Source of the DNA: Pseudomonas beijingensis
Lineage (GTDB): Bacteria; Pseudomonadota; Gammaproteobacteria; Pseudomonadales; Pseudomonadaceae
DNA length: 64,000 nt
Reading direction: 5' to 3'
NCBI RefSeq assembly: GCF_030687295.1
Contig: NZ_CP117425.1
Coordinates: 3,724,001-3,788,000, forward strand
Within the stretch, counting starts at the first letter, position 1. The number at the start of each line of letters is the position of its first letter. Positions 1 to 64,000 of this stretch are shown here, piece by piece. Both the position numbers and the translations under genes were made by a program. The notes under the pieces were generated by a model. That model was not told the origin of the DNA, searched no databases, and worked only from the letters and a program-made list of their open reading frames with translations.

Positions 1-230
1 CAAGGGCTTGATGATCGCCGTGGACCTGGTGGCGGACAAGGTCACCCCGCGAGCCGCTGGACCCGGCCAACGGCCTGGCCTCGCGTATCGCCGAGCAAGC
101 GCGGCGCGCCGGCGTATTGCTGCGCCCGATCGGTAACAAAATCGTGATGTCGCCACCGCTGACCCTCACCTGCGACGAGGCCGCCCTGATGGTCGGTGTG
201 TTGGACAGCGCGCTCGCCGACTGCCGCTAG
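1..230 (+). pseudogene. Class III (PLP-dependent) aminotransferase, C-terminal fragment with a frameshift
   Basis: This is the 3' end of a gene entering from the left edge. The frame starting at base 2 reads KGLMIAVDLVADKVTPR. Coding then continues in the next frame from base 51 as EPLDPANGLASRIAEQ and on to a TAG at 228-230. The ending, with RPIGNKIVMSPPLTLT, matches the C-terminus of class III aminotransferases (omega-amino-acid:pyruvate or GABA type). The two frames join if two bases (CG) are missing from a CGCG near base 50. This may be a sequencing indel or a genuine mutation. The catalytic lysine region lies outside the window, so the substrate cannot be assigned. Confidence 0.6.
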
Positions 231-239
231 CCCGACCAG

Positions 240-261
240 CCGGCGCAGCGTGCTGCGCCGG
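240..261. terminator. Hairpin between the aminotransferase and the porin
   Basis: CCGGCGCAGC and GCTGCGCCGG form a perfect 10-bp inverted repeat around a 2-base centre, just after the aminotransferase stop. No T-tract follows, so it may be a weak terminator or an RNA-stabilising stem and not a classical intrinsic terminator. Confidence 0.35.
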
Positions 262-312
262 ATCCTGAATATAAAGACAGCCTTCAAAGGCGCACCACAA
301 GGAGCTCCAGCC

Positions 313-1638
313 ATGCGGAACCTATCCTGTATGGAATTTTTCGGCAGTGGTCTGGCCTGTACGCTGGCGCTTTGCGCCGCGAGTCAGGTCCAGGCCTATG
401 AGTTGTATGCCGATGACGACACGCACCTCAACGCCGACATGCTGGCGGTGTTCGGCCACTTCAACAGCCGCAAGAACTACGACGGCAGGCCCGGCGGTTC
501 AACCTGGCGCGAAGGCTTTATCAAGTATGGCGTCAGCGGCGACCAGGGCCTGGCCGGCCATGGCACCGCCTACGGGGCGTTCAGCCTGGTCAGTTCCGCC
601 ACTTGGGGCGATGGCGATTCGGCCGGTAATTCCCTTGGGTCCGAACGCACCACCAAGATCGAAGACGCTTACCTGGGCTGGCGCTCCGCCGACCTGTTCC
701 CCGTGCTGGGGCAGGACGGTGTCGATATTTCCGGCGGTCGCCAGGTGGTCAAGCTGGGCCGGGGTTTCTTGATCAACGATGACGGGCCGAACCTGGGCAA
801 AGGGCCTGCCGATGGTCGTTTGAATCGTGGCGGCGCCTATTACCTGGCCGCCCGGCACGCGTTCGATCAGACCGCGGTGTTGCGCTTGGGTGGGCAGGAC
901 GGGCTGCATGGCAGTGTGGTCTGGCTCAAGTCCGACAACCGCGCCCAGGCCGAAACCGAACTGACCGCCGGCACGCTGGACTACACCGCCAAGGCTGGGA
1001 CATTGGGCTTGACCTGGATCCATGGCCTTGATGTGAATGATCGCTGGGCCAGCGATTTGCAGAAGCAACGCGAGGGCATGGACGTCTACAGCATTCGTGG
1101 GGAAGGCGACGCGGGCATCGAGAACGCCAGCCTGGCATTTGAATACGCCTGGCAGGACAAGGACGCCGGCCCGCAGAGCGCCTGGTACGCCGAGGCCGGC
1201 TACACCTTTGCCGATCTGGCCTGGGCACCCAAGCTGACGTACCGCTACACCCGCTATTCGCAGAAGTGGGATTCGCTGTTCACCGGGCAGAGCACGGGTT
1301 ATGGCACCTGGTTCCAGGGCGAAGTCGCGGGTAACTATGCCGGACCCTTCAACAGCAACACGGGCATTCATCATGTCGGCCTGACCGCCACGCCGTTGGA
1401 GAACCTGACCCTCGGTGCGTTGTACTTCGATTACAACACCGTGCGTAAAGACAACGCCCTGAACCTGGATGCCCGTGAGCTGGACCTGTATGCCGAGTGG
1501 GCCGTGAACGAGCACTTGATCATCACTCCGCTGATCGGTCTCTACAAACCGGATCGGGATGCAACGACGGGGGGCAATCAAGTGGCGGGCAATGGCACCA
1601 ACGTGTACAGCCAGGTGACGGTGGCCGTGCCGTTCTAA
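313..1638 (+). CDS. Outer-membrane porin-like beta-barrel protein
   Basis: This 441-residue protein has a signal peptide (hydrophobic stretch about residues 8-20, cleavage near QVQA-YE). It then shows alternating aromatic and polar strands and ends in VTVAVPF with a terminal Phe, the usual signal for BAM-dependent barrel insertion. The ATG at 313 follows AAGGAG at the right distance; longer in-frame readings lack a ribosome site. It resembles the large specific porins pseudomonads use to take up organic acids (OprD-like size), but I cannot place it in a named family. It lies between an aminotransferase and the aromatic catabolic cluster, so it may be the outer-membrane entry for one of their substrates. 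Confidence 0.7.
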   Translation: MRNLSCMEFFGSGLACTLALCAASQVQAYELYADDDTHLNADMLAVFGHFNSRKNYDGRPGGSTWREGFIKYGVSGDQGLAGHGTAYGAFSLVSSATWGDGDSAGNSLGSERTTKIEDAYLGWRSADLFPVLGQDGVDISGGRQVVKLGRGFLINDDGPNLGKGPADGRLNRGGAYYLAARHAFDQTAVLRLGGQDGLHGSVVWLKSDNRAQAETELTAGTLDYTAKAGTLGLTWIHGLDVNDRWASDLQKQREGMDVYSIRGEGDAGIENASLAFEYAWQDKDAGPQSAWYAEAGYTFADLAWAPKLTYRYTRYSQKWDSLFTGQSTGYGTWFQGEVAGNYAGPFNSNTGIHHVGLTATPLENLTLGALYFDYNTVRKDNALNLDARELDLYAEWAVNEHLIITPLIGLYKPDRDATTGGNQVAGNGTNVYSQVTVAVPF

Positions 1639-1660
1639 GCAGAGGGGTGTTCAGTAAGCC

Positions 1661-1752
1661 CTGTGAGAGCGAGCTTGCTCGCGATGATGGCGGCCCAATC
1701 AACACCCATCTCAACTGATCCACCGCTATCGCGAGCAAGCTCGCTCCCACAG
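1661..1752. repeat. REP pair (GAGCGAGCTTGCTCGCGA family)
   Basis: Two oppositely oriented copies of the GAGCGAGCTTGCTCGCGATG core are separated by about 50 bases, forming a REP doublet after the porin gene. This is the common fluorescent-Pseudomonas REP family. Confidence 0.9.
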
Positions 1753-1780
1753 GGCACCGGTATGGCCGCACCTCCGGTTT

Positions 1781-2533
1781 CTAGCCGACGGCGGGCGGAT
1801 GTTGCATCCGCTCGGCAATCCGCCGGGTGGTGTCCATCACCATTTCAACCACGGTTTCCTGGCGCAGCAGCTTGAAGCTGTCGGTGCTGCCGACGGCCGA
1901 GAGACTGCCCACCACTTCGTCGAGCTCCGGGTTGACGATCGGCGCCGCGATACCGGTGAGGCCCAGGTTGAGTTCGTCGTGGGTCATGCAATAGCCGTCC
2001 TTGCGTATCTTTTTCGCGGCCTTGGAAAAACTTGTCCAGTCATGGCCGCTGTCGGGGTCGTTGGCCAGGTGTTCTTCGAACAGGCGTTGCAGGCGCCGGC
2101 CCTTCTGAAAGGCGATCAACACCTTGGATTGCGCACCGCGAAAAAACGGCAGCGGTTGGCCACGGCCGAATGAAAACTGGTAGGTGTCACTGGGTTCGGC
2201 AATGTAGGTGTTGATGATGCGACCGTCGTAGAAAACGCTGGCGAACACCGCCAGGCCAGTGGCGTCGGACAGCTCGTGCATCAACTCGCGGCCGGCCACG
2301 AGGATCGGGTCGTACTGCCGCATCATCCAGTCCAGCTCAATGATGCGTGGCCCCAGGCCGTAGCTGCCGGCATCCACCCGGACCAGCAGGCCGGCGTCGC
2401 ACAAATCCTTGACGTAGCGGTACACGGTCGCCCGTGACAGGCCCATGTGCTCGGCGATGGTATCGGGGTCGATCTTCAGCGATGCCGGGCCGAAAAGGTC
2501 CAGCACACTCAACATTTTGCTCAGACTGCTCAT
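1781..2533 (-). CDS. IclR-family transcriptional regulator
   Basis: This 250-residue protein has an N-terminal winged helix (about residues 5-60; helix-turn-helix around DTIAEHMGLSRATVYRYVKD) and a C-terminal IclR effector domain (about 80-250; GIAAPI motif). IclR proteins control aromatic and organic-acid catabolic genes in response to a pathway metabolite. I start at the ATG at 2533, preceded by AGGAG; the longer reading to 2650 has no ribosome site and an atypical N-terminus. The gene is transcribed away from the catabolic operon at 2807, and the shared 273-base gap contains inverted repeats, so it is the likely local regulator. The effector is unknown. Confidence 0.85.
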   Translation of the reverse strand: MSSLSKMLSVLDLFGPASLKIDPDTIAEHMGLSRATVYRYVKDLCDAGLLVRVDAGSYGLGPRIIELDWMMRQYDPILVAGRELMHELSDATGLAVFASVFYDGRIINTYIAEPSDTYQFSFGRGQPLPFFRGAQSKVLIAFQKGRRLQRLFEEHLANDPDSGHDWTSFSKAAKKIRKDGYCMTHDELNLGLTGIAAPIVNPELDEVVGSLSAVGSTDSFKLLRQETVVEMVMDTTRRIAERMQHPPAVG

Positions 2534-2651
2534 TTCGCTCCTAAAGGGGGAATGGCGCGTAGGGGGTCGTTGGGTGAGCACTATAGGTAGCCACGGCGGC
2601 GATGAAAAGCCCGCGGGCTCGCTCAGGAGCGCGTTGCCACGGTAACCCAAT

Positions 2652-2729
2652 GCTTGAGAAATACAAGCGTATTTTCAGTCGTTTACTCTTTTAAAATATG
2701 CATTAATCTCAAAATATGATTTTAATGCA
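2652..2729. promoter_or_regulatory. Candidate IclR operator region in the divergent promoter gap
   Basis: Two inverted repeats lie in the AT-rich gap before the catabolic operon. GCTTG-N7-CAAGC spans 2652-2668. TGCATTAA-N15-TTAATGCA spans 2699-2729 and contains a repeated AAAATATG. Their position between the IclR gene and its probable target operon suggests operators; this is inferred from symmetry alone. Confidence 0.4.
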
Positions 2730-2806
2730 GAAAAATAGCTTGTTTTGTCGGTTGTGCTGTGTGATAAATCTCAGCCACTGCAAACGCTCGATGAAGAGGG
2801 CTGGAA

Positions 2807-4348
2807 ATGAATGGTGCGCAACTGATAGTGAAGGCGGCGGTGGCAAGCGGTATCGAATACTGCTTCGCCAATCCCGGAACGACTGAAATTCCCCTGGTGG
2901 CAGCCATGGCCAGCGCGCCAGCCCTCAAGCCAGTGTTGTCCTTGTTCGAAGGCGTGTGCACCGGCGCGGCGGACGGCTACGGCCGGGTTGCCGGCAAGCC
3001 GGCGATGACCCTGACGCACCTCGGCCCAGGTTTTGCCAATGGCATTGCCAACCTGCACAACGCGCGTCGCGCCAACACCCCGATCGTCAACGTGATCGGC
3101 GATCACGCGTCCTGGCACGTCAATTACGATCCACCCCTGGCCAGTGACATCCAGGCGTTGGCCGGCAGCGTTTCCAAGTGGGTACGTACTTCGCGCACGG
3201 CATCGGGCGTCGGTGAAGATTTCCAGGAGGCGGTGCGTGCCGCCTGGCAAGCCAACGGCCAGATCGCCAGCCTGATCCTGCCAATGGACTTGCAAGCCAA
3301 CACCGTGCAGCACGAGAAAGCCTTCACGGCCTTGCAGGCTCCGGTCCGGCGTTTTGCCGGTGACCGCATCGAGGCGGTCGCCCAGGCATTGCGCGAGGGT
3401 CGGCGCCTGGTGTTTATCGTTGGCGACCATGGCTTGTCCGTCGCCGGCCTGGAAGCGGCGGGGCGCCTGGCGCAACTGCCGGGCGTGCGCCTGTTCGCCG
3501 AAACCTTTCCACGCATGAGTTATCGCGGCGGTGGCCTGCCAGACCTGGATCGCCTGCCGTACTTCCCCGAAGTGGCCATCGAGATCCTTGACCAATACGA
3601 CGCGGTGGTCTGCGCCGGCGTCCCGGAGCCCATCAGCTACTTCGGCTACGAAGGCATTGCCTCCCGGCTGGCAGAGCGTGACCGTCTGCTGTGCCTGGCT
3701 GAGGTGGGGGACGATGTTGCCGGGGCGCTCACTGCGCTGGCCGATGCCCTTGAAGCGCCGGCTTACGTGCCCACGCCAACTGGTATCGAACTGCCGCCCA
3801 GCGAAGCCACGTTGACGCCGCAGTCGGTGGGCCAGGTGCTGGCCGCGTCGCTGCCGGACGACTGCATCGTTTCGGTGGAAGGCGGGACGTGCGGCTATCC
3901 GTTCTTCACCGCCTCGGCCCATGCCGCACGGCATCGGGTGTTGACCAACACCGGTGGGGCCATCGGCCAGGGTATCCCGGTGGGTTTTGGTGCTGCCATG
4001 GCCGAGCCTGGCAACAAGGTGTTTTGCCTGCAGTCGGACGGCAGTGCCCAGTACACCATCCAGACCTTGTGGAGCATCGCCCGCGAGCAACTGCCGGTGG
4101 TGATCCTGATCGCGGCCAACCATCGCTACGCCATCCTGCAAAACGAACTGCGTCGCTTCGGCATGACCGAGCTGGGCCCCGAGGCCCTGAGCCTGACGGT
4201 GCTGGATCGCCCACGCATCGATTGGAAGGCCCTGGCCAAGGGCTACGGCTTGCCGGCCAGCACCGTGCACACCAATGGTGAGCTGCACCGCGCCCTGGCC
4301 AATGCCAAGGCCGACGGCGGTCCTTGCCTGATTGAAATGGCGCTGTGA
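2807..4348 (+). CDS. Thiamine-diphosphate-dependent enzyme, benzoylformate decarboxylase / acetolactate synthase-like
   Basis: This 513-residue protein has the usual three domains: PYR (about 1-170, with the activating Glu48 in LFEGVCTGAADGYGR), a central domain (about 185-310) and PP (about 340-513). The PP metal/ThDP motif reads SDGSAQYTIQTLW in place of GDGS and continues to the ANHRYAIL segment. The family decarboxylates or condenses 2-keto acids. Followed by an aldehyde dehydrogenase, it most simply acts as a 2-keto-acid decarboxylase giving an aldehyde, as MdlC does in mandelate breakdown. It starts the operon; the next ORF begins 10 bases after its stop. Annotation pipelines would probably call it acetolactate synthase large subunit, but there is no small subunit here, so I favour decarboxylase. 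Confidence 0.75.
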   Translation: MNGAQLIVKAAVASGIEYCFANPGTTEIPLVAAMASAPALKPVLSLFEGVCTGAADGYGRVAGKPAMTLTHLGPGFANGIANLHNARRANTPIVNVIGDHASWHVNYDPPLASDIQALAGSVSKWVRTSRTASGVGEDFQEAVRAAWQANGQIASLILPMDLQANTVQHEKAFTALQAPVRRFAGDRIEAVAQALREGRRLVFIVGDHGLSVAGLEAAGRLAQLPGVRLFAETFPRMSYRGGGLPDLDRLPYFPEVAIEILDQYDAVVCAGVPEPISYFGYEGIASRLAERDRLLCLAEVGDDVAGALTALADALEAPAYVPTPTGIELPPSEATLTPQSVGQVLAASLPDDCIVSVEGGTCGYPFFTASAHAARHRVLTNTGGAIGQGIPVGFGAAMAEPGNKVFCLQSDGSAQYTIQTLWSIAREQLPVVILIAANHRYAILQNELRRFGMTELGPEALSLTVLDRPRIDWKALAKGYGLPASTVHTNGELHRALANAKADGGPCLIEMAL

Positions 4349-4358
4349 AGGAGCGGAT

Positions 4359-5850
4359 ATGAATCAGATTCAATTGTTACCTGCGGTCGAGAAGTTCCTG
4401 TCGCAACCCGGGCGCCTGTTTATCGGTGGCACCTGGCAGGACGCCGCCGATGGTCACCGGTTTGCCGTGGAAAACCCGGCCAGCGAATCCATCCTGGCTG
4501 AAGTCGCCGAAGGCGGCGAACGCGACGTGGATGCCGCCGTCGCTGCTGCCCGTGCGGCCTTCACGGGGACCTGGGCACAACAGTCGCCGGCCCAGCGCGG
4601 GTTGTTGCTGTTTCGCCTGGCGGAACTGCTCGACCAGCATCGCGAAGAACTGGCGCAACTGATCACTCTGGAAAACGGCAAGCCGATCGCCGCGGCCCGC
4701 GGGGAAGCGGCCAGCGCGGCCAACATCATTCGTTACTTCGCCGGTTGGCCGACCAAGATCGAAGGCAGCACGCATCCGGTGTCGCCCTCCAGCGGCGCGC
4801 CGATGCTCAACTACACCTTGCGCGAGCCGGTGGGCGTCTGCGCCTTGATCGTGCCGTGGAACTTCCCGTTGACCATGTGCGTGTGGAAGCTCGGCCCGGT
4901 GCTGGCGACCGGTTGTGTCGCGGTGCTCAAGCCCGCCGAGCAGACGCCCCTGGTTGCCATTCGCCTGGTGCAACTGATCGAGGCCGCCGGTTTCCCGGCC
5001 GGGGTGGTCAACCTGCTGACTGGCCTGGGTGCGCAGACTGGCGCGCCGCTGGCCCAGCACTCGGACGTGGACAAGATCGCCTTCACCGGCTCGACCCAGG
5101 TGGGCCGCCTGATCGCCCAAGCGGCCACCGGCAACATGAAGAAGGTGTCGCTGGAACTGGGTGGCAAGTCCCCCAACATCATCCTGCCGGACGCCGATAT
5201 CGTCCGGGCCGCCAAAGGCGCCGCCGATGGCATTTTCTACAACCAGGGCCAGGTTTGCACCGCCGGATCACGTTTGTACGTGCACGCCACGCGTCCTCGA
5301 TCAGGTGCTTGAAGAACTCCAGCGCCACGCGACCGCCCATGTGTTGGGGCCAGGCCTGGATCCGGCCAGCAGCATGGGCCCGCTGGTCTCGGCCCGGCAA
5401 CTGGGCACGGTGCGTGGCTACCTGCAACGGGGTCAGGAGGAAGGCGCCGAACTGATCTGCGGCGGTGACCGGCCGGCCCACCTGGAGCGCGGCCACTTCA
5501 TCCGCCCCAGCGTGTTTCTCGACCGCGCCGAGCGCGCCTGTGTCGCCCGGGAAGAAATCTTCGGCCCGGTGCTGACCGTCATGAGCTGGACCGAAATCGA
5601 TGAACTGGTGCTGCGCGCCAATGACTCGCCTTACGGCCTGGCGGCCGGGCTCTGGACCCGCGACTTGCGTTCCGCCCATCGCGTGGCGGCGCAGTTGAAG
5701 GCCGGCTCGGTGTGGATCAACTGCTGGAACGTCGTCGACCCGGCCTCGCCCTTTGGCGGCTACAAGCAATCCGGCTGGGGTCGGGAAATGAGTAAGAACG
5801 TGATCGATGCCTACACCGAAACCAAAAGTGTCTTCGTCGATCTGGCCTGA
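4359..5850 (+). pseudogene. Aldehyde dehydrogenase, interrupted by one frameshift
   Basis: The first frame (4359 to about 5290) encodes residues 1 to about 310, with the NAD-binding IVPWNFPL motif, the general base in LELGGKSPN and the nucleophile in GQVCTAG. The C-terminal half resumes in another frame as RVLDQVLEELQRHA, carries EEIFGPV and SPFGGYKQSGWGRE, and ends at 5850. Removing one base near 5290 restores a normal-length ALDH of about 496 residues. Position in the operon suggests it oxidises the aldehyde made by the upstream ThDP enzyme. Either the gene is recently broken or the base is a sequencing error. Codon usage is intact on both sides. Confidence 0.85.
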
Positions 5851-5876
5851 GCCGAATAATCACAAGAGGAACTGCT

Positions 5877-6671
5877 ATGGATCTGGAATTGCAAGGCCGC
5901 GTGGCGATCGTCACCGGCGGTGGTATGGGCATCGGCAAGGAAGTCGCGCGCTTTTTGTCCCAGGAAGGTTGCAAGGTGGTGATCTGCGCGCGGCGCATGG
6001 AGTTTCTCCAGCAAGCCGCCGAGGAAATCACCGCAGAGACCGGCAACGAAGTGCTGCCGTTGTTCTGTGACACCAACCAGATGTCGGCGGTGTCCGACAT
6101 GGTCGAGGCGGCCCACAAGCACTTTGGCCGCATCGACATCCTGGTCAACGGCGCCGCGGCGCCGTCCGGCGTGGTGCGCAACGACATCGAGCATGCCGGC
6201 GACGACGAATTGCTCTCGGACCTCAACACCAAGGTGATCGGCTATTTCCGCTGCGCCAAGGCGGTGACCCCGCACATGAAGGCCGGTGGCTTCGGTCGCA
6301 TCATCAACATCGGTGGCCTGACCGGGCGTGGCAGCAAAGTCCTTTCGGGCATGCGCAACCTGGCCATCGCCCACATGACCAAGACCCTCTCCGACCAACT
6401 CGGCCCCTCCGGCATCACGGTCAACCTGATCCACCCCGGCGTGGTCGACACCCCGCACATCCAGGAGCTGTACGAGCGCGAAGGGGTCAAGCAGGGCAAG
6501 ACGCCCGAGCAGGTGGAGCAGGCCTACATCGATGCGACGCCGATCCGACGCACCCTGGCGCCCATCGAAATGGGCTGGCTGATCGGTTTCCTCGCATCGC
6601 CCAAGGCGGGCGCCGTGACCGGGGAATCCATTGGCATCGATGGCGGCTTGACCCGCGGCATCTTCATTTGA
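5877..6671 (+). CDS. SDR-family oxidoreductase lacking the YxxxK catalytic pair
   Basis: This 264-residue Rossmann protein has the cofactor motif TGGGMGIG (about residues 13-20), the ILVNGAA strand and the C-terminal PGVVDTPHI loop typical of classical short-chain dehydrogenases. The segment that should hold Ser and YxxxK reads IINIGGLTG then SGMRN, so the catalytic Ser, Tyr and Lys all appear replaced. The rest of the fold is conserved, with TKTLSDQLGPSGITVNLI following normally, so this is not decay. It may bind NAD(P) with altered chemistry or a non-redox role. A ribosome site (AAGAGGAA) precedes the ATG. It sits third in the catabolic operon. Confidence 0.8.
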   Translation: MDLELQGRVAIVTGGGMGIGKEVARFLSQEGCKVVICARRMEFLQQAAEEITAETGNEVLPLFCDTNQMSAVSDMVEAAHKHFGRIDILVNGAAAPSGVVRNDIEHAGDDELLSDLNTKVIGYFRCAKAVTPHMKAGGFGRIINIGGLTGRGSKVLSGMRNLAIAHMTKTLSDQLGPSGITVNLIHPGVVDTPHIQELYEREGVKQGKTPEQVEQAYIDATPIRRTLAPIEMGWLIGFLASPKAGAVTGESIGIDGGLTRGIFI

Positions 6672-6683
6672 GGAGCAGCAGTG

Positions 6684-7724
6684 ATGAGTAACGGAACCCT
6701 TTTGGTCGCCACCGTAGGGCAAGCGGTGATCCGCAGCGCCGACGATGGCCGTACCTGGCATCGCCTGGGCCTGGGCCAGGATCTGGAGTTCGATGCGATC
6801 ACCCGATCCCTGAGTTTCCACCCGGGTACGCCTGAGGTGATCTATGCCGGCACCGACGTCGGCCTGTGCATCAGCCATGACACTGGCGGCCATTGGCAGC
6901 GGGTGGATTCGCCGTTCAACGGGCAAACCGTGTGGAAGGTGGCCGTGGATCCGCAGGATGCGCAGCGCATTTTCGTCGGCACCGGTGCGCCTTCGCGCGC
7001 GGTACTGTGGCGCACCCTTGACGGTGGCCAGAGCTGGGATCGCGCCCCCGTGGAGATCCCGGAGTTCTGCGACGGCGTCAGTCGTCCACGCTTGCTGGCG
7101 TTCGCCTACGACCCGACGGACCGCAACCAGCTCTGGTTCGGCCTGGAGGAGGGCGGGCTGTTCCACAGTCGTGACGGTGGCGATAGCTGGACCCGCGTTG
7201 ATGACCGCCTGTTGTGGGACTACAACTCGGACGTGCATAACATCGTGGTCCTGCCCAACCATGGACAGAAGGTCATCGTCGTGGTGTGCGTCAACGCCGT
7301 GTACCGCAGCCTCGACGAGGGGCAGACCTGGACCGGCATCGTTGCCCGGGAAACCTTCGGCCTGTACTACGTGCGCGCCATGAATGCCGCGTTGGGCAGT
7401 GAAAATACGCTCTACCTGAGCATCTCCGACGGCACCCCCGGCACCACCAGCAAGGTGCTGGTCTCCCGGGATGCCGCCCTCAGTTGGGAAGTGCTGCCGC
7501 TGCCGCAACAACCCAATTCCTGTGTCTGGGCGATTGCCTTGAACCCTGCCGACCCTCGCCAGATCGTCGCCGGTACCAAGTACGGGCATCTGTTCACGTC
7601 CGAGAACGGTGGTGACGGCTGGCAGAAGCAGTGGCGTGAATTCAGTGAAATCGCTGATGTGCTCTGGACGCCCGCCGTGGCGCAAATCAAGTCCGGGCAT
7701 CAATCCATCATCAAGAAGAACTGA
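6684..7724 (+). CDS. Cytoplasmic seven-Asp-box (BNR/sortilin-type) beta-propeller protein
   Basis: This 346-residue protein has seven evenly spaced Asp-box motifs (SADDGRTW, SHDTGGHW, TLDGGQSW, SRDGGDSW, SLDEGQTW, SRDAALSW, SENGGDGW), as expected for a seven-bladed beta-propeller. It has no signal peptide, unlike most secreted sialidase-like or YCF48/HCF136-like relatives. AGGAG sits eight bases before the ATG at 6684. Its place among soluble catabolic enzymes suggests a cytoplasmic role, perhaps as a lactonase, isomerase or scaffold, but no catalytic residue can be named. The function is unknown. Confidence 0.75.
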   Translation: MSNGTLLVATVGQAVIRSADDGRTWHRLGLGQDLEFDAITRSLSFHPGTPEVIYAGTDVGLCISHDTGGHWQRVDSPFNGQTVWKVAVDPQDAQRIFVGTGAPSRAVLWRTLDGGQSWDRAPVEIPEFCDGVSRPRLLAFAYDPTDRNQLWFGLEEGGLFHSRDGGDSWTRVDDRLLWDYNSDVHNIVVLPNHGQKVIVVVCVNAVYRSLDEGQTWTGIVARETFGLYYVRAMNAALGSENTLYLSISDGTPGTTSKVLVSRDAALSWEVLPLPQQPNSCVWAIALNPADPRQIVAGTKYGHLFTSENGGDGWQKQWREFSEIADVLWTPAVAQIKSGHQSIIKKN

Positions 7725-7735
7725 GGGATCGCGCG

Positions 7736-8185
7736 ATGAAAGTCGAAGTCGTTCGTACGCACCTGTCGTTGTTCGTGAGCGACCCTGAAGTGTCGGCACG
7801 TTGGTACGCCGATGTGCTGGGCATGCATGAAAGCGCCCGGGGTGAAAGCTGGATCATGATGGCGTTTGGTGCCAAGCATCACGACATCGCGTTGCTCCGC
7901 GCGGAACCCGGAGCCCACCAGGGCGGCCTGGGGTTGCAGCACTACGGGCTGGAGATCGCGGGCGACATGACCACCCTGCGCAAGCTCTACGGCATGTTGC
8001 TGAAAAAGGGCGTTGAGGTGGTAAAGATCACCGACCACGAGATCGGCAACGGCGTGTATTTCAACGACCCCGATGGCAATCGCATGGAATTTTTTCTCGA
8101 GTCCGAACACGACGACGCGCGCGGCAAGGCCCGCTTCAAGGCCGCTGGGGCTCCCAGCCGGCATTTCGATCTCGACCCACTTTGA
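7736..8185 (+). CDS. VOC-superfamily protein, type I extradiol dioxygenase-like
   Basis: This 149-residue protein has two beta-alpha-beta-beta-beta vicinal-oxygen-chelate modules. The likely metal triad is visible: His9 (RTHLSLFVSD), His69 (LQHYGLEI) and Glu118 (NRMEFFLE), with 60- and 49-residue spacings close to those of the His-His-Glu triad in catechol 2,3-dioxygenases. The YFNDPDGNRMEFF motif is typical of the family. With a flavin hydroxylase, C-C hydrolase-like protein and hydratase downstream, ring cleavage of a catechol is the simplest role. The single short module could instead belong to a glyoxalase- or isomerase-type enzyme. It starts 11 bases after the propeller gene. Confidence 0.75.
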   Translation: MKVEVVRTHLSLFVSDPEVSARWYADVLGMHESARGESWIMMAFGAKHHDIALLRAEPGAHQGGLGLQHYGLEIAGDMTTLRKLYGMLLKKGVEVVKITDHEIGNGVYFNDPDGNRMEFFLESEHDDARGKARFKAAGAPSRHFDLDPL

Positions 8186-8199
8186 ATGAGACTTTTCTT

Positions 8200-8802
8200 A
8201 TGAAAACCGCGAATTTCGCCAGTTATCACATCCGCAAATGGTACAGCTTCGTCGAGGAAACCCTGGCCAACGAAACCGGCCAGTTAGCCGATGGCGAGCC
8301 GCTGTTCAAATACGCCATTGGCGCGGTGATCGCCAACCCTTACGCCGGCCGTTTCAGCGAAAGCCTGGCCGAGCTGATAGAGCCGTCACCCTTGTTGGGC
8401 CAGGAGTTTGGTCGGCGCATCCAGGCGTTGGCCGGCGAGCGTGAGATTGTCAGCTACGGCAAGGCGTGCCTGGTGGGCAGCCAGGGCGAGTACGAGCATG
8501 GCAATGCGCTGCTGACCAATCCGGCGGCGGATCCGATCCGTGTCGCGTTGGGCGGGGGCAAGTCCTGGGTGCCTTCCACCGGCAAGCGTGGCGGGCCTGG
8601 CGTGACCATCGATGTGCCGCTGGCCCACAAGGACGCGTTGTATGTCCGTTCGCACTACGACAGCATTTCCCTGTCGTTCGGCGATGGCCCCTCGGCCGAC
8701 GAGTTGGTCATTATCTGGGCCTTCGCCACGCGTGGGCGTTTGCATGCCCGCCTGGGTGGTCTCCAGGCTGCCGACGTCAAGGGCAATGACGGCCTGTATT
8801 GA
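8200..8802 (+). CDS. 'Amino acid synthesis' family protein (PF06684-like)
   Basis: This 200-residue soluble protein begins MKTANFASYHIRKWYSFVEE and carries the conserved segments GEPLFKYAIGAVIANPYAGR, YGKACLVGSQGEYEHGNALL and a HYDSISLSFGDGP strand. These fit the poorly understood family named amino acid synthesis. The family name rests on weak evidence and no reaction is established. The gene begins 14 bases after the VOC stop, in the middle of the catabolic operon, so it more likely acts on a pathway intermediate than in amino-acid biosynthesis. The ATG at 8200 is preferred over an upstream TTG. Confidence 0.7.
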   Translation: MKTANFASYHIRKWYSFVEETLANETGQLADGEPLFKYAIGAVIANPYAGRFSESLAELIEPSPLLGQEFGRRIQALAGEREIVSYGKACLVGSQGEYEHGNALLTNPAADPIRVALGGGKSWVPSTGKRGGPGVTIDVPLAHKDALYVRSHYDSISLSFGDGPSADELVIIWAFATRGRLHARLGGLQAADVKGNDGLY

Positions 8803-8829
8803 GGTGCGCTGATCGTGGGAAGCCAACGA

Positions 8830-9693
8830 ATGTCTGCAAACAGCCAGTTCTTCACCAATCGTTCGGGGATGCGCCTGCACTATTTGTCGTGGGGCAACCC
8901 GTCGGGCATTGCGGTGGTGCTGCTGCACGGGCTGCGATCCTATGCCCAGACCTGGGATGGTTTGGCCAATGCGCTGGGCGAGCGGTACTGCTGCTATGCC
9001 CTTGACCAGCGCGGTCGTGGATACAGTGACTGGGCGGATGCCTCCAGTTACCGGACCGAGGTCTACGTCAATGACCTTGAAGATTTGGTGGCGCATTTGG
9101 GATTGCAGCGTTTCGTCCTGGTGGGGCACTCCCTTGGTGGCACCAATGCACTGGAGTATGCCCGGCTCAATCCGGGACGCCTGCAAGCGTTGGTGATCGA
9201 GGACATCGGCCCTGGCTCTTCGGTCAGCGGTGATGGCGCCGAGCGCATTCGACGCGAGATGAGCCAGACGCCGCTGTTGTTTCCTGACTGGGAGAGCGCC
9301 GCCCAGTTCTGGCGGCAAGCGCGACCTGGCTTGTCTCTGGAGGGGCTGGCTTCCAGATTGATGCACTCCATGAAGGAAACCCTGGCTGGCATCGAATGGC
9401 GTCACGACCAGCAAGGTATTGCCCAGGCGCGCCTGAGTATTACCCCGACAGACTTGTGGCCGGCGGTCCGGGCGCTGGATTGCCCGACGCTGTTCATTCG
9501 TGGCGCCCGTTCCGATTTCCTGCCGTTGGCGACCCTTGAGTCGATCAAGCAGGCCAATGCGTGGGTGCGGACAGAGGAAATCGCCGACGCCAGCCATTAT
9601 GTCCATGATGACCAGAGCGAAATGTTCAACCTCGTCGTCATGGACTATTTATATGACCAATGCCTACAACCACAACAACAAAGCGGTGAATAG
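8830..9693 (+). CDS. Alpha/beta hydrolase, possible meta-cleavage C-C hydrolase
   Basis: This protein of about 287 residues has the alpha/beta-hydrolase fold: oxyanion-hole VVLLHGLRSYAQTWD, nucleophile elbow VGHSLGGTNA, an acid in the PTLFIRGARSDFLP strand and catalytic His in ASHYVHDDQ near the C-terminus. In a meta-cleavage pathway such a hydrolase splits the ring-opened dienoate (MhpC/BphD role), and the neighbouring hydroxylase, dioxygenase-like protein and hydratase support this. The start could be the ATG at 8830 (GGAAG upstream) or a GTG at 8815 (GAGG upstream). It ends two bases before the monooxygenase. Confidence 0.75.
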   Translation: MSANSQFFTNRSGMRLHYLSWGNPSGIAVVLLHGLRSYAQTWDGLANALGERYCCYALDQRGRGYSDWADASSYRTEVYVNDLEDLVAHLGLQRFVLVGHSLGGTNALEYARLNPGRLQALVIEDIGPGSSVSGDGAERIRREMSQTPLLFPDWESAAQFWRQARPGLSLEGLASRLMHSMKETLAGIEWRHDQQGIAQARLSITPTDLWPAVRALDCPTLFIRGARSDFLPLATLESIKQANAWVRTEEIADASHYVHDDQSEMFNLVVMDYLYDQCLQPQQQSGE

Positions 9694-9695
9694 CG

Positions 9696-11303
9696 ATGAA
9701 GCAGGAGAAAACCCAGGTTGTCATCGTGGGCGGTGGCCCGAACGGGATCACGGCCGCTCATTACATGGGGCTGTACGGTATCGACTGCATCGTCCTTGAA
9801 TTGGCCGACGGCGTCCTGCCGTATCCCCGTGCGGTGGGCATGGATGACGAGGCGCTGCGAGTGTTGCAGGGCATCGGCATCGCTGAACTGGCCGTGCGCG
9901 ACATGATCTGCAACGTGCCCCTGCGTTACTACAATGCGCGAGGCGTCTGTTTTGCCGAGGTCAAGCCGAGCACGGCGAACTATGGTTGGCCGATGCGCAA
10001 CATCTTCATGCAACAGTTGCTTGAAACGACATTGCGCGAGCAGATGGGCAAGCACGCCAGTGTCGCGTTGCGCCAGGGCCATGAAATGCTCGATCTGGAG
10101 CAGGATGCCGAGGGCGTGACCTTGCAGGTGCGCGATGCCCAGGGCGAGCTGTATCAGTTGCAGGCGCAGTACGTGATCGGCGCCGATGGCGGACGTTCCA
10201 GCGTGCGCAAGAAACTCGGTATTGAACTGCTGGGGCTGACCCATCCGCGCAAGTGGGTGGTGATCGATACGGCCAACGACACCCTCGACGCACCGTATAC
10301 CGCCTTGCATGCCGACCCTCAGCGACCTTTCGTCTGCATCTACCTGCCGTATCAACAACGGCGTTGGGAGTTCATGCTCCTGGAGGGCGAAGACGAGACC
10401 CGGATGTGCGAAGAAGCAACGATCCGGGACTTGATCCGTGGGCATATCGGCGATGCGGTCGATCAACTGGAAATCATCCGGATCCGCGCCTACACCCATA
10501 ACTCCCGAGTCGCGGCGCGCTTTGTCCAGGGCCGGGTGGCACTGGTGGGGGATGCGGCGCATATTTCCCCGCCTTGGGCCGGGCAGGGGCTCAACTCAGG
10601 CCTGCGTGATGTCGCCAACGTCAGCTGGAAGCTCGCCGCGATTCTCCAGGGCAGGGCGTCGCCGGCGATTCTGGCCAGTTACGACCAGGAGCGTCGCGGG
10701 CATGCGACCGATCTCATCGCGCTGGCCGACAACATGGGCGCCGTCCTGGGGCTGACCAACCCGTTGATGGCCGGTGTGCGGGACTGGCTGTTCCAGGCCG
10801 TCAACAGCGTCGACAACCTGCGTTCGCACTTGCTGGAATTCAAGTTCAAGCCCAAGGCGACCATCACCAAAGGCCTGGTGTACCACGAGCGCGCCGAGCT
10901 GCATGAGGATGATCTGGTCGGGCAGTTGTTCATCCAACCGTCCATCGAAGATGCCCAGGGCCAGCGTCGACGCCTTGACGAGGTGCTGGGGCATTCCTAT
11001 GCGGTGCTGGGGTATCGGGTCAACCCGAGCGAACAGCTCAGTGAAGAAACCGCCGCCTGGTGGGCGCGCTGGGAGACGCGGTTCATCCAGATCAATCGCT
11101 CGCGCAGTGGCGTGGGGCGCAACCAACCCTTGTCTGTCAGCGGGGCCATTTGCGTTGAGGATGTCGATAACCGCCTGGGCGAATGGTTTGCCAAGGTGCG
11201 TGACTGCGTCGTGGTGGTGCGACCGGATCGGTTCGTTGCCGCGATCACCACACCCGAGCGGCTCGAAGGCGTATTGCGCAAACTGGCGGAGCAACTTTCA
11301 TGA
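9696..11303 (+). CDS. FAD-dependent aromatic monooxygenase, MhpA-like
   Basis: This 535-residue flavoprotein hydroxylase shows the FAD-binding GGGPNG (about residues 12-17), the GADGGRSSVRKKL motif near residue 163 and ALVGDAAHISPPWAGQGLN near residue 286, the latter two binding FAD and NAD(P)H. Length and pattern match 3-(3-hydroxyphenyl)propionate hydroxylase and related PheA/TfdB-type single-component hydroxylases. It would introduce a second ring hydroxyl to give a catechol for ring cleavage. It starts two bases after the hydrolase gene and overlaps the hydratase by four bases, indicating translational coupling. The natural substrate is unknown. Confidence 0.85.
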   Translation: MKQEKTQVVIVGGGPNGITAAHYMGLYGIDCIVLELADGVLPYPRAVGMDDEALRVLQGIGIAELAVRDMICNVPLRYYNARGVCFAEVKPSTANYGWPMRNIFMQQLLETTLREQMGKHASVALRQGHEMLDLEQDAEGVTLQVRDAQGELYQLQAQYVIGADGGRSSVRKKLGIELLGLTHPRKWVVIDTANDTLDAPYTALHADPQRPFVCIYLPYQQRRWEFMLLEGEDETRMCEEATIRDLIRGHIGDAVDQLEIIRIRAYTHNSRVAARFVQGRVALVGDAAHISPPWAGQGLNSGLRDVANVSWKLAAILQGRASPAILASYDQERRGHATDLIALADNMGAVLGLTNPLMAGVRDWLFQAVNSVDNLRSHLLEFKFKPKATITKGLVYHERAELHEDDLVGQLFIQPSIEDAQGQRRRLDEVLGHSYAVLGYRVNPSEQLSEETAAWWARWETRFIQINRSRSGVGRNQPLSVSGAICVEDVDNRLGEWFAKVRDCVVVVRPDRFVAAITTPERLEGVLRKLAEQLS

Positions 11304-12082
11304 GGCGCGAAGATGATCTGCTGGTCCGGCTTCACGATGCCGCGCAGGCCGTACACGGTTTGCCTTCGTTGGAGCCGGAGGCCGTCGATCTGCCGATGGG
11401 TTATACCTTGCAGCGTGAGGCGCTGCGCCGGCGCCAGGCCGGTGGTGAGCGGTTGACCGGATGGAAAGTGGCCTTCGCCGGCCGCGCCGCCCAGGACCGT
11501 TTCGGTATTGATGAGCCGGTATTGGGCGCGTTGACCGATGCCATGGCCGTGGAGCCCGGCAGTGCGGTGCCGCTTGCACGGCTGATCCAGCCGAAGTTGG
11601 AAATCGAGCTGGCGTTTGTCCTGGGGCGTACGCTGGTGCCCGGTTTCTACAGCGACGAGGACATCCTCGCCGCCATCTCCGAGGTCGCGCCGGCGTTCGA
11701 GATCGCCGATTGCCGTTGGCAGGGCTGGCGTTTCGGCGTCGGCGCGTTTCTTGCCGACAATGCCGCGGCGGGGCTGTATTGCCTGGGGTCGCGTGTCAGG
11801 TTCCATCCCGAGCAATTGACCCACGTGCACTATCGCCTGGAATGCGACAGGGTGCCCTGTGGCGAGGGCAATGCCCAAGCACGCGAGGACACGCCCCAGG
11901 CCAACCTGTGCTGGCTGGTCCGGCGCTTGTTGGCTGATGGGCAGTGCGTTGAAGCGGGCCAGGTGGTGCTGTCCGGCTCTTTGTTGGCGCCTCTGGAGAT
12001 CAAGGCCGCCGAGTATCGGTTGTACATGCTTGGCATGGAACTGGCTTTGGTTTTCCAGGCGGGTGAAGACGGTCGGCAGTAA
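11300..12082 (+). CDS. 2-hydroxypenta-2,4-dienoate hydratase / 4-oxalocrotonate decarboxylase family (MhpD-like)
   Basis: This 260-residue protein of the FAH-fold hydratase/decarboxylase family carries LTGWKVAFAG near residue 52 and the metal-ligand strand KLEIELAFVLG near residue 98, with AFEIADCRW following. MhpD-type enzymes hydrate 2-hydroxypenta-2,4-dienoates released by the C-C hydrolase. It is the last gene of the operon and begins with an ATGA overlap with the monooxygenase stop. No aldolase (MhpE) or acetaldehyde dehydrogenase (MhpF) follows, so the lower pathway must be encoded elsewhere or differ. Confidence 0.8.
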   Translation: MRREDDLLVRLHDAAQAVHGLPSLEPEAVDLPMGYTLQREALRRRQAGGERLTGWKVAFAGRAAQDRFGIDEPVLGALTDAMAVEPGSAVPLARLIQPKLEIELAFVLGRTLVPGFYSDEDILAAISEVAPAFEIADCRWQGWRFGVGAFLADNAAAGLYCLGSRVRFHPEQLTHVHYRLECDRVPCGEGNAQAREDTPQANLCWLVRRLLADGQCVEAGQVVLSGSLLAPLEIKAAEYRLYMLGMELALVFQAGEDGRQ

Positions 12083-12112
12083 GAACTGTTTACTCAAGTG
12101 AAATGATGCACT

Positions 12113-12221
12113 CGTGGCGAGGGAGCTTGCTCCCGCTTGACCGGGCTGGCGCTCCAGTGCGAAGCGCTCACCAAAATGGGTCTGCTGCGCAGCCCAGCGG
12201 GCGCAAGCTCCATCGCCACGG
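12113..12221. repeat. REP-like pair (GGCGAGGGAGCTTGCTCCC family)
   Basis: GTGGCGAGGGAGCTTGCTCCCG at the left and a degenerate GCGGGCGCAAGCTCCATCGCCAC at the right face each other across about 60 bases that themselves contain short inverted repeats. It lies at the end of the catabolic operon. Confidence 0.85.
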
Positions 12222-12286
12222 GGCTATCGACTTGCTTGCATGACCGTATCAGGCAATAAGCGCAGGGCCACCGAGGAACAATGATC

Positions 12287-13228
12287 ATGTTCGCCGAAGT
12301 CCGTACCTTCAATGATCCTCAGCAACACGCCGGTTCGATCCTGGGCTGGCAACAAGTCTATGACCAGCTCGGGCGTGGATGCCTGTCCAGCGAGCTGCGC
12401 CAGGTGTGCGCCGAGCGCTTCCAGATCTTCCAGGAGGTGCTCGACAAACGGGTGGTGCAGCGCGGTTGCGCGCCAAAAGGGCGCTTGTGCATTGCCATGT
12501 CGTTGGGCGGTGCGCCGGTGGTCCAGGGGCATCAGGTGGGCGCCCACAGCGTCGTGCTGTTGCGCGATGGCGAAGATTTCGTCCTGCACGCCCCGGAAGG
12601 TACGCACTTCTTCGCGGCCAATGTCGACACGGCGCGGTTCGCCAGGCTGGCGGCCTACGAGCTGTCGAGCGAACAGCTCAAGCGCTTGAAAAGCGCGTCC
12701 CAAGTCAGTGTGGATGAGGTGGTGCTGCGGCGGGTGCAACAACGGATCCATCCCCTGTTTCGTCACCTTTTGGAACAGGCCGACGCGGTCAATCCCGCCT
12801 CGGAAAAAATCCTCGAAGACGTTCTGCTCAACGCCTTTCTCGACCTGTTCAGCCACGCCTCGGACGAGGTGCGTGGCCGGCGCGGCAACTTCGCCGTCAG
12901 TGCCTACCTGGTCAAGCGTTGCCAGGAACTGGTGGTGGCCAGCGCCGATGTGCCCTTGAGCATCCTCGACTTGTGCGAGCAATTGCGGGTCAGTCGCAGG
13001 ACCCTGCAGAACAGTTTCCAGGCGGTCACCGGCATGCGTCCGGTGGAGTACTTGCGCAACCTGCGGCTCAATGCCGTGCGCCGCCGGCTGATCACGACCC
13101 GTGCGGCCGCGCTGAACGTCAGTGAGATCGCCATGGCCATGGGGTTTTTCCACCTGAGTCATTTTGCGGTCCATTACCGGGCATTGTTTGGCGAGTCACC
13201 CTCGGATACGCCCCGGGCACCGGCATGA
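12287..13228 (+). CDS. AraC-family transcriptional regulator
   Basis: This protein of about 313 residues has a variable N-terminal sensing domain (about 1-200) and a C-terminal AraC double helix-turn-helix (about 215-310; LSILDLCEQLRVSRRTLQNS and then VSEIAMAMGFFHLSHFAVHY). The second helix resembles EutR/FeaR-type regulators. The start at ATG 12287 leaves about nine bases after AGGA; ATG 12281 would be too close. It is collinear with and downstream of the nine-gene catabolic operon, so the operon may be controlled by both this protein and the IclR protein. No operator is evident to me. Confidence 0.8.
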   Translation: MFAEVRTFNDPQQHAGSILGWQQVYDQLGRGCLSSELRQVCAERFQIFQEVLDKRVVQRGCAPKGRLCIAMSLGGAPVVQGHQVGAHSVVLLRDGEDFVLHAPEGTHFFAANVDTARFARLAAYELSSEQLKRLKSASQVSVDEVVLRRVQQRIHPLFRHLLEQADAVNPASEKILEDVLLNAFLDLFSHASDEVRGRRGNFAVSAYLVKRCQELVVASADVPLSILDLCEQLRVSRRTLQNSFQAVTGMRPVEYLRNLRLNAVRRRLITTRAAALNVSEIAMAMGFFHLSHFAVHYRALFGESPSDTPRAPA

Positions 13229-13264
13229 TGAGCCGCCGTTTGCGGTGTTACCGAAGCGCCCTGT

Positions 13265-13281
13265 TGCACCTATAAAAGGCA
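13265..13281. promoter_or_regulatory. Weak NtrC-site-like sequence
   Basis: TGCACC-N7-GGCA resembles half of an NtrC enhancer (TGCAC...GTGCA) and sits about 130 bases before the sigma-54-type promoter, a normal enhancer distance. The right half matches poorly. Confidence 0.2.
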
Positions 13282-13390
13282 GCCGCTGAGCTGTTTGGTA
13301 GCACACCTGCGCGACGCAGGTCTTAAGGCTGGCAGTCGTTTTCCTCGGCAAATTCCTTCAAATCAATCGCTTGCACGATTGCGCATGAGG

Positions 13391-13407
13391 TTGGCACGCA
13401 TTCTGCT
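13391..13407 (+). promoter_or_regulatory. Sigma-54 (RpoN) type promoter
   Basis: TTGGCACG-N4-CTGCT closely follows the RpoN consensus TGGCACG-N4-TTGCA/T, with the essential GG (13393-13394) and GC (13405-13406) exactly ten bases apart. It points at the GntR gene starting at 13456, and the amino-acid transporter and gamma-glutamyltransferase genes follow on the same strand. RpoN control would tie this operon to nitrogen limitation. Confidence 0.65.
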
Positions 13408-13414
13408 TTTTTGA

Positions 13415-13436
13415 ATCCATGGATAATTGGATACAA
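13415..13436. promoter_or_regulatory. Candidate GntR operator
   Basis: The perfect palindrome ATCCATGGAT (13415-13424) is followed by TTGGATACAA (13427-13436), close to the TTGTATACAA-like sites of FCD-type GntR proteins. Both cover the predicted start of transcription of the sigma-54 promoter and lie just before the GntR gene, which suggests autoregulation. Confidence 0.4.
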
Positions 13437-13455
13437 AAATGCAGAAGGTGCTGCC

Positions 13456-14124
13456 ATGCAATTTGCTCCGACGTACGCTGAACGTCCGCCCATGACCGCC
13501 GAGGAGGAGGCCTACAACTTCCTGCTCGATGCCATTTGTGGCGGTCGGTTACGCAAGGGCGACCGACTGATTGCCGAGGATATTGCCAACGAGATCGGCA
13601 TGAGCCGGATGCCGGTGCGCGAGGCCTTTCGCCGTCTGGATGCCCAGGGCCTGGTGACCTTGCGGCCCAATCGCGGGGCGGTGGTCAGCGGCCTGGACAT
13701 CGAGGAGCTGCACGAAGTCTTCGAAATGCGCAGCGCCCTGGAAGGCCTGGCGGTCCGTGTCGCGGCAGCAAGAATTGGTGAGCGCCAGCTGGCTGCCTTG
13801 GAGCGCTTGCTGGACGAGATGGACGATTACCGTGAGGAGAGCGCCGAGTGGGTCAGCCGCCATCGCGCCTTCCATGAATACCTGTGCAGCCTCAGCGGTC
13901 GCCCGCGCTTGCTCAAGCAGATCAGCGCGCTTTACTCCCTGATCGAAGCGCCCATGCGCCTATGGCTGCAGCACGTTGAAAAGCCCCTGAGTGCGCGTCA
14001 GGAGCACATGCTGATCCTCGATGCCCTGCGTGCGGGCGATGCCGAGAAGGCCGAGGCGGTGGTGCGTGCGCACATCGAAGGCACCGTTCCTGAGTTGATC
14101 GAGTTCCTGCAATCGAAAAAATAA
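13456..14124 (+). CDS. GntR-family (FCD subfamily) transcriptional regulator
   Basis: This 222-residue protein has an N-terminal winged helix (about 13-78; KGDRLIAEDIANEIGMSRMP then VREAFRRLDAQGLV) and an all-helical FCD ligand domain (about 85-218), including EVFEMRSALEGLAVRVAA and the metal-site histidine region HRAFHEYL. FCD regulators sense organic or amino acids. The ATG at 13456 follows GAAGGTG. It heads a gene set for polar amino-acid import and gamma-glutamyl hydrolysis and probably controls it. Confidence 0.85.
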   Translation: MQFAPTYAERPPMTAEEEAYNFLLDAICGGRLRKGDRLIAEDIANEIGMSRMPVREAFRRLDAQGLVTLRPNRGAVVSGLDIEELHEVFEMRSALEGLAVRVAAARIGERQLAALERLLDEMDDYREESAEWVSRHRAFHEYLCSLSGRPRLLKQISALYSLIEAPMRLWLQHVEKPLSARQEHMLILDALRAGDAEKAEAVVRAHIEGTVPELIEFLQSKK

Positions 14125-14204
14125 CCAGAGCAGGAGTCACTAAATCCTGCCGGTGTTTTGACTTTGAGTACTGCCCGTTAATTACTGAACTGGAGTGTCT
14201 GGTC

Positions 14205-15011
14205 ATGCATAAGCCTCGCCTGTTGGTTGCCGCTTTATCCTTGGGTTTCTGTGCGCAGTGGGCGGTTGCCGCGCCCGTTGTTCCGGAGCGTTTGCTCAAG
14301 GTCGACAAACTCGTCTACTGCTCAGGCATGGATTCGCCGCCGCTGGTGGCCTTTGATGAAGCACAGAAACCCAAGGGATTGACCGTGGACCTGGGGCTGG
14401 AAATCGCCAAGCGCCTGGGCGACAAGAAGGTGGAGTGGCGGGTCATTCCCTTTTCCGGGTTGCTCCCCGCGTTGCTGGCCCGACAGTGCGACATGATCGT
14501 CGACCAACTGTTTGACAAACCCGAGCGCCGCGAGGTGATCGACATCGTCAACTACATGTATTCCAGCCAGGCGGTGGTGGTGCCCAAGGGCAATCCGAAG
14601 GGACTCAAGACGCTGCAGGCGCTCTCCGGGCACAAAGTCGCGGTGCTCAACGGTTCCACTATCAAGACCCTGCTCGACGCCGAGAACGCAACCCTGGCCA
14701 AGGCCGGCAAGCCGCCGATGAAGCTGGTGGTCTACAACACCGACACCGATGCGTTCCAGGCCCTGCGCATCAGCCAGGTCGACGCCTACGGCACCACCGT
14801 GGAAACCGCCGGTTACTACGCCACCATGGCCCCCGACCTGTTCGAGGAAGGGGTGCCGGCCTTCAGCCGGATTCTCACCGGCCTGGGCATTCGCAAGGAC
14901 GATCCGCAACTGACCGCCGCCGTGCAGCAGGTGATCGACGATATGCGCAGCGATGGCAGCTACAGCCAGCTGTTGGGCAAATGGCATGTCGCCAGTGACA
15001 CACTTGATTGA
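14205..15011 (+). CDS. Amino-acid ABC transporter periplasmic substrate-binding protein
   Basis: This 268-residue protein has a signal peptide (hydrophobic core about residues 6-22, cleavage near AVAAPV) and a family 3 solute-binding domain: PPLVAFDEAQKPKGLTVDL, then CDMIVDQLFDKPERREVIDI, as in GlnH/HisJ-type binders of polar amino acids. It would deliver ligand to the permease and ATPase encoded next. The downstream gamma-glutamyltransferase suggests gamma-glutamyl amino acids, glutathione-like compounds or glutamate-related ligands; this is inferred from context only. Confidence 0.85.
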   Translation: MHKPRLLVAALSLGFCAQWAVAAPVVPERLLKVDKLVYCSGMDSPPLVAFDEAQKPKGLTVDLGLEIAKRLGDKKVEWRVIPFSGLLPALLARQCDMIVDQLFDKPERREVIDIVNYMYSSQAVVVPKGNPKGLKTLQALSGHKVAVLNGSTIKTLLDAENATLAKAGKPPMKLVVYNTDTDAFQALRISQVDAYGTTVETAGYYATMAPDLFEEGVPAFSRILTGLGIRKDDPQLTAAVQQVIDDMRSDGSYSQLLGKWHVASDTLD

Positions 15012-15023
15012 GGTGAACCATCG

Positions 15024-15800
15024 ATGAATTTCAATTGGGATGTGTTCTGGCAGTACCTGCTGCAGCCCAGTGGGGTATACCTCACCGGGCTCTGGCTGAC
15101 CTGCCTGATCAGTGTGTTGGCGATGCTGCTGGGCTGTGCCCTGGGGCTGGCCGCCGCGCTGTTGCGATTGTCGAAAAACCCATTGCTGCATTTGCCCGTT
15201 CGCTTTTACGTGTGGCTGATGCGCGGCACGCCGTTGCTGGTGCAGATCGTCTTTCTCTACACCGCGCTGGCCGCCGGCGGGATTTTCCGCTTCGAAGACA
15301 TCGACCTGTTCGGCCTGGTGATCCCCGGTAACATCCAGGCGGCGATCATTGCCCTGGGCCTCAATGAGGGTGCCTACATGGCCGAGATCATCCGCGCCGG
15401 CATCGGCGCGGTGGACAAGGGCCAATACGAGGCCGGACGCTCCCTGGGCATGACCTTCGCCAAACTGATGCGCCGTATTGTCCTGCCCCAGGCGTTCCGG
15501 GTCATCGTTCCGCCGCTGGGCAACGAGTTCAACGTGATGCTCAAGAACACCACGCTGGTCAGCGTGATCGGCGTCCAGGAACTGTTGCTCAGTACCCAGA
15601 TGGTCACGTCGGCGACGTTCCGGGTGTTCGAGTTGTACCTGGTGGTGGCGATCTACTTCCTGTTGCTGACCACGCTGTGGGGCTTTTTCCAGCGCTGGCT
15701 GGAGGCCCGTTTCGGCCAATCGGACCGGCCCTCGTCACCACCGCCGGCGTCGACGCGGATGTTCGGTCGCAGCACCCTGAACCTGCTGAGGGCACGTTAA
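15024..15800 (+). CDS. Polar amino-acid ABC transporter permease
   Basis: This 258-residue inner-membrane protein of the HisMQ/GlnP type begins with [20 protein letters not shown] and has about five membrane segments. The EAA-type coupling loop reads [23 protein letters not shown] single permease gene is present, so it probably forms a homodimer. The gene starts 12 bases after the binding-protein stop, and its end abuts the ATPase gene. Confidence 0.9.
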
Positions 15801-15802
15801 CC

Positions 15803-16582
15803 ATGGCGCATAAAAGCGAAGAGCTGATCATCGAGGCGCTGGACGTTCATAAGTCCTTCGGTGAGCTGCAGATCCTCAAGGGCATCTCCCTGCAAGTGCG
15901 GCGCGGCGAAGTGGTGGTGCTGATCGGTGCGTCGGGCTCCGGCAAGACCACCTTCATCCGTTGCATCAATCTATTGGAGGATATCCAGGGCGGGCGCATC
16001 CGTGTCAATGGCCAGCCCATGGGCTATCGCGAACGGGCCGATGGCAGCCTGGTGCGTGAGTCGGAGCGCAACATCGCCCGGCAGCGGCGGGACATCGGCA
16101 TGGTGTTCCAGCGCTTCAACCTGTTCCCCCACATGACCGCCCTGGAGAACATCATCGAGGCGCCGATCCAAGTGCTCGGTGTGACTCGCGCCGCCGCGTT
16201 GGAACAGGCCCGTGGATTGCTGGAGCGGGTCGGCCTGGCGGACAAGGCCGATCACTACCCCTCGATGCTCTCCGGCGGCCAGCAACAGCGGGTGGCGATT
16301 GCCCGGGCCCTGGCCATGAAACCCCAGGCCATGCTGTTCGACGAACCCACCAGCGCCCTCGATCCGGAAACCGTTGGCGAGGTTTTGGAAGTGATGAAGG
16401 AGTTGGCCGAGGAGGGGATGACCATGGTCGTGGTGACCCATGAAATGGGCTTCGCCCGGGAAGTGGCCGACCGTGTGGTGGTCCTGGATCAAGGCGAGCT
16501 TATCGAGCAAGGGCCACCGGAGCAGATCTTCTGTCACCCCATTCACCCGCGCACCCGGGCTTTTCTCAGCCGCGTGTTGTGA
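15803..16582 (+). CDS. Polar amino-acid ABC transporter ATP-binding protein
   Basis: This 259-residue ATPase of the GlnQ/HisP class has Walker [11 protein letters not shown] near residue 39, a Q-loop in [14 protein letters not shown], the signature [16 protein letters not shown] and Walker [13 protein letters not shown], followed by the switch His in [10 protein letters not shown]. The ATG at 15803 follows GAGGG by about ten bases; an earlier in-frame start would overlap the permease heavily. It completes the importer with the two preceding genes. Confidence 0.92.
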
Positions 16583-16624
16583 CGGTTCCCGGCCACCGAA
16601 TTCCTGTATTGAAGAGTTTTTGCC

Positions 16625-18235
16625 ATGCTGACATTTTCTGCCCACGAATACCCTTATCCATCGCAACGCCAGAGCGTCTTCGCCCGTCGGGGCATGGTCG
16701 CCGCGTCCCAGCCCCTGGCGGCCCAGGCGGGCATCGAGATCATGCAAAAAGGTGGCAATGCCATCGACGCCGCCATCGCCACGGCAGCGGCGCTGACGGT
16801 GGTGGAGCCCACGGGCTGCGGCATTGGCGGTGACGCCTTCGCCCTGGTCTGGTGCAAGGGCCAGTTACACGGCCTCAACGGCAACGGTCACGCACCGGCC
16901 GCCCTGAGCATCGAGGCGGTCAAGGCCGCCGGTCATGAGCAGATGCCGATCTATGGCTGGACACCGGTGACCGTCCCGGGCTGCCCGTCGGCTTGGGCCG
17001 AGTTATCCCGACGCTTTGGCAAGCTGCCCTTTGCCGAGCTGCTGCAACCGGCCATCAGCCTGGCCCGGGACGGCTTTGCGCTGTCGCCGGTGGTTGCCCA
17101 TCAATGGCAGATCGCGGTGAACGAGTTCACGCCCCCTCGCGATGCCGTCCTGGAGGCCTGGTTCGATACCTTTCTGATCGAAGGCCGGGCGCCGCGGGCC
17201 GGGGAGATTTTCCGCAACCCGGCCCAGGCACGCACGCTTCAGGAACTGGCCGACACTGGCTGCGAAAGCCTTTATCGCGGTGCATTGGCCGAGCGCCTGG
17301 ACGCCCATTCCCGGGCCAGCGGCGGTTACCTGCGGGCTTCGGACCTCAGGGACTATCGCGCCCAGTGGGTCGACCCCATCCACGTCAATTACCGAGGCGT
17401 GGATGTCTGGGAAATCCCGCCGAGCGGGCAGGGTCTGGTGGCCTTGATGGCCCTGAAGATCCTGGAAGGTTTCGATTTCGATCAGCGTGACAGCCAACAG
17501 ACCTGGCATCGCCAACTGGAGGCGATGAAGTTGGCCTACAGCGACGGCCTGCACTACATCACCGACCCCCTGCACATGCGCGTGGCGGTGGCGGACCTGC
17601 TCAGCGATGACTACAGCGCCCGCCGGCGCGGGCAGATCAGCGAACAGGCCCAACCGCCCAAACCCGGCGACCCCCACGCCAGCGGCACGGTTTACCTGGC
17701 GACCGCGGATGGCGAGGGCAACATGGTCTCGTTCATCCAGAGCAACTACCACGGGTTCGGCTCCGGCGTGGTGCTGCCCGACAGCGGTATCGCCCTGCAG
17801 AATCGCGGACAGGAGTTCAGTCTCGATCCAACCCATGCCAACTGCCTGGCCCCGGGCAAGAAAACCTTTCACACCATCATTCCCGGGTTCCTGACCCGCA
17901 ATGGCGAGGCCCTTGGCCCCTTCGGCGTGATGGGCGGCTACATGCAGCCCCAGGGGCATGTGCAGATGGTCATGAACCTGGTGGATTTCGGCCTGAACCC
18001 GCAAGCGGCCCTCGACGCACCGCGTTGGCAATGGTTGGGGGACATGAAGGTCGGGATTGAGCACGGCGCTTCACGGGACCTGGCCAATGCCCTGGCGCGA
18101 CGGGGGCATGAGGTCCAGGTCGCCAGCGACCTGACCGACTATGGTCGCGGCCAGATCATCCTGCGCGACCCGGTCAGCGGTGTGCTGTGCGGTGGGACCG
18201 AACCCCGGGCGGATTCCCATATTGCTGTGTGGTGA
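16625..18235 (+). CDS. Gamma-glutamyltransferase family protein
   Basis: This 536-residue Ntn-hydrolase has N-terminal GGNAIDAAIATAAALTVVEP and GCGIGGDAF, as in GGT large subunits. The probable autocleavage threonine lies in SGTVYLATADGEGNMVS (about residue 357), and VMGGYMQPQGHVQ near residue 436 belongs to the small subunit. No signal peptide is visible, so it should act in the cytoplasm like YwrD-type GGTs, splitting imported gamma-glutamyl compounds. It follows the amino-acid ABC genes on the same strand after 42 bases and probably shares their sigma-54 promoter. Confidence 0.87.
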   Translation: MLTFSAHEYPYPSQRQSVFARRGMVAASQPLAAQAGIEIMQKGGNAIDAAIATAAALTVVEPTGCGIGGDAFALVWCKGQLHGLNGNGHAPAALSIEAVKAAGHEQMPIYGWTPVTVPGCPSAWAELSRRFGKLPFAELLQPAISLARDGFALSPVVAHQWQIAVNEFTPPRDAVLEAWFDTFLIEGRAPRAGEIFRNPAQARTLQELADTGCESLYRGALAERLDAHSRASGGYLRASDLRDYRAQWVDPIHVNYRGVDVWEIPPSGQGLVALMALKILEGFDFDQRDSQQTWHRQLEAMKLAYSDGLHYITDPLHMRVAVADLLSDDYSARRRGQISEQAQPPKPGDPHASGTVYLATADGEGNMVSFIQSNYHGFGSGVVLPDSGIALQNRGQEFSLDPTHANCLAPGKKTFHTIIPGFLTRNGEALGPFGVMGGYMQPQGHVQMVMNLVDFGLNPQAALDAPRWQWLGDMKVGIEHGASRDLANALARRGHEVQVASDLTDYGRGQIILRDPVSGVLCGGTEPRADSHIAVW

Positions 18236-18244
18236 TGACCGGCT

Positions 18245-19261
18245 TCACTCATCGGCCATTCCTGAGTGAACCTTGATGACGACCTTGCCTTTGGCCCGTC
18301 CTTGTTCGACGTAGCCCAAGGCATCGGCCGTCGCGTCAACGGGGAAGGATCGGTCGACCACCGGCTTGAGGCTGCCGGACTCGACGAGCGTGGCGATCTC
18401 ACGCAGTTGTGGACCACTGGCGCGCATGAACACGAAGGTGTAGCTCACACCTTTTCGGCGGGCCTTGCGGCGTATGCCGCTACTTAGCAGGCCTGTTATC
18501 AGCCGCAGCGACCAGGAAAACCCCTGGGCCTGGGCGAACTGCGCGGTGGGTGGCCCCGAGATGGAAATGAGCTGGCCACCGGGTTTGAGGATCTTCAGCG
18601 ACTTCTCCAGTTCATCGGCACCCAGGCTGTTCAACACGACGTCATAGTCCTGCAGAACGCTTGAGAAATCCTGCTGCTTGTAATCGATGACAACGTCCGC
18701 TCCCAGCGCTTTGACCCAGGGCACATTGGCGGTGCTGGTGGTGGTCGCAACGAAGGCGCCGAGGTGCTTGGCAAGCTGGATGGCAAGGGTGCCCACGCCA
18801 CCTGAACCGGCCTGGATGAACACCTTTTGGCCTTTCTTCAACTGGGCGGTTTCAACCAGTACCTGCCAGGCTGTCAGGGCAACCAAGGGCAGGGCGGCGG
18901 CCTCTTCCATGCTGGTGTTTGCGGGTTTCAGGGCCAGGGCGTTTTCGTTCACTGCAATCTGTTCGGCGAAAGTGCCGATGTGTCCATCCGGGGCGCGGGC
19001 ATAGACTTCATCCCCCGGTTTGAAATGCTGGACACGGGATCCCACTCGCATCACGACCCCGGCCACGTCATGCCCCAATACCAAAGGAAACGAGTAGGGC
19101 AGGATCAGCTTGAATTCGCCTTTGCGGATCTTTGCGTCCAGGACGTTGACGCTGGCGGCGTGCACGCGAACCAGGACGTCGTGGTCAGCCACTTCAGGGG
19201 CGGCTACGTCGCCGATCCGTCCACTGTGCTTGCCGTAGCGGTCGATTAAAAATGCCTTCAT
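18245..19261 (-). CDS. Zinc-independent MDR-family (quinone oxidoreductase-like) NADP-dependent oxidoreductase
   Basis: This 338-residue protein has a GroES-like N-terminal domain (VRVHAASVNVLDAKIRKG, then LGHDVAGVV) and a Rossmann domain with AGSGGVGTLAIQLAKHLGA near residue 151. The zinc-ligand cysteines of alcohol dehydrogenases are absent, so it belongs with quinone and enone reductases. It lies downstream of the SDR at 19359 on the same strand, and both are divergent from a TetR regulator. It converges with the GGT gene with only nine bases between stops. Confidence 0.85.
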   Translation of the reverse strand: MKAFLIDRYGKHSGRIGDVAAPEVADHDVLVRVHAASVNVLDAKIRKGEFKLILPYSFPLVLGHDVAGVVMRVGSRVQHFKPGDEVYARAPDGHIGTFAEQIAVNENALALKPANTSMEEAAALPLVALTAWQVLVETAQLKKGQKVFIQAGSGGVGTLAIQLAKHLGAFVATTTSTANVPWVKALGADVVIDYKQQDFSSVLQDYDVVLNSLGADELEKSLKILKPGGQLISISGPPTAQFAQAQGFSWSLRLITGLLSSGIRRKARRKGVSYTFVFMRASGPQLREIATLVESGSLKPVVDRSFPVDATADALGYVEQGRAKGKVVIKVHSGMADE

Positions 19262-19358
19262 GGTGCTTTGTTCTCATAAGGGGAGCAGCAGGCTGGCCAG
19301 GCATCCAGACATCCGACATCCGGCGCTGTCCTTCGCGCCGGCGCCCGCTAAACATCGA

Positions 19359-20147
19359 TCACGCCAGGTCTTGATAGCGCTCGGCAACATGGGACTGCTT
19401 GATTTGCCCAAGCAGGCCTTGGCGTGCGGCCTGCAAGGCATCCCAGCGTGCCTCTTCCTGCAACGGCGGGATGGTCACCGGCTCGCGGCGATCAAAACCG
19501 ACCAGCGCGGCGTCGACCAGGTCACCGACTTCCATGACTTCGCTCAGGGTGTTGATATCGATGCCCGCGCGCTCCCAGATCTCGGTACGGGTGGCGGCCG
19601 GCAGGACGGCTTGTACGTAGACGCCCTTAGGCGACAGTTCCAGGCTGAGGCCCTGGGAGAGAAACAACACGAACGCCTTGGTCGCGCCATAGACCGACAT
19701 GCCGAATTCCGGTGCCAGGCCGACCACGGAACCGATGTTGATGATCGCGCCGTCACCCGCTTTGACCAGGCGCGGAGCGATGGCGCTCGCCAGCCGGACC
19801 AGCGCGGTGGTATTGAGCGAGACAAGGTGCGCGACGCTGTCGGTGGACTGCTCGATGAAGCTGCCGGACTGGGCGGCGCCGGCGTTGTTGACCAGGATGC
19901 CGATGCTGGCGTCGTCCCGCAGTCGGGCTTCGACGGTTGTCAGATCGCTGATCTGGGTCAGGTCGGCCTGGAGAATGTCGACGGTAACGCTGTGTTCGCT
20001 GCGCAGCTTGGCGGCCAGGGCTTGCAGGCGCGCGCCGTCGCGGGCCACCAGGACGAGGTTGTGTCCGCGTTGAGCAAAGCGCTGGGCATAGACCGCGCCG
20101 ATGCCGGTGGAAGCGCCAGTGATGAGAACGGTTGTGCGAGTGTCCAT
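19359..20147 (-). CDS. SDR-family NAD(P)-dependent oxidoreductase
   Basis: This 262-residue classical SDR has TGASTGIG near residue 10, NNAG near 87, the catalytic Ser in INIGSVVG and YGATK as YxxxK. All catalytic residues are present, in contrast to the SDR at 5877. The substrate is unknown. It is transcribed divergently from the TetR gene at 20314, and the palindrome in between suggests repression by that regulator. Confidence 0.87.
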   Translation of the reverse strand: MDTRTTVLITGASTGIGAVYAQRFAQRGHNLVLVARDGARLQALAAKLRSEHSVTVDILQADLTQISDLTTVEARLRDDASIGILVNNAGAAQSGSFIEQSTDSVAHLVSLNTTALVRLASAIAPRLVKAGDGAIINIGSVVGLAPEFGMSVYGATKAFVLFLSQGLSLELSPKGVYVQAVLPAATRTEIWERAGIDINTLSEVMEVGDLVDAALVGFDRREPVTIPPLQEEARWDALQAARQGLLGQIKQSHVAERYQDLA

Positions 20148-20254
20148 GGGTGATTCTCTTCTTCAAGGATGGATGGGTCAGTCATGCGCACTGGATTGCT
20201 CGTGGCTTGTTATTAGGATGATGATCGAAATCTAAACTGTCAACGAATTTGATT

Positions 20255-20284
20255 ATGCTCGACATCTATGTATGATGTGAGCAT
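20255..20284. promoter_or_regulatory. Palindromic TetR-type operator
   Basis: ATGCTCGACATC and GATGTGAGCAT form an almost perfect inverted repeat (one extra base in the left arm) around a 7-base centre. It lies between the divergent SDR and TetR genes, where TetR-family regulators normally bind. Confidence 0.5.
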
Positions 20285-20313
20285 GATTTTGAGCAGCACC
20301 AAGGAGTGAAGAA

Positions 20314-20901
20314 ATGCGGGTAACCAAGGCCCAGGCCCAGGCAAATCGGGAGCACATCGTCGAGACGGCCTCTGTCTTGTTTCGCGAGCGCGGCTTTGAC
20401 GGTGTGGGTGTTGCGGACCTGATGGCGGCCGCTGGGTTCACCCATGGCGGCTTCTACAAACATTTTGGGTCCAAGGCTGGCCTGATGGCCGAAGCGGCGG
20501 CGAGCAGCCTTGCGCAATCGCTGACCGACAGCGCGGACATCGACGTGCCTGCGTTCGTCAATCTTTACGTGTCCAGGAATCACCGTGACGCCCCGGGCGG
20601 CGGTTGCACCCTGGCGGCACTGTGCGGGGACGCCGCCCGTCAATCGCCCGAGCTGAAGGTGACGTTTGCCAGCGGCATCGAAAATATGCTGGCGGCGCTC
20701 GAAAGCCGGTACGAGACCGGGCAAGATGTGGCGCAGGAAGAGGTCAGGGCGAAGATGCTCGACATGTTGGCCCATGCCGTCGGCGCGATCATGTTGTCGC
20801 GGGCCTGCCCGGACGATTCCGCGCTGGCCGATGAAATCCTCGAGATTTGCCGCGCCCGGATCATCACCTCACTGCCGCCATCGCCCGCGCAGCAGCCTTG
20901 A
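20314..20901 (+). CDS. TetR/AcrR-family transcriptional regulator
   Basis: This 195-residue protein has an N-terminal TetR helix-turn-helix (about 9-55; VGVADLMAAAGFTHGGFYKH) and a helical ligand domain, including the GGGCTLAALCGD segment typical of the NemR/AcuR-like group. The ATG at 20314 follows AAGGAG. It probably represses the divergent oxidoreductase genes and is induced by their reactive substrate, by analogy with electrophile-responsive TetR proteins. Confidence 0.85.
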   Translation: MRVTKAQAQANREHIVETASVLFRERGFDGVGVADLMAAAGFTHGGFYKHFGSKAGLMAEAAASSLAQSLTDSADIDVPAFVNLYVSRNHRDAPGGGCTLAALCGDAARQSPELKVTFASGIENMLAALESRYETGQDVAQEEVRAKMLDMLAHAVGAIMLSRACPDDSALADEILEICRARIITSLPPSPAQQP

Positions 20902-20917
20902 CGGATAACGGTTGGCC

Positions 20918-21910
20918 TTATAGCGATGCCCTGACCACCAACGGGCAATCCACCGGCTGGGCGCCCGACACTTCAAGGCTCTCGATCAGATGTCGGGCCG
21001 CCTGGCGACCGATCTCGTAGTACGGCAGTTGGACCGTGGTCAGCGGCGGCATGAACAGTTCGGCGATGCCGATCATGTTGTCATAGCCCAGCACCGCGAC
21101 ATCATCAGGGATTTTCAAGCCACGGCCCAACAGCAGTTGATAGGCACAAAAGGCAATGCGGTCGTTGCCGCAGACCAGGATGTCAAATTGCGGACGGCCG
21201 TCGACGATATGCCGGTCGAGAATGGCGGCGGTTTCACCGTAGGCGTCGTGATCGGAAAGGTCGTATTGCAAAAGTGCTTCAGGCGCCAGCCCGAATGCCT
21301 GGCAGGCGCGTTGCAGGCCTTGTTGGCGCAGGCGCCAGGCAACACTCTTCCTGGGTAAGTTGATACACAGCGGGCGCCGATAGCCTTGGCTCAAGGCATG
21401 ATGCACGGCGCGATACTGCCCGGCCTCATCATCCGGTACATAACTGACCAGTTGGCGGTCATCGGCCAGGCAATTGGCGAGTACCAGCGGCTTGCTCTTG
21501 AGACGCTCGGGAATGCTCACCTGGCGCAACCCCATGGCACTGAAGATCAAGCCGTCGGGGCGGTGCGACAGCATCAGGTCGATGTTCTGGTCGGTGGGCG
21601 GGTTGCTCAGCAGGTTGAGGATGAAGACGTTCCAGCCAGCCTGCTGCGCAGTCTGTTCGATGGACAGCAGCAACTCAACGGCGAATGGCGTGGTGGCGGT
21701 GTCCAGTGCGAACACACCGATGGTGCGCGCCTGCAGGTTGTCGCCGCGCATTCGGCGCGCCGACAGGCTCGGTACGAATTGCAGTTCATCAATGGCGCGA
21801 CGTACCCGCTGAAGGGTTTCGGGGCTCAGTTTTTCCGGCGTGTTGAGCGCGCGCGAAACCGTCATCAGGGATACGCCGGCCAGCTGTGCAACGTCTTTCA
21901 CGGAAGTCAT
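20918..21910 (-). CDS. scrR: LacI-family repressor of the sucrose-type operon
   Basis: This 330-residue protein has a LacI helix-turn-helix (about 4-24; VKDVAQLAGVSLMTVSRALN) and hinge (LSARRMRG), followed by a periplasmic-binding-protein-like sugar domain (about 62-330). It is the promoter-distal gene on the same strand as the GH32 and ABC genes, 75 bases after the GH32 stop. The GTTAACGTTAAC palindrome at 27787 is the likely operator. The gene name is by context; the effector could be sucrose, fructose or a derivative. Confidence 0.75.
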   Translation of the reverse strand: MTSVKDVAQLAGVSLMTVSRALNTPEKLSPETLQRVRRAIDELQFVPSLSARRMRGDNLQARTIGVFALDTATTPFAVELLLSIEQTAQQAGWNVFILNLLSNPPTDQNIDLMLSHRPDGLIFSAMGLRQVSIPERLKSKPLVLANCLADDRQLVSYVPDDEAGQYRAVHHALSQGYRRPLCINLPRKSVAWRLRQQGLQRACQAFGLAPEALLQYDLSDHDAYGETAAILDRHIVDGRPQFDILVCGNDRIAFCAYQLLLGRGLKIPDDVAVLGYDNMIGIAELFMPPLTTVQLPYYEIGRQAARHLIESLEVSGAQPVDCPLVVRASL

Positions 21911-21985
21911 GCGAAGTGCGGCCAGTCAGGTTGACGCAGAATCATGACACAGCGCCCGGGCTTCTCGCGACTCGAATGACGTGAC

Positions 21986-23484
21986 TCACAGCCAACCCGA
22001 GCCCAGGGGCCAGGCGTTGGCAATGGCGACGCGCCCGCCAGTCCCGCTCGCCAGCAGCTTCACCCCGAGGCTATCGGGCCGCGGATAGAGGCGACTGCTG
22101 AGGCTGAAGCGGCCGCTTTCTTCAAATACCTCGATGGATGACCGATCGAGAAACACCCGCAGGTGCAATTGCGTTTGCGCCTGCTCGATCGACACGCTGC
22201 GCTGGCCGCTCACTTGCGCACCCGAGTGGCTGCGATCAAGCACCAGGCGCTGTAGTGACGCGTCGTAGTACAGCAGGGTTTGTTCCTGCTCATCGGCACT
22301 GCAACGCAAGGCGATGCCCAACTGACCATCGGTGCAACCGAGCAGGTCCAGTTGCACATGGATTTCCAGCCGGTCGCCCGTCACTTGCGGCACCCAGCGA
22401 CTGCCGGACTCGGCCCATGGCGCGACGCTCGGCAAGGGCGCCTGGCGCAGCGCAACCAGTTCCCGCGCCGGAAACACGCCAAGGCGATCACCCTGCAGTT
22501 CCAGCTCGCGGGGCAAGCCGAGCATGCCGCACCAGTGATGGGCCTGGCTCGGCATCGGGCTTTCCCACATGTCCAGCCAGGCCCACACCAGGCGCCGACC
22601 GTCAGCGGCCACCAAGGTCTGCGCGGCATAGAAATCGTGACCGTTATCCAGTTCGATGAACGGCCCGCCGGTGAAGTGCCATTCGCTGTCGAGGTGGCCA
22701 ATGCGATAACCGGTCTGGTACTTGTTGAGTCGTTCGTAACCCGCCGATTGCATGCCCTGGGGGGAGTACAGCAGTACGTCGCGTCCATCGAGGCGAAACA
22801 GGTCCGGGCATTCCCACATGTAGCCATCGCCGTCAGTGCCGCTGGACACGTAGTCGAGGAACTCCCAGGCGCGCAGGTCGGTGGAGCGGTACAGCGGCAG
22901 CAGCGGCGTGTCGCCCAGGCGTGCCCCGGCAATCAGGTACCAATAACCATCCTCCTGCCAGACCTTGGGGTCGCGAAAGTGCATGATCGCAGCTTGCGGT
23001 GCGTCCTCGATGACCGCGCCCTGCTTGGCGAACCGGACGCCGTCGACACTGGTGGCCAGGCACTGGACCTGGCGGATGAAGCGTTCGTCACCCACCTCTC
23101 CCAACCAGGTGTGGCCGGTGTAGATCAGCGCCAGGGTGTCGCCACACACCACCGCGCTACCGGAAAAACAGCCGTCGCGGTCGAAGTCGTCGCCCGGCGC
23201 GAGGGCAATGGGCAGGTGCTGCCAATGCACCAGGTCGGCGCTCTTGGCGTGGCCCCAGTACATCGGGCCCCATTTGGCGTCGAAGGGGTGGTGTTGGTAG
23301 AACACGTGGTACTCGCCCCGAAAAAACACGACTCCGTTAGGGTCGTTCATCCATCCCGTGGGCGGGGCTAGATGATAGTCGGGTCGATAATCGTGGATCA
23401 GACGAGACAGGCCATCACTCAGGGCCTGCTGCGCACGTTCAAGAGTGGCGGGCATGGGATTGCTCAGGGTATTCAAAGACACAG

Positions 23485-23488
<4 letters not shown>
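21986..23488 (-). CDS. Glycoside hydrolase family 32 (sucrose / beta-fructoside hydrolase)
   Basis: This 500-residue protein has the five-bladed GH32 catalytic domain with the nucleophile in GWMNDPNG near residue 46, the transition-state Asp in HFRDPKVW and the acid/base in WECPDLF, followed by a C-terminal beta-sandwich (about 350-500). There is no signal peptide, so it acts in the cytoplasm on imported sucrose or short fructosides. As uptake is by an ABC importer rather than a PTS, the substrate is probably unphosphorylated. Its start overlaps the ATPase stop by four bases. Confidence 0.88.
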
Positions 23489-24624
<1,136 letters not shown>

Positions 24625-24655
24625 GATGCTGTTCCTTTCTTGTCTGTGTTGGGCC

Positions 24656-25501
24656 TCAACCCTTTAACGCACCGGCAGTGAGGCCGGAAACGATGCGGCG
24701 CTGGAAGATCAGCACCAGAATCACCAATGGCACCGTGACCAGCACCGACGCCGCCATCAACAGGCCCCAAGGCAACTCATGGGGGCTGCCACCGGAAATC
24801 AGCGCGATGGCAACCGGGACCGTGCGTTGCGAGTCGGTCAGGGTGAAGGTCAGGGCGAAGAGGAACTCGTTCCACGCGGCGATGAAGGCCAGAAGGCCAG
24901 TGGTGACCAGTGCCGGCCAGAGAGCAGCGGCAACAGCACGCGGGTCAGCGTGACCCAGGGTGACGCACCGTCCATGATGGCGGCCTCTTCCAGCTCATGA
25001 GGCAACTGCCCCATGAAGGTGGTCAGCACCCAGACGGTGAAGGGCAGGGTGAAAATCGTGTAGCTCAGGATCAACGCCCAGGAGGTGTTGTACAGGCCCA
25101 GGGCACGGATCACCTCGAACAATCCCGACAGCACCGCGACTTGGGGAAACATCGAGACACCGAGGACCATCATCAACACCCGGGCCGCGTCCGCGGAACT
25201 TCACCCGGCCCAAGGCATACGCGGCGGTCAGGCTGAGGAACAGCGCCAGCGTGACCACGCACAGCGCCACCACCAGCGAGTTGCCGATGGCCCGCAGGAA
25301 CGAGGCTTGGTTGAGCACGGCGGCATAGTTGGAGAAGTCCGGTTTATCGATCCAGTAGCTCACCTGGAACAAGGCGCTGGACGGTTTGAGCGACGTCACG
25401 ATGGCGTAGTAGAACGGGAAGACTGCATACACCAGCAAGATCCCGATCAGGCACCAGAACCCGAGGCGCAACAGGGCTTTTTTCAGCAGGCGCGGGCTCA
25501 T
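24656..25501 (-). pseudogene. Carbohydrate ABC transporter permease (MalG type), two frameshifts
   Basis: Coding begins at ATG 25501 with MSPRLLKKALLRLGFWCLIG and continues to [10 protein letters not shown] near 25187. It resumes in a second frame as [20 protein letters not shown], including the EAA loop [13 protein letters not shown], to about 24914. It finishes in a third frame as [15 protein letters not shown] and ends ALKG at 24656. One extra C near 25187 and an extra AG dinucleotide near 24914 account for the shifts. Corrected length is about 281 residues, normal for MalG-type permeases. Either the importer is inactive in this strain or these are sequencing indels. Confidence 0.85.
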
Positions 25502-26460
25502 GAGCGGACCTCCAGCTGACGACGTCCGAGGTACAGATAAACCATGGCGATCACCGCAACGACCAGGAACAGCAAGGTCGAGGCGGCGCTGCCGTAACCG
25601 ACGTCCTGGAATTCCACCAGGTGCTGGCGGGCATAGACCGACATGCTCATGGTGCTCGACGAGTTCGAGGTCAGCACGTAGATGACGTCGAACACCCGCA
25701 GGGAATCGAGGATCCGGAAGATCGCCGCCACCAACAAGGCCGGCATCAGCAGCGGCAGGGTGACCCGCCAGAACACTTTCACCGGGTGAATGCCATCGAC
25801 CCTGGCGGCTTCGTAGCAATCGCTGGGCAGCATCTGCAAGGCCGCCAGCATCAGCAGGGTGACGAAAGGCACGGTCTTCCAGACGTCGACGATGATCACC
25901 GCCCACATCGACAGGTCCGCGTCGGCGGTCCAGGCCAGGGGCGCGTCGATCAGGCCGAGGCCGAGCATCAGGTGATTGATGATGCCGAACTGGTCGTTGA
26001 GCATCCATGACCAGATTTTCGCCGAGACGATGGTCGGGATCGCCCAGGGAATCAGGATCAACGCTCGCACCAGGGCGCGTCCGCTGAACTGGACGTTGAG
26101 CAGCAACGCCACCAGCAGCCCCAGGACGATTTCCAGCCCCACCGACACCACGGTGAAATGCAAGGTGTTGCGCACCGCATTCCACCACTGTGGATCGACG
26201 AGCAGGCCTGACCAACCGGCACTGCTGTGAAACAGATAATTGCTCAAACCGACAAAGGTCGCATCGCCGGTGTCGGCCAGGCTGGCGTCGGTCAGGCTGA
26301 ACCAGAAGGTGCGCAACAGCGGCCAGGCCGCCACCAGCGCCAGGCACAGCAGCATCGGGGTCAGGAACAGCCAGGCGGCGCGAACGCGACGGCGCTGTAC
26401 CGGCGTTTCCCGGGTGAGCAGGTACTCGTCGTCGGGGACGAGTGTGGTGGAGACAGACAT
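25498..26460 (-). CDS. Carbohydrate ABC transporter permease (MalF type)
   Basis: This 320-residue inner-membrane protein has about six transmembrane segments, the first at residues 28-50. The EAA coupling loop reads CYEAARVDGIHPVKVFWRVT near residue 232. It overlaps the second permease start by four bases. It belongs to the importer encoded around it. Confidence 0.9.
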   Translation of the reverse strand: MSVSTTLVPDDEYLLTRETPVQRRRVRAAWLFLTPMLLCLALVAAWPLLRTFWFSLTDASLADTGDATFVGLSNYLFHSSAGWSGLLVDPQWWNAVRNTLHFTVVSVGLEIVLGLLVALLLNVQFSGRALVRALILIPWAIPTIVSAKIWSWMLNDQFGIINHLMLGLGLIDAPLAWTADADLSMWAVIIVDVWKTVPFVTLLMLAALQMLPSDCYEAARVDGIHPVKVFWRVTLPLLMPALLVAAIFRILDSLRVFDVIYVLTSNSSSTMSMSVYARQHLVEFQDVGYGSAASTLLFLVVAVIAMVYLYLGRRQLEVRS

Positions 26461-26481
26461 GGTGATTTCCTTCCGTGTGGC

Positions 26482-27756
26482 TTACCAGTTCCGGCGTTTG
26501 ATCCGCGTGAGTTCGCTTTCCAGCTCGGCCAGCGCCTGATCCACTGGCCGCTCGCCCGCCAGCACGCCGTGCACTTGATCGAAGAAGGCATTGGAGACCC
26601 GTGGATAGCGATCGGCGGTGATCGAGGCGGGGCGCATGACCCCATCGTTGAGAATGCTGTGCAGTTGGCTGTAGTAAGGCATGGCTGCGAGCAGTTCGGG
26701 ATCCTGGTAGAGCGACTCGATCACCGGGTTGTAGGCGCCAACCAGGGCGCGGTGTTTCTGCTGTTGGGCGCTGCTCAGGTAGCTCACCAGTTCCGCGGCG
26801 AGCTTGGGGTTGGCGCTGTAGCGCGACACGGCCAGGCCCCAGCCGCCGAGGGTGGACGCGTGGGTGCCGGTCGCGCCGCCGCGGGGCAGGGGCGCGACGC
26901 CGACCTTGTCTTTGACGGCGCTGTCCTGGCTCTGCACCAGGGCCCAGACATATGGCCAGTTACGCATGAACAGCGCGTTGCCGGACTGGAAGACGCCACG
27001 TCCTTCTTCCTCGGTGTAATTGAGCACGCCACGGGGGGCGATGTCTCCGACCCAGCTTTTGGCCAGGGTCAACGCCGCCCTTGAGGCCTGGCTGTTGACG
27101 ACGATATCGCCTTGCGCGTTGACCAGCCCACCTTGCGGTTGGCTGCTGATCCACTCCAAGGCATTGCACGTCAGGCCTTCATAGGCGCGGCCCTGGAATA
27201 CATAACCCCAGGCATTGGCGTTCCCGGCATCGCGCTCGGCTTGCTGGACAGCCTTGGCGGTGGTGGTCATTTCTTCCCAGGTCTGGGGCACGGGCTTGTT
27301 GTATTTCTCGAGCAAGTCCTTGCGGTAGTACAACAGGCCCGAGTCGGTGAACCACGGCATGGTCACCAGGCGTCCGTTCACCGTGGCGTTATCCACCTGG
27401 GCCTGGAAGTAACCCTGGGTGGCATCGGCAGGAAGTACCTCGCGCAGGTCCATCAAATGCTTGGCCAGCATGCCCGGCCACACCATGTCGATCTGGATGA
27501 TGTCGATGTCGCTGGATTGGGCACTGAGGATCTGTTGGTAGAACGATAACCGTTCGGTCGCGGAGTTCGGCGTGGAAACCACTTCGACGCTATTGCCGGT
27601 CTGCTTCGACCACGCCTCGACGGCCTCTTTGCACAGTTGCAATTCGGCACCCACGGCTCCGCAGGAAATCGTCAGGTTGGCGGCCGTCGACAGGGCTGGA
27701 AACCCGACGCAAAGGCCGAGCAGCGCCGCTGGAAGGAGCGATTTGAGCTGTTTCAT
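26482..27756 (-). CDS. Carbohydrate ABC transporter substrate-binding protein
   Basis: This 424-residue family 1 extracellular binding protein has a signal peptide (about 1-24, LCVGFPALSTAA) and typical segments such as DIIQIDMVWPGMLAKHLMDL and MPWFTDSGLLYYRKDLLEKY. I start at ATG 27756 after AAGAGGG; the longer ORF upstream lies in the promoter region. It is the first gene of the sucrose-type operon, directly downstream of the LacI-type palindrome. Confidence 0.9.
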   Translation of the reverse strand: MKQLKSLLPAALLGLCVGFPALSTAANLTISCGAVGAELQLCKEAVEAWSKQTGNSVEVVSTPNSATERLSFYQQILSAQSSDIDIIQIDMVWPGMLAKHLMDLREVLPADATQGYFQAQVDNATVNGRLVTMPWFTDSGLLYYRKDLLEKYNKPVPQTWEEMTTTAKAVQQAERDAGNANAWGYVFQGRAYEGLTCNALEWISSQPQGGLVNAQGDIVVNSQASRAALTLAKSWVGDIAPRGVLNYTEEEGRGVFQSGNALFMRNWPYVWALVQSQDSAVKDKVGVAPLPRGGATGTHASTLGGWGLAVSRYSANPKLAAELVSYLSSAQQQKHRALVGAYNPVIESLYQDPELLAAMPYYSQLHSILNDGVMRPASITADRYPRVSNAFFDQVHGVLAGERPVDQALAELESELTRIKRRNW

Positions 27757-27786
27757 AAAGCCCTCTTTATTTTTGTTTTTAGAAAA

Positions 27787-27798
27787 GTTAACGTTAAC
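27787..27798. promoter_or_regulatory. LacI-family operator
   Basis: GTTAACGTTAAC is a perfect 12-bp palindrome with the central CG typical of LacI-family operators. It lies about 30 bases before the binding-protein gene, in the gap shared with the divergent porin gene, so one site may control both transcripts. Confidence 0.65.
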
Positions 27799-27904
27799 AT
27801 CGCCAAATGTAGCAGTGTATTTGCGATGAGGCATCCTTTTTTTCCTCTGGTTTGACAATTCAGAACCAGGGCGAAAAAGGCCGGTCGCGGCAGCAGAACA
27901 ATAA

Positions 27905-29482
<1,578 letters not shown>

Positions 29483-29529
29483 CGCCAGCTCGTTGAAACC
29501 TGAAGATGGCGGGGTGTCAGTCGACATGG

Positions 29530-29860
29530 ATTTTGTTGACTGGGTACATATCCGTTGCTGCGGTAACCGCTACTTAGGGTTCCGCCCTTACGGCGGCTCA
29601 CTTTTTTTCAGACGCCAAAAAAAGTAAGCAAAAAAGGCTTGCCCCACCACTCGGTGCCTCGCCTAGGCTCGGCATGCCCGAACGAAGGCATTGCTCCGTG
29701 GGCCCGCCGCGAAGGGCCATCCATGGCCCAGCGCGGCTATCCCGGCATCCATGCCGGGATGCCCACTCCACAATGCCTGCGTTCGGCCATCGTGGTTAAC
29801 GGGGCCTCCAGATCAAAAGCAAAAGCGAGGCGGCCTGACAGCCGACCTGTCTCTCCTGCC
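29530..29860. repeat. Dispersed non-coding repeat of fluorescent pseudomonads
   Basis: The stretch beginning GGTTCCGCCCTTACGGCGGC and continuing through a poly-T/poly-A palindromic section looks like a recurrent intergenic sequence of Pseudomonas genomes. It also holds two perfect hairpins: GGGCCAT-N2-ATGGCCC at 29714-29729 and ATCCCGGCAT-N2-ATGCCGGGAT at 29739-29760. I find no credible gene between 29483 and 29978. The identification as a family repeat is from recollection. Confidence 0.5.
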
Positions 29861-29874
29861 GTACCCCGATCCAA

Positions 29875-29966
29875 CTGTGGGAGCGGGCTTGCTCGCGAAA
29901 GCGGTGGATCAGTTTGCAATGATGTTGGATGTGCCGCCGCCATCGCGAGCAAGCTCGCTCCCACAT
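29875..29966. repeat. REP pair (GAGCGGGCTTGCTCGCGA family)
   Basis: Inverted copies of the GAGCGGGCTTGCTCGCGA / TCGCGAGCAAGCTCGCTCCC core flank about 40 bases, just after the IclR gene (converging side). Confidence 0.9.
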
Positions 29967-29978
29967 GGGACTTTGTGC

Positions 29979-30764
29979 TTACCCCCGCGCATGCCAGCCC
30001 AACTGGCTTGAAATCTGTTGAGTAGCTTGCATCAGTTGCTTGACGTAGTCCTGCTTCAGCTCTTCCCGGAAGCGAAAGCACGGGAATGAAACGCTCATCC
30101 CGCCGATCACATGGCCGAAACGGTCGCGGATCGGTGCCGCGAGGCAACGCATGTTGTCTTCGAACTCTTCATGGTCCTCGGCATAACCCTGCTGGCGAAC
30201 AATCTCCAGTTCCTGCAGATACGCCTCGACGCTGGTCAGGGTATTGGCCGTGCGGCGCTCGAAGCTCTCCTGCTCCAGGTGGGTCAGTAACTCGTCTTCT
30301 TCAAGCCAGGCCATCAGCACCTTGCCGATGCCGGTGCAGTACAGCGGCGCCCGCCGGCCGATCCGCGAGTACATGCGCAGGTTGTATTTGGAGTCGATCT
30401 TGTGCACGTAGACGATGCTGCCTTCGTCGAGAATCCCCAGGTGGACAGTCTCGCCCGTCAGCTCGTTGATCCGCCGCATGCCCGGCTCCGCTTCCCGGAC
30501 GATGTCCAGGTGGGGCAGGGCCTGGGCGCCCAGTTCGAACAGCCGGACGCTGAGGCGATAACGGTCCTCGGCGTCTTGCACCACATACCCACGGGCCTTG
30601 AGCGACTGCAGGAAGCGATAAACCGTGGCCTTGGACATGTCCAGTTTGGTGGCGATTTCCGACACCCCGCTTTCTTCCGGATGCTCGGCCAGTGCCTCGA
30701 GCACGGCCATGGTCCGGCCCACCGCCGACACCAGATCGTTGTTGGGAATGACGCTGTTGTCCAT
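29979..30764 (-). CDS. kdgR: IclR-family regulator, KdgR-like
   Basis: This 261-residue protein has an N-terminal winged helix (about 8-66; VSEIATKLDMSKATVYRFLQ) and an IclR effector domain with ETVHLGILDEGSIVYVHKID, RAPLYCTGIGKVLMAWL and CLAAPIRDRFGHVIGG. This matches KdgR, which senses 2-keto-3-deoxygluconate. The ATG at 30764 follows GGAG; the longer ORF reaches into the operator. It is divergent from kdgK and the mannonate genes, and two KdgR-like boxes lie between them. Confidence 0.85.
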   Translation of the reverse strand: MDNSVIPNNDLVSAVGRTMAVLEALAEHPEESGVSEIATKLDMSKATVYRFLQSLKARGYVVQDAEDRYRLSVRLFELGAQALPHLDIVREAEPGMRRINELTGETVHLGILDEGSIVYVHKIDSKYNLRMYSRIGRRAPLYCTGIGKVLMAWLEEDELLTHLEQESFERRTANTLTSVEAYLQELEIVRQQGYAEDHEEFEDNMRCLAAPIRDRFGHVIGGMSVSFPCFRFREELKQDYVKQLMQATQQISSQLGWHARG

Positions 30765-30812
30765 GAAGGCTCCAACGTGAAAGTAAAACCCAAGGATATA
30801 CGCAAGCAGAAC

Positions 30813-30831
30813 AAAACGCTGTTTCATTTTT
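30813..30831. promoter_or_regulatory. KdgR-like operator, left copy
   Basis: Read on the minus strand this is AAAAATGAAACAGCGTTTT, which fits the KdgR box TGAAAC-N3-GTTT(CA). It matches the right copy at 30875 in 17 of 19 positions, in opposite orientation, and sits on the kdgR side of the divergent gap. Confidence 0.65.
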
Positions 30832-30833
30832 AC

Positions 30834-30861
30834 TTGACGAGGCCGGGAATCTGACTAGACT
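30834..30861 (+). promoter_or_regulatory. Sigma-70 promoter of the kdgK operon
   Basis: TTGACG (30834-30839) and TAGACT (30856-30861) are separated by 16 bases. The promoter lies between the two KdgR-like boxes, the right-hand one falling at the predicted start of transcription, as expected for repression. Confidence 0.55.
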
Positions 30862-30874
30862 CGGGCCTTGAGAT

Positions 30875-30893
30875 AAAAATGAAACGCCGTTTT
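30875..30893. promoter_or_regulatory. KdgR-like operator, right copy
   Basis: AAAAATGAAACGCCGTTTT matches the left copy in 17 of 19 positions and the TGAAAC-N3-GTTT KdgR pattern. Its centre is about 62 bases from the left one, near six helical turns, so loop formation is possible. Confidence 0.65.
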
Positions 30894-30917
30894 AAAAACA
30901 AGAAAGGCGCGTTGATT

Positions 30918-31919
30918 ATGGATTTGACGCTTGACCATGGCCCGCAGACCCGCTTCGCCCGTCCGTTGAAAGTGGCGTTGGTGGGGGAATGCATGATCGA
31001 GATGCGCGGTGAGCCGGGTGCTGCGATCACGCAGACATTCGGTGGCGATACGCTCAACACCGCGGTCTACCTGGCCCGATTGAATCCCCGCAGCGCGGTG
31101 ACCGTGGACTACATGACGGCCGTGGGCAGCGATGCGTTCAGCGTCGCCATGCGCCGGTCCTGGCTGGACGAGGGGATTGGTGATGCCCATGTCCGCGTGA
31201 TCGAAGACGCGCTGCCGGGGCTGTATTTCATCCAGACCGATCCACACGGCGAGCGACGTTTCCTCTACTGGCGCGGGGAAGCGGCGGCGCGGCGCATGTT
31301 CGAAGGCCCCGAAGTCGACGCCATGCTCGATGCGCTGGCCGATTACGACTACGTCTACCTGAGCGGCATCAGCCTGGCGATCCTCACACCAGAAGGGCGC
31401 CAACGCTTGATCCAAGCCCTGCATAGGGCTCGTCGGGCAGGCACGCGCATCGTCTTCGACAACAATTACCGCCCTCATCTTTGGCCTGATCCCGAAACGG
31501 CCCGGCAGGCCTACTGCGACCTGTTGCGCCTGACCGACGTGGCCCTGGTCACCTGGGAAGATGACGCGACCCTGTTCGGCTATCACGACCCTGACGCCTT
31601 GTTCAGTACTTACGCCCAGGTGGGCGTGCGCGAAGTTGCCCTCAAACGTGGCGCCGCCAGCTGCTTGATCCAGTGCCCGACAGGGCGTTTCGAGGTGCCC
31701 GCGCAAACCGTTTCCCATGTCGTCGACACCACCGCTGCCGGTGATTCGTTCAGCGCCGCCTACCTGGCCTGTCGCCTGCGCGGCGGCGATCCGGAGCAGG
31801 CCGCCCGCTGGGGCCATCGCCTGGCGGCCCAGGTCGTCCAATACCGGGGCGCGCTGATTCCCCAGGCGGCCATGCCGAACATGGGCACGTCCTCACTTCC
31901 TTCTGTTGCACAGGTCTGA
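30918..31919 (+). CDS. kdgK: 2-keto-3-deoxygluconate kinase (PfkB family)
   Basis: This 333-residue sugar kinase has the ribokinase fold, with [16 protein letters not shown] at the start, [15 protein letters not shown] in the sugar site and the C-terminal motif [15 protein letters not shown] with the catalytic Asp. It would phosphorylate 2-keto-3-deoxygluconate to KDPG for the Entner-Doudoroff aldolase. The ATG at 30918 follows AAAGG; the in-frame ATG at 30879 lies within the operator. It is the first gene of a six-gene set ending with uxuA. Confidence 0.88.
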
Positions 31920-31923
31920 CTTT

Positions 31924-33135
31924 ATGAAAATCGTTGAAGCGCGCGTCATCGTCACCTGCCCGGGCCGCAACCTGGTCACCTTGAAAATCGTCACCGATGA
32001 AGGCCTCTACGGCATCGGCGATGCCACCTTGAATGGCCGCGAACTGGCGGTGGTCGCTTACCTGGAAGAACACGTCCTGCCCGCGCTGATTGGCCGCGAC
32101 GCCCACCGCATCGAGGACATCTGGCAGTACCTGTATCGCGGTGCATACTGGCGTCGAGGACCGGTGACCATGACCGCCATCGCTGCCGTTGACGTGGCGC
32201 TGTGGGACATCAAGGCCAAGGCCGCGAACATGCCGTTGTACCAGTTGCTCGGCGGCAAGAGTCGCGAGCGGGTGATGGTCTACGGGCATGCCACCGGCAA
32301 GGACATCGAAGGCTGCCTGGACGAAGTCGCCCGTCACGTCGAGCTGGGCTACAAAGCCGTGCGTGTGCAATGTGGCGTGCCCGGCATTGCCACCACCTAT
32401 GGCGTCGCCAAGCGCAGCGGTGAGCGTTATGAACCGGCCGACAGCGACCTGCCCGCTGAACACGTCTGGGACACCGCCAAGTACCTCAACTACGTGCCCA
32501 AGCTGTTCGCCGCCGTGCGCGAGCGCTTTGGTGATGACCTGCATATCCTCCACGATGTACACCATCGCCTGACGCCCATCGAAGCTGGGCGCCTGGGCAA
32601 GGCCGTGGAACCGTACAACCTGTTCTGGCTGGAAGACTGCACGCCAGCGGAAAACCAGCAGAGTTTTCGCCTGATCCGCCAACACACCACCACGCCCCTG
32701 GCGGTGGGCGAGGTGTTCAATTCCATCCATGACTGCCGCGAGTTGATCCAGGAGCAGTTGATCGACTACATCCGCACGACGCTGGTGCATGCCGGCGGCA
32801 TCACCCATGTGCGACGCATTGCCGATTTCGCCGCGCTGTTCCAGGTGCGCACCGGTTTTCACGGCGCCACCGACCTGTCACCGGTGTGCATGGGCGCGGC
32901 CCTGCATTTCGATACGTGGGTGCCCAACTTCGGCATCCAGGAACACATGCCCCACGAAGACCGCATCGATGAAGTCTTTCCCCATGCCTATCGCTTCGAG
33001 GACGGCCACTTCACCCCGGGCGAAACACCGGGGCATGGCGTCGACATCGATGAAGACCTTGCCCGCCAATACCCCTACAAACGCGCCAGCCTGCCGGTCA
33101 ACCGTCTTGAAGACGGCACGCTGTGGCATTGGTGA
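31924..33135 (+). CDS. manD: D-mannonate dehydratase, enolase superfamily (ManD/RspA)
   Basis: This 403-residue protein matches the length and sequence of the ManD subgroup. It begins [20 protein letters not shown], contains a metal-ligand strand near HDVHHRL (about residue 212), FWLEDCTP (about 237) and [13 protein letters not shown], and ends with [13 protein letters not shown]. ManD removes water from D-mannonate to give 2-keto-3-deoxygluconate; some members act on D-gluconate or have low efficiency. It begins four bases after kdgK. A second, unrelated mannonate dehydratase (UxuA) lies in the same cluster. Confidence 0.88.
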
Positions 33136-33189
33136 AGCGGTTCCAACTATTTGAGGAAACGGGGCGAACGTCCCGTCAGGAGTGACCCG

Positions 33190-34221
33190 ATGAAAGCGTT
33201 TCAGGTAAGAGCACCCTTTGAATTCGGCCTGGCCCAGGTCGACCGGCCCGAAGTCGCCCCCGGCGAGGTCCAGGTCGATGTGGCGTACGCCGGCATCTGT
33301 GGCTCGGATATGCACATCATTCACGGGCAGAACGCATTCGTGCGTTTCCCCCGGGTCACCGGCCATGAGTTTTCCGGGGTGATTCGGCAAGTCGGTGAAG
33401 GTGTCGAGCACCTGCAGGTGGGCGACCGGGTGTGCGTCGATCCGGTGATCAGTTGCGGCACTTGTTATCCCTGCCGCATTGGCCGGCCCAACGTCTGCAC
33501 GCGGCTGCAAGTGATCGGCGTGCATCGCGACGGTGGTTTCAGCGAGCAGGTTTGCGTACCGGCCGAGAATGCGCACCGCTTGCCCGATTCGATGTCCCTC
33601 AGCCACGGCGCCCTGGTCGAGCCTTATTCCATTGCCCTGAACGTGCTCGATCGCATGCAGCCGCAACCGGGCGACAGCGTGCTGATCTACGGCGCCGGGG
33701 TGATCGGCCTGACCCTGGTGCAGATGGCCAAGGCGTTGGGAATGACTGACATCACCGTCACCGATGTCATCGACAGCCGCCTGGAGACGGCGCGGGCCCT
33801 GGGCGCCAGTCGGACCCTCAACGGCCAGCAAGTCGATGTCGAAGCGGTGATGCGTGAGCTGACTCAAGGCGAAGGCGTGCCATTGATTGTCGATGCCGCC
33901 TGCATCCCGGCGCTGATGCCGCAGATGGTGCGCCTGGCCTCGCCGGCCGGGCGCATCGGATTGCTGGGCTTCACTGCCACGCCCAGTGATCTGGTGCAGT
34001 TGGAAATGATCAAGAAGGAACTGACCCTGGTGGGTTCGCGGCTCAACAACCGCAAGTTCCCCCGGGTGATCGAACTGATTGCCAGCGGCCAGTTGCAGGT
34101 CCAGGACCTGATCAGTCATCGCGTCACCTTCGACGAAATGCCCGGCGCCATCGACCTCATTGAAAAACACCCCGAGCAAACCCGAAAAGTGCTGGTGGAG
34201 CTGACGAACGCCCATCCCTGA
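33190..34221 (+). CDS. Zinc-dependent alcohol dehydrogenase, RspB / L-gulonate 5-dehydrogenase-like
   Basis: This 343-residue MDR enzyme has catalytic zinc ligands in [12 protein letters not shown] and TGHEFSGV, structural-zinc cysteines in [15 protein letters not shown], and a Rossmann motif [14 protein letters not shown] near residue 171. RspB-type enzymes next to ManD/RspA oxidise L-gulonate (or L-idonate/L-galactonate) at C5, giving D-fructuronate or its epimer. With the fructuronate reductase and mannonate dehydratases alongside, L-gulonate is the best guess for substrate. The ATG follows AGGAG. Confidence 0.8.
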
Positions 34222-34299
34222 GCCGTCGGTATCACCGGTTTCACCGTGCCTGTCATGGGCACCCTCACCGAATAAACACAACAAGCGGGAGGCTCCACC

Positions 34300-35592
34300 A
34301 TGTTTGGTCAAGGACGTAGCTTAATCATCATCATGCTGTTCCTGGCCGGGGTCATCAATTACCTCGACCGGTCGGCATTGTCTGTGGCGGCGCCTTTCAT
34401 CCAGAAGGACTACGGTCTGAGTACGGGTGAGATGGGCATGATCTTCAGCAGTTTTTTCGTCGGTTATGCCGCCTTCAACTTCATCGGTGGTTGGGCCGCC
34501 GACCGTTACGGCGCCAAGACCACATTGCTGCTGGCCATGGTCTTGTGGTCGCTGTTCAGCGGTCTGACCGTGCTGACGGTGGGCTTCGCTTCGCTGGTGC
34601 TCATCCGGATCCTGTTCGGCATGGGCGAAGGGCCGCTGAGCGTCACCACCAGCAAGATGGTGAACAACTGGTACGCCCCCAAGCGCAGGGCGCGGGCGAT
34701 CGGCGCGTCGATGTCCGGCACGCCGCTGGGCGGGGCGATTTCCGGTCCGGTGGTGGGCTTCATCGCCGTCACCTACGGCTGGAAGGTGTCGTTCATTATC
34801 ATCATGTTGGTCGGCCTGATCTGGGCGGCGGTCTGGTACAAGTTCGTCAAGGAGAAGCCTGAAGGCGAGGGTGCCGAGGATATTCTCCGGGCCGAGGGGC
34901 AGAGCGAGCTGGCTGCACAACCGGTATTTCCACTGCGGTTCTACCTCAAACAGCCGACGGTGCTGTTCACCTCCCTGGCGTTCTTTTCCTATAACTACAC
35001 CTTGTTCTTCTTCCTGACCTGGTTCCCCAGCTACCTGACCATGGCCCACGGCTTGAACGTCAAGGACATGAGCATCGCCACGGTCATTCCCTGGGTATTG
35101 GGTTTCCTCGGTCTGGCCCTGGGCGGCTTCATCTCCGACTTTGTGTTCAAGAAAACCGGAAAGATGATGTTCTCCCGCAAAGTGGTGCTGGTGACCTGCC
35201 TGCTGGCCTGTGCCGTCTGCATCGCTTGCGCGGGGATGGTCAAGACCCTGTATCCAGCGGTGATTCTCGTCGCCTTGGCGGTGTTCTTCCTGTACCTCAC
35301 CGGCGCCATCTACTGGGCGATCATCCAGGACACCGTCCCGGCGGCGCGGGTGGGCGGCGTCAGTGGTTTCATGCACTTTCTGGCGAACACCTCGGGCATC
35401 GTCGGCCCGACCCTGACGGGCTTCCTGGTGCAGTTCACCGGTTCGTTCACCAATGCCTTCCTGCTGGCAGGGCTGTTGACCGTGATCGGCGCCGTGTGTG
35501 TCGCGCGCTACGTTAAACCGCTGTCGGTGGCGGACACCGGCAACGCGGCGGCACAAAGCCCGCAGCCCGCTTCGGCCCTGGGCCGTTCCTGA
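34300..35592 (+). CDS. MFS transporter, hexuronate/aldonate:H+ symporter family
   Basis: This 430-residue protein has about 12 transmembrane segments. It opens with LAGVINYLDRSALSVAAPFI, the hallmark of the anion:cation symporter branch (ExuT, GudP, DgoT), and has the loop motif GWAADRYGAKTT near residue 64 and KMVNNWYAPKRRARAIG. It lies between the dehydrogenase and fructuronate reductase genes and probably imports the sugar acid degraded by the cluster. GGGAGG precedes the ATG. Confidence 0.88.
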   Translation: MFGQGRSLIIIMLFLAGVINYLDRSALSVAAPFIQKDYGLSTGEMGMIFSSFFVGYAAFNFIGGWAADRYGAKTTLLLAMVLWSLFSGLTVLTVGFASLVLIRILFGMGEGPLSVTTSKMVNNWYAPKRRARAIGASMSGTPLGGAISGPVVGFIAVTYGWKVSFIIIMLVGLIWAAVWYKFVKEKPEGEGAEDILRAEGQSELAAQPVFPLRFYLKQPTVLFTSLAFFSYNYTLFFFLTWFPSYLTMAHGLNVKDMSIATVIPWVLGFLGLALGGFISDFVFKKTGKMMFSRKVVLVTCLLACAVCIACAGMVKTLYPAVILVALAVFFLYLTGAIYWAIIQDTVPAARVGGVSGFMHFLANTSGIVGPTLTGFLVQFTGSFTNAFLLAGLLTVIGAVCVARYVKPLSVADTGNAAAQSPQPASALGRS

Positions 35593-35609
35593 ACAGAAGG
35601 AGTGAGTCG

Positions 35610-37067
35610 ATGCCTGTTGTGAAACGTGTACCTTGCACCGGCACTGCAGCGCAGATCGGTATCGTGCACCTGGGCCTGGGCGCGTTTCACCGAGCGCACC
35701 AGGCGGTCTACCTGCAACGCCATCTCAATCGCCATGGCGACAGCGAGTGGGGCGTGTGCAGTGCCAACCTGCGCTCCAATCGCACCTTGGTCGAGCAAAT
35801 GCGCGAGCAGGACGGCCGCTACCATGTGGCCGAGTACCGTGACCGCGAACAAGTGACGCTGCGCGAGATCGGGGTGTTGCGCCAGGCTTTGTATGTGGGC
35901 GAGGGCGGCGAGGAACTGGAACAGTTGCTGCAGCGCATGGCTGCGCCGCAAACGCGGATCGTCACCCTCACCGTGACCGAAAAGGGTTACTGCCTGAGCC
36001 CTTCCTCCGGGCAGTTGCGCCGGGAAGATCCGACGATTGCCCATGACATCGCCCATCCACACACGCCGCGCTCAGCCCCCGGTATTGTCCTGGAAGCCCT
36101 GCGCCGGCGCCGTGCCGAGGGCGTCCCGGCCTTCACTGTATTGTGCTGTGACAACATGCCCGACAACGGCCAGCGCACCCGCCAGGCGGTGAGCGCGTTG
36201 GCGGCGTTGCAGGATGAGGCGCTGGCGCAGTGGGTCGAGCAACAGGTGGCGTTTCCCAGCTGCATGGTCGACCGCATCGTGCCGGCCATGGACGACGAAT
36301 CCTTCCGCCGGCTGGCGCAGCAACTCGACTGCCACGACCGTGCGGCGGTGGTCTGTGAAAGCTTCAGCCAGTGGGTGATCGAGGACCACTTTCCCCTCGG
36401 CCGCCCGGACTGGGAAGTGGAAGGCGTGCAGATGGTGGACGACGTGCGTCCGTTTGAAACGATGAAACTGCGCATGCTCAATGGCAGCCATTCGTTGCTG
36501 GCCTACGTAGGGTTGCTGGCCGGCCATGAGTCGGTCTTCGAGGCCGTCAGCGACGTGAGGCTGGCACGCCTCATCGCGCGCTACATGGCCGAGGAGGCCA
36601 CGCCGACCCTGGACATGCCGGCCGGCATCGATCTGTCGGCGTATGCCCATGATCTGCAGGCGCGCTTTGCCAACGACAGCCTGCAACATCGGTTGCGCCA
36701 GATTGCCATGGACGGTTCGCAGAAGCTGCCGCAACGCTGGTTGCTCGGCGCGCAGCAATTGCTCGACCAGGGGCGCGACATCGACTGTACCGCGCTGGGC
36801 ATCGCGGCCTGGATCCTCTACTGCACGCAACCGTTGCCCGGTCGTGCGGCGCACGTGGTTGACGACCCGCTGAGTGCCACCTTTGCCGATCTTGCGGGAC
36901 GATCCGAGGGCGCATCGCGGGTGGATGCCGTTCTCGACCTGCACGAAGTCTTCCCGCCGCAGCTCTCGGCTCGCCCGGCATTTCGCGACGCCGTGCACCG
37001 CGCCTACGGCGCCTTGACGCGCGATGGCGTGGACAGCCTGTTGCACGCCCTTGCCGCATCCAACTGA
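35610..37067 (+). CDS. uxuB: Mannitol dehydrogenase family protein, D-fructuronate reductase
   Basis: This 485-residue polyol dehydrogenase has an N-terminal NAD domain beginning [19 protein letters not shown] and catalytic helix segment [20 protein letters not shown] near residue 290, with the catalytic Lys and the conserved Asn/His. Family members interconvert fructose/mannitol or fructuronate/mannonate; next to two mannonate dehydratases, fructuronate reductase is the better call. AAGGAG precedes the ATG. Confidence 0.82.
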
Positions 37068-37083
37068 TAAAAAGGAGAAGAAC

Positions 37084-38259
37084 ATGGAACAGACATGGCG
37101 TTGGTTTGGCCCCAAAGACCCGATTTCCCTGGCGGACATTCGCCAGACCGGTGCGACCGGCATCGTCACCGCGCTGCACGAAATCCCCAATGGCCAGGTG
37201 TGGCCGGTGGACGCCATCGCGGCGCGTAAACAGATGATCGAAGCGGCCGACCTGAGCTGGTCGGTGGTGGAAAGCATTCCGGTGCACGAAGACATCAAGC
37301 GCGGCTGCGGACGGCGCGACGAGTACATCGCCAACTACCAGCAAAGCGTGCGTAACCTGGCGAGCTGCGGCATCGATATCGTCTGCTACAACTTCATGCC
37401 GGTGCTGGACTGGACCCGAACCGATTTGTCCTTTGAGCTGGCGGATGGCGGTTGGGCCTTGCGCTTCGATCAAACCGCGTTTGCCGCCTTCGACCTGTTC
37501 ATCCTCCAGCGCCCGGGTGCGCAGGCTGAATACAGCGCCGAGGACATCCAGCAGGCCAAGGCCTACTTCGAACAACTGACGCCGGCCCGGCGCGAAACCC
37601 TGGTCAACACTCTGATCGCCGGCTTGCCCGGCGCCGAGGAACACTACAGCCTGGACAACTTCCGTGACTTGCTGCGGACCTACGCCGACATCGACGAGGC
37701 CAAGTTGCGCGAACACCTGGGGTATTTTCTGCGGGCGGTGATCCCGGTTGCCGAGGAGGTGGGTGTGCGCATGGCAATCCACCCGGACGACCCGCCCCGG
37801 GCACTGCTCGGCTTGCCCCGCATCCTCTCCACCGCCGAAGACGCCCAATGGCTGCTGGATGCGGCGCCAAGCCCGGCCAATGGCCTGACGTTCTGCACCG
37901 GCTCCTATGGCGTGCGCGAAGACAACGACTTGGTAGCGATGGCCAAGCACTTTGCGCCGTTCATCTACTTCACCCACCTGCGTTCAACCCGCCGGGAAAC
38001 CGACCCCCGCAGCTTCCATGAAGCCCATCACCTGGACGGCGACGTCGACATGGTCGGGGTCATCAGCGCCTTGGTGGCTGAAGAGCGCCGACGTGAACGC
38101 GAAGGCGGCCCGCGCTTGCCGCTGCGTCCCGACCATGGGCATCAACTGCTGGACGACCAGCACCGCAAAAGCAATCCCGGCTACTCACTGATCGGCCGCC
38201 TCAAGGGCCTGGCGGAAATCCGCGGCGTGGAACTGGCCGTGCGCCGACAGCTGGGTTAG
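37084..38259 (+). CDS. uxuA: Mannonate dehydratase, UxuA family
   Basis: This 391-residue TIM-barrel enzyme begins [20 protein letters not shown] and carries [15 protein letters not shown] near residue 101, MAIHPDDPP near residue 230 and [11 protein letters not shown] near the end, the metal-binding segments of UxuA. The usual length is about 394. It converts D-mannonate to 2-keto-3-deoxygluconate, duplicating the ManD activity six kilobases upstream with an unrelated fold. AAGGAG precedes the ATG. It is the last gene of the cluster. Confidence 0.92.
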
Positions 38260-38291
38260 ACAACAACACGCCCTGTTTAGGGCAGGAACCC

Positions 38292-38321
38292 CGTGGCGAG
38301 GGAGCAAGCTCCCTCGCCACG
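38292..38321. repeat. Single REP hairpin (GGCGAGGGAGCAAGCTCCCTCGCC)
   Basis: CGTGGCGAGGGAG and CTCCCTCGCCACG form a compact perfect hairpin directly after uxuA; it may also serve as a transcript end. Confidence 0.85.
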
Positions 38322-38357
38322 AAATGCCTGGGGGGATTCTCGGGCTAACGCAGTTCA

Positions 38358-38450
38358 CTGTGGGAGCGAGCTTGCTCGCGAAGCGGTATTTCACCCTGCG
38401 CAGAGATTGACTGTGCCACCGCCATCGCGAGCAAGCTCGCTCCCACAAGG
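38358..38450. repeat. REP pair (GAGCGAGCTTGCTCGCGA family)
   Basis: Two inverted copies of the common core flank about 50 bases, ending at the stop codon of the small gene at 38453. Confidence 0.9.
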
Positions 38451-38452
38451 GC

Positions 38453-38734
38453 TCAGTCTTCGAGCCCGCGCCGCTCGATCACGCCGAACACATCCGCGAC
38501 ATCCTGCACCAGGATCCTGGCGACATTGGTGATGGTGTTGAGGTCGCTGGCCGCTGAATCACGCAGGCTGCTGCACGCCACCAAGGTCAGGTAGTCGAGC
38601 GTGGCGTGCAGGCGTTCGCTGGCACAGGCATGGAGTTCGGGGAGCGGGGCTTGGGTGTCGATCAGCAGGACGGGGTGGGTGGTGGCGGTTTGAGTGAGAG
38701 GTGTGAAGCGACTGGATGGTTGATTCGTTGTCAT
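38453..38734 (-). CDS. Small Pseudomonas-specific protein (DUF3077/DUF6124-like)
   Basis: This 93-residue protein has a low-complexity Thr/Pro-rich start (about 1-25) and a helical C-terminal part containing ASERLHATLDYLTLVACSSL. The layout matches small proteins pseudomonads carry in several copies (DUF3077/DUF6124 type), though I am unsure of the exact family. The ATG follows AGTGCAACCTT, and the roughly 250 bases upstream form a conserved-looking leader. No function is known. Confidence 0.6.
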   Translation of the reverse strand: MTTNQPSSRFTPLTQTATTHPVLLIDTQAPLPELHACASERLHATLDYLTLVACSSLRDSAASDLNTITNVARILVQDVADVFGVIERRGLED

Positions 38735-39000
38735 AAGGTTGCACTCATTTGATAGAAATAATCGCCACCTTTTTGCTGCGAATCAAATGGGTGGCAGTTG
38801 CGCGAGGGTTCGCAGACCGAGGAACCAATCCAAAACTCGGCAGACCCGAAAGTCTCCCGCGCGCAACCGCCATAAAATGAAAGCGGGCAAGTTTGCCTGA
38901 ATTTCATTTGACGGTATCTAGATTTGTTCACTCGGGCTGCGAAACCCAGCCACCGGCCAAAGCCAGCGACGACCCAACTATAGAAGTCGATCCTGGCCCC
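38735..39000 (-). other. Structured leader of the small DUF gene
   Basis: Read on the minus strand, this region holds two related elements, TCGGGTCTGCCGAG and TCGGTCTGCGAACC, the second within a GGTTC...GAACC stem, then a run into the ribosome site of the gene at 38734. I recall similar sequences upstream of paralogous small genes in other Pseudomonas. It may be a cis-acting RNA or a repeated promoter module. Confidence 0.4.
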
Positions 39001-39030
39001 CACAACCGACCTGTAGGACGCACGCATCCC

Positions 39031-39165
39031 CTGTGGCGAGGGAGCTTGCTCCCGCTCGGCTGCGCAGCAGCCGCAAAACCGGCCCCTGCGCAGTACCTGG
39101 CGAAAAGAGGCGCCTGGTTTAGGGCCGCTTCGCGCCCCAGCGGGAGCAAGCTCCCTCGCCACGGG
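39031..39165. repeat. REP-like pair (GGCGAGGGAGCTTGCTCCC family)
   Basis: CTGTGGCGAGGGAGCTTGCT at the left and GGGAGCAAGCTCCCTCGCCAC at the right face each other across about 90 bases that carry further short GC-rich inverted repeats. Confidence 0.9.
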
Positions 39166-39227
39166 AGGTAAATTCCTACGAGATTTTCGGACCGTCTCTT
39201 GCCGCTACCACTGAAGTGCGCGGATCT

Positions 39228-39318
39228 CTGTGGGAGCAAAGCTTGCTCGCGATGCAGGCGCCTCGTTTCCCCGAAAGACCGCGTCATCTTCATCGTGGGC
39301 AAGCCTTACTCCCACAGG
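39228..39318. repeat. Degenerate REP pair
   Basis: CTGTGGGAGCAAAGCTTGCT is intact, while the opposing arm (GCAAGCCTTACTCCCACAG) has drifted. No gene is seen between 38735 and 39334 apart from this, the preceding REP pair and the leader. Confidence 0.75.
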
Positions 39319-39334
39319 AGGCCTGCGGTGAGCT

Positions 39335-39450
39335 TTATTGGATTTTTCTAGCGACAACCGCGAAAAAAGCCCTGATATCCTCCGCCAACAACTCAGGCTG
39401 CTCCAATGCAGCAAAATGACCACCCTGGGGCATCTCGGTCCAGCGTTTCA
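39335..39450 (-). pseudogene. Epoxide hydrolase C-terminal remnant
   Basis: The translated end, RWTEMPQGGHFAALEQPELL then AEDIRAFF, is the well-known C-terminus of alpha/beta-hydrolase epoxide hydrolases, with the catalytic His in GGHFAA. Only about 36 residues remain; upstream sequence (39451-39567) shows no hydrolase similarity. The rest of the gene has been deleted, probably during a rearrangement at this REP-rich site. Confidence 0.65.
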
Positions 39451-39567
39451 CTTCGCAGCTCAGTTGCCTGCATGGCGAGTGCGCAGCTAATGTAGCCGCG
39501 ATGGCGTGCTTGATGCTGGCTGAATACAGCGGCTTAAAAAACGGAAATCCTAACGAAGGAGTTGTAC

Positions 39568-39867
39568 ATGGCACGCTATTTCAAAAGCCCGGACAGTGAT
39601 CAAATTGAAGAAGTGGACGCGTTCCAGGTGTTGGCGATCCTGTTCTTGGGCGTGATCTATCTGTTTTTCACAGGGCTATGGCGACACTTGTTGATCTGGC
39701 TCGGCATTGTGGCGATCGGGCTTGTGGCTGGACCGCAATGGATGGCTGGGGCAACGGCGCTGCTGCATGTCGTTTACTGTTTCATGATCCGCAAGATTGT
39801 CGCGCAGGATTATTTGCGCAAGGGCTGGATTGAGGTCGCTGATCCGAAAGCGGTTGCTGGGAATTGA
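39568..39867 (+). CDS. Small membrane protein of unknown function
   Basis: This 99-residue protein has an acidic N-terminus (DSDQIEEVDAFQ) followed by two or three hydrophobic segments (about 22-40, 44-57 and 60-72). AAGGAG precedes the ATG at 39568. I do not recognise the family. It is followed after 52 bases by the GFA gene on the same strand. Confidence 0.65.
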   Translation: MARYFKSPDSDQIEEVDAFQVLAILFLGVIYLFFTGLWRHLLIWLGIVAIGLVAGPQWMAGATALLHVVYCFMIRKIVAQDYLRKGWIEVADPKAVAGN

Positions 39868-39919
39868 AGGCAAAGTCTTCAAGACGTCGTTTCGATCAAG
39901 TTCAAGCGGGGCGCTAAGG

Positions 39920-40372
39920 ATGCATGAAGGTCACCACGGAAGCTGCCTGTGCGGTGAGATCCGTTATGAAATTTCGGCCGAATTGAAGGCGTTGACCCAC
40001 TGTCATTGCAGGCGTTGCCAGAAAGCGCATGGTGCCGCGTTCGCGACCTATGCCAGCGTCCCGGCTGCATCATTGCGAGTCTCGGCAAATGGGAATGCGC
40101 TCCGGTTGTATGAGTCCGAAACGGGCGTCAAGCGGCAGTTCTGCGGAGCATGCGGTTCAAGCTTGTTCTGGTCGGACCCTCACGGCGCGTATCCAGACTG
40201 GATATCGGTTGCCGTGGCCACTCTCGATACCGAATTCAAACCCCACAAACAACAGCATGGCTACCGCGAAACCCGCTTTGATTGGCTCGTCTTGCCGGAT
40301 TGCGTTGAGCCGACAGGGTTTGAGAGGCCAACGGGACCTGAGCGACTGAAACCCCGCCCATCCCAATCCTGA
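39920..40372 (+). CDS. GFA (glutathione-dependent formaldehyde-activating) family protein
   Basis: This 150-residue zinc protein has cysteine ligands in GSCLCGEIRYEI, HCHCRRCQKAHGAAF and CGACGSSLFW, the full GFA pattern. Despite the name, most members have unknown substrates. The ATG at 39920 follows AAGGA. Its last 112 bases overlap the 3' end of the converging LysR gene. Confidence 0.85.
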   Translation: MHEGHHGSCLCGEIRYEISAELKALTHCHCRRCQKAHGAAFATYASVPAASLRVSANGNALRLYESETGVKRQFCGACGSSLFWSDPHGAYPDWISVAVATLDTEFKPHKQQHGYRETRFDWLVLPDCVEPTGFERPTGPERLKPRPSQS

Positions 40373-41247
40373 TGAACATGCGTCAACAACCACTCAACAA
40401 AAACCTGCGTCTCAACCACCGCATTCCCGGAAACCCCGTAGTAATAGCGGGCCAACGGCAGGCACAACGACGGCAGTGGACAGGCCAAGCGCCCATTGGA
40501 CACATCCCTACCCAACAGCGAAGCCGGACACAACGCCACGCCCAGGCCATCGACAGCGGCCTGGAGCACAAGGTGCATGTGATCGAATTGCAGGGTCGGC
40601 GGATTGTTCAATGGATCGATTCCGGCGTGTTCCACCCAATCTTGCCAATCGCTGCTGCGCGTCCTGCCCGACAACAAGGTGTGCCGGGCCAGGTCGTGGA
40701 CGTTTTCCAATGGCACGCTTTGCAGCAGCGACGGTGCGGCGACCAGCAGCAGGTGGTCCTCCAACAACACGGTGGGCTGTACATCGGCTGACCAGCCGGC
40801 GTGTCCACGACGAATGACCACGTCGAACATTTCCCGCGATGGATCGGGAGACCGGGTGCTGGTGACGACCTCGGGCTTGATGCCCGGATGGCGCGCCATG
40901 AAGTCCGGCAGTCTGGGGATGAGCCAGCGCACCGCGAAGGAAGGGCGCACGTTGATGATCACTTTGCGCTGGGCCGCATGGCGCGTCAGCGTGGTGGCGG
41001 CGTTGGCGATCTGGGTCAGTGCCTCGCTGACCTGTTCGTAGAAAACCCGACCGGCCGGGGTGAGCAAGGATTGCCGGGTTCGACGTTCGAACAGCAGTAC
41101 GCCCAAACGCTCTTCGAGCAACTTTACGTGACGGCTGACGGCGCTGTGGCTGACGTGCAGCTCTTCGGCGGCGCGACTGAAACTCTGGTGGCGAGCGGCA
41201 GCGGCGAAAGCGCGAACGGCGTTCAACGGGGGGAGGTTGGCAATCAT
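40261..41247 (-). CDS. LysR-family transcriptional regulator (GcvA-like)
   Basis: This 328-residue protein has a LysR helix-turn-helix (about 20-40; SFSRAAEELHVSHSAVSRHV) and a substrate-binding domain (about 93-295), the WLIPRLPDFMARHP strand being typical of the GcvA group. Relatives end near residue 297 (VFVEWLLTHVHQD). Here some 30 extra residues of low-complexity Ser/Gly sequence read into the antisense strand of the GFA gene, suggesting an old loss of the stop. It is divergent from the LysE transporter and may regulate it. Confidence 0.85.
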   Translation of the reverse strand: MIANLPPLNAVRAFAAAARHQSFSRAAEELHVSHSAVSRHVKLLEERLGVLLFERRTRQSLLTPAGRVFYEQVSEALTQIANAATTLTRHAAQRKVIINVRPSFAVRWLIPRLPDFMARHPGIKPEVVTSTRSPDPSREMFDVVIRRGHAGWSADVQPTVLLEDHLLLVAAPSLLQSVPLENVHDLARHTLLSGRTRSSDWQDWVEHAGIDPLNNPPTLQFDHMHLVLQAAVDGLGVALCPASLLGRDVSNGRLACPLPSLCLPLARYYYGVSGNAVVETQVFVEWLLTHVHQDWDGRGFSRSGPVGLSNPVGSTQSGKTSQSKRVSR

Positions 41248-41353
41248 GCGTCTAATTTAGTCACATATGAGGTGCAATTAAAGCGTTTGTCAGCCCCCAT
41301 GCGCCACGCCACTCTGAAAGCCACAGTAATTTGCCTTTAATGGGGAGTGGTGC

Positions 41354-41962
41354 ATGGCCGGTTACGGACTTTTTCTGATCCTGGCGACCCTGACGGTGCT
41401 CAGCCCGGGTCCTGGCGTGGTGCTGACGCTGTCCAATGCCTTGCGCCATGGTTGGCGCGGGGCATTGCCGGGCATCTTCGGTATCGCGTCGGGGGCGTTT
41501 ATCGTGGCGGGTATTTGCGCCAGCAGCCTGGGGTTGCTCCTGGCCGCCTCGGCGACGGCTTTCACCGTGCTCAAATACATCGGGGCGCTGTACTTGTTGT
41601 ACTTGGGCATCAAGATGTGGCGTACCCAGCGCTTTATTCCTGAACTCACAGCTACGTCGCCGCGCCCGTGGCGGCGATTCGGCGAGGCGCTGTCGATTCA
41701 GTTGCTCAACCCCAAGGCGGGGTTTTTCTTCCTGGCGGTGTTCCCTCAGTTCATCAAGCCGGAGGGCGATTATTACCGCCAGTTTTTCCTGCTGGTGGCG
41801 TCCTATGGCGTGCTTGTGGTCCTGGTGCATTCCGGCTATGCGCTCATGGCCAATGGCGCCAGGGGCTGGCTCTCGTCGAGCCAGGGCGCCAGGATTGTCG
41901 GCAAATTGTCGGGCATCACCTTCCTGGGCTTTGGTGCGTTGATGGCGTCTGCCAGCAAGTGA
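41354..41962 (+). CDS. LysE/RhtB-family amino-acid exporter
   Basis: This 202-residue inner-membrane protein has about six hydrophobic segments and the family motifs TVLSPGPGVVLTLSNALRHG near the N-terminus and LLNPKAGFFFLAVFPQF in the middle. The family exports amino acids or homoserine-lactone-like compounds. GGGGAG precedes the ATG. A LysR regulator is divergent from it, a common arrangement for such exporters. Confidence 0.88.
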   Translation: MAGYGLFLILATLTVLSPGPGVVLTLSNALRHGWRGALPGIFGIASGAFIVAGICASSLGLLLAASATAFTVLKYIGALYLLYLGIKMWRTQRFIPELTATSPRPWRRFGEALSIQLLNPKAGFFFLAVFPQFIKPEGDYYRQFFLLVASYGVLVVLVHSGYALMANGARGWLSSSQGARIVGKLSGITFLGFGALMASASK

Positions 41963-41971
41963 TGAGACCTA

Positions 41972-43108
41972 TCAACGTCGCCCCGTCCGCGTACTCACAT
42001 CCACCCACACCGCCAGCACCAAGATGCTGCCTTTGACGATCATCTGCCAGTAGCTGTCGACGTCGAGCATCGACATGCCGTTGTCCAGGCTGGTGATCAC
42101 CAGCGCGCCGAGCAGCGCACCGTAGACCGTGCCGGAGCCGCCGCGCATGGAGGTGCCGCCGATGAAGCAGGCCGCGATGGCGTCGAGTTCGCCCATGTTG
42201 CCGGCCGAGGGCGAGCCGGCGGCCAGGCGTGCGGTGTTGACCATGCCGGCGAGGGCGCACATCACGCCCATGATGCCGAAGATCCACAGCTTCACCGCTT
42301 GCACGTTGATGCCGGACAGGCGCGTGGCTTCCATGTTGCTGCCTACCGAGTAGACGCGGCGGCCGAACACGGTCTGGCTGGTGACGTAGCTGAACACCCC
42401 CAGCAGGATCAGCAGGAGCAGCACCGGCACCGGAATGCCGTCGTAGCTGTTGAGGGTATAGACGAACCCGGCCAGCACCGCGCCGATCACCACCACGCGC
42501 AACACGTCGCGCACCAGGGAATGCGCCGCCAAGCCATGGAGGGCGCGGTTGCGCCGTTGTTTCCAGGTCAGGAACAGGGTCAGGGCGAACAGCAGGATGC
42601 CGAGCCCGGTCCCGACCGTGTGCGGCAAGTAACCCTGGCCGACGTAGACCAGCTCCGGTGACACCGGGGCAATGGTGGTGCCGCCGGTCACGCCCAACAG
42701 GACGCCGCGAAACGCGAGCATGCCACCCAGCCCGACGATGAACGATGGAATGCGCAGGTAGGCGGTCATGTAGCCGTTGCCCAAGCCGATCACCAAGCCG
42801 CACAAGGCCACCAGGCTGAGGTTCGCCAGCAATGGGATGTGATAGACCACATCGAGGATCGCCGCCAGGCCACCTAATAGCCCAAGCAATGAGCCCACCG
42901 ACAGGTCGATCTCGCCGCTGATGATCACCAGCACCATGCCGCAAGCGAGGATCCCGGTGATGGACATCTGCCGCAGCAGGTTGGAAAGGTTGCGCGGGGT
43001 CAGGAACCCACCGTCGGTCTGCCAGCTGAAGAACAGCCAGATCAGCGCCACGGCGATCACCAGCGCGAGCATTTTGTAGCGGGAAAACAGCTGTTTGACC
43101 TGATTCAT
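41972..43108 (-). CDS. xylH: Xylose ABC transporter permease
   Basis: This 378-residue inner-membrane protein of the sugar CUT2 class has about 10 hydrophobic segments and motifs GMVLVIISGEIDLSVGSLLG near residue 56 and IAACFIGGTSMRGGSGTVYG. Its length is close to E. coli XylH (393). It is the last gene of xylAFGH, starting one base after the xylG stop. Confidence 0.9.
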   Translation of the reverse strand: MNQVKQLFSRYKMLALVIAVALIWLFFSWQTDGGFLTPRNLSNLLRQMSITGILACGMVLVIISGEIDLSVGSLLGLLGGLAAILDVVYHIPLLANLSLVALCGLVIGLGNGYMTAYLRIPSFIVGLGGMLAFRGVLLGVTGGTTIAPVSPELVYVGQGYLPHTVGTGLGILLFALTLFLTWKQRRNRALHGLAAHSLVRDVLRVVVIGAVLAGFVYTLNSYDGIPVPVLLLLILLGVFSYVTSQTVFGRRVYSVGSNMEATRLSGINVQAVKLWIFGIMGVMCALAGMVNTARLAAGSPSAGNMGELDAIAACFIGGTSMRGGSGTVYGALLGALVITSLDNGMSMLDVDSYWQMIVKGSILVLAVWVDVSTRTGRR

Positions 43109-44665
43109 CTACGCAGACTTCCGATCATTATTGTTATGGCCATCGGGATGGCTGAGCGCGGCGGCGAGCACCTGTTCCTGGGTGAGTTCGTGGTTGATGA
43201 AGTCGCCGCGCAACTGGCCTTCGCCAATCACCAGCACGCGGTCGGAAACTCCCAGGACTTCGGCCAGCTCCGAGGACACCATGATGATCGACACGCCTTC
43301 GGCCGCCAGCGCGCCCATCAACTTGTAGATCTCATACTTGGCACCGACGTCGACGCCACGGGTGGGCTCATCGAGGATCAGCACGCGGGGCTTGGTCAGG
43401 AGCATTTTCGCCAACACGGCTTTTTGCTGGTTGCCGCCGGAGAGGCTGGTGATCGGCAGGAACGGGCTCGCGGTCTTGAGGTGCATGCGCGCGATTTCCT
43501 TGTCGATGCTGCCCAGTTCGGCTTCGGCGTCGATGCGGGTCAGTTTCGCGTAGTTGTCCAGCACCGCCAGGGTGATGTTCTGGCCCACGCCCAGATCTGG
43601 AATGATGCCTTGGCGCTTGCGGTCTTCGGGGACCATGCACAGACCCGCGCGGATCGACTTGAGCGGCGTGCGCGTGTCTATTTGTTGGCCGCCCAGCCAG
43701 ACTTCGCCTTCGTAGCGACCGGGGTAGGCGCCAAACAGCGCCGAGACCAGTTCCGTGCGGCCGGCACCGACCAGCCCGGCGATGCCGAGGATTTCCCCGC
43801 GCTTGAGGACAAATGAAATGTCGTCGACCCGTTTGCGCTTGGGGTTGTCGACGTCGTAGCAGGTGACGTGGCGCGCCTCGAAAATCACCTCGCCGACGTC
43901 ATGGGGTTCGGTGGGGTAGAGGTTGCTCATTTCCCGCCCGACCATCTGGGTGATGATCCTGGGAATGTCCATGTCCGCCATGGCGGTGGTGGCGATGTGT
44001 TTGCCATCGCGGATCACCGAGATGGTGTCGCACACGGCGGCCACTTCATCGAGTTTGTGGGAGATGTAGACGCAGGCAACGCCTTTGGCCTTGAGGTCGC
44101 GGATGATGTCCAGCAGCACCTCGATTTCCGAGCGGGTCAGGGCCGAGGAGGGCTCGTCGAGGATCAGCAGCCGCGCCTGCTTGTTCAGTGCCTTGGCAAT
44201 TTCCACCAGTTGCTGGTAGCCACCGCCGTACTGCGAAACCGGCAACGAGACGTTCATGTCCGGCACTTTGAGCTCACGCATCAGGGCTTCGGCGCGATGG
44301 ATCATCGCCGGGTAGTTCATGCGTCCGCCAGGCAGCGTCAGCTCGTGGCCCATGAAGATGTTTTCGGCCACCGACAGGTCGGGGACCAGGGTCAGTTCCT
44401 GGTGAATGATGACGATCCCGGCGGCTTCGGTTTCGCTGATGGACTGCGCCTTGAGCGGCTGGCCGTCCCAAATGATTTCGCCTTCCCAGGTGCCGTAAGG
44501 GTAGACCGCCGACAGCACTTTCATCAGCGTGGATTTGCCCGCGCCGTTTTCACCGCACAGGCCGACACACTCACCCGGCCTGACCTTGATGTCGATGCCG
44601 TTCAGGGCTTTGACACCGTCAAAGGTTTTGACGATGCCGTTCATTTGCAGCAGGTAGTCGGACAT
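43109..44665 (-). CDS. xylG: Xylose ABC transporter ATP-binding protein
   Basis: This 518-residue protein has two ABC domains, the CUT2 layout. The first has Walker [10 protein letters not shown] near residue 39 and the second has [19 protein letters not shown] with [13 protein letters not shown]. It pairs with XylH and XylF. A REP pair lies in the 195 bases between xylF and xylG. Confidence 0.92.
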
Positions 44666-44746
44666 GGCAAGGACTCTTGGAAAAGGGGCTCACACATCGG
44701 CGGGGAGGAAACAGCCTCACCCTAATGCCAAGGTCAGGCTAAGTCC

Positions 44747-44839
44747 CTGTGGGAGCGGGCTTGCTCGCGAAGACGGCATGTCAGGCACCATCAATGTTGA
44801 CTGGTGCACCGCTTTCGCGAGCAAGCCCGCTCCCACAGG
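44747..44839. repeat. REP pair inside the xyl operon
   Basis: Inverted GAGCGGGCTTGCTCGCGA and TCGCGAGCAAGCCCGCTCCC copies sit between xylF and xylG. Such hairpins can protect upstream mRNA, which would favour the binding protein over the membrane subunits. Confidence 0.9.
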
Positions 44840-44859
44840 TCTCCGGGGTTGCCCCCAAG

Positions 44860-45861
44860 TCACTGCCCGGCGATCTGCGCCTTGGTATAGAACCCGTCCT
44901 TTTCCAGCAGGTCGATGTTGTCCTTGGTCAACGGAGTAGGGGTGAGCAGGATGGTGTCGACTTTCTTGCTGCCATTGTCGTATTGCGAGCTGAAGGTCGG
45001 TTTCTCGTTACGCGCCAGTTGCACCGAGAGCTTGGCGGCTTCGGTGGCAATCAGTTTCAGCGGCTTGTAGACGGTCATGGTCTGGGTGCCATCGATCACG
45101 CGCTTGACCGCCGCGAGGTCGGCGTCCTGGCCCGAGATCGGCACCTTGCCGGCCATCTTCTGTGCTGCCAGGGCCTGGATGGCGCCGCCGGCGGTGGCGT
45201 CGTTGGAGGCGACGATGCCATCGATTTTGTTGTTGTTCCGGGTTAGGGCGTTTTCCACGATGCTCAGCGCTTCGGTGGGGTTCCATTCCTTCACCCACTG
45301 CTGGCCGACAATCTTGATGTCACCCTTGTCGATGGCTGGTTGCAGCACTTTCATCTGGCCTTCGCGCAGGACCTTGGCGTTGTTGTCCGTGGGCGCGCCA
45401 CCGAGCAGGAAGTAGTTGCCCTTGGGCGCGGCTTTCAGCACGCCGCTGGCCTGCATCTCGCCGACCTTTTCGTTATCGAAGGAAATGTAGGCGTCGATGT
45501 CGGCGTTGAGGATCAGTCGGTCGTAGGACACCACCTTGATCCCGGCCTTCTTGGCTTCGGCGACGGCGTTGGTCAGCACGGTGGCGTTGAACGGCACGAT
45601 GACGATCACATCGACACCACGGGAGATCAGGTTTTCGATCTGCGAGATCTGCTTCTGCTCGTTGGCATCGGCGGATTGGACGAAGACCTTGGCGTCGAGT
45701 TTTTCCGCCGCCGCGACGAAGTAGTCACGGTCCCGCGACCAGCGCTCCAGGCGCAGGTCATCGATGGAAAAACCGATTTTCGGATGGGCCGCATCGGCCA
45801 TGACCGGAAGCGAGAGCAGGGCGAGGGCGCCGGCGAGCAGGGTACGTTTGAATGTTTTCAT
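44860..45861 (-). CDS. xylF: D-xylose-binding periplasmic protein
   Basis: This 333-residue protein has a signal peptide (about 1-23, LLAGALALLSLPVMADA) and a family 4 sugar-binding domain with IGFSIDDLRLERWSRDRDYF and QSADANEQKQISQIENLISR, closely matching XylF. AAGGAC precedes the ATG at 45861. It lies 148 bases downstream of the xylA stop. Confidence 0.92.
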   Translation of the reverse strand: MKTFKRTLLAGALALLSLPVMADAAHPKIGFSIDDLRLERWSRDRDYFVAAAEKLDAKVFVQSADANEQKQISQIENLISRGVDVIVIVPFNATVLTNAVAEAKKAGIKVVSYDRLILNADIDAYISFDNEKVGEMQASGVLKAAPKGNYFLLGGAPTDNNAKVLREGQMKVLQPAIDKGDIKIVGQQWVKEWNPTEALSIVENALTRNNNKIDGIVASNDATAGGAIQALAAQKMAGKVPISGQDADLAAVKRVIDGTQTMTVYKPLKLIATEAAKLSVQLARNEKPTFSSQYDNGSKKVDTILLTPTPLTKDNIDLLEKDGFYTKAQIAGQ

Positions 45862-46008
45862 GTAGTGCGTCCTTTTATTGTTGTTTGAAAGACACTGCCT
45901 GACGATGAGCGTGATACCGGGTAGAACTGTAGAGCGTTGTAGGGCGCCGTGGGCACAGATTTGTCGCGAGAATGTAACAGCCCCTGTGCCCCGAACGGCG
46001 CCCCGTTG

Positions 46009-47325
46009 TCAGGGGTAGATAAACCGATTGACCACGTTTTCGAGCATTTCCTGGCGACCGCTGACGGCCTGGGGATTGAGCTCGTTGGTAAAGGCGTGCT
46101 CGGCCAGCGATTCAAGGCTGAAGTCGCCAGCTATCACTGCCTTGCCAAACGGCTTCTGCCAGCCGGCGTAGCGCTGGTCCTTGAATTGTTGCAACTGATC
46201 GTTCTGCACCATGGCTGCCGCGCGCTCCAGGGCGAGGGCGAGGACGTCCATGGCGGCGACATGGCCGTGGAACAGATCGATATCGTCCACGCTCTGGCGC
46301 CGAACCTTGGAGTCGAAGTTGAACCCGCCATTGCCGAAGCCCCCGGCCTTGAGGATTTCATAGGTGGCCAGGGTCATTTCCTCGACGCTGTTGGGGAACT
46401 GGTCGGTGTCCCAGCCGTTCTGCGGATCGCCGCGGTTGGCGTCGATGCTGCCGAAAATGCCCAGGGAGACAGCCGTGGCGATCTCGTGATGGAAGCTGTG
46501 GCCGGCCAGGGTGGCGTGGTTGGCTTCGATGTTGACCTTGATCTCGTTCTCCAGGCCGAACTGCTGCAGGAAGCCGAACACCGTGGCGCTGTCGTAATCG
46601 TATTGGTGCTTGGTCGGCTCCTGGGGCTTGGGTTCGATCAGCAGGTCGCCCTTGAAGCCGATCTTGTGCTTGTGCTCGACCACCATGCGCATGAAGCGGC
46701 CCAACTGTTCGCGCTCTTGTTTCAAGTCGGTATTGAGCAGGGTTTCGTAGCCTTCACGACCGCCCCACAACACGTAGTTGGCGCCCTTGAGGCGTTGGGT
46801 GGCGTTCATCGCGCTGAACACTTGCGCGGCGGCGCAGGCGAACACTTCCGGATCGGGGTTACTGGCGGCGCCTGCGGCAAAGCGCGGGTTGCTGAAGCAG
46901 TTGGCGGTGCCCCACAGCAGCTTGATCCCGGTCTGTTCCTGATGGCGCTCCAGGTGGTCGACCATCTGGGCGAAGTGGTTGCGGTACTCCTTCAGCGAAT
47001 TGCCTTCCGGGGCGACGTCGGTGTCGTGGAAGCAGTAGTAGTCGATGCCCAGCTTGGAGAAGAACTCAAAGGCCGCTTCGGCCTTGCCGATGGCCACTTC
47101 CATCGGATCCCCGGCGTGCTGCCATGGGCGCTTGAAGGTACCGGCACCGAACACATCCGACCCCGGCCAGACGAAGGTGTGCCAGTAGCAGACCGCCATG
47201 CGCAGGTGCTCGCGCATGGGTTTACCGAGCACCAACTTGTTGGCGTCGTAGTGACGGAAGGCAAGCGACGAATCGCTGGTGGGGCCTTCATAGCGAATCT
47301 TGTCGACACCGGGGAAGTACGGCAT
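46009..47325 (-). CDS. xylA: Xylose isomerase
   Basis: This 438-residue TIM-barrel enzyme carries the catalytic His and Asp in [13 protein letters not shown] near residue 100 and metal ligands in [14 protein letters not shown] near residue 231 and [13 protein letters not shown] near 267. The length matches E. coli XylA (440). It isomerises D-xylose to D-xylulose. AAGGAAA precedes the ATG. No xylulokinase gene follows in this window. Confidence 0.95.
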
Positions 47326-47480
47326 GAGCGGGTTTCCTTTTTATTCTTGGCGGTGTCCCGATACTAACGCCGGCCCCGTGGCTGCTGATTATGAAAATCA
47401 CCAACGGGCAGTTCGATTTTGAGTATTGAGATTCGCTGTCCGCGCGCCTAGTCTGTGTCGACCGGCACAGGGTTAAACCA
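47326..47480. promoter_or_regulatory. xylA-xylR divergent promoter region
   Basis: This 155-base gap separates xylA and the xylR gene. It includes an AT-rich section with TGATTATGAAAATCACC and TTTTGAGTATTGAGATT, where XylR boxes would be expected, but I cannot define a repeat with confidence. Confidence 0.4.
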
Positions 47481-48668
47481 ATGAAAACCGTCCCGCCCGT
47501 TCACCGCATTGCGTTGCTGTTCAATGGCAGCAAGATCTACGACCGCGGCATCATCAGTGGTATCGGCAACTATCTGAGCAGCACGCGTGCGTCCTGGGAC
47601 TTGTTTCTCGAGGAAGATTTTCTCTGCCGTTTGAAAGGCATCGAGCGCTGGCAGGGCGACGGGATCATTGCCGATTTCGACGACCCGCTGATCGGCGAGG
47701 CGCTGGCCGGGATCAAGCTGCCGGTGGTGGCGGTGGGCGGTTCCTATCAGGATGAACGCGCCTACCCGAAGGGCATTCCCTACGTCGCCACCGACAATGA
47801 TGCATTGATGAAATTGGCCTATGAGCACCTGATCGAGGCCGGGCTGACCCGTTTCGCCTGTTTCAGCCTGCCTGAAGCACAAGCCAATCGCTGGGCCCAG
47901 GAACGGGAGAAAGCCTTTCGCCGGCTGGTGCAGCGCGATGGCCTGCACGCCGAGGTCTATCGTGGCATGGGCACCAGCGCACCGCTCTGGGACAGCGCCG
48001 TCGAACAGCAGATCGCCTGGCTGCAAAGCCTGCCCAAACCTATCGGCATCATCGCCGTCAGCGACGCCCGCGCCCGGCAACTGCTGCAAGCTTGCCTGAC
48101 AGCCGGGATCGCCGTGCCGGAGCAAGTGGCGTTGATCGGCATCGACAACGATCCCCTGACCCGCAGCCTGACGCGGGTGCCATTGAGCTCGGTGATCCAA
48201 GGCACCGAGACCATGGGCCGCACCGCCGCACGCCTGCTCCATCAGATGCTGCACGGCATGCCGTCCACGGGCACGCAGATTCTGGTCCCGCCGGATGCGA
48301 TCAATGTGCAGGTATCGAGCCTGCATCAACCGTTGGGCAACCCTTATGTCATGCAGGCACTGCTCTTCATCCGCCAATACGCCTGCCAGGGCATCAAGAC
48401 GGCCCAAGTGGCGGCTTATGTAGGGGTATCGCGTTCATCGCTGGAGGCGCATTTTCGCAAGGAGCGGGGTTGTAGCGTCCACGACGAAATCCTGCGCTTC
48501 AAACTGGCCGCCGCCGCCAACGGACTGGAAAACACCAACGCGCCGATTGCCGACATCGCCCAGAATTGCGGCTTCAAATCGGCGCAATACCTGCACACCG
48601 TGTTCCGCCGCGAATTCGGCTGCACGCCCCGGGAGTACCAGCAGGGGACAAATACGGCCACTCACTGA
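47481..48668 (+). CDS. xylR: XylR, xylose-responsive AraC-type activator
   Basis: This 395-residue protein has an N-terminal periplasmic-binding-like sensor (about 1-275; HRIALLFNGSKIYDRGIISG) and a C-terminal AraC DNA-binding domain (about 290-390; TAQVAAYVGVSRSSLEAHFR then CGFKSAQYLHTVFRREFG). Size and layout match E. coli XylR (392). It is divergent from xylA and should activate xylAFGH with xylose. Confidence 0.92.
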   Translation: MKTVPPVHRIALLFNGSKIYDRGIISGIGNYLSSTRASWDLFLEEDFLCRLKGIERWQGDGIIADFDDPLIGEALAGIKLPVVAVGGSYQDERAYPKGIPYVATDNDALMKLAYEHLIEAGLTRFACFSLPEAQANRWAQEREKAFRRLVQRDGLHAEVYRGMGTSAPLWDSAVEQQIAWLQSLPKPIGIIAVSDARARQLLQACLTAGIAVPEQVALIGIDNDPLTRSLTRVPLSSVIQGTETMGRTAARLLHQMLHGMPSTGTQILVPPDAINVQVSSLHQPLGNPYVMQALLFIRQYACQGIKTAQVAAYVGVSRSSLEAHFRKERGCSVHDEILRFKLAAAANGLENTNAPIADIAQNCGFKSAQYLHTVFRREFGCTPREYQQGTNTATH

Positions 48669-48786
48669 CCCACCATCGAACCGCTCCTGTGGCGAGGGAC
48701 AGTGACCCGCCTCCACAAGGGGTACACCACCGCGTCTTCCTTGTGGCAAGGTTGCGGGGTTCATCGAATATTTAGGGACGGATGGA

Positions 48787-49914
48787 ATGACGCTCAGGGT
48801 CATGGTGGTCGGTGGGTATGGAAATTTCGGCAGTATCGTTTCCAGGCATCTGGTGGTGATGCCAGGTGTAGAACTGGTGATTTCGGGGCGTGACGCTCGA
48901 AAACTGCAGCGCAAAGTCGATGAGTTGAACGCTCAATCGGGCACTGTGTGTGAAAGTTGGTGCGGCGATGCCATGGGGCCAGGCTTCAAATCCGTCCTTG
49001 GCTTGATGAACATCCAATGGGTCATTCATACCGGCGGCCCCTTTCAAGGGCAATCCTATGCAGTCGCCGAGAGCTGCATCGACGCGGGCGTGAACTACTG
49101 TGACCTGTCCGATTCCAGGGCCTTTGTCACCGGCATTGGCGCACTCGACGCCCGGGCAAAACAGGCAGGCGTGGCGATCCTCAGTGGTTGCAGCTCAGTG
49201 CCGACGCTCTCGGCCGCCCTCATCGATCAGCAGCGGCATCGTTTTAAACGCATTGACACGATCGAGCATGGGATTTCCTCTTCGGCCAAGATGCCGGGGT
49301 TATCCACCGTCGAAGGCGTTCTCGCTTATGCGGGTAAGCCGATCAAGCAACTCAGGAATGGCCGAGTGCATGAGGTCCTGGGATGGCAGGATCTGACGCT
49401 TCGCAGAATGCACTCTATGGGCACCCGGGTATTGGCCAATGTCGACGTGCCGGACATGGATATCTTCGCCGGCCGCTATGGTGCCCAGACCCTGAGCTTC
49501 AAGGCCGGCGCTGGTCTGAAGCTCGGCGGCATTGCCAACTACCTGCTGGCCTGGGCAATGAGGATGGGGATGGTGCGTGACCATGTCCCTTGGGCGGCCA
49601 GGCTTCATCGATGGGGGCTCTGGTTCGAACGATTTGGCGATGGCAAAAGCGCAATGTACATCGACGTCCATGGCATCGGTGCCGATGACGAGCCGCTGTC
49701 GTTGAACGTCCAGCTCTGCGCCATGAACGACAAAGGGCCGGAAATTCCCAGCTGTGCAGCCGTTGCTTTGGCGGCAAAAGTTGCCCAAGGGTATCTGCCC
49801 GAGCCCGGTGCTCGGGCCTGTGTGGGTGAAATCACCGTCGACGAATACATGGCCGCCATCAACGATCCACAAAACCTCAGCCTGTCCGTGCATTTCTCTG
49901 ACGGGCAGGGTTGA
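48787..49914 (+). CDS. Saccharopine dehydrogenase-like NAD(P)-binding protein
   Basis: This 375-residue protein begins with a Rossmann motif VMVVGGYGNFGSIVSRHL and continues with HTGGPFQGQSYAVAESCIDA and VNYCDLSDSRAFVTG, the pattern of the saccharopine-dehydrogenase NADP-binding family, whose members are mostly uncharacterised reductases. It ends two bases before the start of the DUF2269-type membrane protein, so the two are probably co-translated. Confidence 0.8.
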   Translation: MTLRVMVVGGYGNFGSIVSRHLVVMPGVELVISGRDARKLQRKVDELNAQSGTVCESWCGDAMGPGFKSVLGLMNIQWVIHTGGPFQGQSYAVAESCIDAGVNYCDLSDSRAFVTGIGALDARAKQAGVAILSGCSSVPTLSAALIDQQRHRFKRIDTIEHGISSSAKMPGLSTVEGVLAYAGKPIKQLRNGRVHEVLGWQDLTLRRMHSMGTRVLANVDVPDMDIFAGRYGAQTLSFKAGAGLKLGGIANYLLAWAMRMGMVRDHVPWAARLHRWGLWFERFGDGKSAMYIDVHGIGADDEPLSLNVQLCAMNDKGPEIPSCAAVALAAKVAQGYLPEPGARACVGEITVDEYMAAINDPQNLSLSVHFSDGQG

Positions 49915-49916
49915 CC

Positions 49917-50411
49917 ATGCTCTATCTGTGCGTGAAGTACATCCATGTGATCGCGGCCATTTTCCTGTTCGGCTTCGGCATGGGGTCATACCTCTACCTG
50001 ATCGCCGCCAGCCGCACCGCCAACCCGCAAGTCATTGCCCATGTGGCCAGGACGGTCGTCCGATTCGACACCTGGATTACCACGCCGGCGGGTTTTATTC
50101 AGATAGTAACGGGTTATCTGCTAATGAGGCTGGCCGGACTCCCCCTGATCACTGAATGGATCATGACGTCGCTGATCATCTTCTTTTGCGTGGGCGCGCT
50201 CTGGCTTCCGGTGCTGGTGCTCCAGAAGCGCTTATACGTAATGGCGTCGAGCGCGGTGGGGGATGGGCGGACGCTCGATGATCGATACTCATCCGTGTAT
50301 CAGAAGTGGTTCTGGATGGGGGTTCTGGGCTTTTTGGGGATGTTTGTCATCGTGCTGATCATGGTGACGAAGATGACGCCACGTCAGTGGATCGAGCTAT
50401 TGCTGGGTTAA
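49917..50411 (+). CDS. DUF2269-type integral membrane protein
   Basis: This 164-residue protein has about four hydrophobic segments; it begins YLCVKYIHVIAAIFLFGFGM and ends with LGFLGMFVIVLIMVTK. Conserved histidine (YIHVIAA) and the DTWITTPAGFIQIVTGYLL segment fit the DUF2269 family. The function is unknown. The ATG at 49917 is preferred over a TTG at 49911. Confidence 0.75.
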   Translation: MLYLCVKYIHVIAAIFLFGFGMGSYLYLIAASRTANPQVIAHVARTVVRFDTWITTPAGFIQIVTGYLLMRLAGLPLITEWIMTSLIIFFCVGALWLPVLVLQKRLYVMASSAVGDGRTLDDRYSSVYQKWFWMGVLGFLGMFVIVLIMVTKMTPRQWIELLLG

Positions 50412-50893
50412 GTATCGACCCGTTCCAGCGGGTTGGTCCCAGGCGTGGACATTTTCAAGAAACGCCGTTCATGATCCGCGTTCGGCAACAGGCATATGTC
50501 GTGTTTGCCAAACAGCCGATAACGATTCAGGGCAATGCGATCATAGGCCCAGTCCCGAAGCATGCGGGGGACGTAGCGCAGCAGTTTCACCGGGCGCCAG
50601 GCCCAAGGCAGCAGGGCTACGACTTCAAAAATCGCATCCGAACGCACCCAGTAATGCCGATCACGAACCACTGCCATGGTGTCGAACTGCTGCAAGGGTA
50701 AGCCTGCCCAGGCAAGCAAGGCTTGTCCTTCGGGCGACTGGACGGAGGCTAACCGCACGCGTCGGTCGCGGTCGTGGCGGATCAGGAACCTCGCCCAGCC
50801 ATTGCACAGTTTACAAACACCATCGAACAGGACCACTGTCTCGCCTGGTTTGAGCAAGGGCGCGGGTGAAGGGCGAGTTTGGGAGATGGGCAT
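50408..50893 (-). CDS. DCC-family thiol-disulfide oxidoreductase-like protein
   Basis: This 161-residue protein has the family signature VVLFDGVCKLCNGWARFL near residue 20, with the CxxC pair and the acidic residue that name the DCC family, and WAYDRIALNRYRLFGKHD near the end. Its role is unknown; members are predicted thioredoxin-like redox proteins. The stop overlaps the end of the convergent DUF2269 gene by four bases. The ribosome site is weak. Confidence 0.82.
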   Translation of the reverse strand: MPISQTRPSPAPLLKPGETVVLFDGVCKLCNGWARFLIRHDRDRRVRLASVQSPEGQALLAWAGLPLQQFDTMAVVRDRHYWVRSDAIFEVVALLPWAWRPVKLLRYVPRMLRDWAYDRIALNRYRLFGKHDICLLPNADHERRFLKMSTPGTNPLERVDT

Positions 50894-51005
50894 GAATGTG
50901 TGTCTACAGGACGCTGGGTTACCCGGATAATACGCCTGTTTCAGCGTCAAAGGGCGTCCCGAAGGGGAGCCCGACCATGATGATTTCAAGGGCATGATCC
51001 GATCC

Positions 51006-51884
51006 ATGAGCGATGACATCTACAACCTGTTCACACGCTTCCAGACCCCCGATCCTGACATCGGACCCCGGGAGCAGGCGCCCATGCTTGCCCAGGAGCA
51101 GGCCTGGGCGCGTGAGCGCGCGGCCATGCATCGCTTCAGCTGGATCGTGGTGCTGGTGCCACCGTTGTGCCTGGGCCCGGTGCTGCCGGGCATCGCGTTT
51201 CTGCTGGGGTTGCTGGTCTATCAGGGGTTATCCGTCCCAGGCGTTGACCTTGACCGGATCGTCGGGGCCTCCTTTGGCTGGCTGGTGTTCGCCACCTTGC
51301 TGTTCATGGCTGCGTGGATCCTGCACAACTTCTTGCGCGATACACGCGACCCGACCAAGCGCTATTGGCAGTCGATGCTCGACCAAGGGCTGGTCGAGCT
51401 CGAACACCATACCCTGGTCTCCGGCATCAGCCTGTGGTCCAACAACTATGACCCGGACTGCAACACCCTCATGCAATGGAGCGACGGCAAACTGAAATGC
51501 GTGCAAGACAGCGGTGTGTCGCAATGGATCCTGGCCAAGACCGCGGCGGGGCATTGGCTGGTGCTCAAGGAGCAATATCCGGGCAACTTCAGCTACGGCC
51601 GGGTAGGGCAAATGCCGGCGCCGGACAAGCTGCTGCGACCCCGTCAGCAACTGACGATTGCTTTCGCCCCGGGCACGAACCTGCAACTGGGTAGGCGTTT
51701 CGACGGTGCGCCGATGCCATTGGTGGAGACGCCGTACTGGATGTCTGCCGATGAGCTCAAGCGCCTGGACGAGGCCGCCCATCACTGGAATTTTCTACCG
51801 CCGAACCGCTATGGGGTGGTCAATGACGAGGATGCCGCGTGGGTGCAACGGTTGGTGAACAGGGCGCATCCAGCCGGGCGCTAA
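51006..51884 (+). CDS. Hypothetical membrane protein
   Basis: This protein of about 292 residues has a charged N-terminus (about 1-45), two transmembrane segments (about 46-75 and 88-108) and a large soluble C-terminal part rich in Trp and Pro, with YWQSMLDQGLVELEHHTLVS and LVETPYWMSADELKRLDEAA. I do not recognise the family. The start may be ATG 50994 or 51006; neither has a strong ribosome site. Confidence 0.65.
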   Translation: MSDDIYNLFTRFQTPDPDIGPREQAPMLAQEQAWARERAAMHRFSWIVVLVPPLCLGPVLPGIAFLLGLLVYQGLSVPGVDLDRIVGASFGWLVFATLLFMAAWILHNFLRDTRDPTKRYWQSMLDQGLVELEHHTLVSGISLWSNNYDPDCNTLMQWSDGKLKCVQDSGVSQWILAKTAAGHWLVLKEQYPGNFSYGRVGQMPAPDKLLRPRQQLTIAFAPGTNLQLGRRFDGAPMPLVETPYWMSADELKRLDEAAHHWNFLPPNRYGVVNDEDAAWVQRLVNRAHPAGR

Positions 51885-52117
51885 AGCCACGTATCCACCA
51901 CCCGCCGATCCAACTCTTCCCAATCCGCCATGCCCAATACCCGCATCGTGTTCAGCCCGCGCAGATAACCGCGCAATTGATTGGCCGTGGCCCGCTTGAG
52001 CTCCGGCTCAGGTTCGGTGCTGCTCAACAGCACGCTTTCGTACTGGATCAGGTAGTCCGCCACCCGCTCACGGAAGTCGGGCAATACCGCGTCGCGAATC
52101 AGATCAAACGTTCTCAT
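51881..52117 (-). CDS. Small hypothetical protein
   Basis: This 78-residue, mostly helical, acidic protein begins MRTFDLIRDAVLPDFRERVA and ends VVDTWL. GAGG precedes the ATG. It converges with the preceding gene with a four-base overlap. I cannot name the family. Confidence 0.6.
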   Translation of the reverse strand: MRTFDLIRDAVLPDFRERVADYLIQYESVLLSSTEPEPELKRATANQLRGYLRGLNTMRVLGMADWEELDRRVVDTWL

Positions 52118-52270
52118 GGCTATACCTCATCAATCTTTCTCGGCTGGCAACTATTGCTAGGAGTAATAGTGACCATTACCAAATGCAAGTTCTGCTTTGC
52201 CGGCAATCATTGGAAAATCAGCGCCATTGAACACGCAGCCCAGTATTTTTATTTTCAGGACCCCCAACCC

Positions 52271-52612
52271 ATGCGCCCTTTATTTTTGCTTGCCCTGGCG
52301 TTTTCCCCGTTATTGCTGGCCGGTTGTGCCTCTGCACCGAACGACCCGACCCTGACCTTGCAGACCAGCAAGACACCGGCCCAATACGCCGAATGCGTCG
52401 TACCGAAGTTGCAGGGCAATGCCTTGAACCCGATGGTCTCGCAGACCCAGCGCAGCTACCGCATCGTGGTGCCGAGCAAGGTGTCGGCGGACAACGTGCT
52501 GGAAGCCTACAAGGCCGGCAACGGCGGCAAGGTATTCATCTACGAGCGGCACTTGCTGGCCTCCAACCTCCTGCCTTCGAGTTTTGAACGCGCCGCACAG
52601 GAATGCATCTGA
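52271..52612 (+). CDS. Small lipoprotein
   Basis: This 113-residue protein has a lipoprotein signal peptide with lipobox LLAGC (Cys at about residue 19) followed by a Ser/Pro/Thr linker and a compact domain containing AQYAECVVPKLQG and the acceptor-like SYRIVVPSKVSADNVLEAYK. Two further cysteines (CVVP and the ECI end) could form a disulfide. The longer frame upstream is non-coding. A good terminator follows. Confidence 0.75.
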   Translation: MRPLFLLALAFSPLLLAGCASAPNDPTLTLQTSKTPAQYAECVVPKLQGNALNPMVSQTQRSYRIVVPSKVSADNVLEAYKAGNGGKVFIYERHLLASNLLPSSFERAAQECI

Positions 52613-52671
52613 CCGGCCCGTAAACGTTTTCACCGTGCTCCTTTGGTTGGCCGCAACCAACCAATTCCCTT

Positions 52672-52705
52672 GCCCCGCACCGTCTTCGGTCGCGGGGCTT
52701 TTTTT
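52672..52705 (+). terminator. Rho-independent terminator
   Basis: GCCCCGC and GCGGGGC arms, extended by ACCG/CGGT around a short loop, are followed by seven Ts. It ends the lipoprotein transcript and may also block read-through into the converging LysR gene. Confidence 0.85.
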
Positions 52706-52716
52706 GCCTGCCGGTT

Positions 52717-53619
52717 TCAGGTTAGCCAATCATCCGCTCGGATGAACTCGATGAGCGCTTTCAGGGCCGGTGGCACATGGCGTCGGCTGGGGTAATAGAG
52801 AAAAAACCGGCTCGGCGGCGCTTTCCATTGCGCAAGCAGTTCCGTGAGATACCCACTGCGCAGGTCATCGCGCGCCAATTCCTCGTAGACGTAGGCAATC
52901 CCGGCGCCATCTTTCGCCGCCTGGATCATCAAAGCATCGTCTTCAAGCATGAGCGGGCCGGTGACGGACAAACGGATCGGTTGCCCCTCTGCCTGATACT
53001 CCCAAGCGTAGAGTTTGCCGCTGGGAAAACGCCGGGCGATGCAGGCATGGTCGAGCAAATCCCGTGGAACCTGGGCAATCCCCTTCGCGGCCAGGTAGGT
53101 TGGCGCGGCCACGGTCACGAACGATTGAGGGGGGCCGACAGGGACGGCGATCATGTCGCCGGCCAGGCTTTCGCCAAAGCGCACGCCGGCGTCAAAACCG
53201 CCGCTCACGATATCGGTCAAGCCATCATCGGTGACCAGGTCCAATTGAATGCGCGGATACCTGGCCACGAATGGCCCAAGTACTTTCGCAAATACTGCAC
53301 GCGCCGCCGGACGCGCCACGTTGAGGCGAAGCTTGCCGGCGGGCACGTCCTGCAGCGAGGTCAACTGCGTCAAGGCATCGGCAACCTGCTGCAGGGTAGG
53401 GGCCAGCGTTGCCAATAGCTGGTGGCCGGCCTCGGTCGGGGTCACGCTGCGCGTGGTGCGGTTGAGCAGCCTGACACCCAGGCGTGCTTCCAGGGCCCGC
53501 ATTGCGTGGCTCAATGCCGAGGCCGAAACACCCCGCTCGTCGGCGGCCTTGCGAAAGCTGCGATGGCGAGCGACGGCGGCAAAGGCGTCCAGTTCGGACA
53601 GATCGGGGTGCTGACTCAT
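52717..53619 (-). CDS. LysR-family transcriptional regulator
   Basis: This 300-residue protein has a LysR helix-turn-helix (about 19-40; SFRKAADERGVSASALSHAM) and the effector domain (about 90-298), including the VRFGESLAGDMIAVPVGPP loop of the DsdC/PtxR-like subgroup. It is divergent from the aldo/keto reductase gene at 53712, which it probably regulates through the palindromes in the 92-base gap. Confidence 0.88.
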   Translation of the reverse strand: MSQHPDLSELDAFAAVARHRSFRKAADERGVSASALSHAMRALEARLGVRLLNRTTRSVTPTEAGHQLLATLAPTLQQVADALTQLTSLQDVPAGKLRLNVARPAARAVFAKVLGPFVARYPRIQLDLVTDDGLTDIVSGGFDAGVRFGESLAGDMIAVPVGPPQSFVTVAAPTYLAAKGIAQVPRDLLDHACIARRFPSGKLYAWEYQAEGQPIRLSVTGPLMLEDDALMIQAAKDGAGIAYVYEELARDDLRSGYLTELLAQWKAPPSRFFLYYPSRRHVPPALKALIEFIRADDWLT

Positions 53620-53640
53620 GAATACTGTTCAGTAGTTCAA

Positions 53641-53669
53641 ATAAGATTACCCATCTTATCGTCATAAGA
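53641..53669. promoter_or_regulatory. Overlapping LysR-type palindromes
   Basis: ATAAGAT-N5-ATCTTAT (53641-53659) and TCTTAT-N4-ATAAGA (53654-53669) overlap in the gap between the LysR gene and the aldo/keto reductase. They fit the T-N11-A style of LysR sites. Confidence 0.45.
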
Positions 53670-53711
53670 ACGCTCGCGGATACTGCCCACATCATCTGTG
53701 GAGAACTGGCT

Positions 53712-54725
53712 ATGCAAAAGAATCGTCTTGGATCATCGGACTTCCTGATTTCGCCCATTGGCCTGGGAACCTGGGCCATTGCTGGCACCGGCTGGGAATA
53801 CAGTTGGGGCGCGCAGGACGACGAGGACAGCCTGGGCGCCCTTGAATACGCTGTCGAGCGCGGGGTGAACTGGATCGATACGGCGGCGGTTTATGGGCTG
53901 GGCCATGCCGAGCGACTGGTCGGGCAGTTGTTGCGCCGGGTGCCGGCTTCGCGGCGTCCGTTGGTGTTCACCAAGGGCAGTCTGGTCTGGGACCCGGTCA
54001 CCAAGGCAATTTCACACTCGCTGGCGCCTGGATCATTGCTCGCCGAGGTCGAGGCAAGTTTGCGCCGACTGCAAGTCGAAACCATCGACCTTTATCAGAT
54101 CCACTGGCCGGCCTTTCCTGCCGACGGTAGCAGTGAAGGGATCGAGGAGGCACTTTCGGCGTTGGTCACCGCCCGCGAACAGGGGAAAATCCGCGCTATC
54201 GGCGTCTCCAATTTTGATGTCGCGCAACTCAAGCGGGCTCAGGCGGTGACCGAGATCATCTCACTCCAGCCGCCTTATTCCGCCTTGATGCGGGACATCG
54301 AGGAGGACGTCCTGCCATTTTGCGAGCAGGCCGGAATGGGTGTCCTGGCCTATTCCACCCTTCAATCGGGACTGCTGTCCGGTAGCATGACGCGTGAGCG
54401 CATCGCCCAATTGCCCGACGACGATTGGCGAAAGGCCCGAAGCGCGGATTTCCAGGAGCCTCGCTTGAGCGCGAACCTGGCGTTGGTCGAGGTTTTGGCC
54501 GGTATTGGTGAACGGCACGGGGTGAGCGCGGCGGCAGTCGCCATCGCCTGGGCGCTGCGCAAACCGGTGGTGGCCGGCGCCATCGTCGGTGCTCGCCGTC
54601 CCGGACAGGTCGATGGGCTGATTGCCGGCTCGCAGCTGCGCCTCAGTGCCGAGGAGATCGACGAGATTCAACCTTTCCTGCCCTTGGGTATGGGCACGAA
54701 TGTCCCTGGGGCGCTTGAGCTTTAA
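53712..54725 (+). CDS. Aldo/keto reductase
   Basis: This 337-residue TIM-barrel oxidoreductase has the catalytic tetrad in WIDTAAVYGLGHAE (Asp, Tyr), VFTKGSL (Lys) and YQIHWPAF (His), and the C-terminal NADP site around VGARRPGQVDGL. The substrate is unknown. It is divergent from a LysR regulator, suggesting induction by a carbonyl compound. Confidence 0.88.
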   Translation: MQKNRLGSSDFLISPIGLGTWAIAGTGWEYSWGAQDDEDSLGALEYAVERGVNWIDTAAVYGLGHAERLVGQLLRRVPASRRPLVFTKGSLVWDPVTKAISHSLAPGSLLAEVEASLRRLQVETIDLYQIHWPAFPADGSSEGIEEALSALVTAREQGKIRAIGVSNFDVAQLKRAQAVTEIISLQPPYSALMRDIEEDVLPFCEQAGMGVLAYSTLQSGLLSGSMTRERIAQLPDDDWRKARSADFQEPRLSANLALVEVLAGIGERHGVSAAAVAIAWALRKPVVAGAIVGARRPGQVDGLIAGSQLRLSAEEIDEIQPFLPLGMGTNVPGALEL

Positions 54726-54735
54726 CGTTTGGCAG

Positions 54736-54756
54736 CCCGCTTGAACGAGCGGGTTT
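54736..54756 (+). terminator. Weak terminator after the aldo/keto reductase
   Basis: CCCGCT-N6-AGCGGG followed by TTT forms a small stem, 11 bases after the stop codon. The T-run is short. Confidence 0.5.
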
Positions 54757-54784
54757 GACGCCTCGCTGCATAATCGGCACTATT

Positions 54785-54813
54785 TGCTCGTTTGTGATCA
54801 TTAGTGCTCGTTT
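54785..54813. promoter_or_regulatory. Direct repeats upstream of the DeoR gene
   Basis: TGCTCGTTT occurs twice, at 54785 and 54805, exactly 20 bases (about two helical turns) apart, just before the DeoR-family gene. DeoR proteins often bind such direct repeats, so autoregulation is likely. Confidence 0.45.
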
Positions 54814-54830
54814 ATGCAGGTTGTAGCATC

Positions 54831-55625
54831 ATGACTTCTCCTCACGAAACGTTCCCCGGCGAACGCCAGCAATTGATCAGCCAGCGTCTCGCTCGGTATG
54901 GCCGGGTGATCGCGGCTGACCTGGCCAGCGAATTCAATGTCTCCGAACACTCGATCCGGCGTGATCTGGGCGCATTGGCAGCGGCGGGGGTGTGCAAGCG
55001 CGTTTATGGCGGCGCGATACTCTTGCCCGCTGCCGAAGGGTCGATGGAGGCGCGCGTGCGTAAAGACCCGGCGCGCAAGGGCAGCCTCGGCCAAGCGGCC
55101 GCTGCATTGTTGCGCGCGGGCCAACACGTGTTTATCGACGCCGGGTCGACCAACCTGGCCGTCGCCTGCGCTATCGATCCGCACCTGCAATTGACCCTCA
55201 CCACCAATTCGCCGTTGATTGCGGTTCAGTTGATGAAACTGCCCAGCGCCGAGGTCATCCTGCTGGGTGGCCGCTTGAGTCCAAACGCGGGAGGTGTGAT
55301 CGGGCTGACGGCTGTCCAGCAATTGCGCCAATTCAGTTTCGACGTGTGTGTCCTCGGCGCCTGCGCCATCGATCCCGACAATGGCGTCACGGCGTTCGGC
55401 CTGGACGACGCGGAGTTCAAGCGCGCGGTGGTCGCGGCAAGTGGGCAGGTGATCGCGGCGGTGACCAATGAAAAGCTGTCCAGCGTTGCCCACTACCAGG
55501 TGGCCTCCTGCGAAGAAGTCGCCGCCCTGGTGGTGGAGCACGATGCGCCCCGTGAGCGACTCGAACCCTTCTTCGGCCGGGTGACCAACGTCGTGACGGC
55601 TGCCCGTGAACAGCGCCGTACCTGA
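54831..55625 (+). CDS. DeoR/GlpR-family transcriptional regulator
   Basis: This 264-residue protein has an N-terminal helix-turn-helix (about 15-50; VIAADLASEFNVSEHSIRRD) and the DeoR sensor domain (about 75-235) with FIDAGSTNLAVACAI and EVILLGGRLSPNAGGVIG, which bind phosphosugars. The ATG at 54831 is the best start. It precedes the sugar dehydrogenase at 55744 on the same strand and may control it. Confidence 0.85.
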   Translation: MTSPHETFPGERQQLISQRLARYGRVIAADLASEFNVSEHSIRRDLGALAAAGVCKRVYGGAILLPAAEGSMEARVRKDPARKGSLGQAAAALLRAGQHVFIDAGSTNLAVACAIDPHLQLTLTTNSPLIAVQLMKLPSAEVILLGGRLSPNAGGVIGLTAVQQLRQFSFDVCVLGACAIDPDNGVTAFGLDDAEFKRAVVAASGQVIAAVTNEKLSSVAHYQVASCEEVAALVVEHDAPRERLEPFFGRVTNVVTAAREQRRT

Positions 55626-55743
55626 TGCCTTTGCCGCCGTGAACTCGACAATCGGATAGATACTGCACGGCCCCCATTGTCCGCCAGGCGATTTGCGTCT
55701 AGTTTGCTGCCCGATCACAAGTACAAAAAATCAGGAGTCATCG

Positions 55744-56670
55744 ATGCAACCGATTCGTCTCGGCCTGGTGGGCTACGGCAAGATTGCCCAGGATCAACAC
55801 GTTCCAGCCATCCACGCCAACCCCGCATTTCAACTGGTGGCGGTCGCCACGCAAGGGCAACCCTGCGCCGGGGTGGAGAACTTCCGGTCCCTGGGCGAGC
55901 TGCTCGAAAACGGCCCGCACGTCGATGCGATTGCGTTTTGCACGCCGCCACAAGGTCGATTTGCCCTGGTGCAACAAGCGCTGGCGGCCGGTAAACACGT
56001 CCTGGTGGAAAAACCGCCGTGCGCCACCCTGGGCGAGGCCATGGCCTTGGTGGAGCAAGTTCGCGAGCAAGACGTCAGCGGCCTGTTCGCCTGGCATTCC
56101 CGTTACGCCCCGGGCATCGAAGCCGCCCGTGACTGGCTGGCCAGTCGCACCGTGCACAGCGTCCAGATCGATTGGAAGGAAGACGTGCGCAAGTGGCACC
56201 CCGGCCAGGCGTGGATCTGGCAGCCCGGTGGCCTGGGTGTCTTCGATCCGGGCATCAATGCCTTGTCGATTGCGACCCATTTGTTGGCGTTGCCGTTGTT
56301 CGTGGAGTCCGCCGAGTTGCGCGTGCCGGACAACTGCCAGTCGCCGATTGCCGCCAGCATCAAGATGGCCGACGCGCGTCACCTCGATATTCGTGCGGAG
56401 TTCGATTTCGACCATGGTCATGACGAACTCTGGAGCATCGAGATTCGCTGCGCCGAAGGCGTCCTGCGCCTGGACAACGGCGGTGCGCTGTTGAGCATCG
56501 ATGGCGTGCGCCAGGCCGTCTCCGAGGAAGGTGAGTACGCCGCGGTATATCGGCATTTCCAGCAACTGATCAACGACAAAGCCAGTGACATGGACCTGCA
56601 GCCACTGCGGTTGGTCGCGGACAGCTTTTTTGTCGGCAGTCGGACGGCGGTCGAGCCGTTCTACGATTAA
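55744..56670 (+). CDS. Gfo/Idh/MocA-family sugar dehydrogenase (L-arabinose/D-galactose 1-dehydrogenase-like)
   Basis: This 308-residue protein has an N-terminal Rossmann domain (LGLVGYGKIAQDQHVPAI) and catalytic Lys in VLVEKPPCATLGEA, then RKWHPGQAWIWQPGGLGVFD and PGINALSIATHLL. These segments closely recall the Azospirillum L-arabinose 1-dehydrogenase, which also takes D-galactose. It would start the non-phosphorylating oxidation of one of these sugars. AGGAG precedes the ATG. No lactonase or dehydratase is adjacent. Confidence 0.82.
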   Translation: MQPIRLGLVGYGKIAQDQHVPAIHANPAFQLVAVATQGQPCAGVENFRSLGELLENGPHVDAIAFCTPPQGRFALVQQALAAGKHVLVEKPPCATLGEAMALVEQVREQDVSGLFAWHSRYAPGIEAARDWLASRTVHSVQIDWKEDVRKWHPGQAWIWQPGGLGVFDPGINALSIATHLLALPLFVESAELRVPDNCQSPIAASIKMADARHLDIRAEFDFDHGHDELWSIEIRCAEGVLRLDNGGALLSIDGVRQAVSEEGEYAAVYRHFQQLINDKASDMDLQPLRLVADSFFVGSRTAVEPFYD

Positions 56671-56685
56671 CCCAGGGAACTGCAG

Positions 56686-57381
56686 TTGAACGAACAGACC
56701 TTGTCCATGCGCCTGGAGCGCGTGGCGGCGCATATGCCGGCGGGTGCGCGCCTGGCCGATATCGGCTCGGATCACGCTTACCTGCCGGTGGCCTTGCTGC
56801 GCCGTGGCGCTATTGAGACAGCGGTGGCCGGCGAGGTGGCGTTGACGCCGTTGCGCGCCGCCGAGCGCACCGTGGGCGAGAATGGCCTGGAGCAATGGAT
56901 CAGCGTGCGCCTGGCCGACGGCCTGGCGGCAATCGAGCCGGAAGACGAGATCACGGCGATCAGTCTCTGTGGCATGGGCGGCGAAACGATCCGCGACATC
57001 CTGGACAGTGGCAAAGCTCGGCTGAGCGGGCGGGAGCGGCTGATCCTGCAACCCAACGGCGGCGAACAACCGCTGCGCCAATGGCTGATGGAGAACGACT
57101 ACCGCATCCTTTGCGAGGAAGTGCTGCGGGAAAACCGTTTCTACTACGAGATCATCGTCGCCGAGCGCGCCGGGCCGGTGACGTACACCGCCGAGCAGCT
57201 GTACTTCGGCCCACTGCAGATGCAAGCCCGAACCCCGATTTTCCTGGCCAAGTGGCAACGCCTGTTGCGCCAGAAGCAAAAGACCCTCACCAGCTTTGCC
57301 AAGGCGCGGCAGGCTGTGCCCGAAGAGAAACTGCACGACATCACACGGCAGGTCCGTTGGATCACTGAGCTGTTGGCTTGA
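56686..57381 (+). CDS. trmK: tRNA (adenine(22)-N1)-methyltransferase family protein (TrmK)
   Basis: This 231-residue SAM-dependent methyltransferase has the SAM motif LADIGSDHAYLPVALL near residue 23, the AISLCGMGGETIRDIL segment and LQPNGGEQPLRQWL, all typical of TrmK (YqfN). It would methylate A22 of certain tRNAs. A TTG start at 56686 preserves the family N-terminus (NEQTLSMRLERVAAHMP) and follows AGGGAA; the alternative is ATG 56707. It begins 15 bases after the sugar dehydrogenase. Confidence 0.82.
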   Translation: MNEQTLSMRLERVAAHMPAGARLADIGSDHAYLPVALLRRGAIETAVAGEVALTPLRAAERTVGENGLEQWISVRLADGLAAIEPEDEITAISLCGMGGETIRDILDSGKARLSGRERLILQPNGGEQPLRQWLMENDYRILCEEVLRENRFYYEIIVAERAGPVTYTAEQLYFGPLQMQARTPIFLAKWQRLLRQKQKTLTSFAKARQAVPEEKLHDITRQVRWITELLA

Positions 57382-57409
57382 GTTGCATTGAGGTTGGATG
57401 TGCCGACGT

Positions 57410-57506
57410 CATCGCGAGCAAGCTCGCTCCCACAAGGGGGTGTGATAGGTCGGAATGCTGTGAACACCCGCAATCCCCTGTGGGAGCGAGCTTGCTCGCG
57501 ATGAGG
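57410..57506. repeat. REP pair (GAGCGAGCTTGCTCGCGA family)
   Basis: ATCGCGAGCAAGCTCGCTCC is followed by an inverted GGGAGCGAGCTTGCTCGCGA about 45 bases later, between trmK and the convergent hypothetical gene. Confidence 0.9.
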
Positions 57507-57548
57507 CCATCACTGACTTGAAAAATTCCACGGTCTTCAGCCGGCTGC

Positions 57549-57926
57549 TTACCGACTCACCACCGGGTAATGCTTGATACGACACGCATACGAGTTGCCG
57601 TCGCCCTTACAGACGCCATCCAGGTAGCGGTAGTCGACCTGTACCGACTGTCCTTTCCCGGGCCATTGGCGGCGAGGGAGCGTGGCTTGGTAGTCCGGGG
57701 TTTCCGGAGTGAAGGTGAGTAACGAGCCTTGCGCCGGACACTCCACCGAAGAGGTCTTCGGCCTGACTTTCATCACCTGCGCCTGAAGCTGAGGATAGGG
57801 TTGTTTCAGCACCTCGACGATGCGCAGCTCCATCTGGCAGATCTGCCACGTTGAGGCCTGGACGGGCTCGCCCATGAAGGAGAGCGTCAAGGCAAGCAGT
57901 CCGAGACAGGCTGTGTGGGTGTTCAT
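57549..57926 (-). CDS. Hypothetical exported protein
   Basis: This 125-residue protein has a signal peptide (about 1-24, LLALTLSFMGEPVQA) and about 100 mature residues with four cysteines (QICQMELR, VECPAQG, VCKGD, YACRI), which could form two disulfides in the periplasm. AAGGTC precedes the ATG. I do not recognise the family. Confidence 0.65.
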   Translation of the reverse strand: MNTHTACLGLLALTLSFMGEPVQASTWQICQMELRIVEVLKQPYPQLQAQVMKVRPKTSSVECPAQGSLLTFTPETPDYQATLPRRQWPGKGQSVQVDYRYLDGVCKGDGNSYACRIKHYPVVSR

Positions 57927-58039
57927 GGTTGACCTTGTTTGAAGTGCTGACGTTGGCGAATCATAGCTTGGTATTGTGGCCCTCGGCAGGGTGGTGGCAC
58001 TATGCCTACAGTCTTTAGGCCATTACAAGGAAGTGATCC

Positions 58040-58666
58040 ATGCCCGGCATCCCAAACGTCGCGTCAGCGTTCTGCGAATTCATGCAATCGTGGGAAGAGG
58101 ACCGCAAATACCTGCCGTCCTCCATCAGTGCCCTGGCCAACGGTTTCGAGGGCTGGCTGAAGTTCGAGTTTTATTTCTGGCTGATCCACGCCCGTCGACT
58201 TCGTGGTCCCGACCGTGAGCTGGCGGACGTTGGCGTCGAGTACAAGGTGGCGCTCGATCAGCGTTGGTCGCAGATGGACATCCTCACCAAACAATGCGAT
58301 TTGTGGATTCGCGACCAGGATGAAAAGCGCTTTCACTTCATTGAACTCAAGACACCTTTCGCCAATGCCAACCAGGGCAAGATGTTTGAAAGTGCCGCCA
58401 AAGATTATTGGTACATGACCCGGCTGAAATCCCAGGCGGAAAAGGTAGCAACGGGCAGCGTCATTATCTTTGGCGTGAACTTTGACCAGGCGCGCTGGGA
58501 AAGGCACCTCCAGTACATTGAGGAATATGCCGGCTACATCGAGCATTCATCCAAGGCATCGGGCACCGTGCCAGGCGTGGAGGGCTTGAGGTGGGCGGTC
58601 TTGACCATGCACTACCCGCAGATAGGTGAGATCCCTCTGCCGCACGCCGAGGTTCAGGCGCCGTGA
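58040..58666 (+). CDS. Hypothetical protein with a PD-(D/E)XK-like motif
   Basis: This 208-residue soluble protein contains CDLWIRDQDEKRFHFIELKT near residue 95, matching the D-X(n)-E-X-K core of PD-(D/E)XK nucleases, with conserved Glu residues and a predicted beta-hairpin around it. There is no partner gene nearby (no methylase or helicase). AAGGAAG precedes the ATG. A nuclease-like fold is inferred; activity is unproven. Confidence 0.6.
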   Translation: MPGIPNVASAFCEFMQSWEEDRKYLPSSISALANGFEGWLKFEFYFWLIHARRLRGPDRELADVGVEYKVALDQRWSQMDILTKQCDLWIRDQDEKRFHFIELKTPFANANQGKMFESAAKDYWYMTRLKSQAEKVATGSVIIFGVNFDQARWERHLQYIEEYAGYIEHSSKASGTVPGVEGLRWAVLTMHYPQIGEIPLPHAEVQAP

Positions 58667-58700
58667 AGCCGTAGAGGGTCGCTGGCCTGGCACTGCTGGC

Positions 58701-59426
58701 TCAACCGTAAAGCCCCATCAACGAGAAAGACTTGTCCGTGGTCAGTGCGACAACTTCGGCCAGCGAATGCAGGAGCACCGGCACCAGCAGGCCACCGCTG
58801 ACCACCCTGGCAACGGCGAACACGCCGCCACAGGCGAAGATCAGCACGACGGTTATCCAATTCCCGTATTGGATGTGCATGCCGGCGAAGATGGCTGAGG
58901 TCACGATGATCGCGATCCATGTCCAGGCACGGCTGTTCTCGTAGGGAAACAGCCGGAGCATGTAATGGCGGAAGAACAGCTCTTCGGCGATGGGCGGCAG
59001 CACGATCAGCGAGGCAATCTTGATCGCAACCTGCCAACTGTTGAGCCCGTCCAGGAGCTCGGCCATGAACACCTCACGCGGCAACCCGAGCACGAAGACG
59101 GCGACCCCAAAAAGCAGGTAGGTCCCGATAATGCTGATCGCCCCCCACTGCAGGGGTTTGCGAATGGCATGGCCGCGCCACTGCGTGCGCGAATCGGCGC
59201 GGTATTGCAAGGCGAAGAGGGCGAGGAGAACGAGCGCGGTGATGCCCGAGGTGGTCGTGAACGTCAGGTAGGCCTGCATGTCCGCGGGGACGAAAAGGAC
59301 CTCGGGCATCGCGGCCAGGAAGACGATCAGGGTGGCCAGCACAAACATCCCGAGCCGGGGAAAGAAGCGGTAGGGCGATAAAGTAGAAGCGGGTGCAAAC
59401 TCAGGGGCGGCACTTAGATTCGTCAC
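58701..59426 (-). CDS. CPBP-family intramembrane metalloprotease
   Basis: This 241-residue protein has about seven hydrophobic segments and the CPBP motifs EELFFRHYM near residue 155, AGMHIQYGNW and VLLHSLAEVVALT, providing the Glu and His metal ligands. CPBP members include prenyl-protein proteases and bacteriocin self-immunity proteins. I use a GTG start at 59426, five bases after GGAG; the ORF extends upstream without a ribosome site. The substrate is unknown. Confidence 0.8.
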   Translation of the reverse strand: MTNLSAAPEFAPASTLSPYRFFPRLGMFVLATLIVFLAAMPEVLFVPADMQAYLTFTTTSGITALVLLALFALQYRADSRTQWRGHAIRKPLQWGAISIIGTYLLFGVAVFVLGLPREVFMAELLDGLNSWQVAIKIASLIVLPPIAEELFFRHYMLRLFPYENSRAWTWIAIIVTSAIFAGMHIQYGNWITVVLIFACGGVFAVARVVSGGLLVPVLLHSLAEVVALTTDKSFSLMGLYG

Positions 59427-59837
59427 AGTCACTCCATGAGTGCAAGGAAAAAGGGCATGATGCCAGTGTTTTGATCGTCTGGGATGAGTTCCTACCGGCT
59501 TTGTGGAGAGGTACGCAATTGGCCCTGCGACTCGGTGCTTGCAGGAGGGGGTTATCAAGGTTGTCTGGCGCGACTGGAGGTGGGGAGTCTCACTACGTCG
59601 AACTTGTGGGGTAAGGAACCAGGTACCCGCGCCACTGCTCCACCGCTATCGCGAGCAAGCTCGCTCCCACATTTGATCGTCGGCAGACGCAACATTCATG
59701 TTCAATACAGAACCCCTGTGGGAGCGCTTGCTCGCGATGGCGATCTACCCGTCGAAAACGCTTTCGAACCTTATGGCCCAAGGCCCACTCCCACATTGGG
59801 TTATCATGGCAACTTTCCCAATGACCGACTGATCACC
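59427..59837. other. Intergenic region with two REP copies
   Basis: REP cores lie at 59645-59672 and 59716-59743 in opposite orientation. I see no convincing gene here; short ORFs crossing the first part lack ribosome sites and known motifs. Confidence 0.6.
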
Positions 59838-60134
59838 ATGACTGCCGTAACCGACACCCTGCTCGATACCCTTGAAACCTGCGACATGCTGATCATTGAC
59901 AAGCTGCATGCGTTCGATTTTTCCCTCGACGAGCAGGGTCAACTGCACGTCGAGTGCATGAACGGTCGTACCCGCGAGCATTGGCGTTTCACACCGGCGC
60001 AGATGCAGGCCGCGACCTTCGATACAACCCGCAATCACTGGGTCATCACCAGTGATTCGGGTGATCACCATCTGGAGTGCATAAAGGCATTCGGCGGTCA
60101 CGACGATGAGGACGACGAAGATGAAAGTGCGTAG
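59838..60134 (+). CDS. Small acidic hypothetical protein
   Basis: This 98-residue protein begins MTAVTDTLLDTLETCDMLII and ends with an acidic tail (GHDDEDDEDESA). It contains two mixed beta/alpha segments. I do not recognise the family for certain. The ATG at 59838 is used; the longer frame runs through REP sequence. The lactonase gene starts within its last codons (14-base overlap), suggesting coupled translation. Confidence 0.65.
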   Translation: MTAVTDTLLDTLETCDMLIIDKLHAFDFSLDEQGQLHVECMNGRTREHWRFTPAQMQAATFDTTRNHWVITSDSGDHHLECIKAFGGHDDEDDEDESA

Positions 60135-61296
60135 TCTCTGGCCGCTGTTGATGGCCGGAAGCCTGGGGGCCATGGGCGTCCAGGCGGACACCGAAGAACG
60201 TCATCAACTGCTGGTGGGGTCCTACACTGCCGGGCAGAGCCAAGGTATCTACCGGTTGCAGTTCGACAGCCGTACTGGCCAGATCGACGCGAACCCGTTG
60301 CAAGTGATCAAGACTGACAACCCTTCATGGCTGACCCTTTCCAAGGACATGACCCGGCTGTTTGTGGTCAACGAAAACGGACCGGGCCAGAAAGACCCGG
60401 TGGGCAAGGTCAGCAGCTACGCCATCGACCCGAAGACCCATGCCATCAGCCTGATCAATCAGGTGCAATCCCTGGGCAACGAGCCGACCCACTCCAGCCT
60501 CAGCGGCGATGGCCGGCATTTGCTGGTCAGCAACTATTCGGTGGTGGAAGACCCGGGCGGCACCCTGGCGGTGTTGCCGGTGGGCGCTGACGGCACGCTG
60601 TCGCCGGTGGTGCAATTGAGCAGTCATCAGCCGAGCCGGGTCAACCCCGAGCGGCAGATGTCGGCCCACGTGCACGCGGCGGTGTCGTCGCCCGATGGCA
60701 GGTACGTGTTCGCCAACGACCTGGGGGCGGACAAGGTGTTCATCTACCGCTACGACCCCAAGGCCAATCCCGAGCTGCCACTGACCGCCGCCGACCCGGC
60801 CTTCGTGCAGTTGCCACCTGGCAGCGGCCCGCGTCACCTGCTGTTCAGCGCTGACGGCAAGCACGCCTGGCTGACCATGGAAATGAGCGCGCAAGTGGCG
60901 GTGTTCGATTACCAGGACGGTCGCCTTACCCAGCGCCAACTGGTCGACCTGGCCGCCGGCAAACCCCAGCCGGGCAGGGCGGCGGCTGCGTTGCATGCTT
61001 CCAGGGATGGCAAGTTCCTCTACGTCAGCAACCGTGGCACCACCAACGAAGTGCTGGTGTTCGCCATCGACCCGGCCGCCGGCACGCTCAAAGAGCTGCA
61101 GCGGCGCTCGGTGGAAGGCGATCATCCGCGGGAGTTCAGCCTCGATCCGAGCGGGAAATTCCTGTTGATTGCCAACCAGAAGAGCAACCAGATCGTGGTG
61201 GTCGAGCGTGATCCGAAGACCGGCCTACTGGGTAAAACCGTGCAGAAAATGCCGATGGAGGCGCCGAGCGACCTGAAGTTCATCGTCCGTCAATAG
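60121..61296 (+). CDS. Secreted lactonase-fold protein (Pgl-like, seven-bladed propeller)
   Basis: This 391-residue protein has a signal peptide (about 1-22, LLMAGSLGAMGVQA) and a lactonase family propeller with LLVGSYTAGQSQGIYRLQFD at the start, HVHAAVSSPDGRYVFANDLG and GPRHLLFSADGKHAWLTMEM. The cytoplasmic family member is 6-phosphogluconolactonase (Pgl); the exported location implies a periplasmic sugar-lactone substrate. The ATG at 60121 has GAGG eight bases upstream; ATG 60106 is less likely. Confidence 0.82.
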   Translation: MKVRSLWPLLMAGSLGAMGVQADTEERHQLLVGSYTAGQSQGIYRLQFDSRTGQIDANPLQVIKTDNPSWLTLSKDMTRLFVVNENGPGQKDPVGKVSSYAIDPKTHAISLINQVQSLGNEPTHSSLSGDGRHLLVSNYSVVEDPGGTLAVLPVGADGTLSPVVQLSSHQPSRVNPERQMSAHVHAAVSSPDGRYVFANDLGADKVFIYRYDPKANPELPLTAADPAFVQLPPGSGPRHLLFSADGKHAWLTMEMSAQVAVFDYQDGRLTQRQLVDLAAGKPQPGRAAAALHASRDGKFLYVSNRGTTNEVLVFAIDPAAGTLKELQRRSVEGDHPREFSLDPSGKFLLIANQKSNQIVVVERDPKTGLLGKTVQKMPMEAPSDLKFIVRQ

Positions 61297-61299
61297 ACC

Positions 61300-61324
61300 G
61301 CAGGCCCCGGTTTTCGGGGCCTGC
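61300..61324. terminator. Hairpin after the lactonase gene
   Basis: GCAGGCCCCG and CGGGGCCTGC form a 10-bp stem four bases after the stop codon, with a GTTTT loop. There is no T-tract afterwards, so termination efficiency is uncertain. Confidence 0.6.
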
Positions 61325-61452
61325 ACCGTTGTATCAACGAGACTGATAGTCGCTAGTATTACAAAGCATTTCAAGGCGAGACGCCTCGGCGCGTAAGTTT
61401 GCTCCACGGCCCAACCGGGCAAGTCAGCCAACTGAATCCGAGGTCTACCGCC

Positions 61453-61632
61453 ATGAATCTGAATCTCTTCTCCGTGATCGCCGCTTCCGCCATCTCTGCC
61501 ACCGTGGCGCTGCCCGCCAGTGCCAGCGTCGAGATCAGCGACAAGAAAAACCGCACCCACAGCTACACCGAGAAATACCTGCAACAAAGCGCCAACTTCT
61601 ATGCGGCGCTGGACCACAAGAATCAACACTGA
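61453..61632 (+). CDS. Small exported hypothetical protein
   Basis: This 59-residue protein has a signal peptide (about 1-24, VIAASAISATVALPASAS) and a short mature part with KKNRTHSYTEKYLQQSANFY. Such short exported proteins are common in Pseudomonas; none I know has a function. The ATG at 61453 follows GAGGTCTACCGCC. Confidence 0.6.
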   Translation: MNLNLFSVIAASAISATVALPASASVEISDKKNRTHSYTEKYLQQSANFYAALDHKNQH

Positions 61633-61649
61633 AATCTCGTGCAACGACT

Positions 61650-61711
61650 GAAGCCTGCGATCTTTTCATCTTCACTGAACATCGGGTGAAAGAGAAAAGA
61701 TCGCAGGCTTC
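61650..61711. repeat. Long inverted repeat (GATCGCAGGCTTC family)
   Basis: GAAGCCTGCGATCTTTTC at 61650-61667 is the exact reverse complement of 61694-61711, leaving a 26-base loop. The element follows the small exported gene and looks like the AGATCGCAG-type dispersed repeats of fluorescent pseudomonads. It may also stop transcription. Confidence 0.6.
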
Positions 61712-61806
61712 GCCGTTTCTGAAGAAATCCTGCTGTAATATCACTTGGCCATGTGTTTAAATTTGACGCTGATAAATTGACTCCTTCGCAGATAAGGATC
61801 GACACC

Positions 61807-61932
61807 ATGGCGATGCGTTTGGCAGTGATGCTGCTGTTTCTCTATTCCACGCCGATTGTTTCGGCGGCCCAACCGGATGCGGGCGAGTTGGAAGTGGCGC
61901 GTGAGCGATTATTGAGTTTGCTGAGCGACTGA
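61807..61932 (+). CDS. 41-residue exported small protein
   Basis: This short frame begins MAMRLAVMLLFLYSTPIVSA, a clear signal-peptide-like core, and ends VARERLLSLLSD before TGA at 61930. AAGGAT sits about ten bases before the ATG. The mature part would be only about 20 residues, rich in Glu/Leu. It resembles the neighbouring 59-residue exported protein in design but not in sequence. Confidence 0.5.
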   Translation: MAMRLAVMLLFLYSTPIVSAAQPDAGELEVARERLLSLLSD

Positions 61933-61962
61933 TTGATTCAGTAACGGGGCTGCATGATGCCT

Positions 61963-62097
61963 TTGTGGCGAGGGGATTTATCCCCGCTGAGCTGCGAAGC
62001 AGCCCCTCAAATGGCAACCTGATCAACCTGACACACAGGGTTGGTAGCTTTGGGGCCGCTGCGCAGCCCAACGGGGATAAATCCCCTCGCCACAGGG
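61963..62097. repeat. REP-like pair (GGCGAGGGGATTTATCCCC family)
   Basis: TTGTGGCGAGGGGATTTATC at the left and GGGGATAAATCCCCTCGCCAC at the right face each other over about 90 bases, which hold a GCTGCGAAGCAGC hairpin. This is a variant of the GGCGAGGG family with an ATTTAT loop. Confidence 0.9.
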
Positions 62098-62111
62098 CTT
62101 TGTGCAAGCAG

Positions 62112-62714
62112 TTACTTGACCATGATCGCCACGAACAACTCGGACTCCAGATACCTCTGCAACCAATCCTGCAGCCGGGGATAGGGCGCCTGGGCAAACC
62201 AGTCGCGGTCGACATGGGCGAACTGCCGCACGAATGGCATCAGCGCCGCATCGGCCAAGCTCTGGTGCTCCGCCACCAGAAACGGCCGGGGCTCAAGCAA
62301 TGCCTCCAGGCGGCGTAGAAAGGCTTCACCTTCGTGGCGGTAACGCTCCTTCGGGTACTCGGGGTGGCGTTCGGGGTATTTGTAGCGATTCAAGTGCAGT
62401 TTGAACACCTGGTCGTTTTCCTCGATCAACGCCGCCGTCAACGCCTGGCCGTCGGCATCGTCCCGTAGCCTCCAGTCTTGCGGATCGTGCTGGGCCAAGG
62501 CCCAGTTCATGATCTCCAGGCTTTCATCGATCACCCGGCCATCGACCTGCAGCACCGGCACCGTGCCTTTGCTGGAGAGGGCGAGCATCTCGGCTGGCTT
62601 GGCCTTCAGGCTGACTTCGACAATTGCCACGTCGACCGCGCTGTAACGCAATGCCATGCGCGCGCGCATCGCATAGGGGCAGCGGCGGAAGGAATAGAGC
62701 GTGGCGCGGCTCAT
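62112..62714 (-). CDS. Glutathione S-transferase family protein
   Basis: This 200-residue protein has an N-terminal thioredoxin fold with FRRCPYAMRARMAL near residue 9 and the glutathione-site GTVPVLQVDGRVIDESLEIM, then a helical C-terminal domain (about 90-200). A CPY motif with a Cys suggests a glutaredoxin-like (omega/YqjG-like) class, acting as a thiol transferase. It starts inside the sbcC stop (ATGA overlap), so it is probably expressed with it. Confidence 0.85.
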   Translation of the reverse strand: MSRATLYSFRRCPYAMRARMALRYSAVDVAIVEVSLKAKPAEMLALSSKGTVPVLQVDGRVIDESLEIMNWALAQHDPQDWRLRDDADGQALTAALIEENDQVFKLHLNRYKYPERHPEYPKERYRHEGEAFLRRLEALLEPRPFLVAEHQSLADAALMPFVRQFAHVDRDWFAQAPYPRLQDWLQRYLESELFVAIMVK

Positions 62715-64000
62715 TTCACCTCCACCGTACTCAACCCGTTGCCTTGGCGCCGCACCTGGATCTGCACCGGGATCCGCTCGTGCATTTCCTGCACGTGGGA
62801 AATCACCGCGACCTTGCGACCCTGGGCCTGCAAGCCGTCGAGGGCGTCCATCGCCAGTTGCAGCGATTCAGGGTCGAGGCTACCGAAGCCTTCGTCGATG
62901 AACAGCGATTCGATCTTCAATGTGCTGGAGGCCATCGAGGCCAGGCCCAAGGCCAGGGCGAGGGAGACCAGAAAGGTTTCGCCGCCGGACAACGAATGCA
63001 CCGAGCGCAGTTCATCGCCCATTTCCGTGTCCATCACCAGCAACCCGAGCATGCTGCCGCCGCGCTTGAGCCGGTACCGGCGCACCAGTTGTCGCAGTTG
63101 GGCATTGGCGTGATGCACCAGCAAGTCGAGGTTGTAAGCCTGGGCCAACTTACGGAAGCGGTCACCGGTGGCCGAGCCGATCAGGGCATCGAGGCGCGCC
63201 CAGCGCTGGTACTCGGCGTAGGCCTGTTCGATCTGCCGGGCCAGGGCCTGATTGGCGTTCTGTCGGCGCTGGTCCTCGGCCTGTTCGGCGCGCAGTTCGG
63301 CGCAACGCTGTTCGCTGGCGGCGAATTGAGTTTGCAGTTCGACGAGGGCTTCGGCCAGTTGCTCGGGCGCCAGGTTGCCGTTGTGCTGGGCCTGGTGGTT
63401 GTGCAGGCGCTGCTCGCGTTCGGTGAGCAATACGCGGGCCTGTTCGATGGCTTTTTCGCTGTTGAGCAAGCGCTGGCGCAACTGGCCGACGTGTTGCTCG
63501 TCCAGGCTGAGCAGGGCCTCAAGGGCGGCATCGTCCAGTTCAGGGTGGCCGGCGCGCCACTGCGCGATACCCGTGGCCAGCGCCTGAAGTTCGTGGTCCA
63601 GGGTTTGCGCCTGCTCCTGGCGGGCCTTGAGTTCGGCGGCCAATTGCACAAGGTTGTTGCGCACTTGCTGCAACTGCTGGTTGGCCGTCGCCTCGGCCTC
63701 CCGGGTCTGTTCCAGGCGCTGGTCGAGTTGGTGCTGCCAGTGTTCGGCACTGGGGTGTTCGCCGAGCAGTTGCGCGAGTTTCTCCTGGCAGGCCTGCTGT
63801 TGCTCGCTCAGGGCGTTGAATTGCAGGCGGGACGCTTCCAGTTGCTGAATGCGGGTCTGCTGGCGGTCCTGTTCTTTCTCCAGGGTCTGCTGGCGCTGGA
63901 GTTGTTCGCTCAGTTCGTCGCGCTGCTGCTCCAATTGCTCCAGGCGCTGGGCGATCTGCTGGTCCAGTTGCAAGAAGGTCGCGGCGGGCTCGCTGCGCAA
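62711..64000 (-). CDS. sbcC: Exonuclease SbcCD subunit C, C-terminal part (cut by window edge)
   Basis: Some 429 residues are present: long coiled coil (about 1-235 here; rich in Gln, Glu and Leu heptads) followed by the C-terminal ATPase half with signature LSGGETFLVSLALALGLA and Walker B LFIDEGFGSLDPESL. SbcC with SbcD cleaves hairpins and DNA ends. The N-terminal half and SbcD lie beyond the right edge. The GST gene overlaps its stop by four bases. Confidence 0.92.
   Translation of the reverse strand: MRSEPAATFLQLDQQIAQRLEQLEQQRDELSEQLQRQQTLEKEQDRQQTRIQQLEASRLQFNALSEQQQACQEKLAQLLGEHPSAEHWQHQLDQRLEQTREAEATANQQLQQVRNNLVQLAAELKARQEQAQTLDHELQALATGIAQWRAGHPELDDAALEALLSLDEQHVGQLRQRLLNSEKAIEQARVLLTEREQRLHNHQAQHNGNLAPEQLAEALVELQTQFAASEQRCAELRAEQAEDQRRQNANQALARQIEQAYAEYQRWARLDALIGSATGDRFRKLAQAYNLDLLVHHANAQLRQLVRRYRLKRGGSMLGLLVMDTEMGDELRSVHSLSGGETFLVSLALALGLASMASSTLKIESLFIDEGFGSLDPESLQLAMDALDGLQAQGRKVAVISHVQEMHERIPVQIQVRRQGNGLSTVEVK

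Follow-up and report, generated by a model that had tools for sequence, protein, structure and literature searches.

The window analysed here (the whole stretch of DNA, 64,000 nt) comes from a soil Pseudomonas and contains near its start a gene cluster, also kept in distant bacteria, that, from the protein families it encodes, looks like a hydroxylation and extradiol ring-cleavage pathway. We give about an even chance to our best explanation, which is that an inducible operon degrades a phenolic aromatic compound that in Pseudomonas most likely enters as a primary arylalkylamine; we infer both the pathway substrate and the order of steps.

The nine genes named in a preliminary description are all present on the plus strand from 2807 to 12082, and belong to the Pfam families given there. 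They encode a ThDP-dependent 2-keto-acid decarboxylase-like enzyme of 513 aa (2807..4348; PF02776, PF02775), an aldehyde dehydrogenase (ALDH) that is frameshifted (4359..5850), a short-chain dehydrogenase/reductase (SDR; 5877..6671; PF13561), an Asp-box seven-bladed beta-propeller that is probably an enzyme (6684..7724; residues numbered from a GTG at 6681), a single-domain VOC protein with extradiol-dioxygenase-type metal ligands (7736..8185; PF00903), a PF06684 (AA_synth/DUF1185) protein (8200..8802; 211.8 vs 27 bits; PDB 2qtp and 3byq), an alpha/beta hydrolase (GTG 8815 or ATG 8830 to 9693; PF00561), an MhpA-like FAD-dependent aromatic hydroxylase (9696..11303; PF01494), and a lineage-specific member of the MhpD-like 2-oxo-acid hydratase/decarboxylase family (11300..12082). 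The packing is as tight as had been described, with intergenic gaps of 2-27 nt: 10 nt for ThDP/ALDH, 26 for ALDH/SDR, 9 (GTG start) or 12 (ATG) for SDR/propeller, 11 for propeller/VOC, 14 for VOC/PF06684 (ATG start), 12 (GTG) or 27 (ATG) for PF06684/hydrolase, and 2 for hydrolase/FAD. The genes had also been said to share overlaps, which is true of the FAD and MhpD-like genes (4 nt), but would apply to VOC/PF06684 only if the latter started at a TTG at 8182. The left boundary originally proposed, 2534, falls in the intergenic region between the ThDP gene and a divergent IclR-family gene, and the gene set does not close there, being preceded by genes for a porin, a class-III aminotransferase, a second ALDH and an amino-acid permease.

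The preliminary description had suggested a synteny search, which shows that the nine-gene cluster is real and its order conserved. The ThDP, propeller, PF06684 and FAD genes have close orthologues in the identical 12 of 298 Pseudomonadaceae genomes, and because four separate genes coincide in this way, the cluster is beyond chance (three of the co-occurrence searches used strict E-value limits of 1e-60, 1e-100 and 1e-140, and list close relatives only). For a wider comparison, 80 of 158 confirmed relatives were kept, giving 79 distinct loci, each selected through its propeller gene; three plasmid loci (L052-L054) stand outside this count, and the scripted gene calls in relatives are rough and at times on the wrong strand. 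The order ThDP-(ALDH)-SDR-propeller-VOC-PF06684-(hydrolase)-FAD is kept in 70 of the 79. The MhpD-like gene, which had been taken as a pathway member, is present here but lies outside the core, as 16 of those 70 loci do without it (12 betaproteobacterial, three Nonomuraea and one Methylocystaceae MAG). Three loci carry propeller, VOC and FAD genes without ThDP or SDR, and 12 of the 79, mostly marine, have a carboxymuconolactone-decarboxylase-family gene. Hosts of the relatives' loci include plant-associated Pseudomonas, according to record titles. The gene set had been called unfamiliar, and a search of the open-licence PMC literature likewise returned no description of it.

Both of the proposed regulators are present and flank the cluster. 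The IclR-family gene (1781..2533, minus strand; PF01614, PF09339) and the ThDP gene point away from each other in many loci; the IclR start at 2533 was set by eye, and the mechanical ORF extends to 2650. Between the two genes, an alignment of 18 Pseudomonas control regions, hand-picked from loci with a ThDP match >75%, has a promoter/operator-like footprint at 2708..2773 (plus strand), as read from the tail of the alignment. It includes a CTCA-N5-TGAG-like palindrome at 2708-2720 (TGAT here), a TTG at 2740-2742, and TGTGATAAATCTCA at 2760-2773. IclR would control this divergent promoter. The AraC-family gene (12281..13228, plus strand; PF12833) is linked to the cluster in 11/11 orthologous loci (L032-L042), but may be a separate transcript, because a 198-nt gap holding a 34-nt imperfect inverted repeat (12113-12146/12187-12220) parts it from the MhpD-like gene.

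The genes preceding the cluster bear on the substrate. They lie mostly outside the window: an APC permease, a class-III aminotransferase and an ALDH are side by side at L134:13916-18136 (the aminotransferase at L134:16865-18136, plus strand, with its 3' end at approximately 1..231 of the window) and near the cluster in many, though not all, loci. The porin-like outer-membrane protein follows at approximately 313..1638 (plus strand; PF13372 marginal, 25.4 vs 25.2 bits) and is a conserved neighbour in many Pseudomonas loci. The permease (>60% identity) is found in 41 of the 79 loci and the transaminase (>55%) in 26. The aminotransferase passes NF005683 (PRK07481; 663 vs 575 bits), with the match stopping at residue 402 of 423, and is 73% identical over 389 aa to its homologue in locus L101, for which the top PDB match is the omega transaminase 5lh9 (E 2e-233). 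The available parts of two sources describe 5lh9 as an amine transaminase (PMC6813460, PMC9418295). At the protein-family level, the permease, aminotransferase and ALDH resemble the hinDAC unit of histamine catabolism, which, from what is accessible of its description, converts an imported amine to an acid and differs in having its own lower pathway (hinFLHG) and a LysR regulator, HinK (PMC8231116). A hydroxylated arylglyoxylate or similar acid had been put forward as substrate; the aromatic catabolic cluster stands, but because of the permease, ALDH, amine transaminase and porin genes upstream, uptake of an arylalkylamine is likelier than that of a free arylglyoxylate.

Two genes, one in the cluster and one upstream of it, are interrupted in the present assembly. 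The cluster ALDH, previously read as a single open frame, is split near 5290 into ORFs 4332-5312 and 5161-5850 (two PF00171 pieces in two frames), while the two parts share one frame in 11/11 orthologous loci; the indel is present against 4/4 near relatives compared. The aminotransferase has a frame-changing indel near window position 45 relative to L055-L058, again 4/4 relatives. The pathway may thus be decaying in this strain, the operon being real in relatives, a possibility that we hold tentatively and that is compatible with our best explanation. The remaining length changes not divisible by three are between genes or at gene ends, and P. straminea likewise has an interrupted ThDP frame. 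Against decay, both indels are single-base length changes of a sort that may be found in assemblies, the remaining cluster genes have open frames and retain their catalytic residues, and the indel control across the rest of the window is too small.

Among the ring-cleavage proteins, the FAD enzyme passes the MhpA-family model NF004831 (769.8 vs 546 bits) and falls below the cut-offs of the four other MhpA-named models. VOC residues His9, His69 and Glu118, a 2-His-1-Glu extradiol-type metal site, occur in 77/77 copies, and weak PDB matches include homoprotocatechuate and catechol 2,3-dioxygenases, FosA and ChaP; the scores are below the cut-offs of the curated extradiol models (40.0 vs 320.2 for catechol_2_3; 31.8 vs 321.4 for HpaD), which represent two-domain enzymes of double length. 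The hydrolase triad (Ser106, Asp234, His261) is intact in 63/63 copies, and the MhpD-like protein scores below the curated cut-offs (125.8 vs 408.8 for TIGR03220; 92.4 vs 350 for PRK11342). The FAD hydroxylase, hydrolase and MhpD-family protein recall the mhp meta-cleavage pathway for 3-hydroxyphenylpropionate, from which the cluster differs in its single-domain VOC protein, its non-core MhpD-like member, the aldolase not being in the cluster, and its ThDP, SDR, propeller and PF06684 genes, which we take to be foreign to mhp. A profile scan of the cluster proteins gave no aldolase; the sole above-cut-off place in the genome for 4-hydroxy-2-oxovalerate aldolase is C1:3493854, ~230 kb from the cluster, where the aldolase and an acetaldehyde dehydrogenase belong to a different ring-cleavage operon.

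The ThDP protein passes NF005760 (PRK07586; 671 vs 363 bits); the corresponding gene of Burkholderia pyrrocinia is annotated as acetolactate synthase. It had been paired with the ALDH as a mandelate-type step, and in part this likeness to benzoylformate decarboxylase (BFD) stands: the ALDH adjoins, and Glu48 and His71, equivalent to BFD Glu47 and His70, are found in 71/71 ThDP copies. However, Phe279 occupies the place of BFD His281 in 71/71 copies, Thr replaces Ser26, and the score for the NCBIfam BFD model NF005485 is below its cut-off (181.3 vs 493 bits). The His281 register rests on neighbouring residues because the PDB chain has Tyr at that place. The SDR reaches no NCBIfam cut-off among the 25 of 232 families listed, and its broad, sub-cut-off matches include 3-hydroxybutyrate dehydrogenase models.

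Because of the invariant Phe, the ThDP protein need not be a benzoylformate enzyme, and a somewhat doubtful alternative is that the ThDP-ALDH-SDR trio acts after ring fission, replacing the usual aldolase branch. Hydration or hydrolysis would give a 4-hydroxy-2-oxo acid, which the ThDP enzyme would decarboxylate to a 3-hydroxyaldehyde, with the ALDH then making a 3-hydroxy acid and the SDR a 3-keto acid; the starting aromatic acid would therefore need no mandelate-like side chain. The missing cluster aldolase, the SDR matches and the company of ThDP and SDR with ring-cleavage genes in 70/79 loci agree with such a route, while the lack of an MhpD-like gene in 16 of these loci, the three loci with neither ThDP nor SDR, and the aldolase and acetaldehyde dehydrogenase available elsewhere in the genome speak against it.

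The propeller and the PF06684 protein have no established role in aromatic ring-cleavage pathways; databases name the former family "sialidase/YCF48-like/glycosyl hydrolase" and the latter "amino acid synthesis". The propeller fold extends over the full chain, and its neighbours include the 3-carboxy-cis,cis-muconate lactonising enzyme (CMLE) and 6-phosphogluconolactonases, a fold-level likeness at 10-12% identity; unlike these, it carries the Asp-box repeats seen in 3b7f and GH74. Twelve polar residues are invariant in 45 aligned propellers (Asp38, Arg42, Arg106, Arg137, Glu156, Asp184, His186, Tyr230, Arg232, Lys300, Arg319 and Glu323), and in a confident structure model several of them lie on the first strand of a blade or next to it, consistent with the protein probably being an enzyme. 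The family is large, with 727 related proteins listed in one search, whatever their gene context.

In our best explanation, the APC permease and porin would import the amine, and the transaminase and upstream ALDH would convert -CH2NH2 to -COOH, by analogy with hinDAC. The SDR would then oxidise a 2-hydroxy acid to a 2-keto acid, which the ThDP enzyme would decarboxylate, and the cluster ALDH would turn the resulting aldehyde into a shortened aromatic acid. The MhpA-like enzyme would place a hydroxyl beside the existing phenol, and the VOC protein would open the resulting catechol by extradiol cleavage. The propeller would be an enzyme acting on the fission product, perhaps as a lactonase or in a lactonising step like that of the CMLE propeller, with the hydrolase and PF06684 protein completing its cleavage. 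The MhpD-like hydratase would come next in many gammaproteobacteria, the aldolase here being supplied from another locus.

An improbable alternative is a flavonoid- or coumarin-type pathway of the fde, ifc and hcd kind, in which the FAD enzyme and a glyoxalase-like dioxygenase would open a bicyclic phenol ring, the rest would process the pyranone or lactone, and the permease/transaminase unit would be an unrelated neighbour; plant-associated Pseudomonas are among the hosts, but ten of the 79 loci are in genera that are presumably marine or saline, the cluster proteins scanned gave no cupin match, and FdeE, IfcA and HcdA are likened here by description, not sequence. As far as the accessible text goes, ifc (isoflavone) and fde (naringenin) pair FAD hydroxylases (IfcA, FdeE) with glyoxalase-like ring-cleaving enzymes (IfcB, FdeC) (PMC11069340, PMC11303751), whereas ifc has cupins (IfcD1/D2), and the words sialidase, BNR, acetolactate, amino acid synthesis and aminotransferase are absent from the main text as available (PMC11069340). 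In the 7-hydroxycoumarin cluster of P. mandelii 7HK4, the PF06684-type HcdD is induced with the hydroxylase HcdA and dioxygenase HcdB, but the cluster has a zinc alcohol-dehydrogenase-type reductase, a cupin and an FMN reductase, and the available portion mentions no ThDP enzyme or propeller (PMC7913881).

Returning to the amine-entry explanation, every gene would have a use if the substrate were a beta-hydroxylated phenolic phenethylamine of the octopamine type, but as the actual substrate this is an unlikely guess. We also propose, tentatively, a new type of phenolic-amine ring-cleavage pathway whose range extends from Pseudomonas and marine bacteria as far as Actinobacteria. In it, the Asp-box propeller would perform a lactone step on the fission product together with the VOC dioxygenase and a PF06684 protein. 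As far as the open-licence literature shows, the propeller family and PF06684 would each thereby gain a first enzymatic role in aromatic catabolism. If true, this would tie both families to a class of substrates and to a role that can be tested, would put right misleading database names (acetolactate synthase for the ThDP gene, for example), and would explain phenolic-amine use by various soil, plant-associated and marine bacteria.

The nine plus-strand genes at 2807 to 12082 in the window (G000:C1:3724001-3788000 of a 6.45-Mb, single-contig genome) encode, in order, a ThDP enzyme, an aldehyde dehydrogenase (ALDH), an SDR, an Asp-box propeller, a VOC protein, a PF06684 protein, an alpha/beta hydrolase, an MhpA-like FAD hydroxylase and an MhpD-like protein, and form a conserved operon for which we found no description in open-licence papers. 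An IclR gene lies divergently upstream of the ThDP gene, and an AraC gene follows the MhpD-like gene after a 198-nt gap that contains an imperfect inverted repeat. Inverted repeats that we take to be REP-like occur at 1660-1760 in the porin/iclR gap (read by eye) and at 12113-12220 in the mhpD/araC gap (computed). Judged by the cluster proteins, the nearest named relatives are P. thivervalensis and P. kilonensis, to which IclR, AraC and the core proteins are 94-99% identical, and the MhpD-like protein 92 and 85%.

A propeller-profile scan of named genomes confirmed 158 relatives, and the best 80 of these, representing 79 distinct loci, were retained. Among them, 70 of the 79 have the order ThDP-(ALDH)-SDR-propeller-VOC-PF06684-(hydrolase)-FAD, a conserved synteny of the kind that the preliminary description had proposed to look for. 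The MhpD-like gene is also present in 54 of the 70 ordered loci; twelve others, all betaproteobacterial, have neither it nor an ALDH at that place, and four (three Nonomuraea and one Methylocystaceae MAG) lack the MhpD-like gene only. The hydrolase is absent from its place in 16 of the 70, six of which have a 68-72% homologue approximately 5 kb past araC. The nine remaining loci are partial: three are propeller-VOC-FAD (Ideonella and two Curvibacter), and six are single cases, some of which sit at contig ends. Plasmid variants, outside the 79 loci, occur in Burkholderia pyrrocinia, Variovorax and Novosphingobium; the B. pyrrocinia genes are annotated as acetolactate synthase, SDR, sialidase, VOC, amino acid synthesis, hydrolase, MhpA-like hydroxylase, NIPSNAP, semialdehyde dehydrogenase and IclR.

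Within the Pseudomonadaceae (298 genomes searched), close orthologues of four cluster proteins co-occur in the same 12 genomes, with identities of at least 79% for the PF06684 protein, 83% for the propeller, 82% for the ThDP enzyme and 78% for the FAD hydroxylase. All 11 other genomes of the 12 have the ordered cluster, with the hydrolase out of place in five (L034-L038). The same searches gave weaker tiers for the PF06684 protein (34-47%, 80 further genomes) and the ThDP enzyme (40-44%, 11 further genomes), and these matches speak against a simple picture; for the propeller and FAD searches, the chosen E-value limits exclude such tiers. At eight loci of other Pseudomonadaceae (L043-L050), second-tier PF06684 proteins (41-46% identical) lie near a GntR-like gene (8/8), a 29-31% FAD hydroxylase (7/8) and an ALDH (5/8), apparently another conserved, unnamed catabolic cluster.

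The claim of a nine-gene cluster stands as to its genes and their order, but the ALDH gene of the window is disrupted by a frame change near 5290, whereas it is in a single frame in 11 of 11 orthologues. A second frame change affects the aminotransferase near position 45. Both indels are seen against four of four close relatives, and may represent assembly error or recent decay. The ThDP frame of P. straminea is also interrupted (L084:6129-7679, as two ORFs, with an internal stop in G261), possibly a broken gene in another species.

Catalytic residues were counted in those copies within the 79 loci that exceeded set identity and coverage limits. His9, His69 and Glu118 of the VOC protein are present in all 77 copies, Ser106, Asp234 and His261 of the hydrolase in 63 of 63, and Glu48 and His71 of the ThDP enzyme in 71 of 71, as is Phe279, which takes the place of His281 in benzoylformate decarboxylase. 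The FAD hydroxylase has its glycine motif in 73 of 74 copies and Asp286 in all 74. Because these residues are kept, selection seems to maintain the cluster proteins as enzymes. Gene content, conservation and catalytic residues are established, and the proposed aromatic-acid pathway is supported in part.

The iclR-ThDP region contains a conserved footprint in an alignment of 18 sequences, consisting of TCTC...GAG-like palindromic arms (GAT in the window), a TTG element and, about 20 nt further, TGTGATAAATCTCA. This would fit one promoter with a putative IclR operator, a reading drawn from conservation, since a simple promoter scan of the region performed no better than on shuffles.

In the pathway that we envisage, the compound would enter the cell as an amine, its side chain would be shortened by the SDR, ThDP enzyme and ALDH, and the ring would be opened by the FAD hydroxylase and VOC protein; the order of the later steps is likewise conjectural. 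The ThDP enzyme and SDR probably act before ring cleavage rather than after it, since both are missing where propeller-VOC-FAD stand alone. That these three genes form a sub-module is supported by a second copy of them immediately after the full cluster in Marinobacterium ramblicola (L101:17630-20929). The MhpD branch could be completed by aldolase genes outside the cluster, and the genome of the window has a 4-hydroxy-2-oxovalerate aldolase at C1:3493854 and an HpaI aldolase at C1:3993212. The former belongs to a separate ring-cleavage operon (L143:5285-12782; G000:C1 3490285-3497782) with a BphC-type dioxygenase, hydrolase, FAA-hydrolase-family hydratase, acetaldehyde dehydrogenase, FAD hydroxylase and amidohydrolase.

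Upstream of the cluster, the plus strand carries amino-acid permease, ALDH and class-III aminotransferase genes, all three mostly upstream of the window, and then a porin gene. The window-genome transaminase clears PRK07481 (663 versus 575 bits) and shares 73% identity with its Marinobacterium (L101) homologue, for which the closest PDB entry is 5lh9 (778 bits), an amine transaminase of an uncultivated Pseudomonas according to PMC6813460 and PMC9418295. As outlined in PMC8231116, the hinDAC unit for histamine breakdown comprises an APC permease, an aminotransferase and an ALDH, and so provides a precedent for such an amine entry unit. On its upstream side the amine permease gene is adjoined by one for a chemoreceptor whose sensor domain is of the PDC/Cache type (L134:11486-13537, minus strand), and homologues (71-76%) adjoin the permease in L063, L067, L072, L081 and L082; chemotaxis toward the substrate is possible. 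Downstream of the cluster, here and in the closest relatives, are GntR, amino-acid ABC transporter and gamma-glutamyltransferase genes (13411-18235), and an ABC transporter, an aminotransferase and a gamma-glutamyltransferase are also near the B. pyrrocinia cluster (L053); these neighbours may reflect a link with the cluster or coincidence.

At the identity thresholds used, the permease is found in 41 and a transaminase in 26 of the 79 loci (best 80 of 158 relatives). The permease adjoins the cluster without a transaminase or second ALDH in L084, L091 and L130, the Curvibacter propeller-VOC-FAD genes are accompanied by AraC, transaminase and ALDH genes, and where loci carrying some other extra gene were tested (L093, L116 and L126), all three had a sulfatase. 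Given these differing neighbours, the aromatic core seems to be common and the entry route variable.
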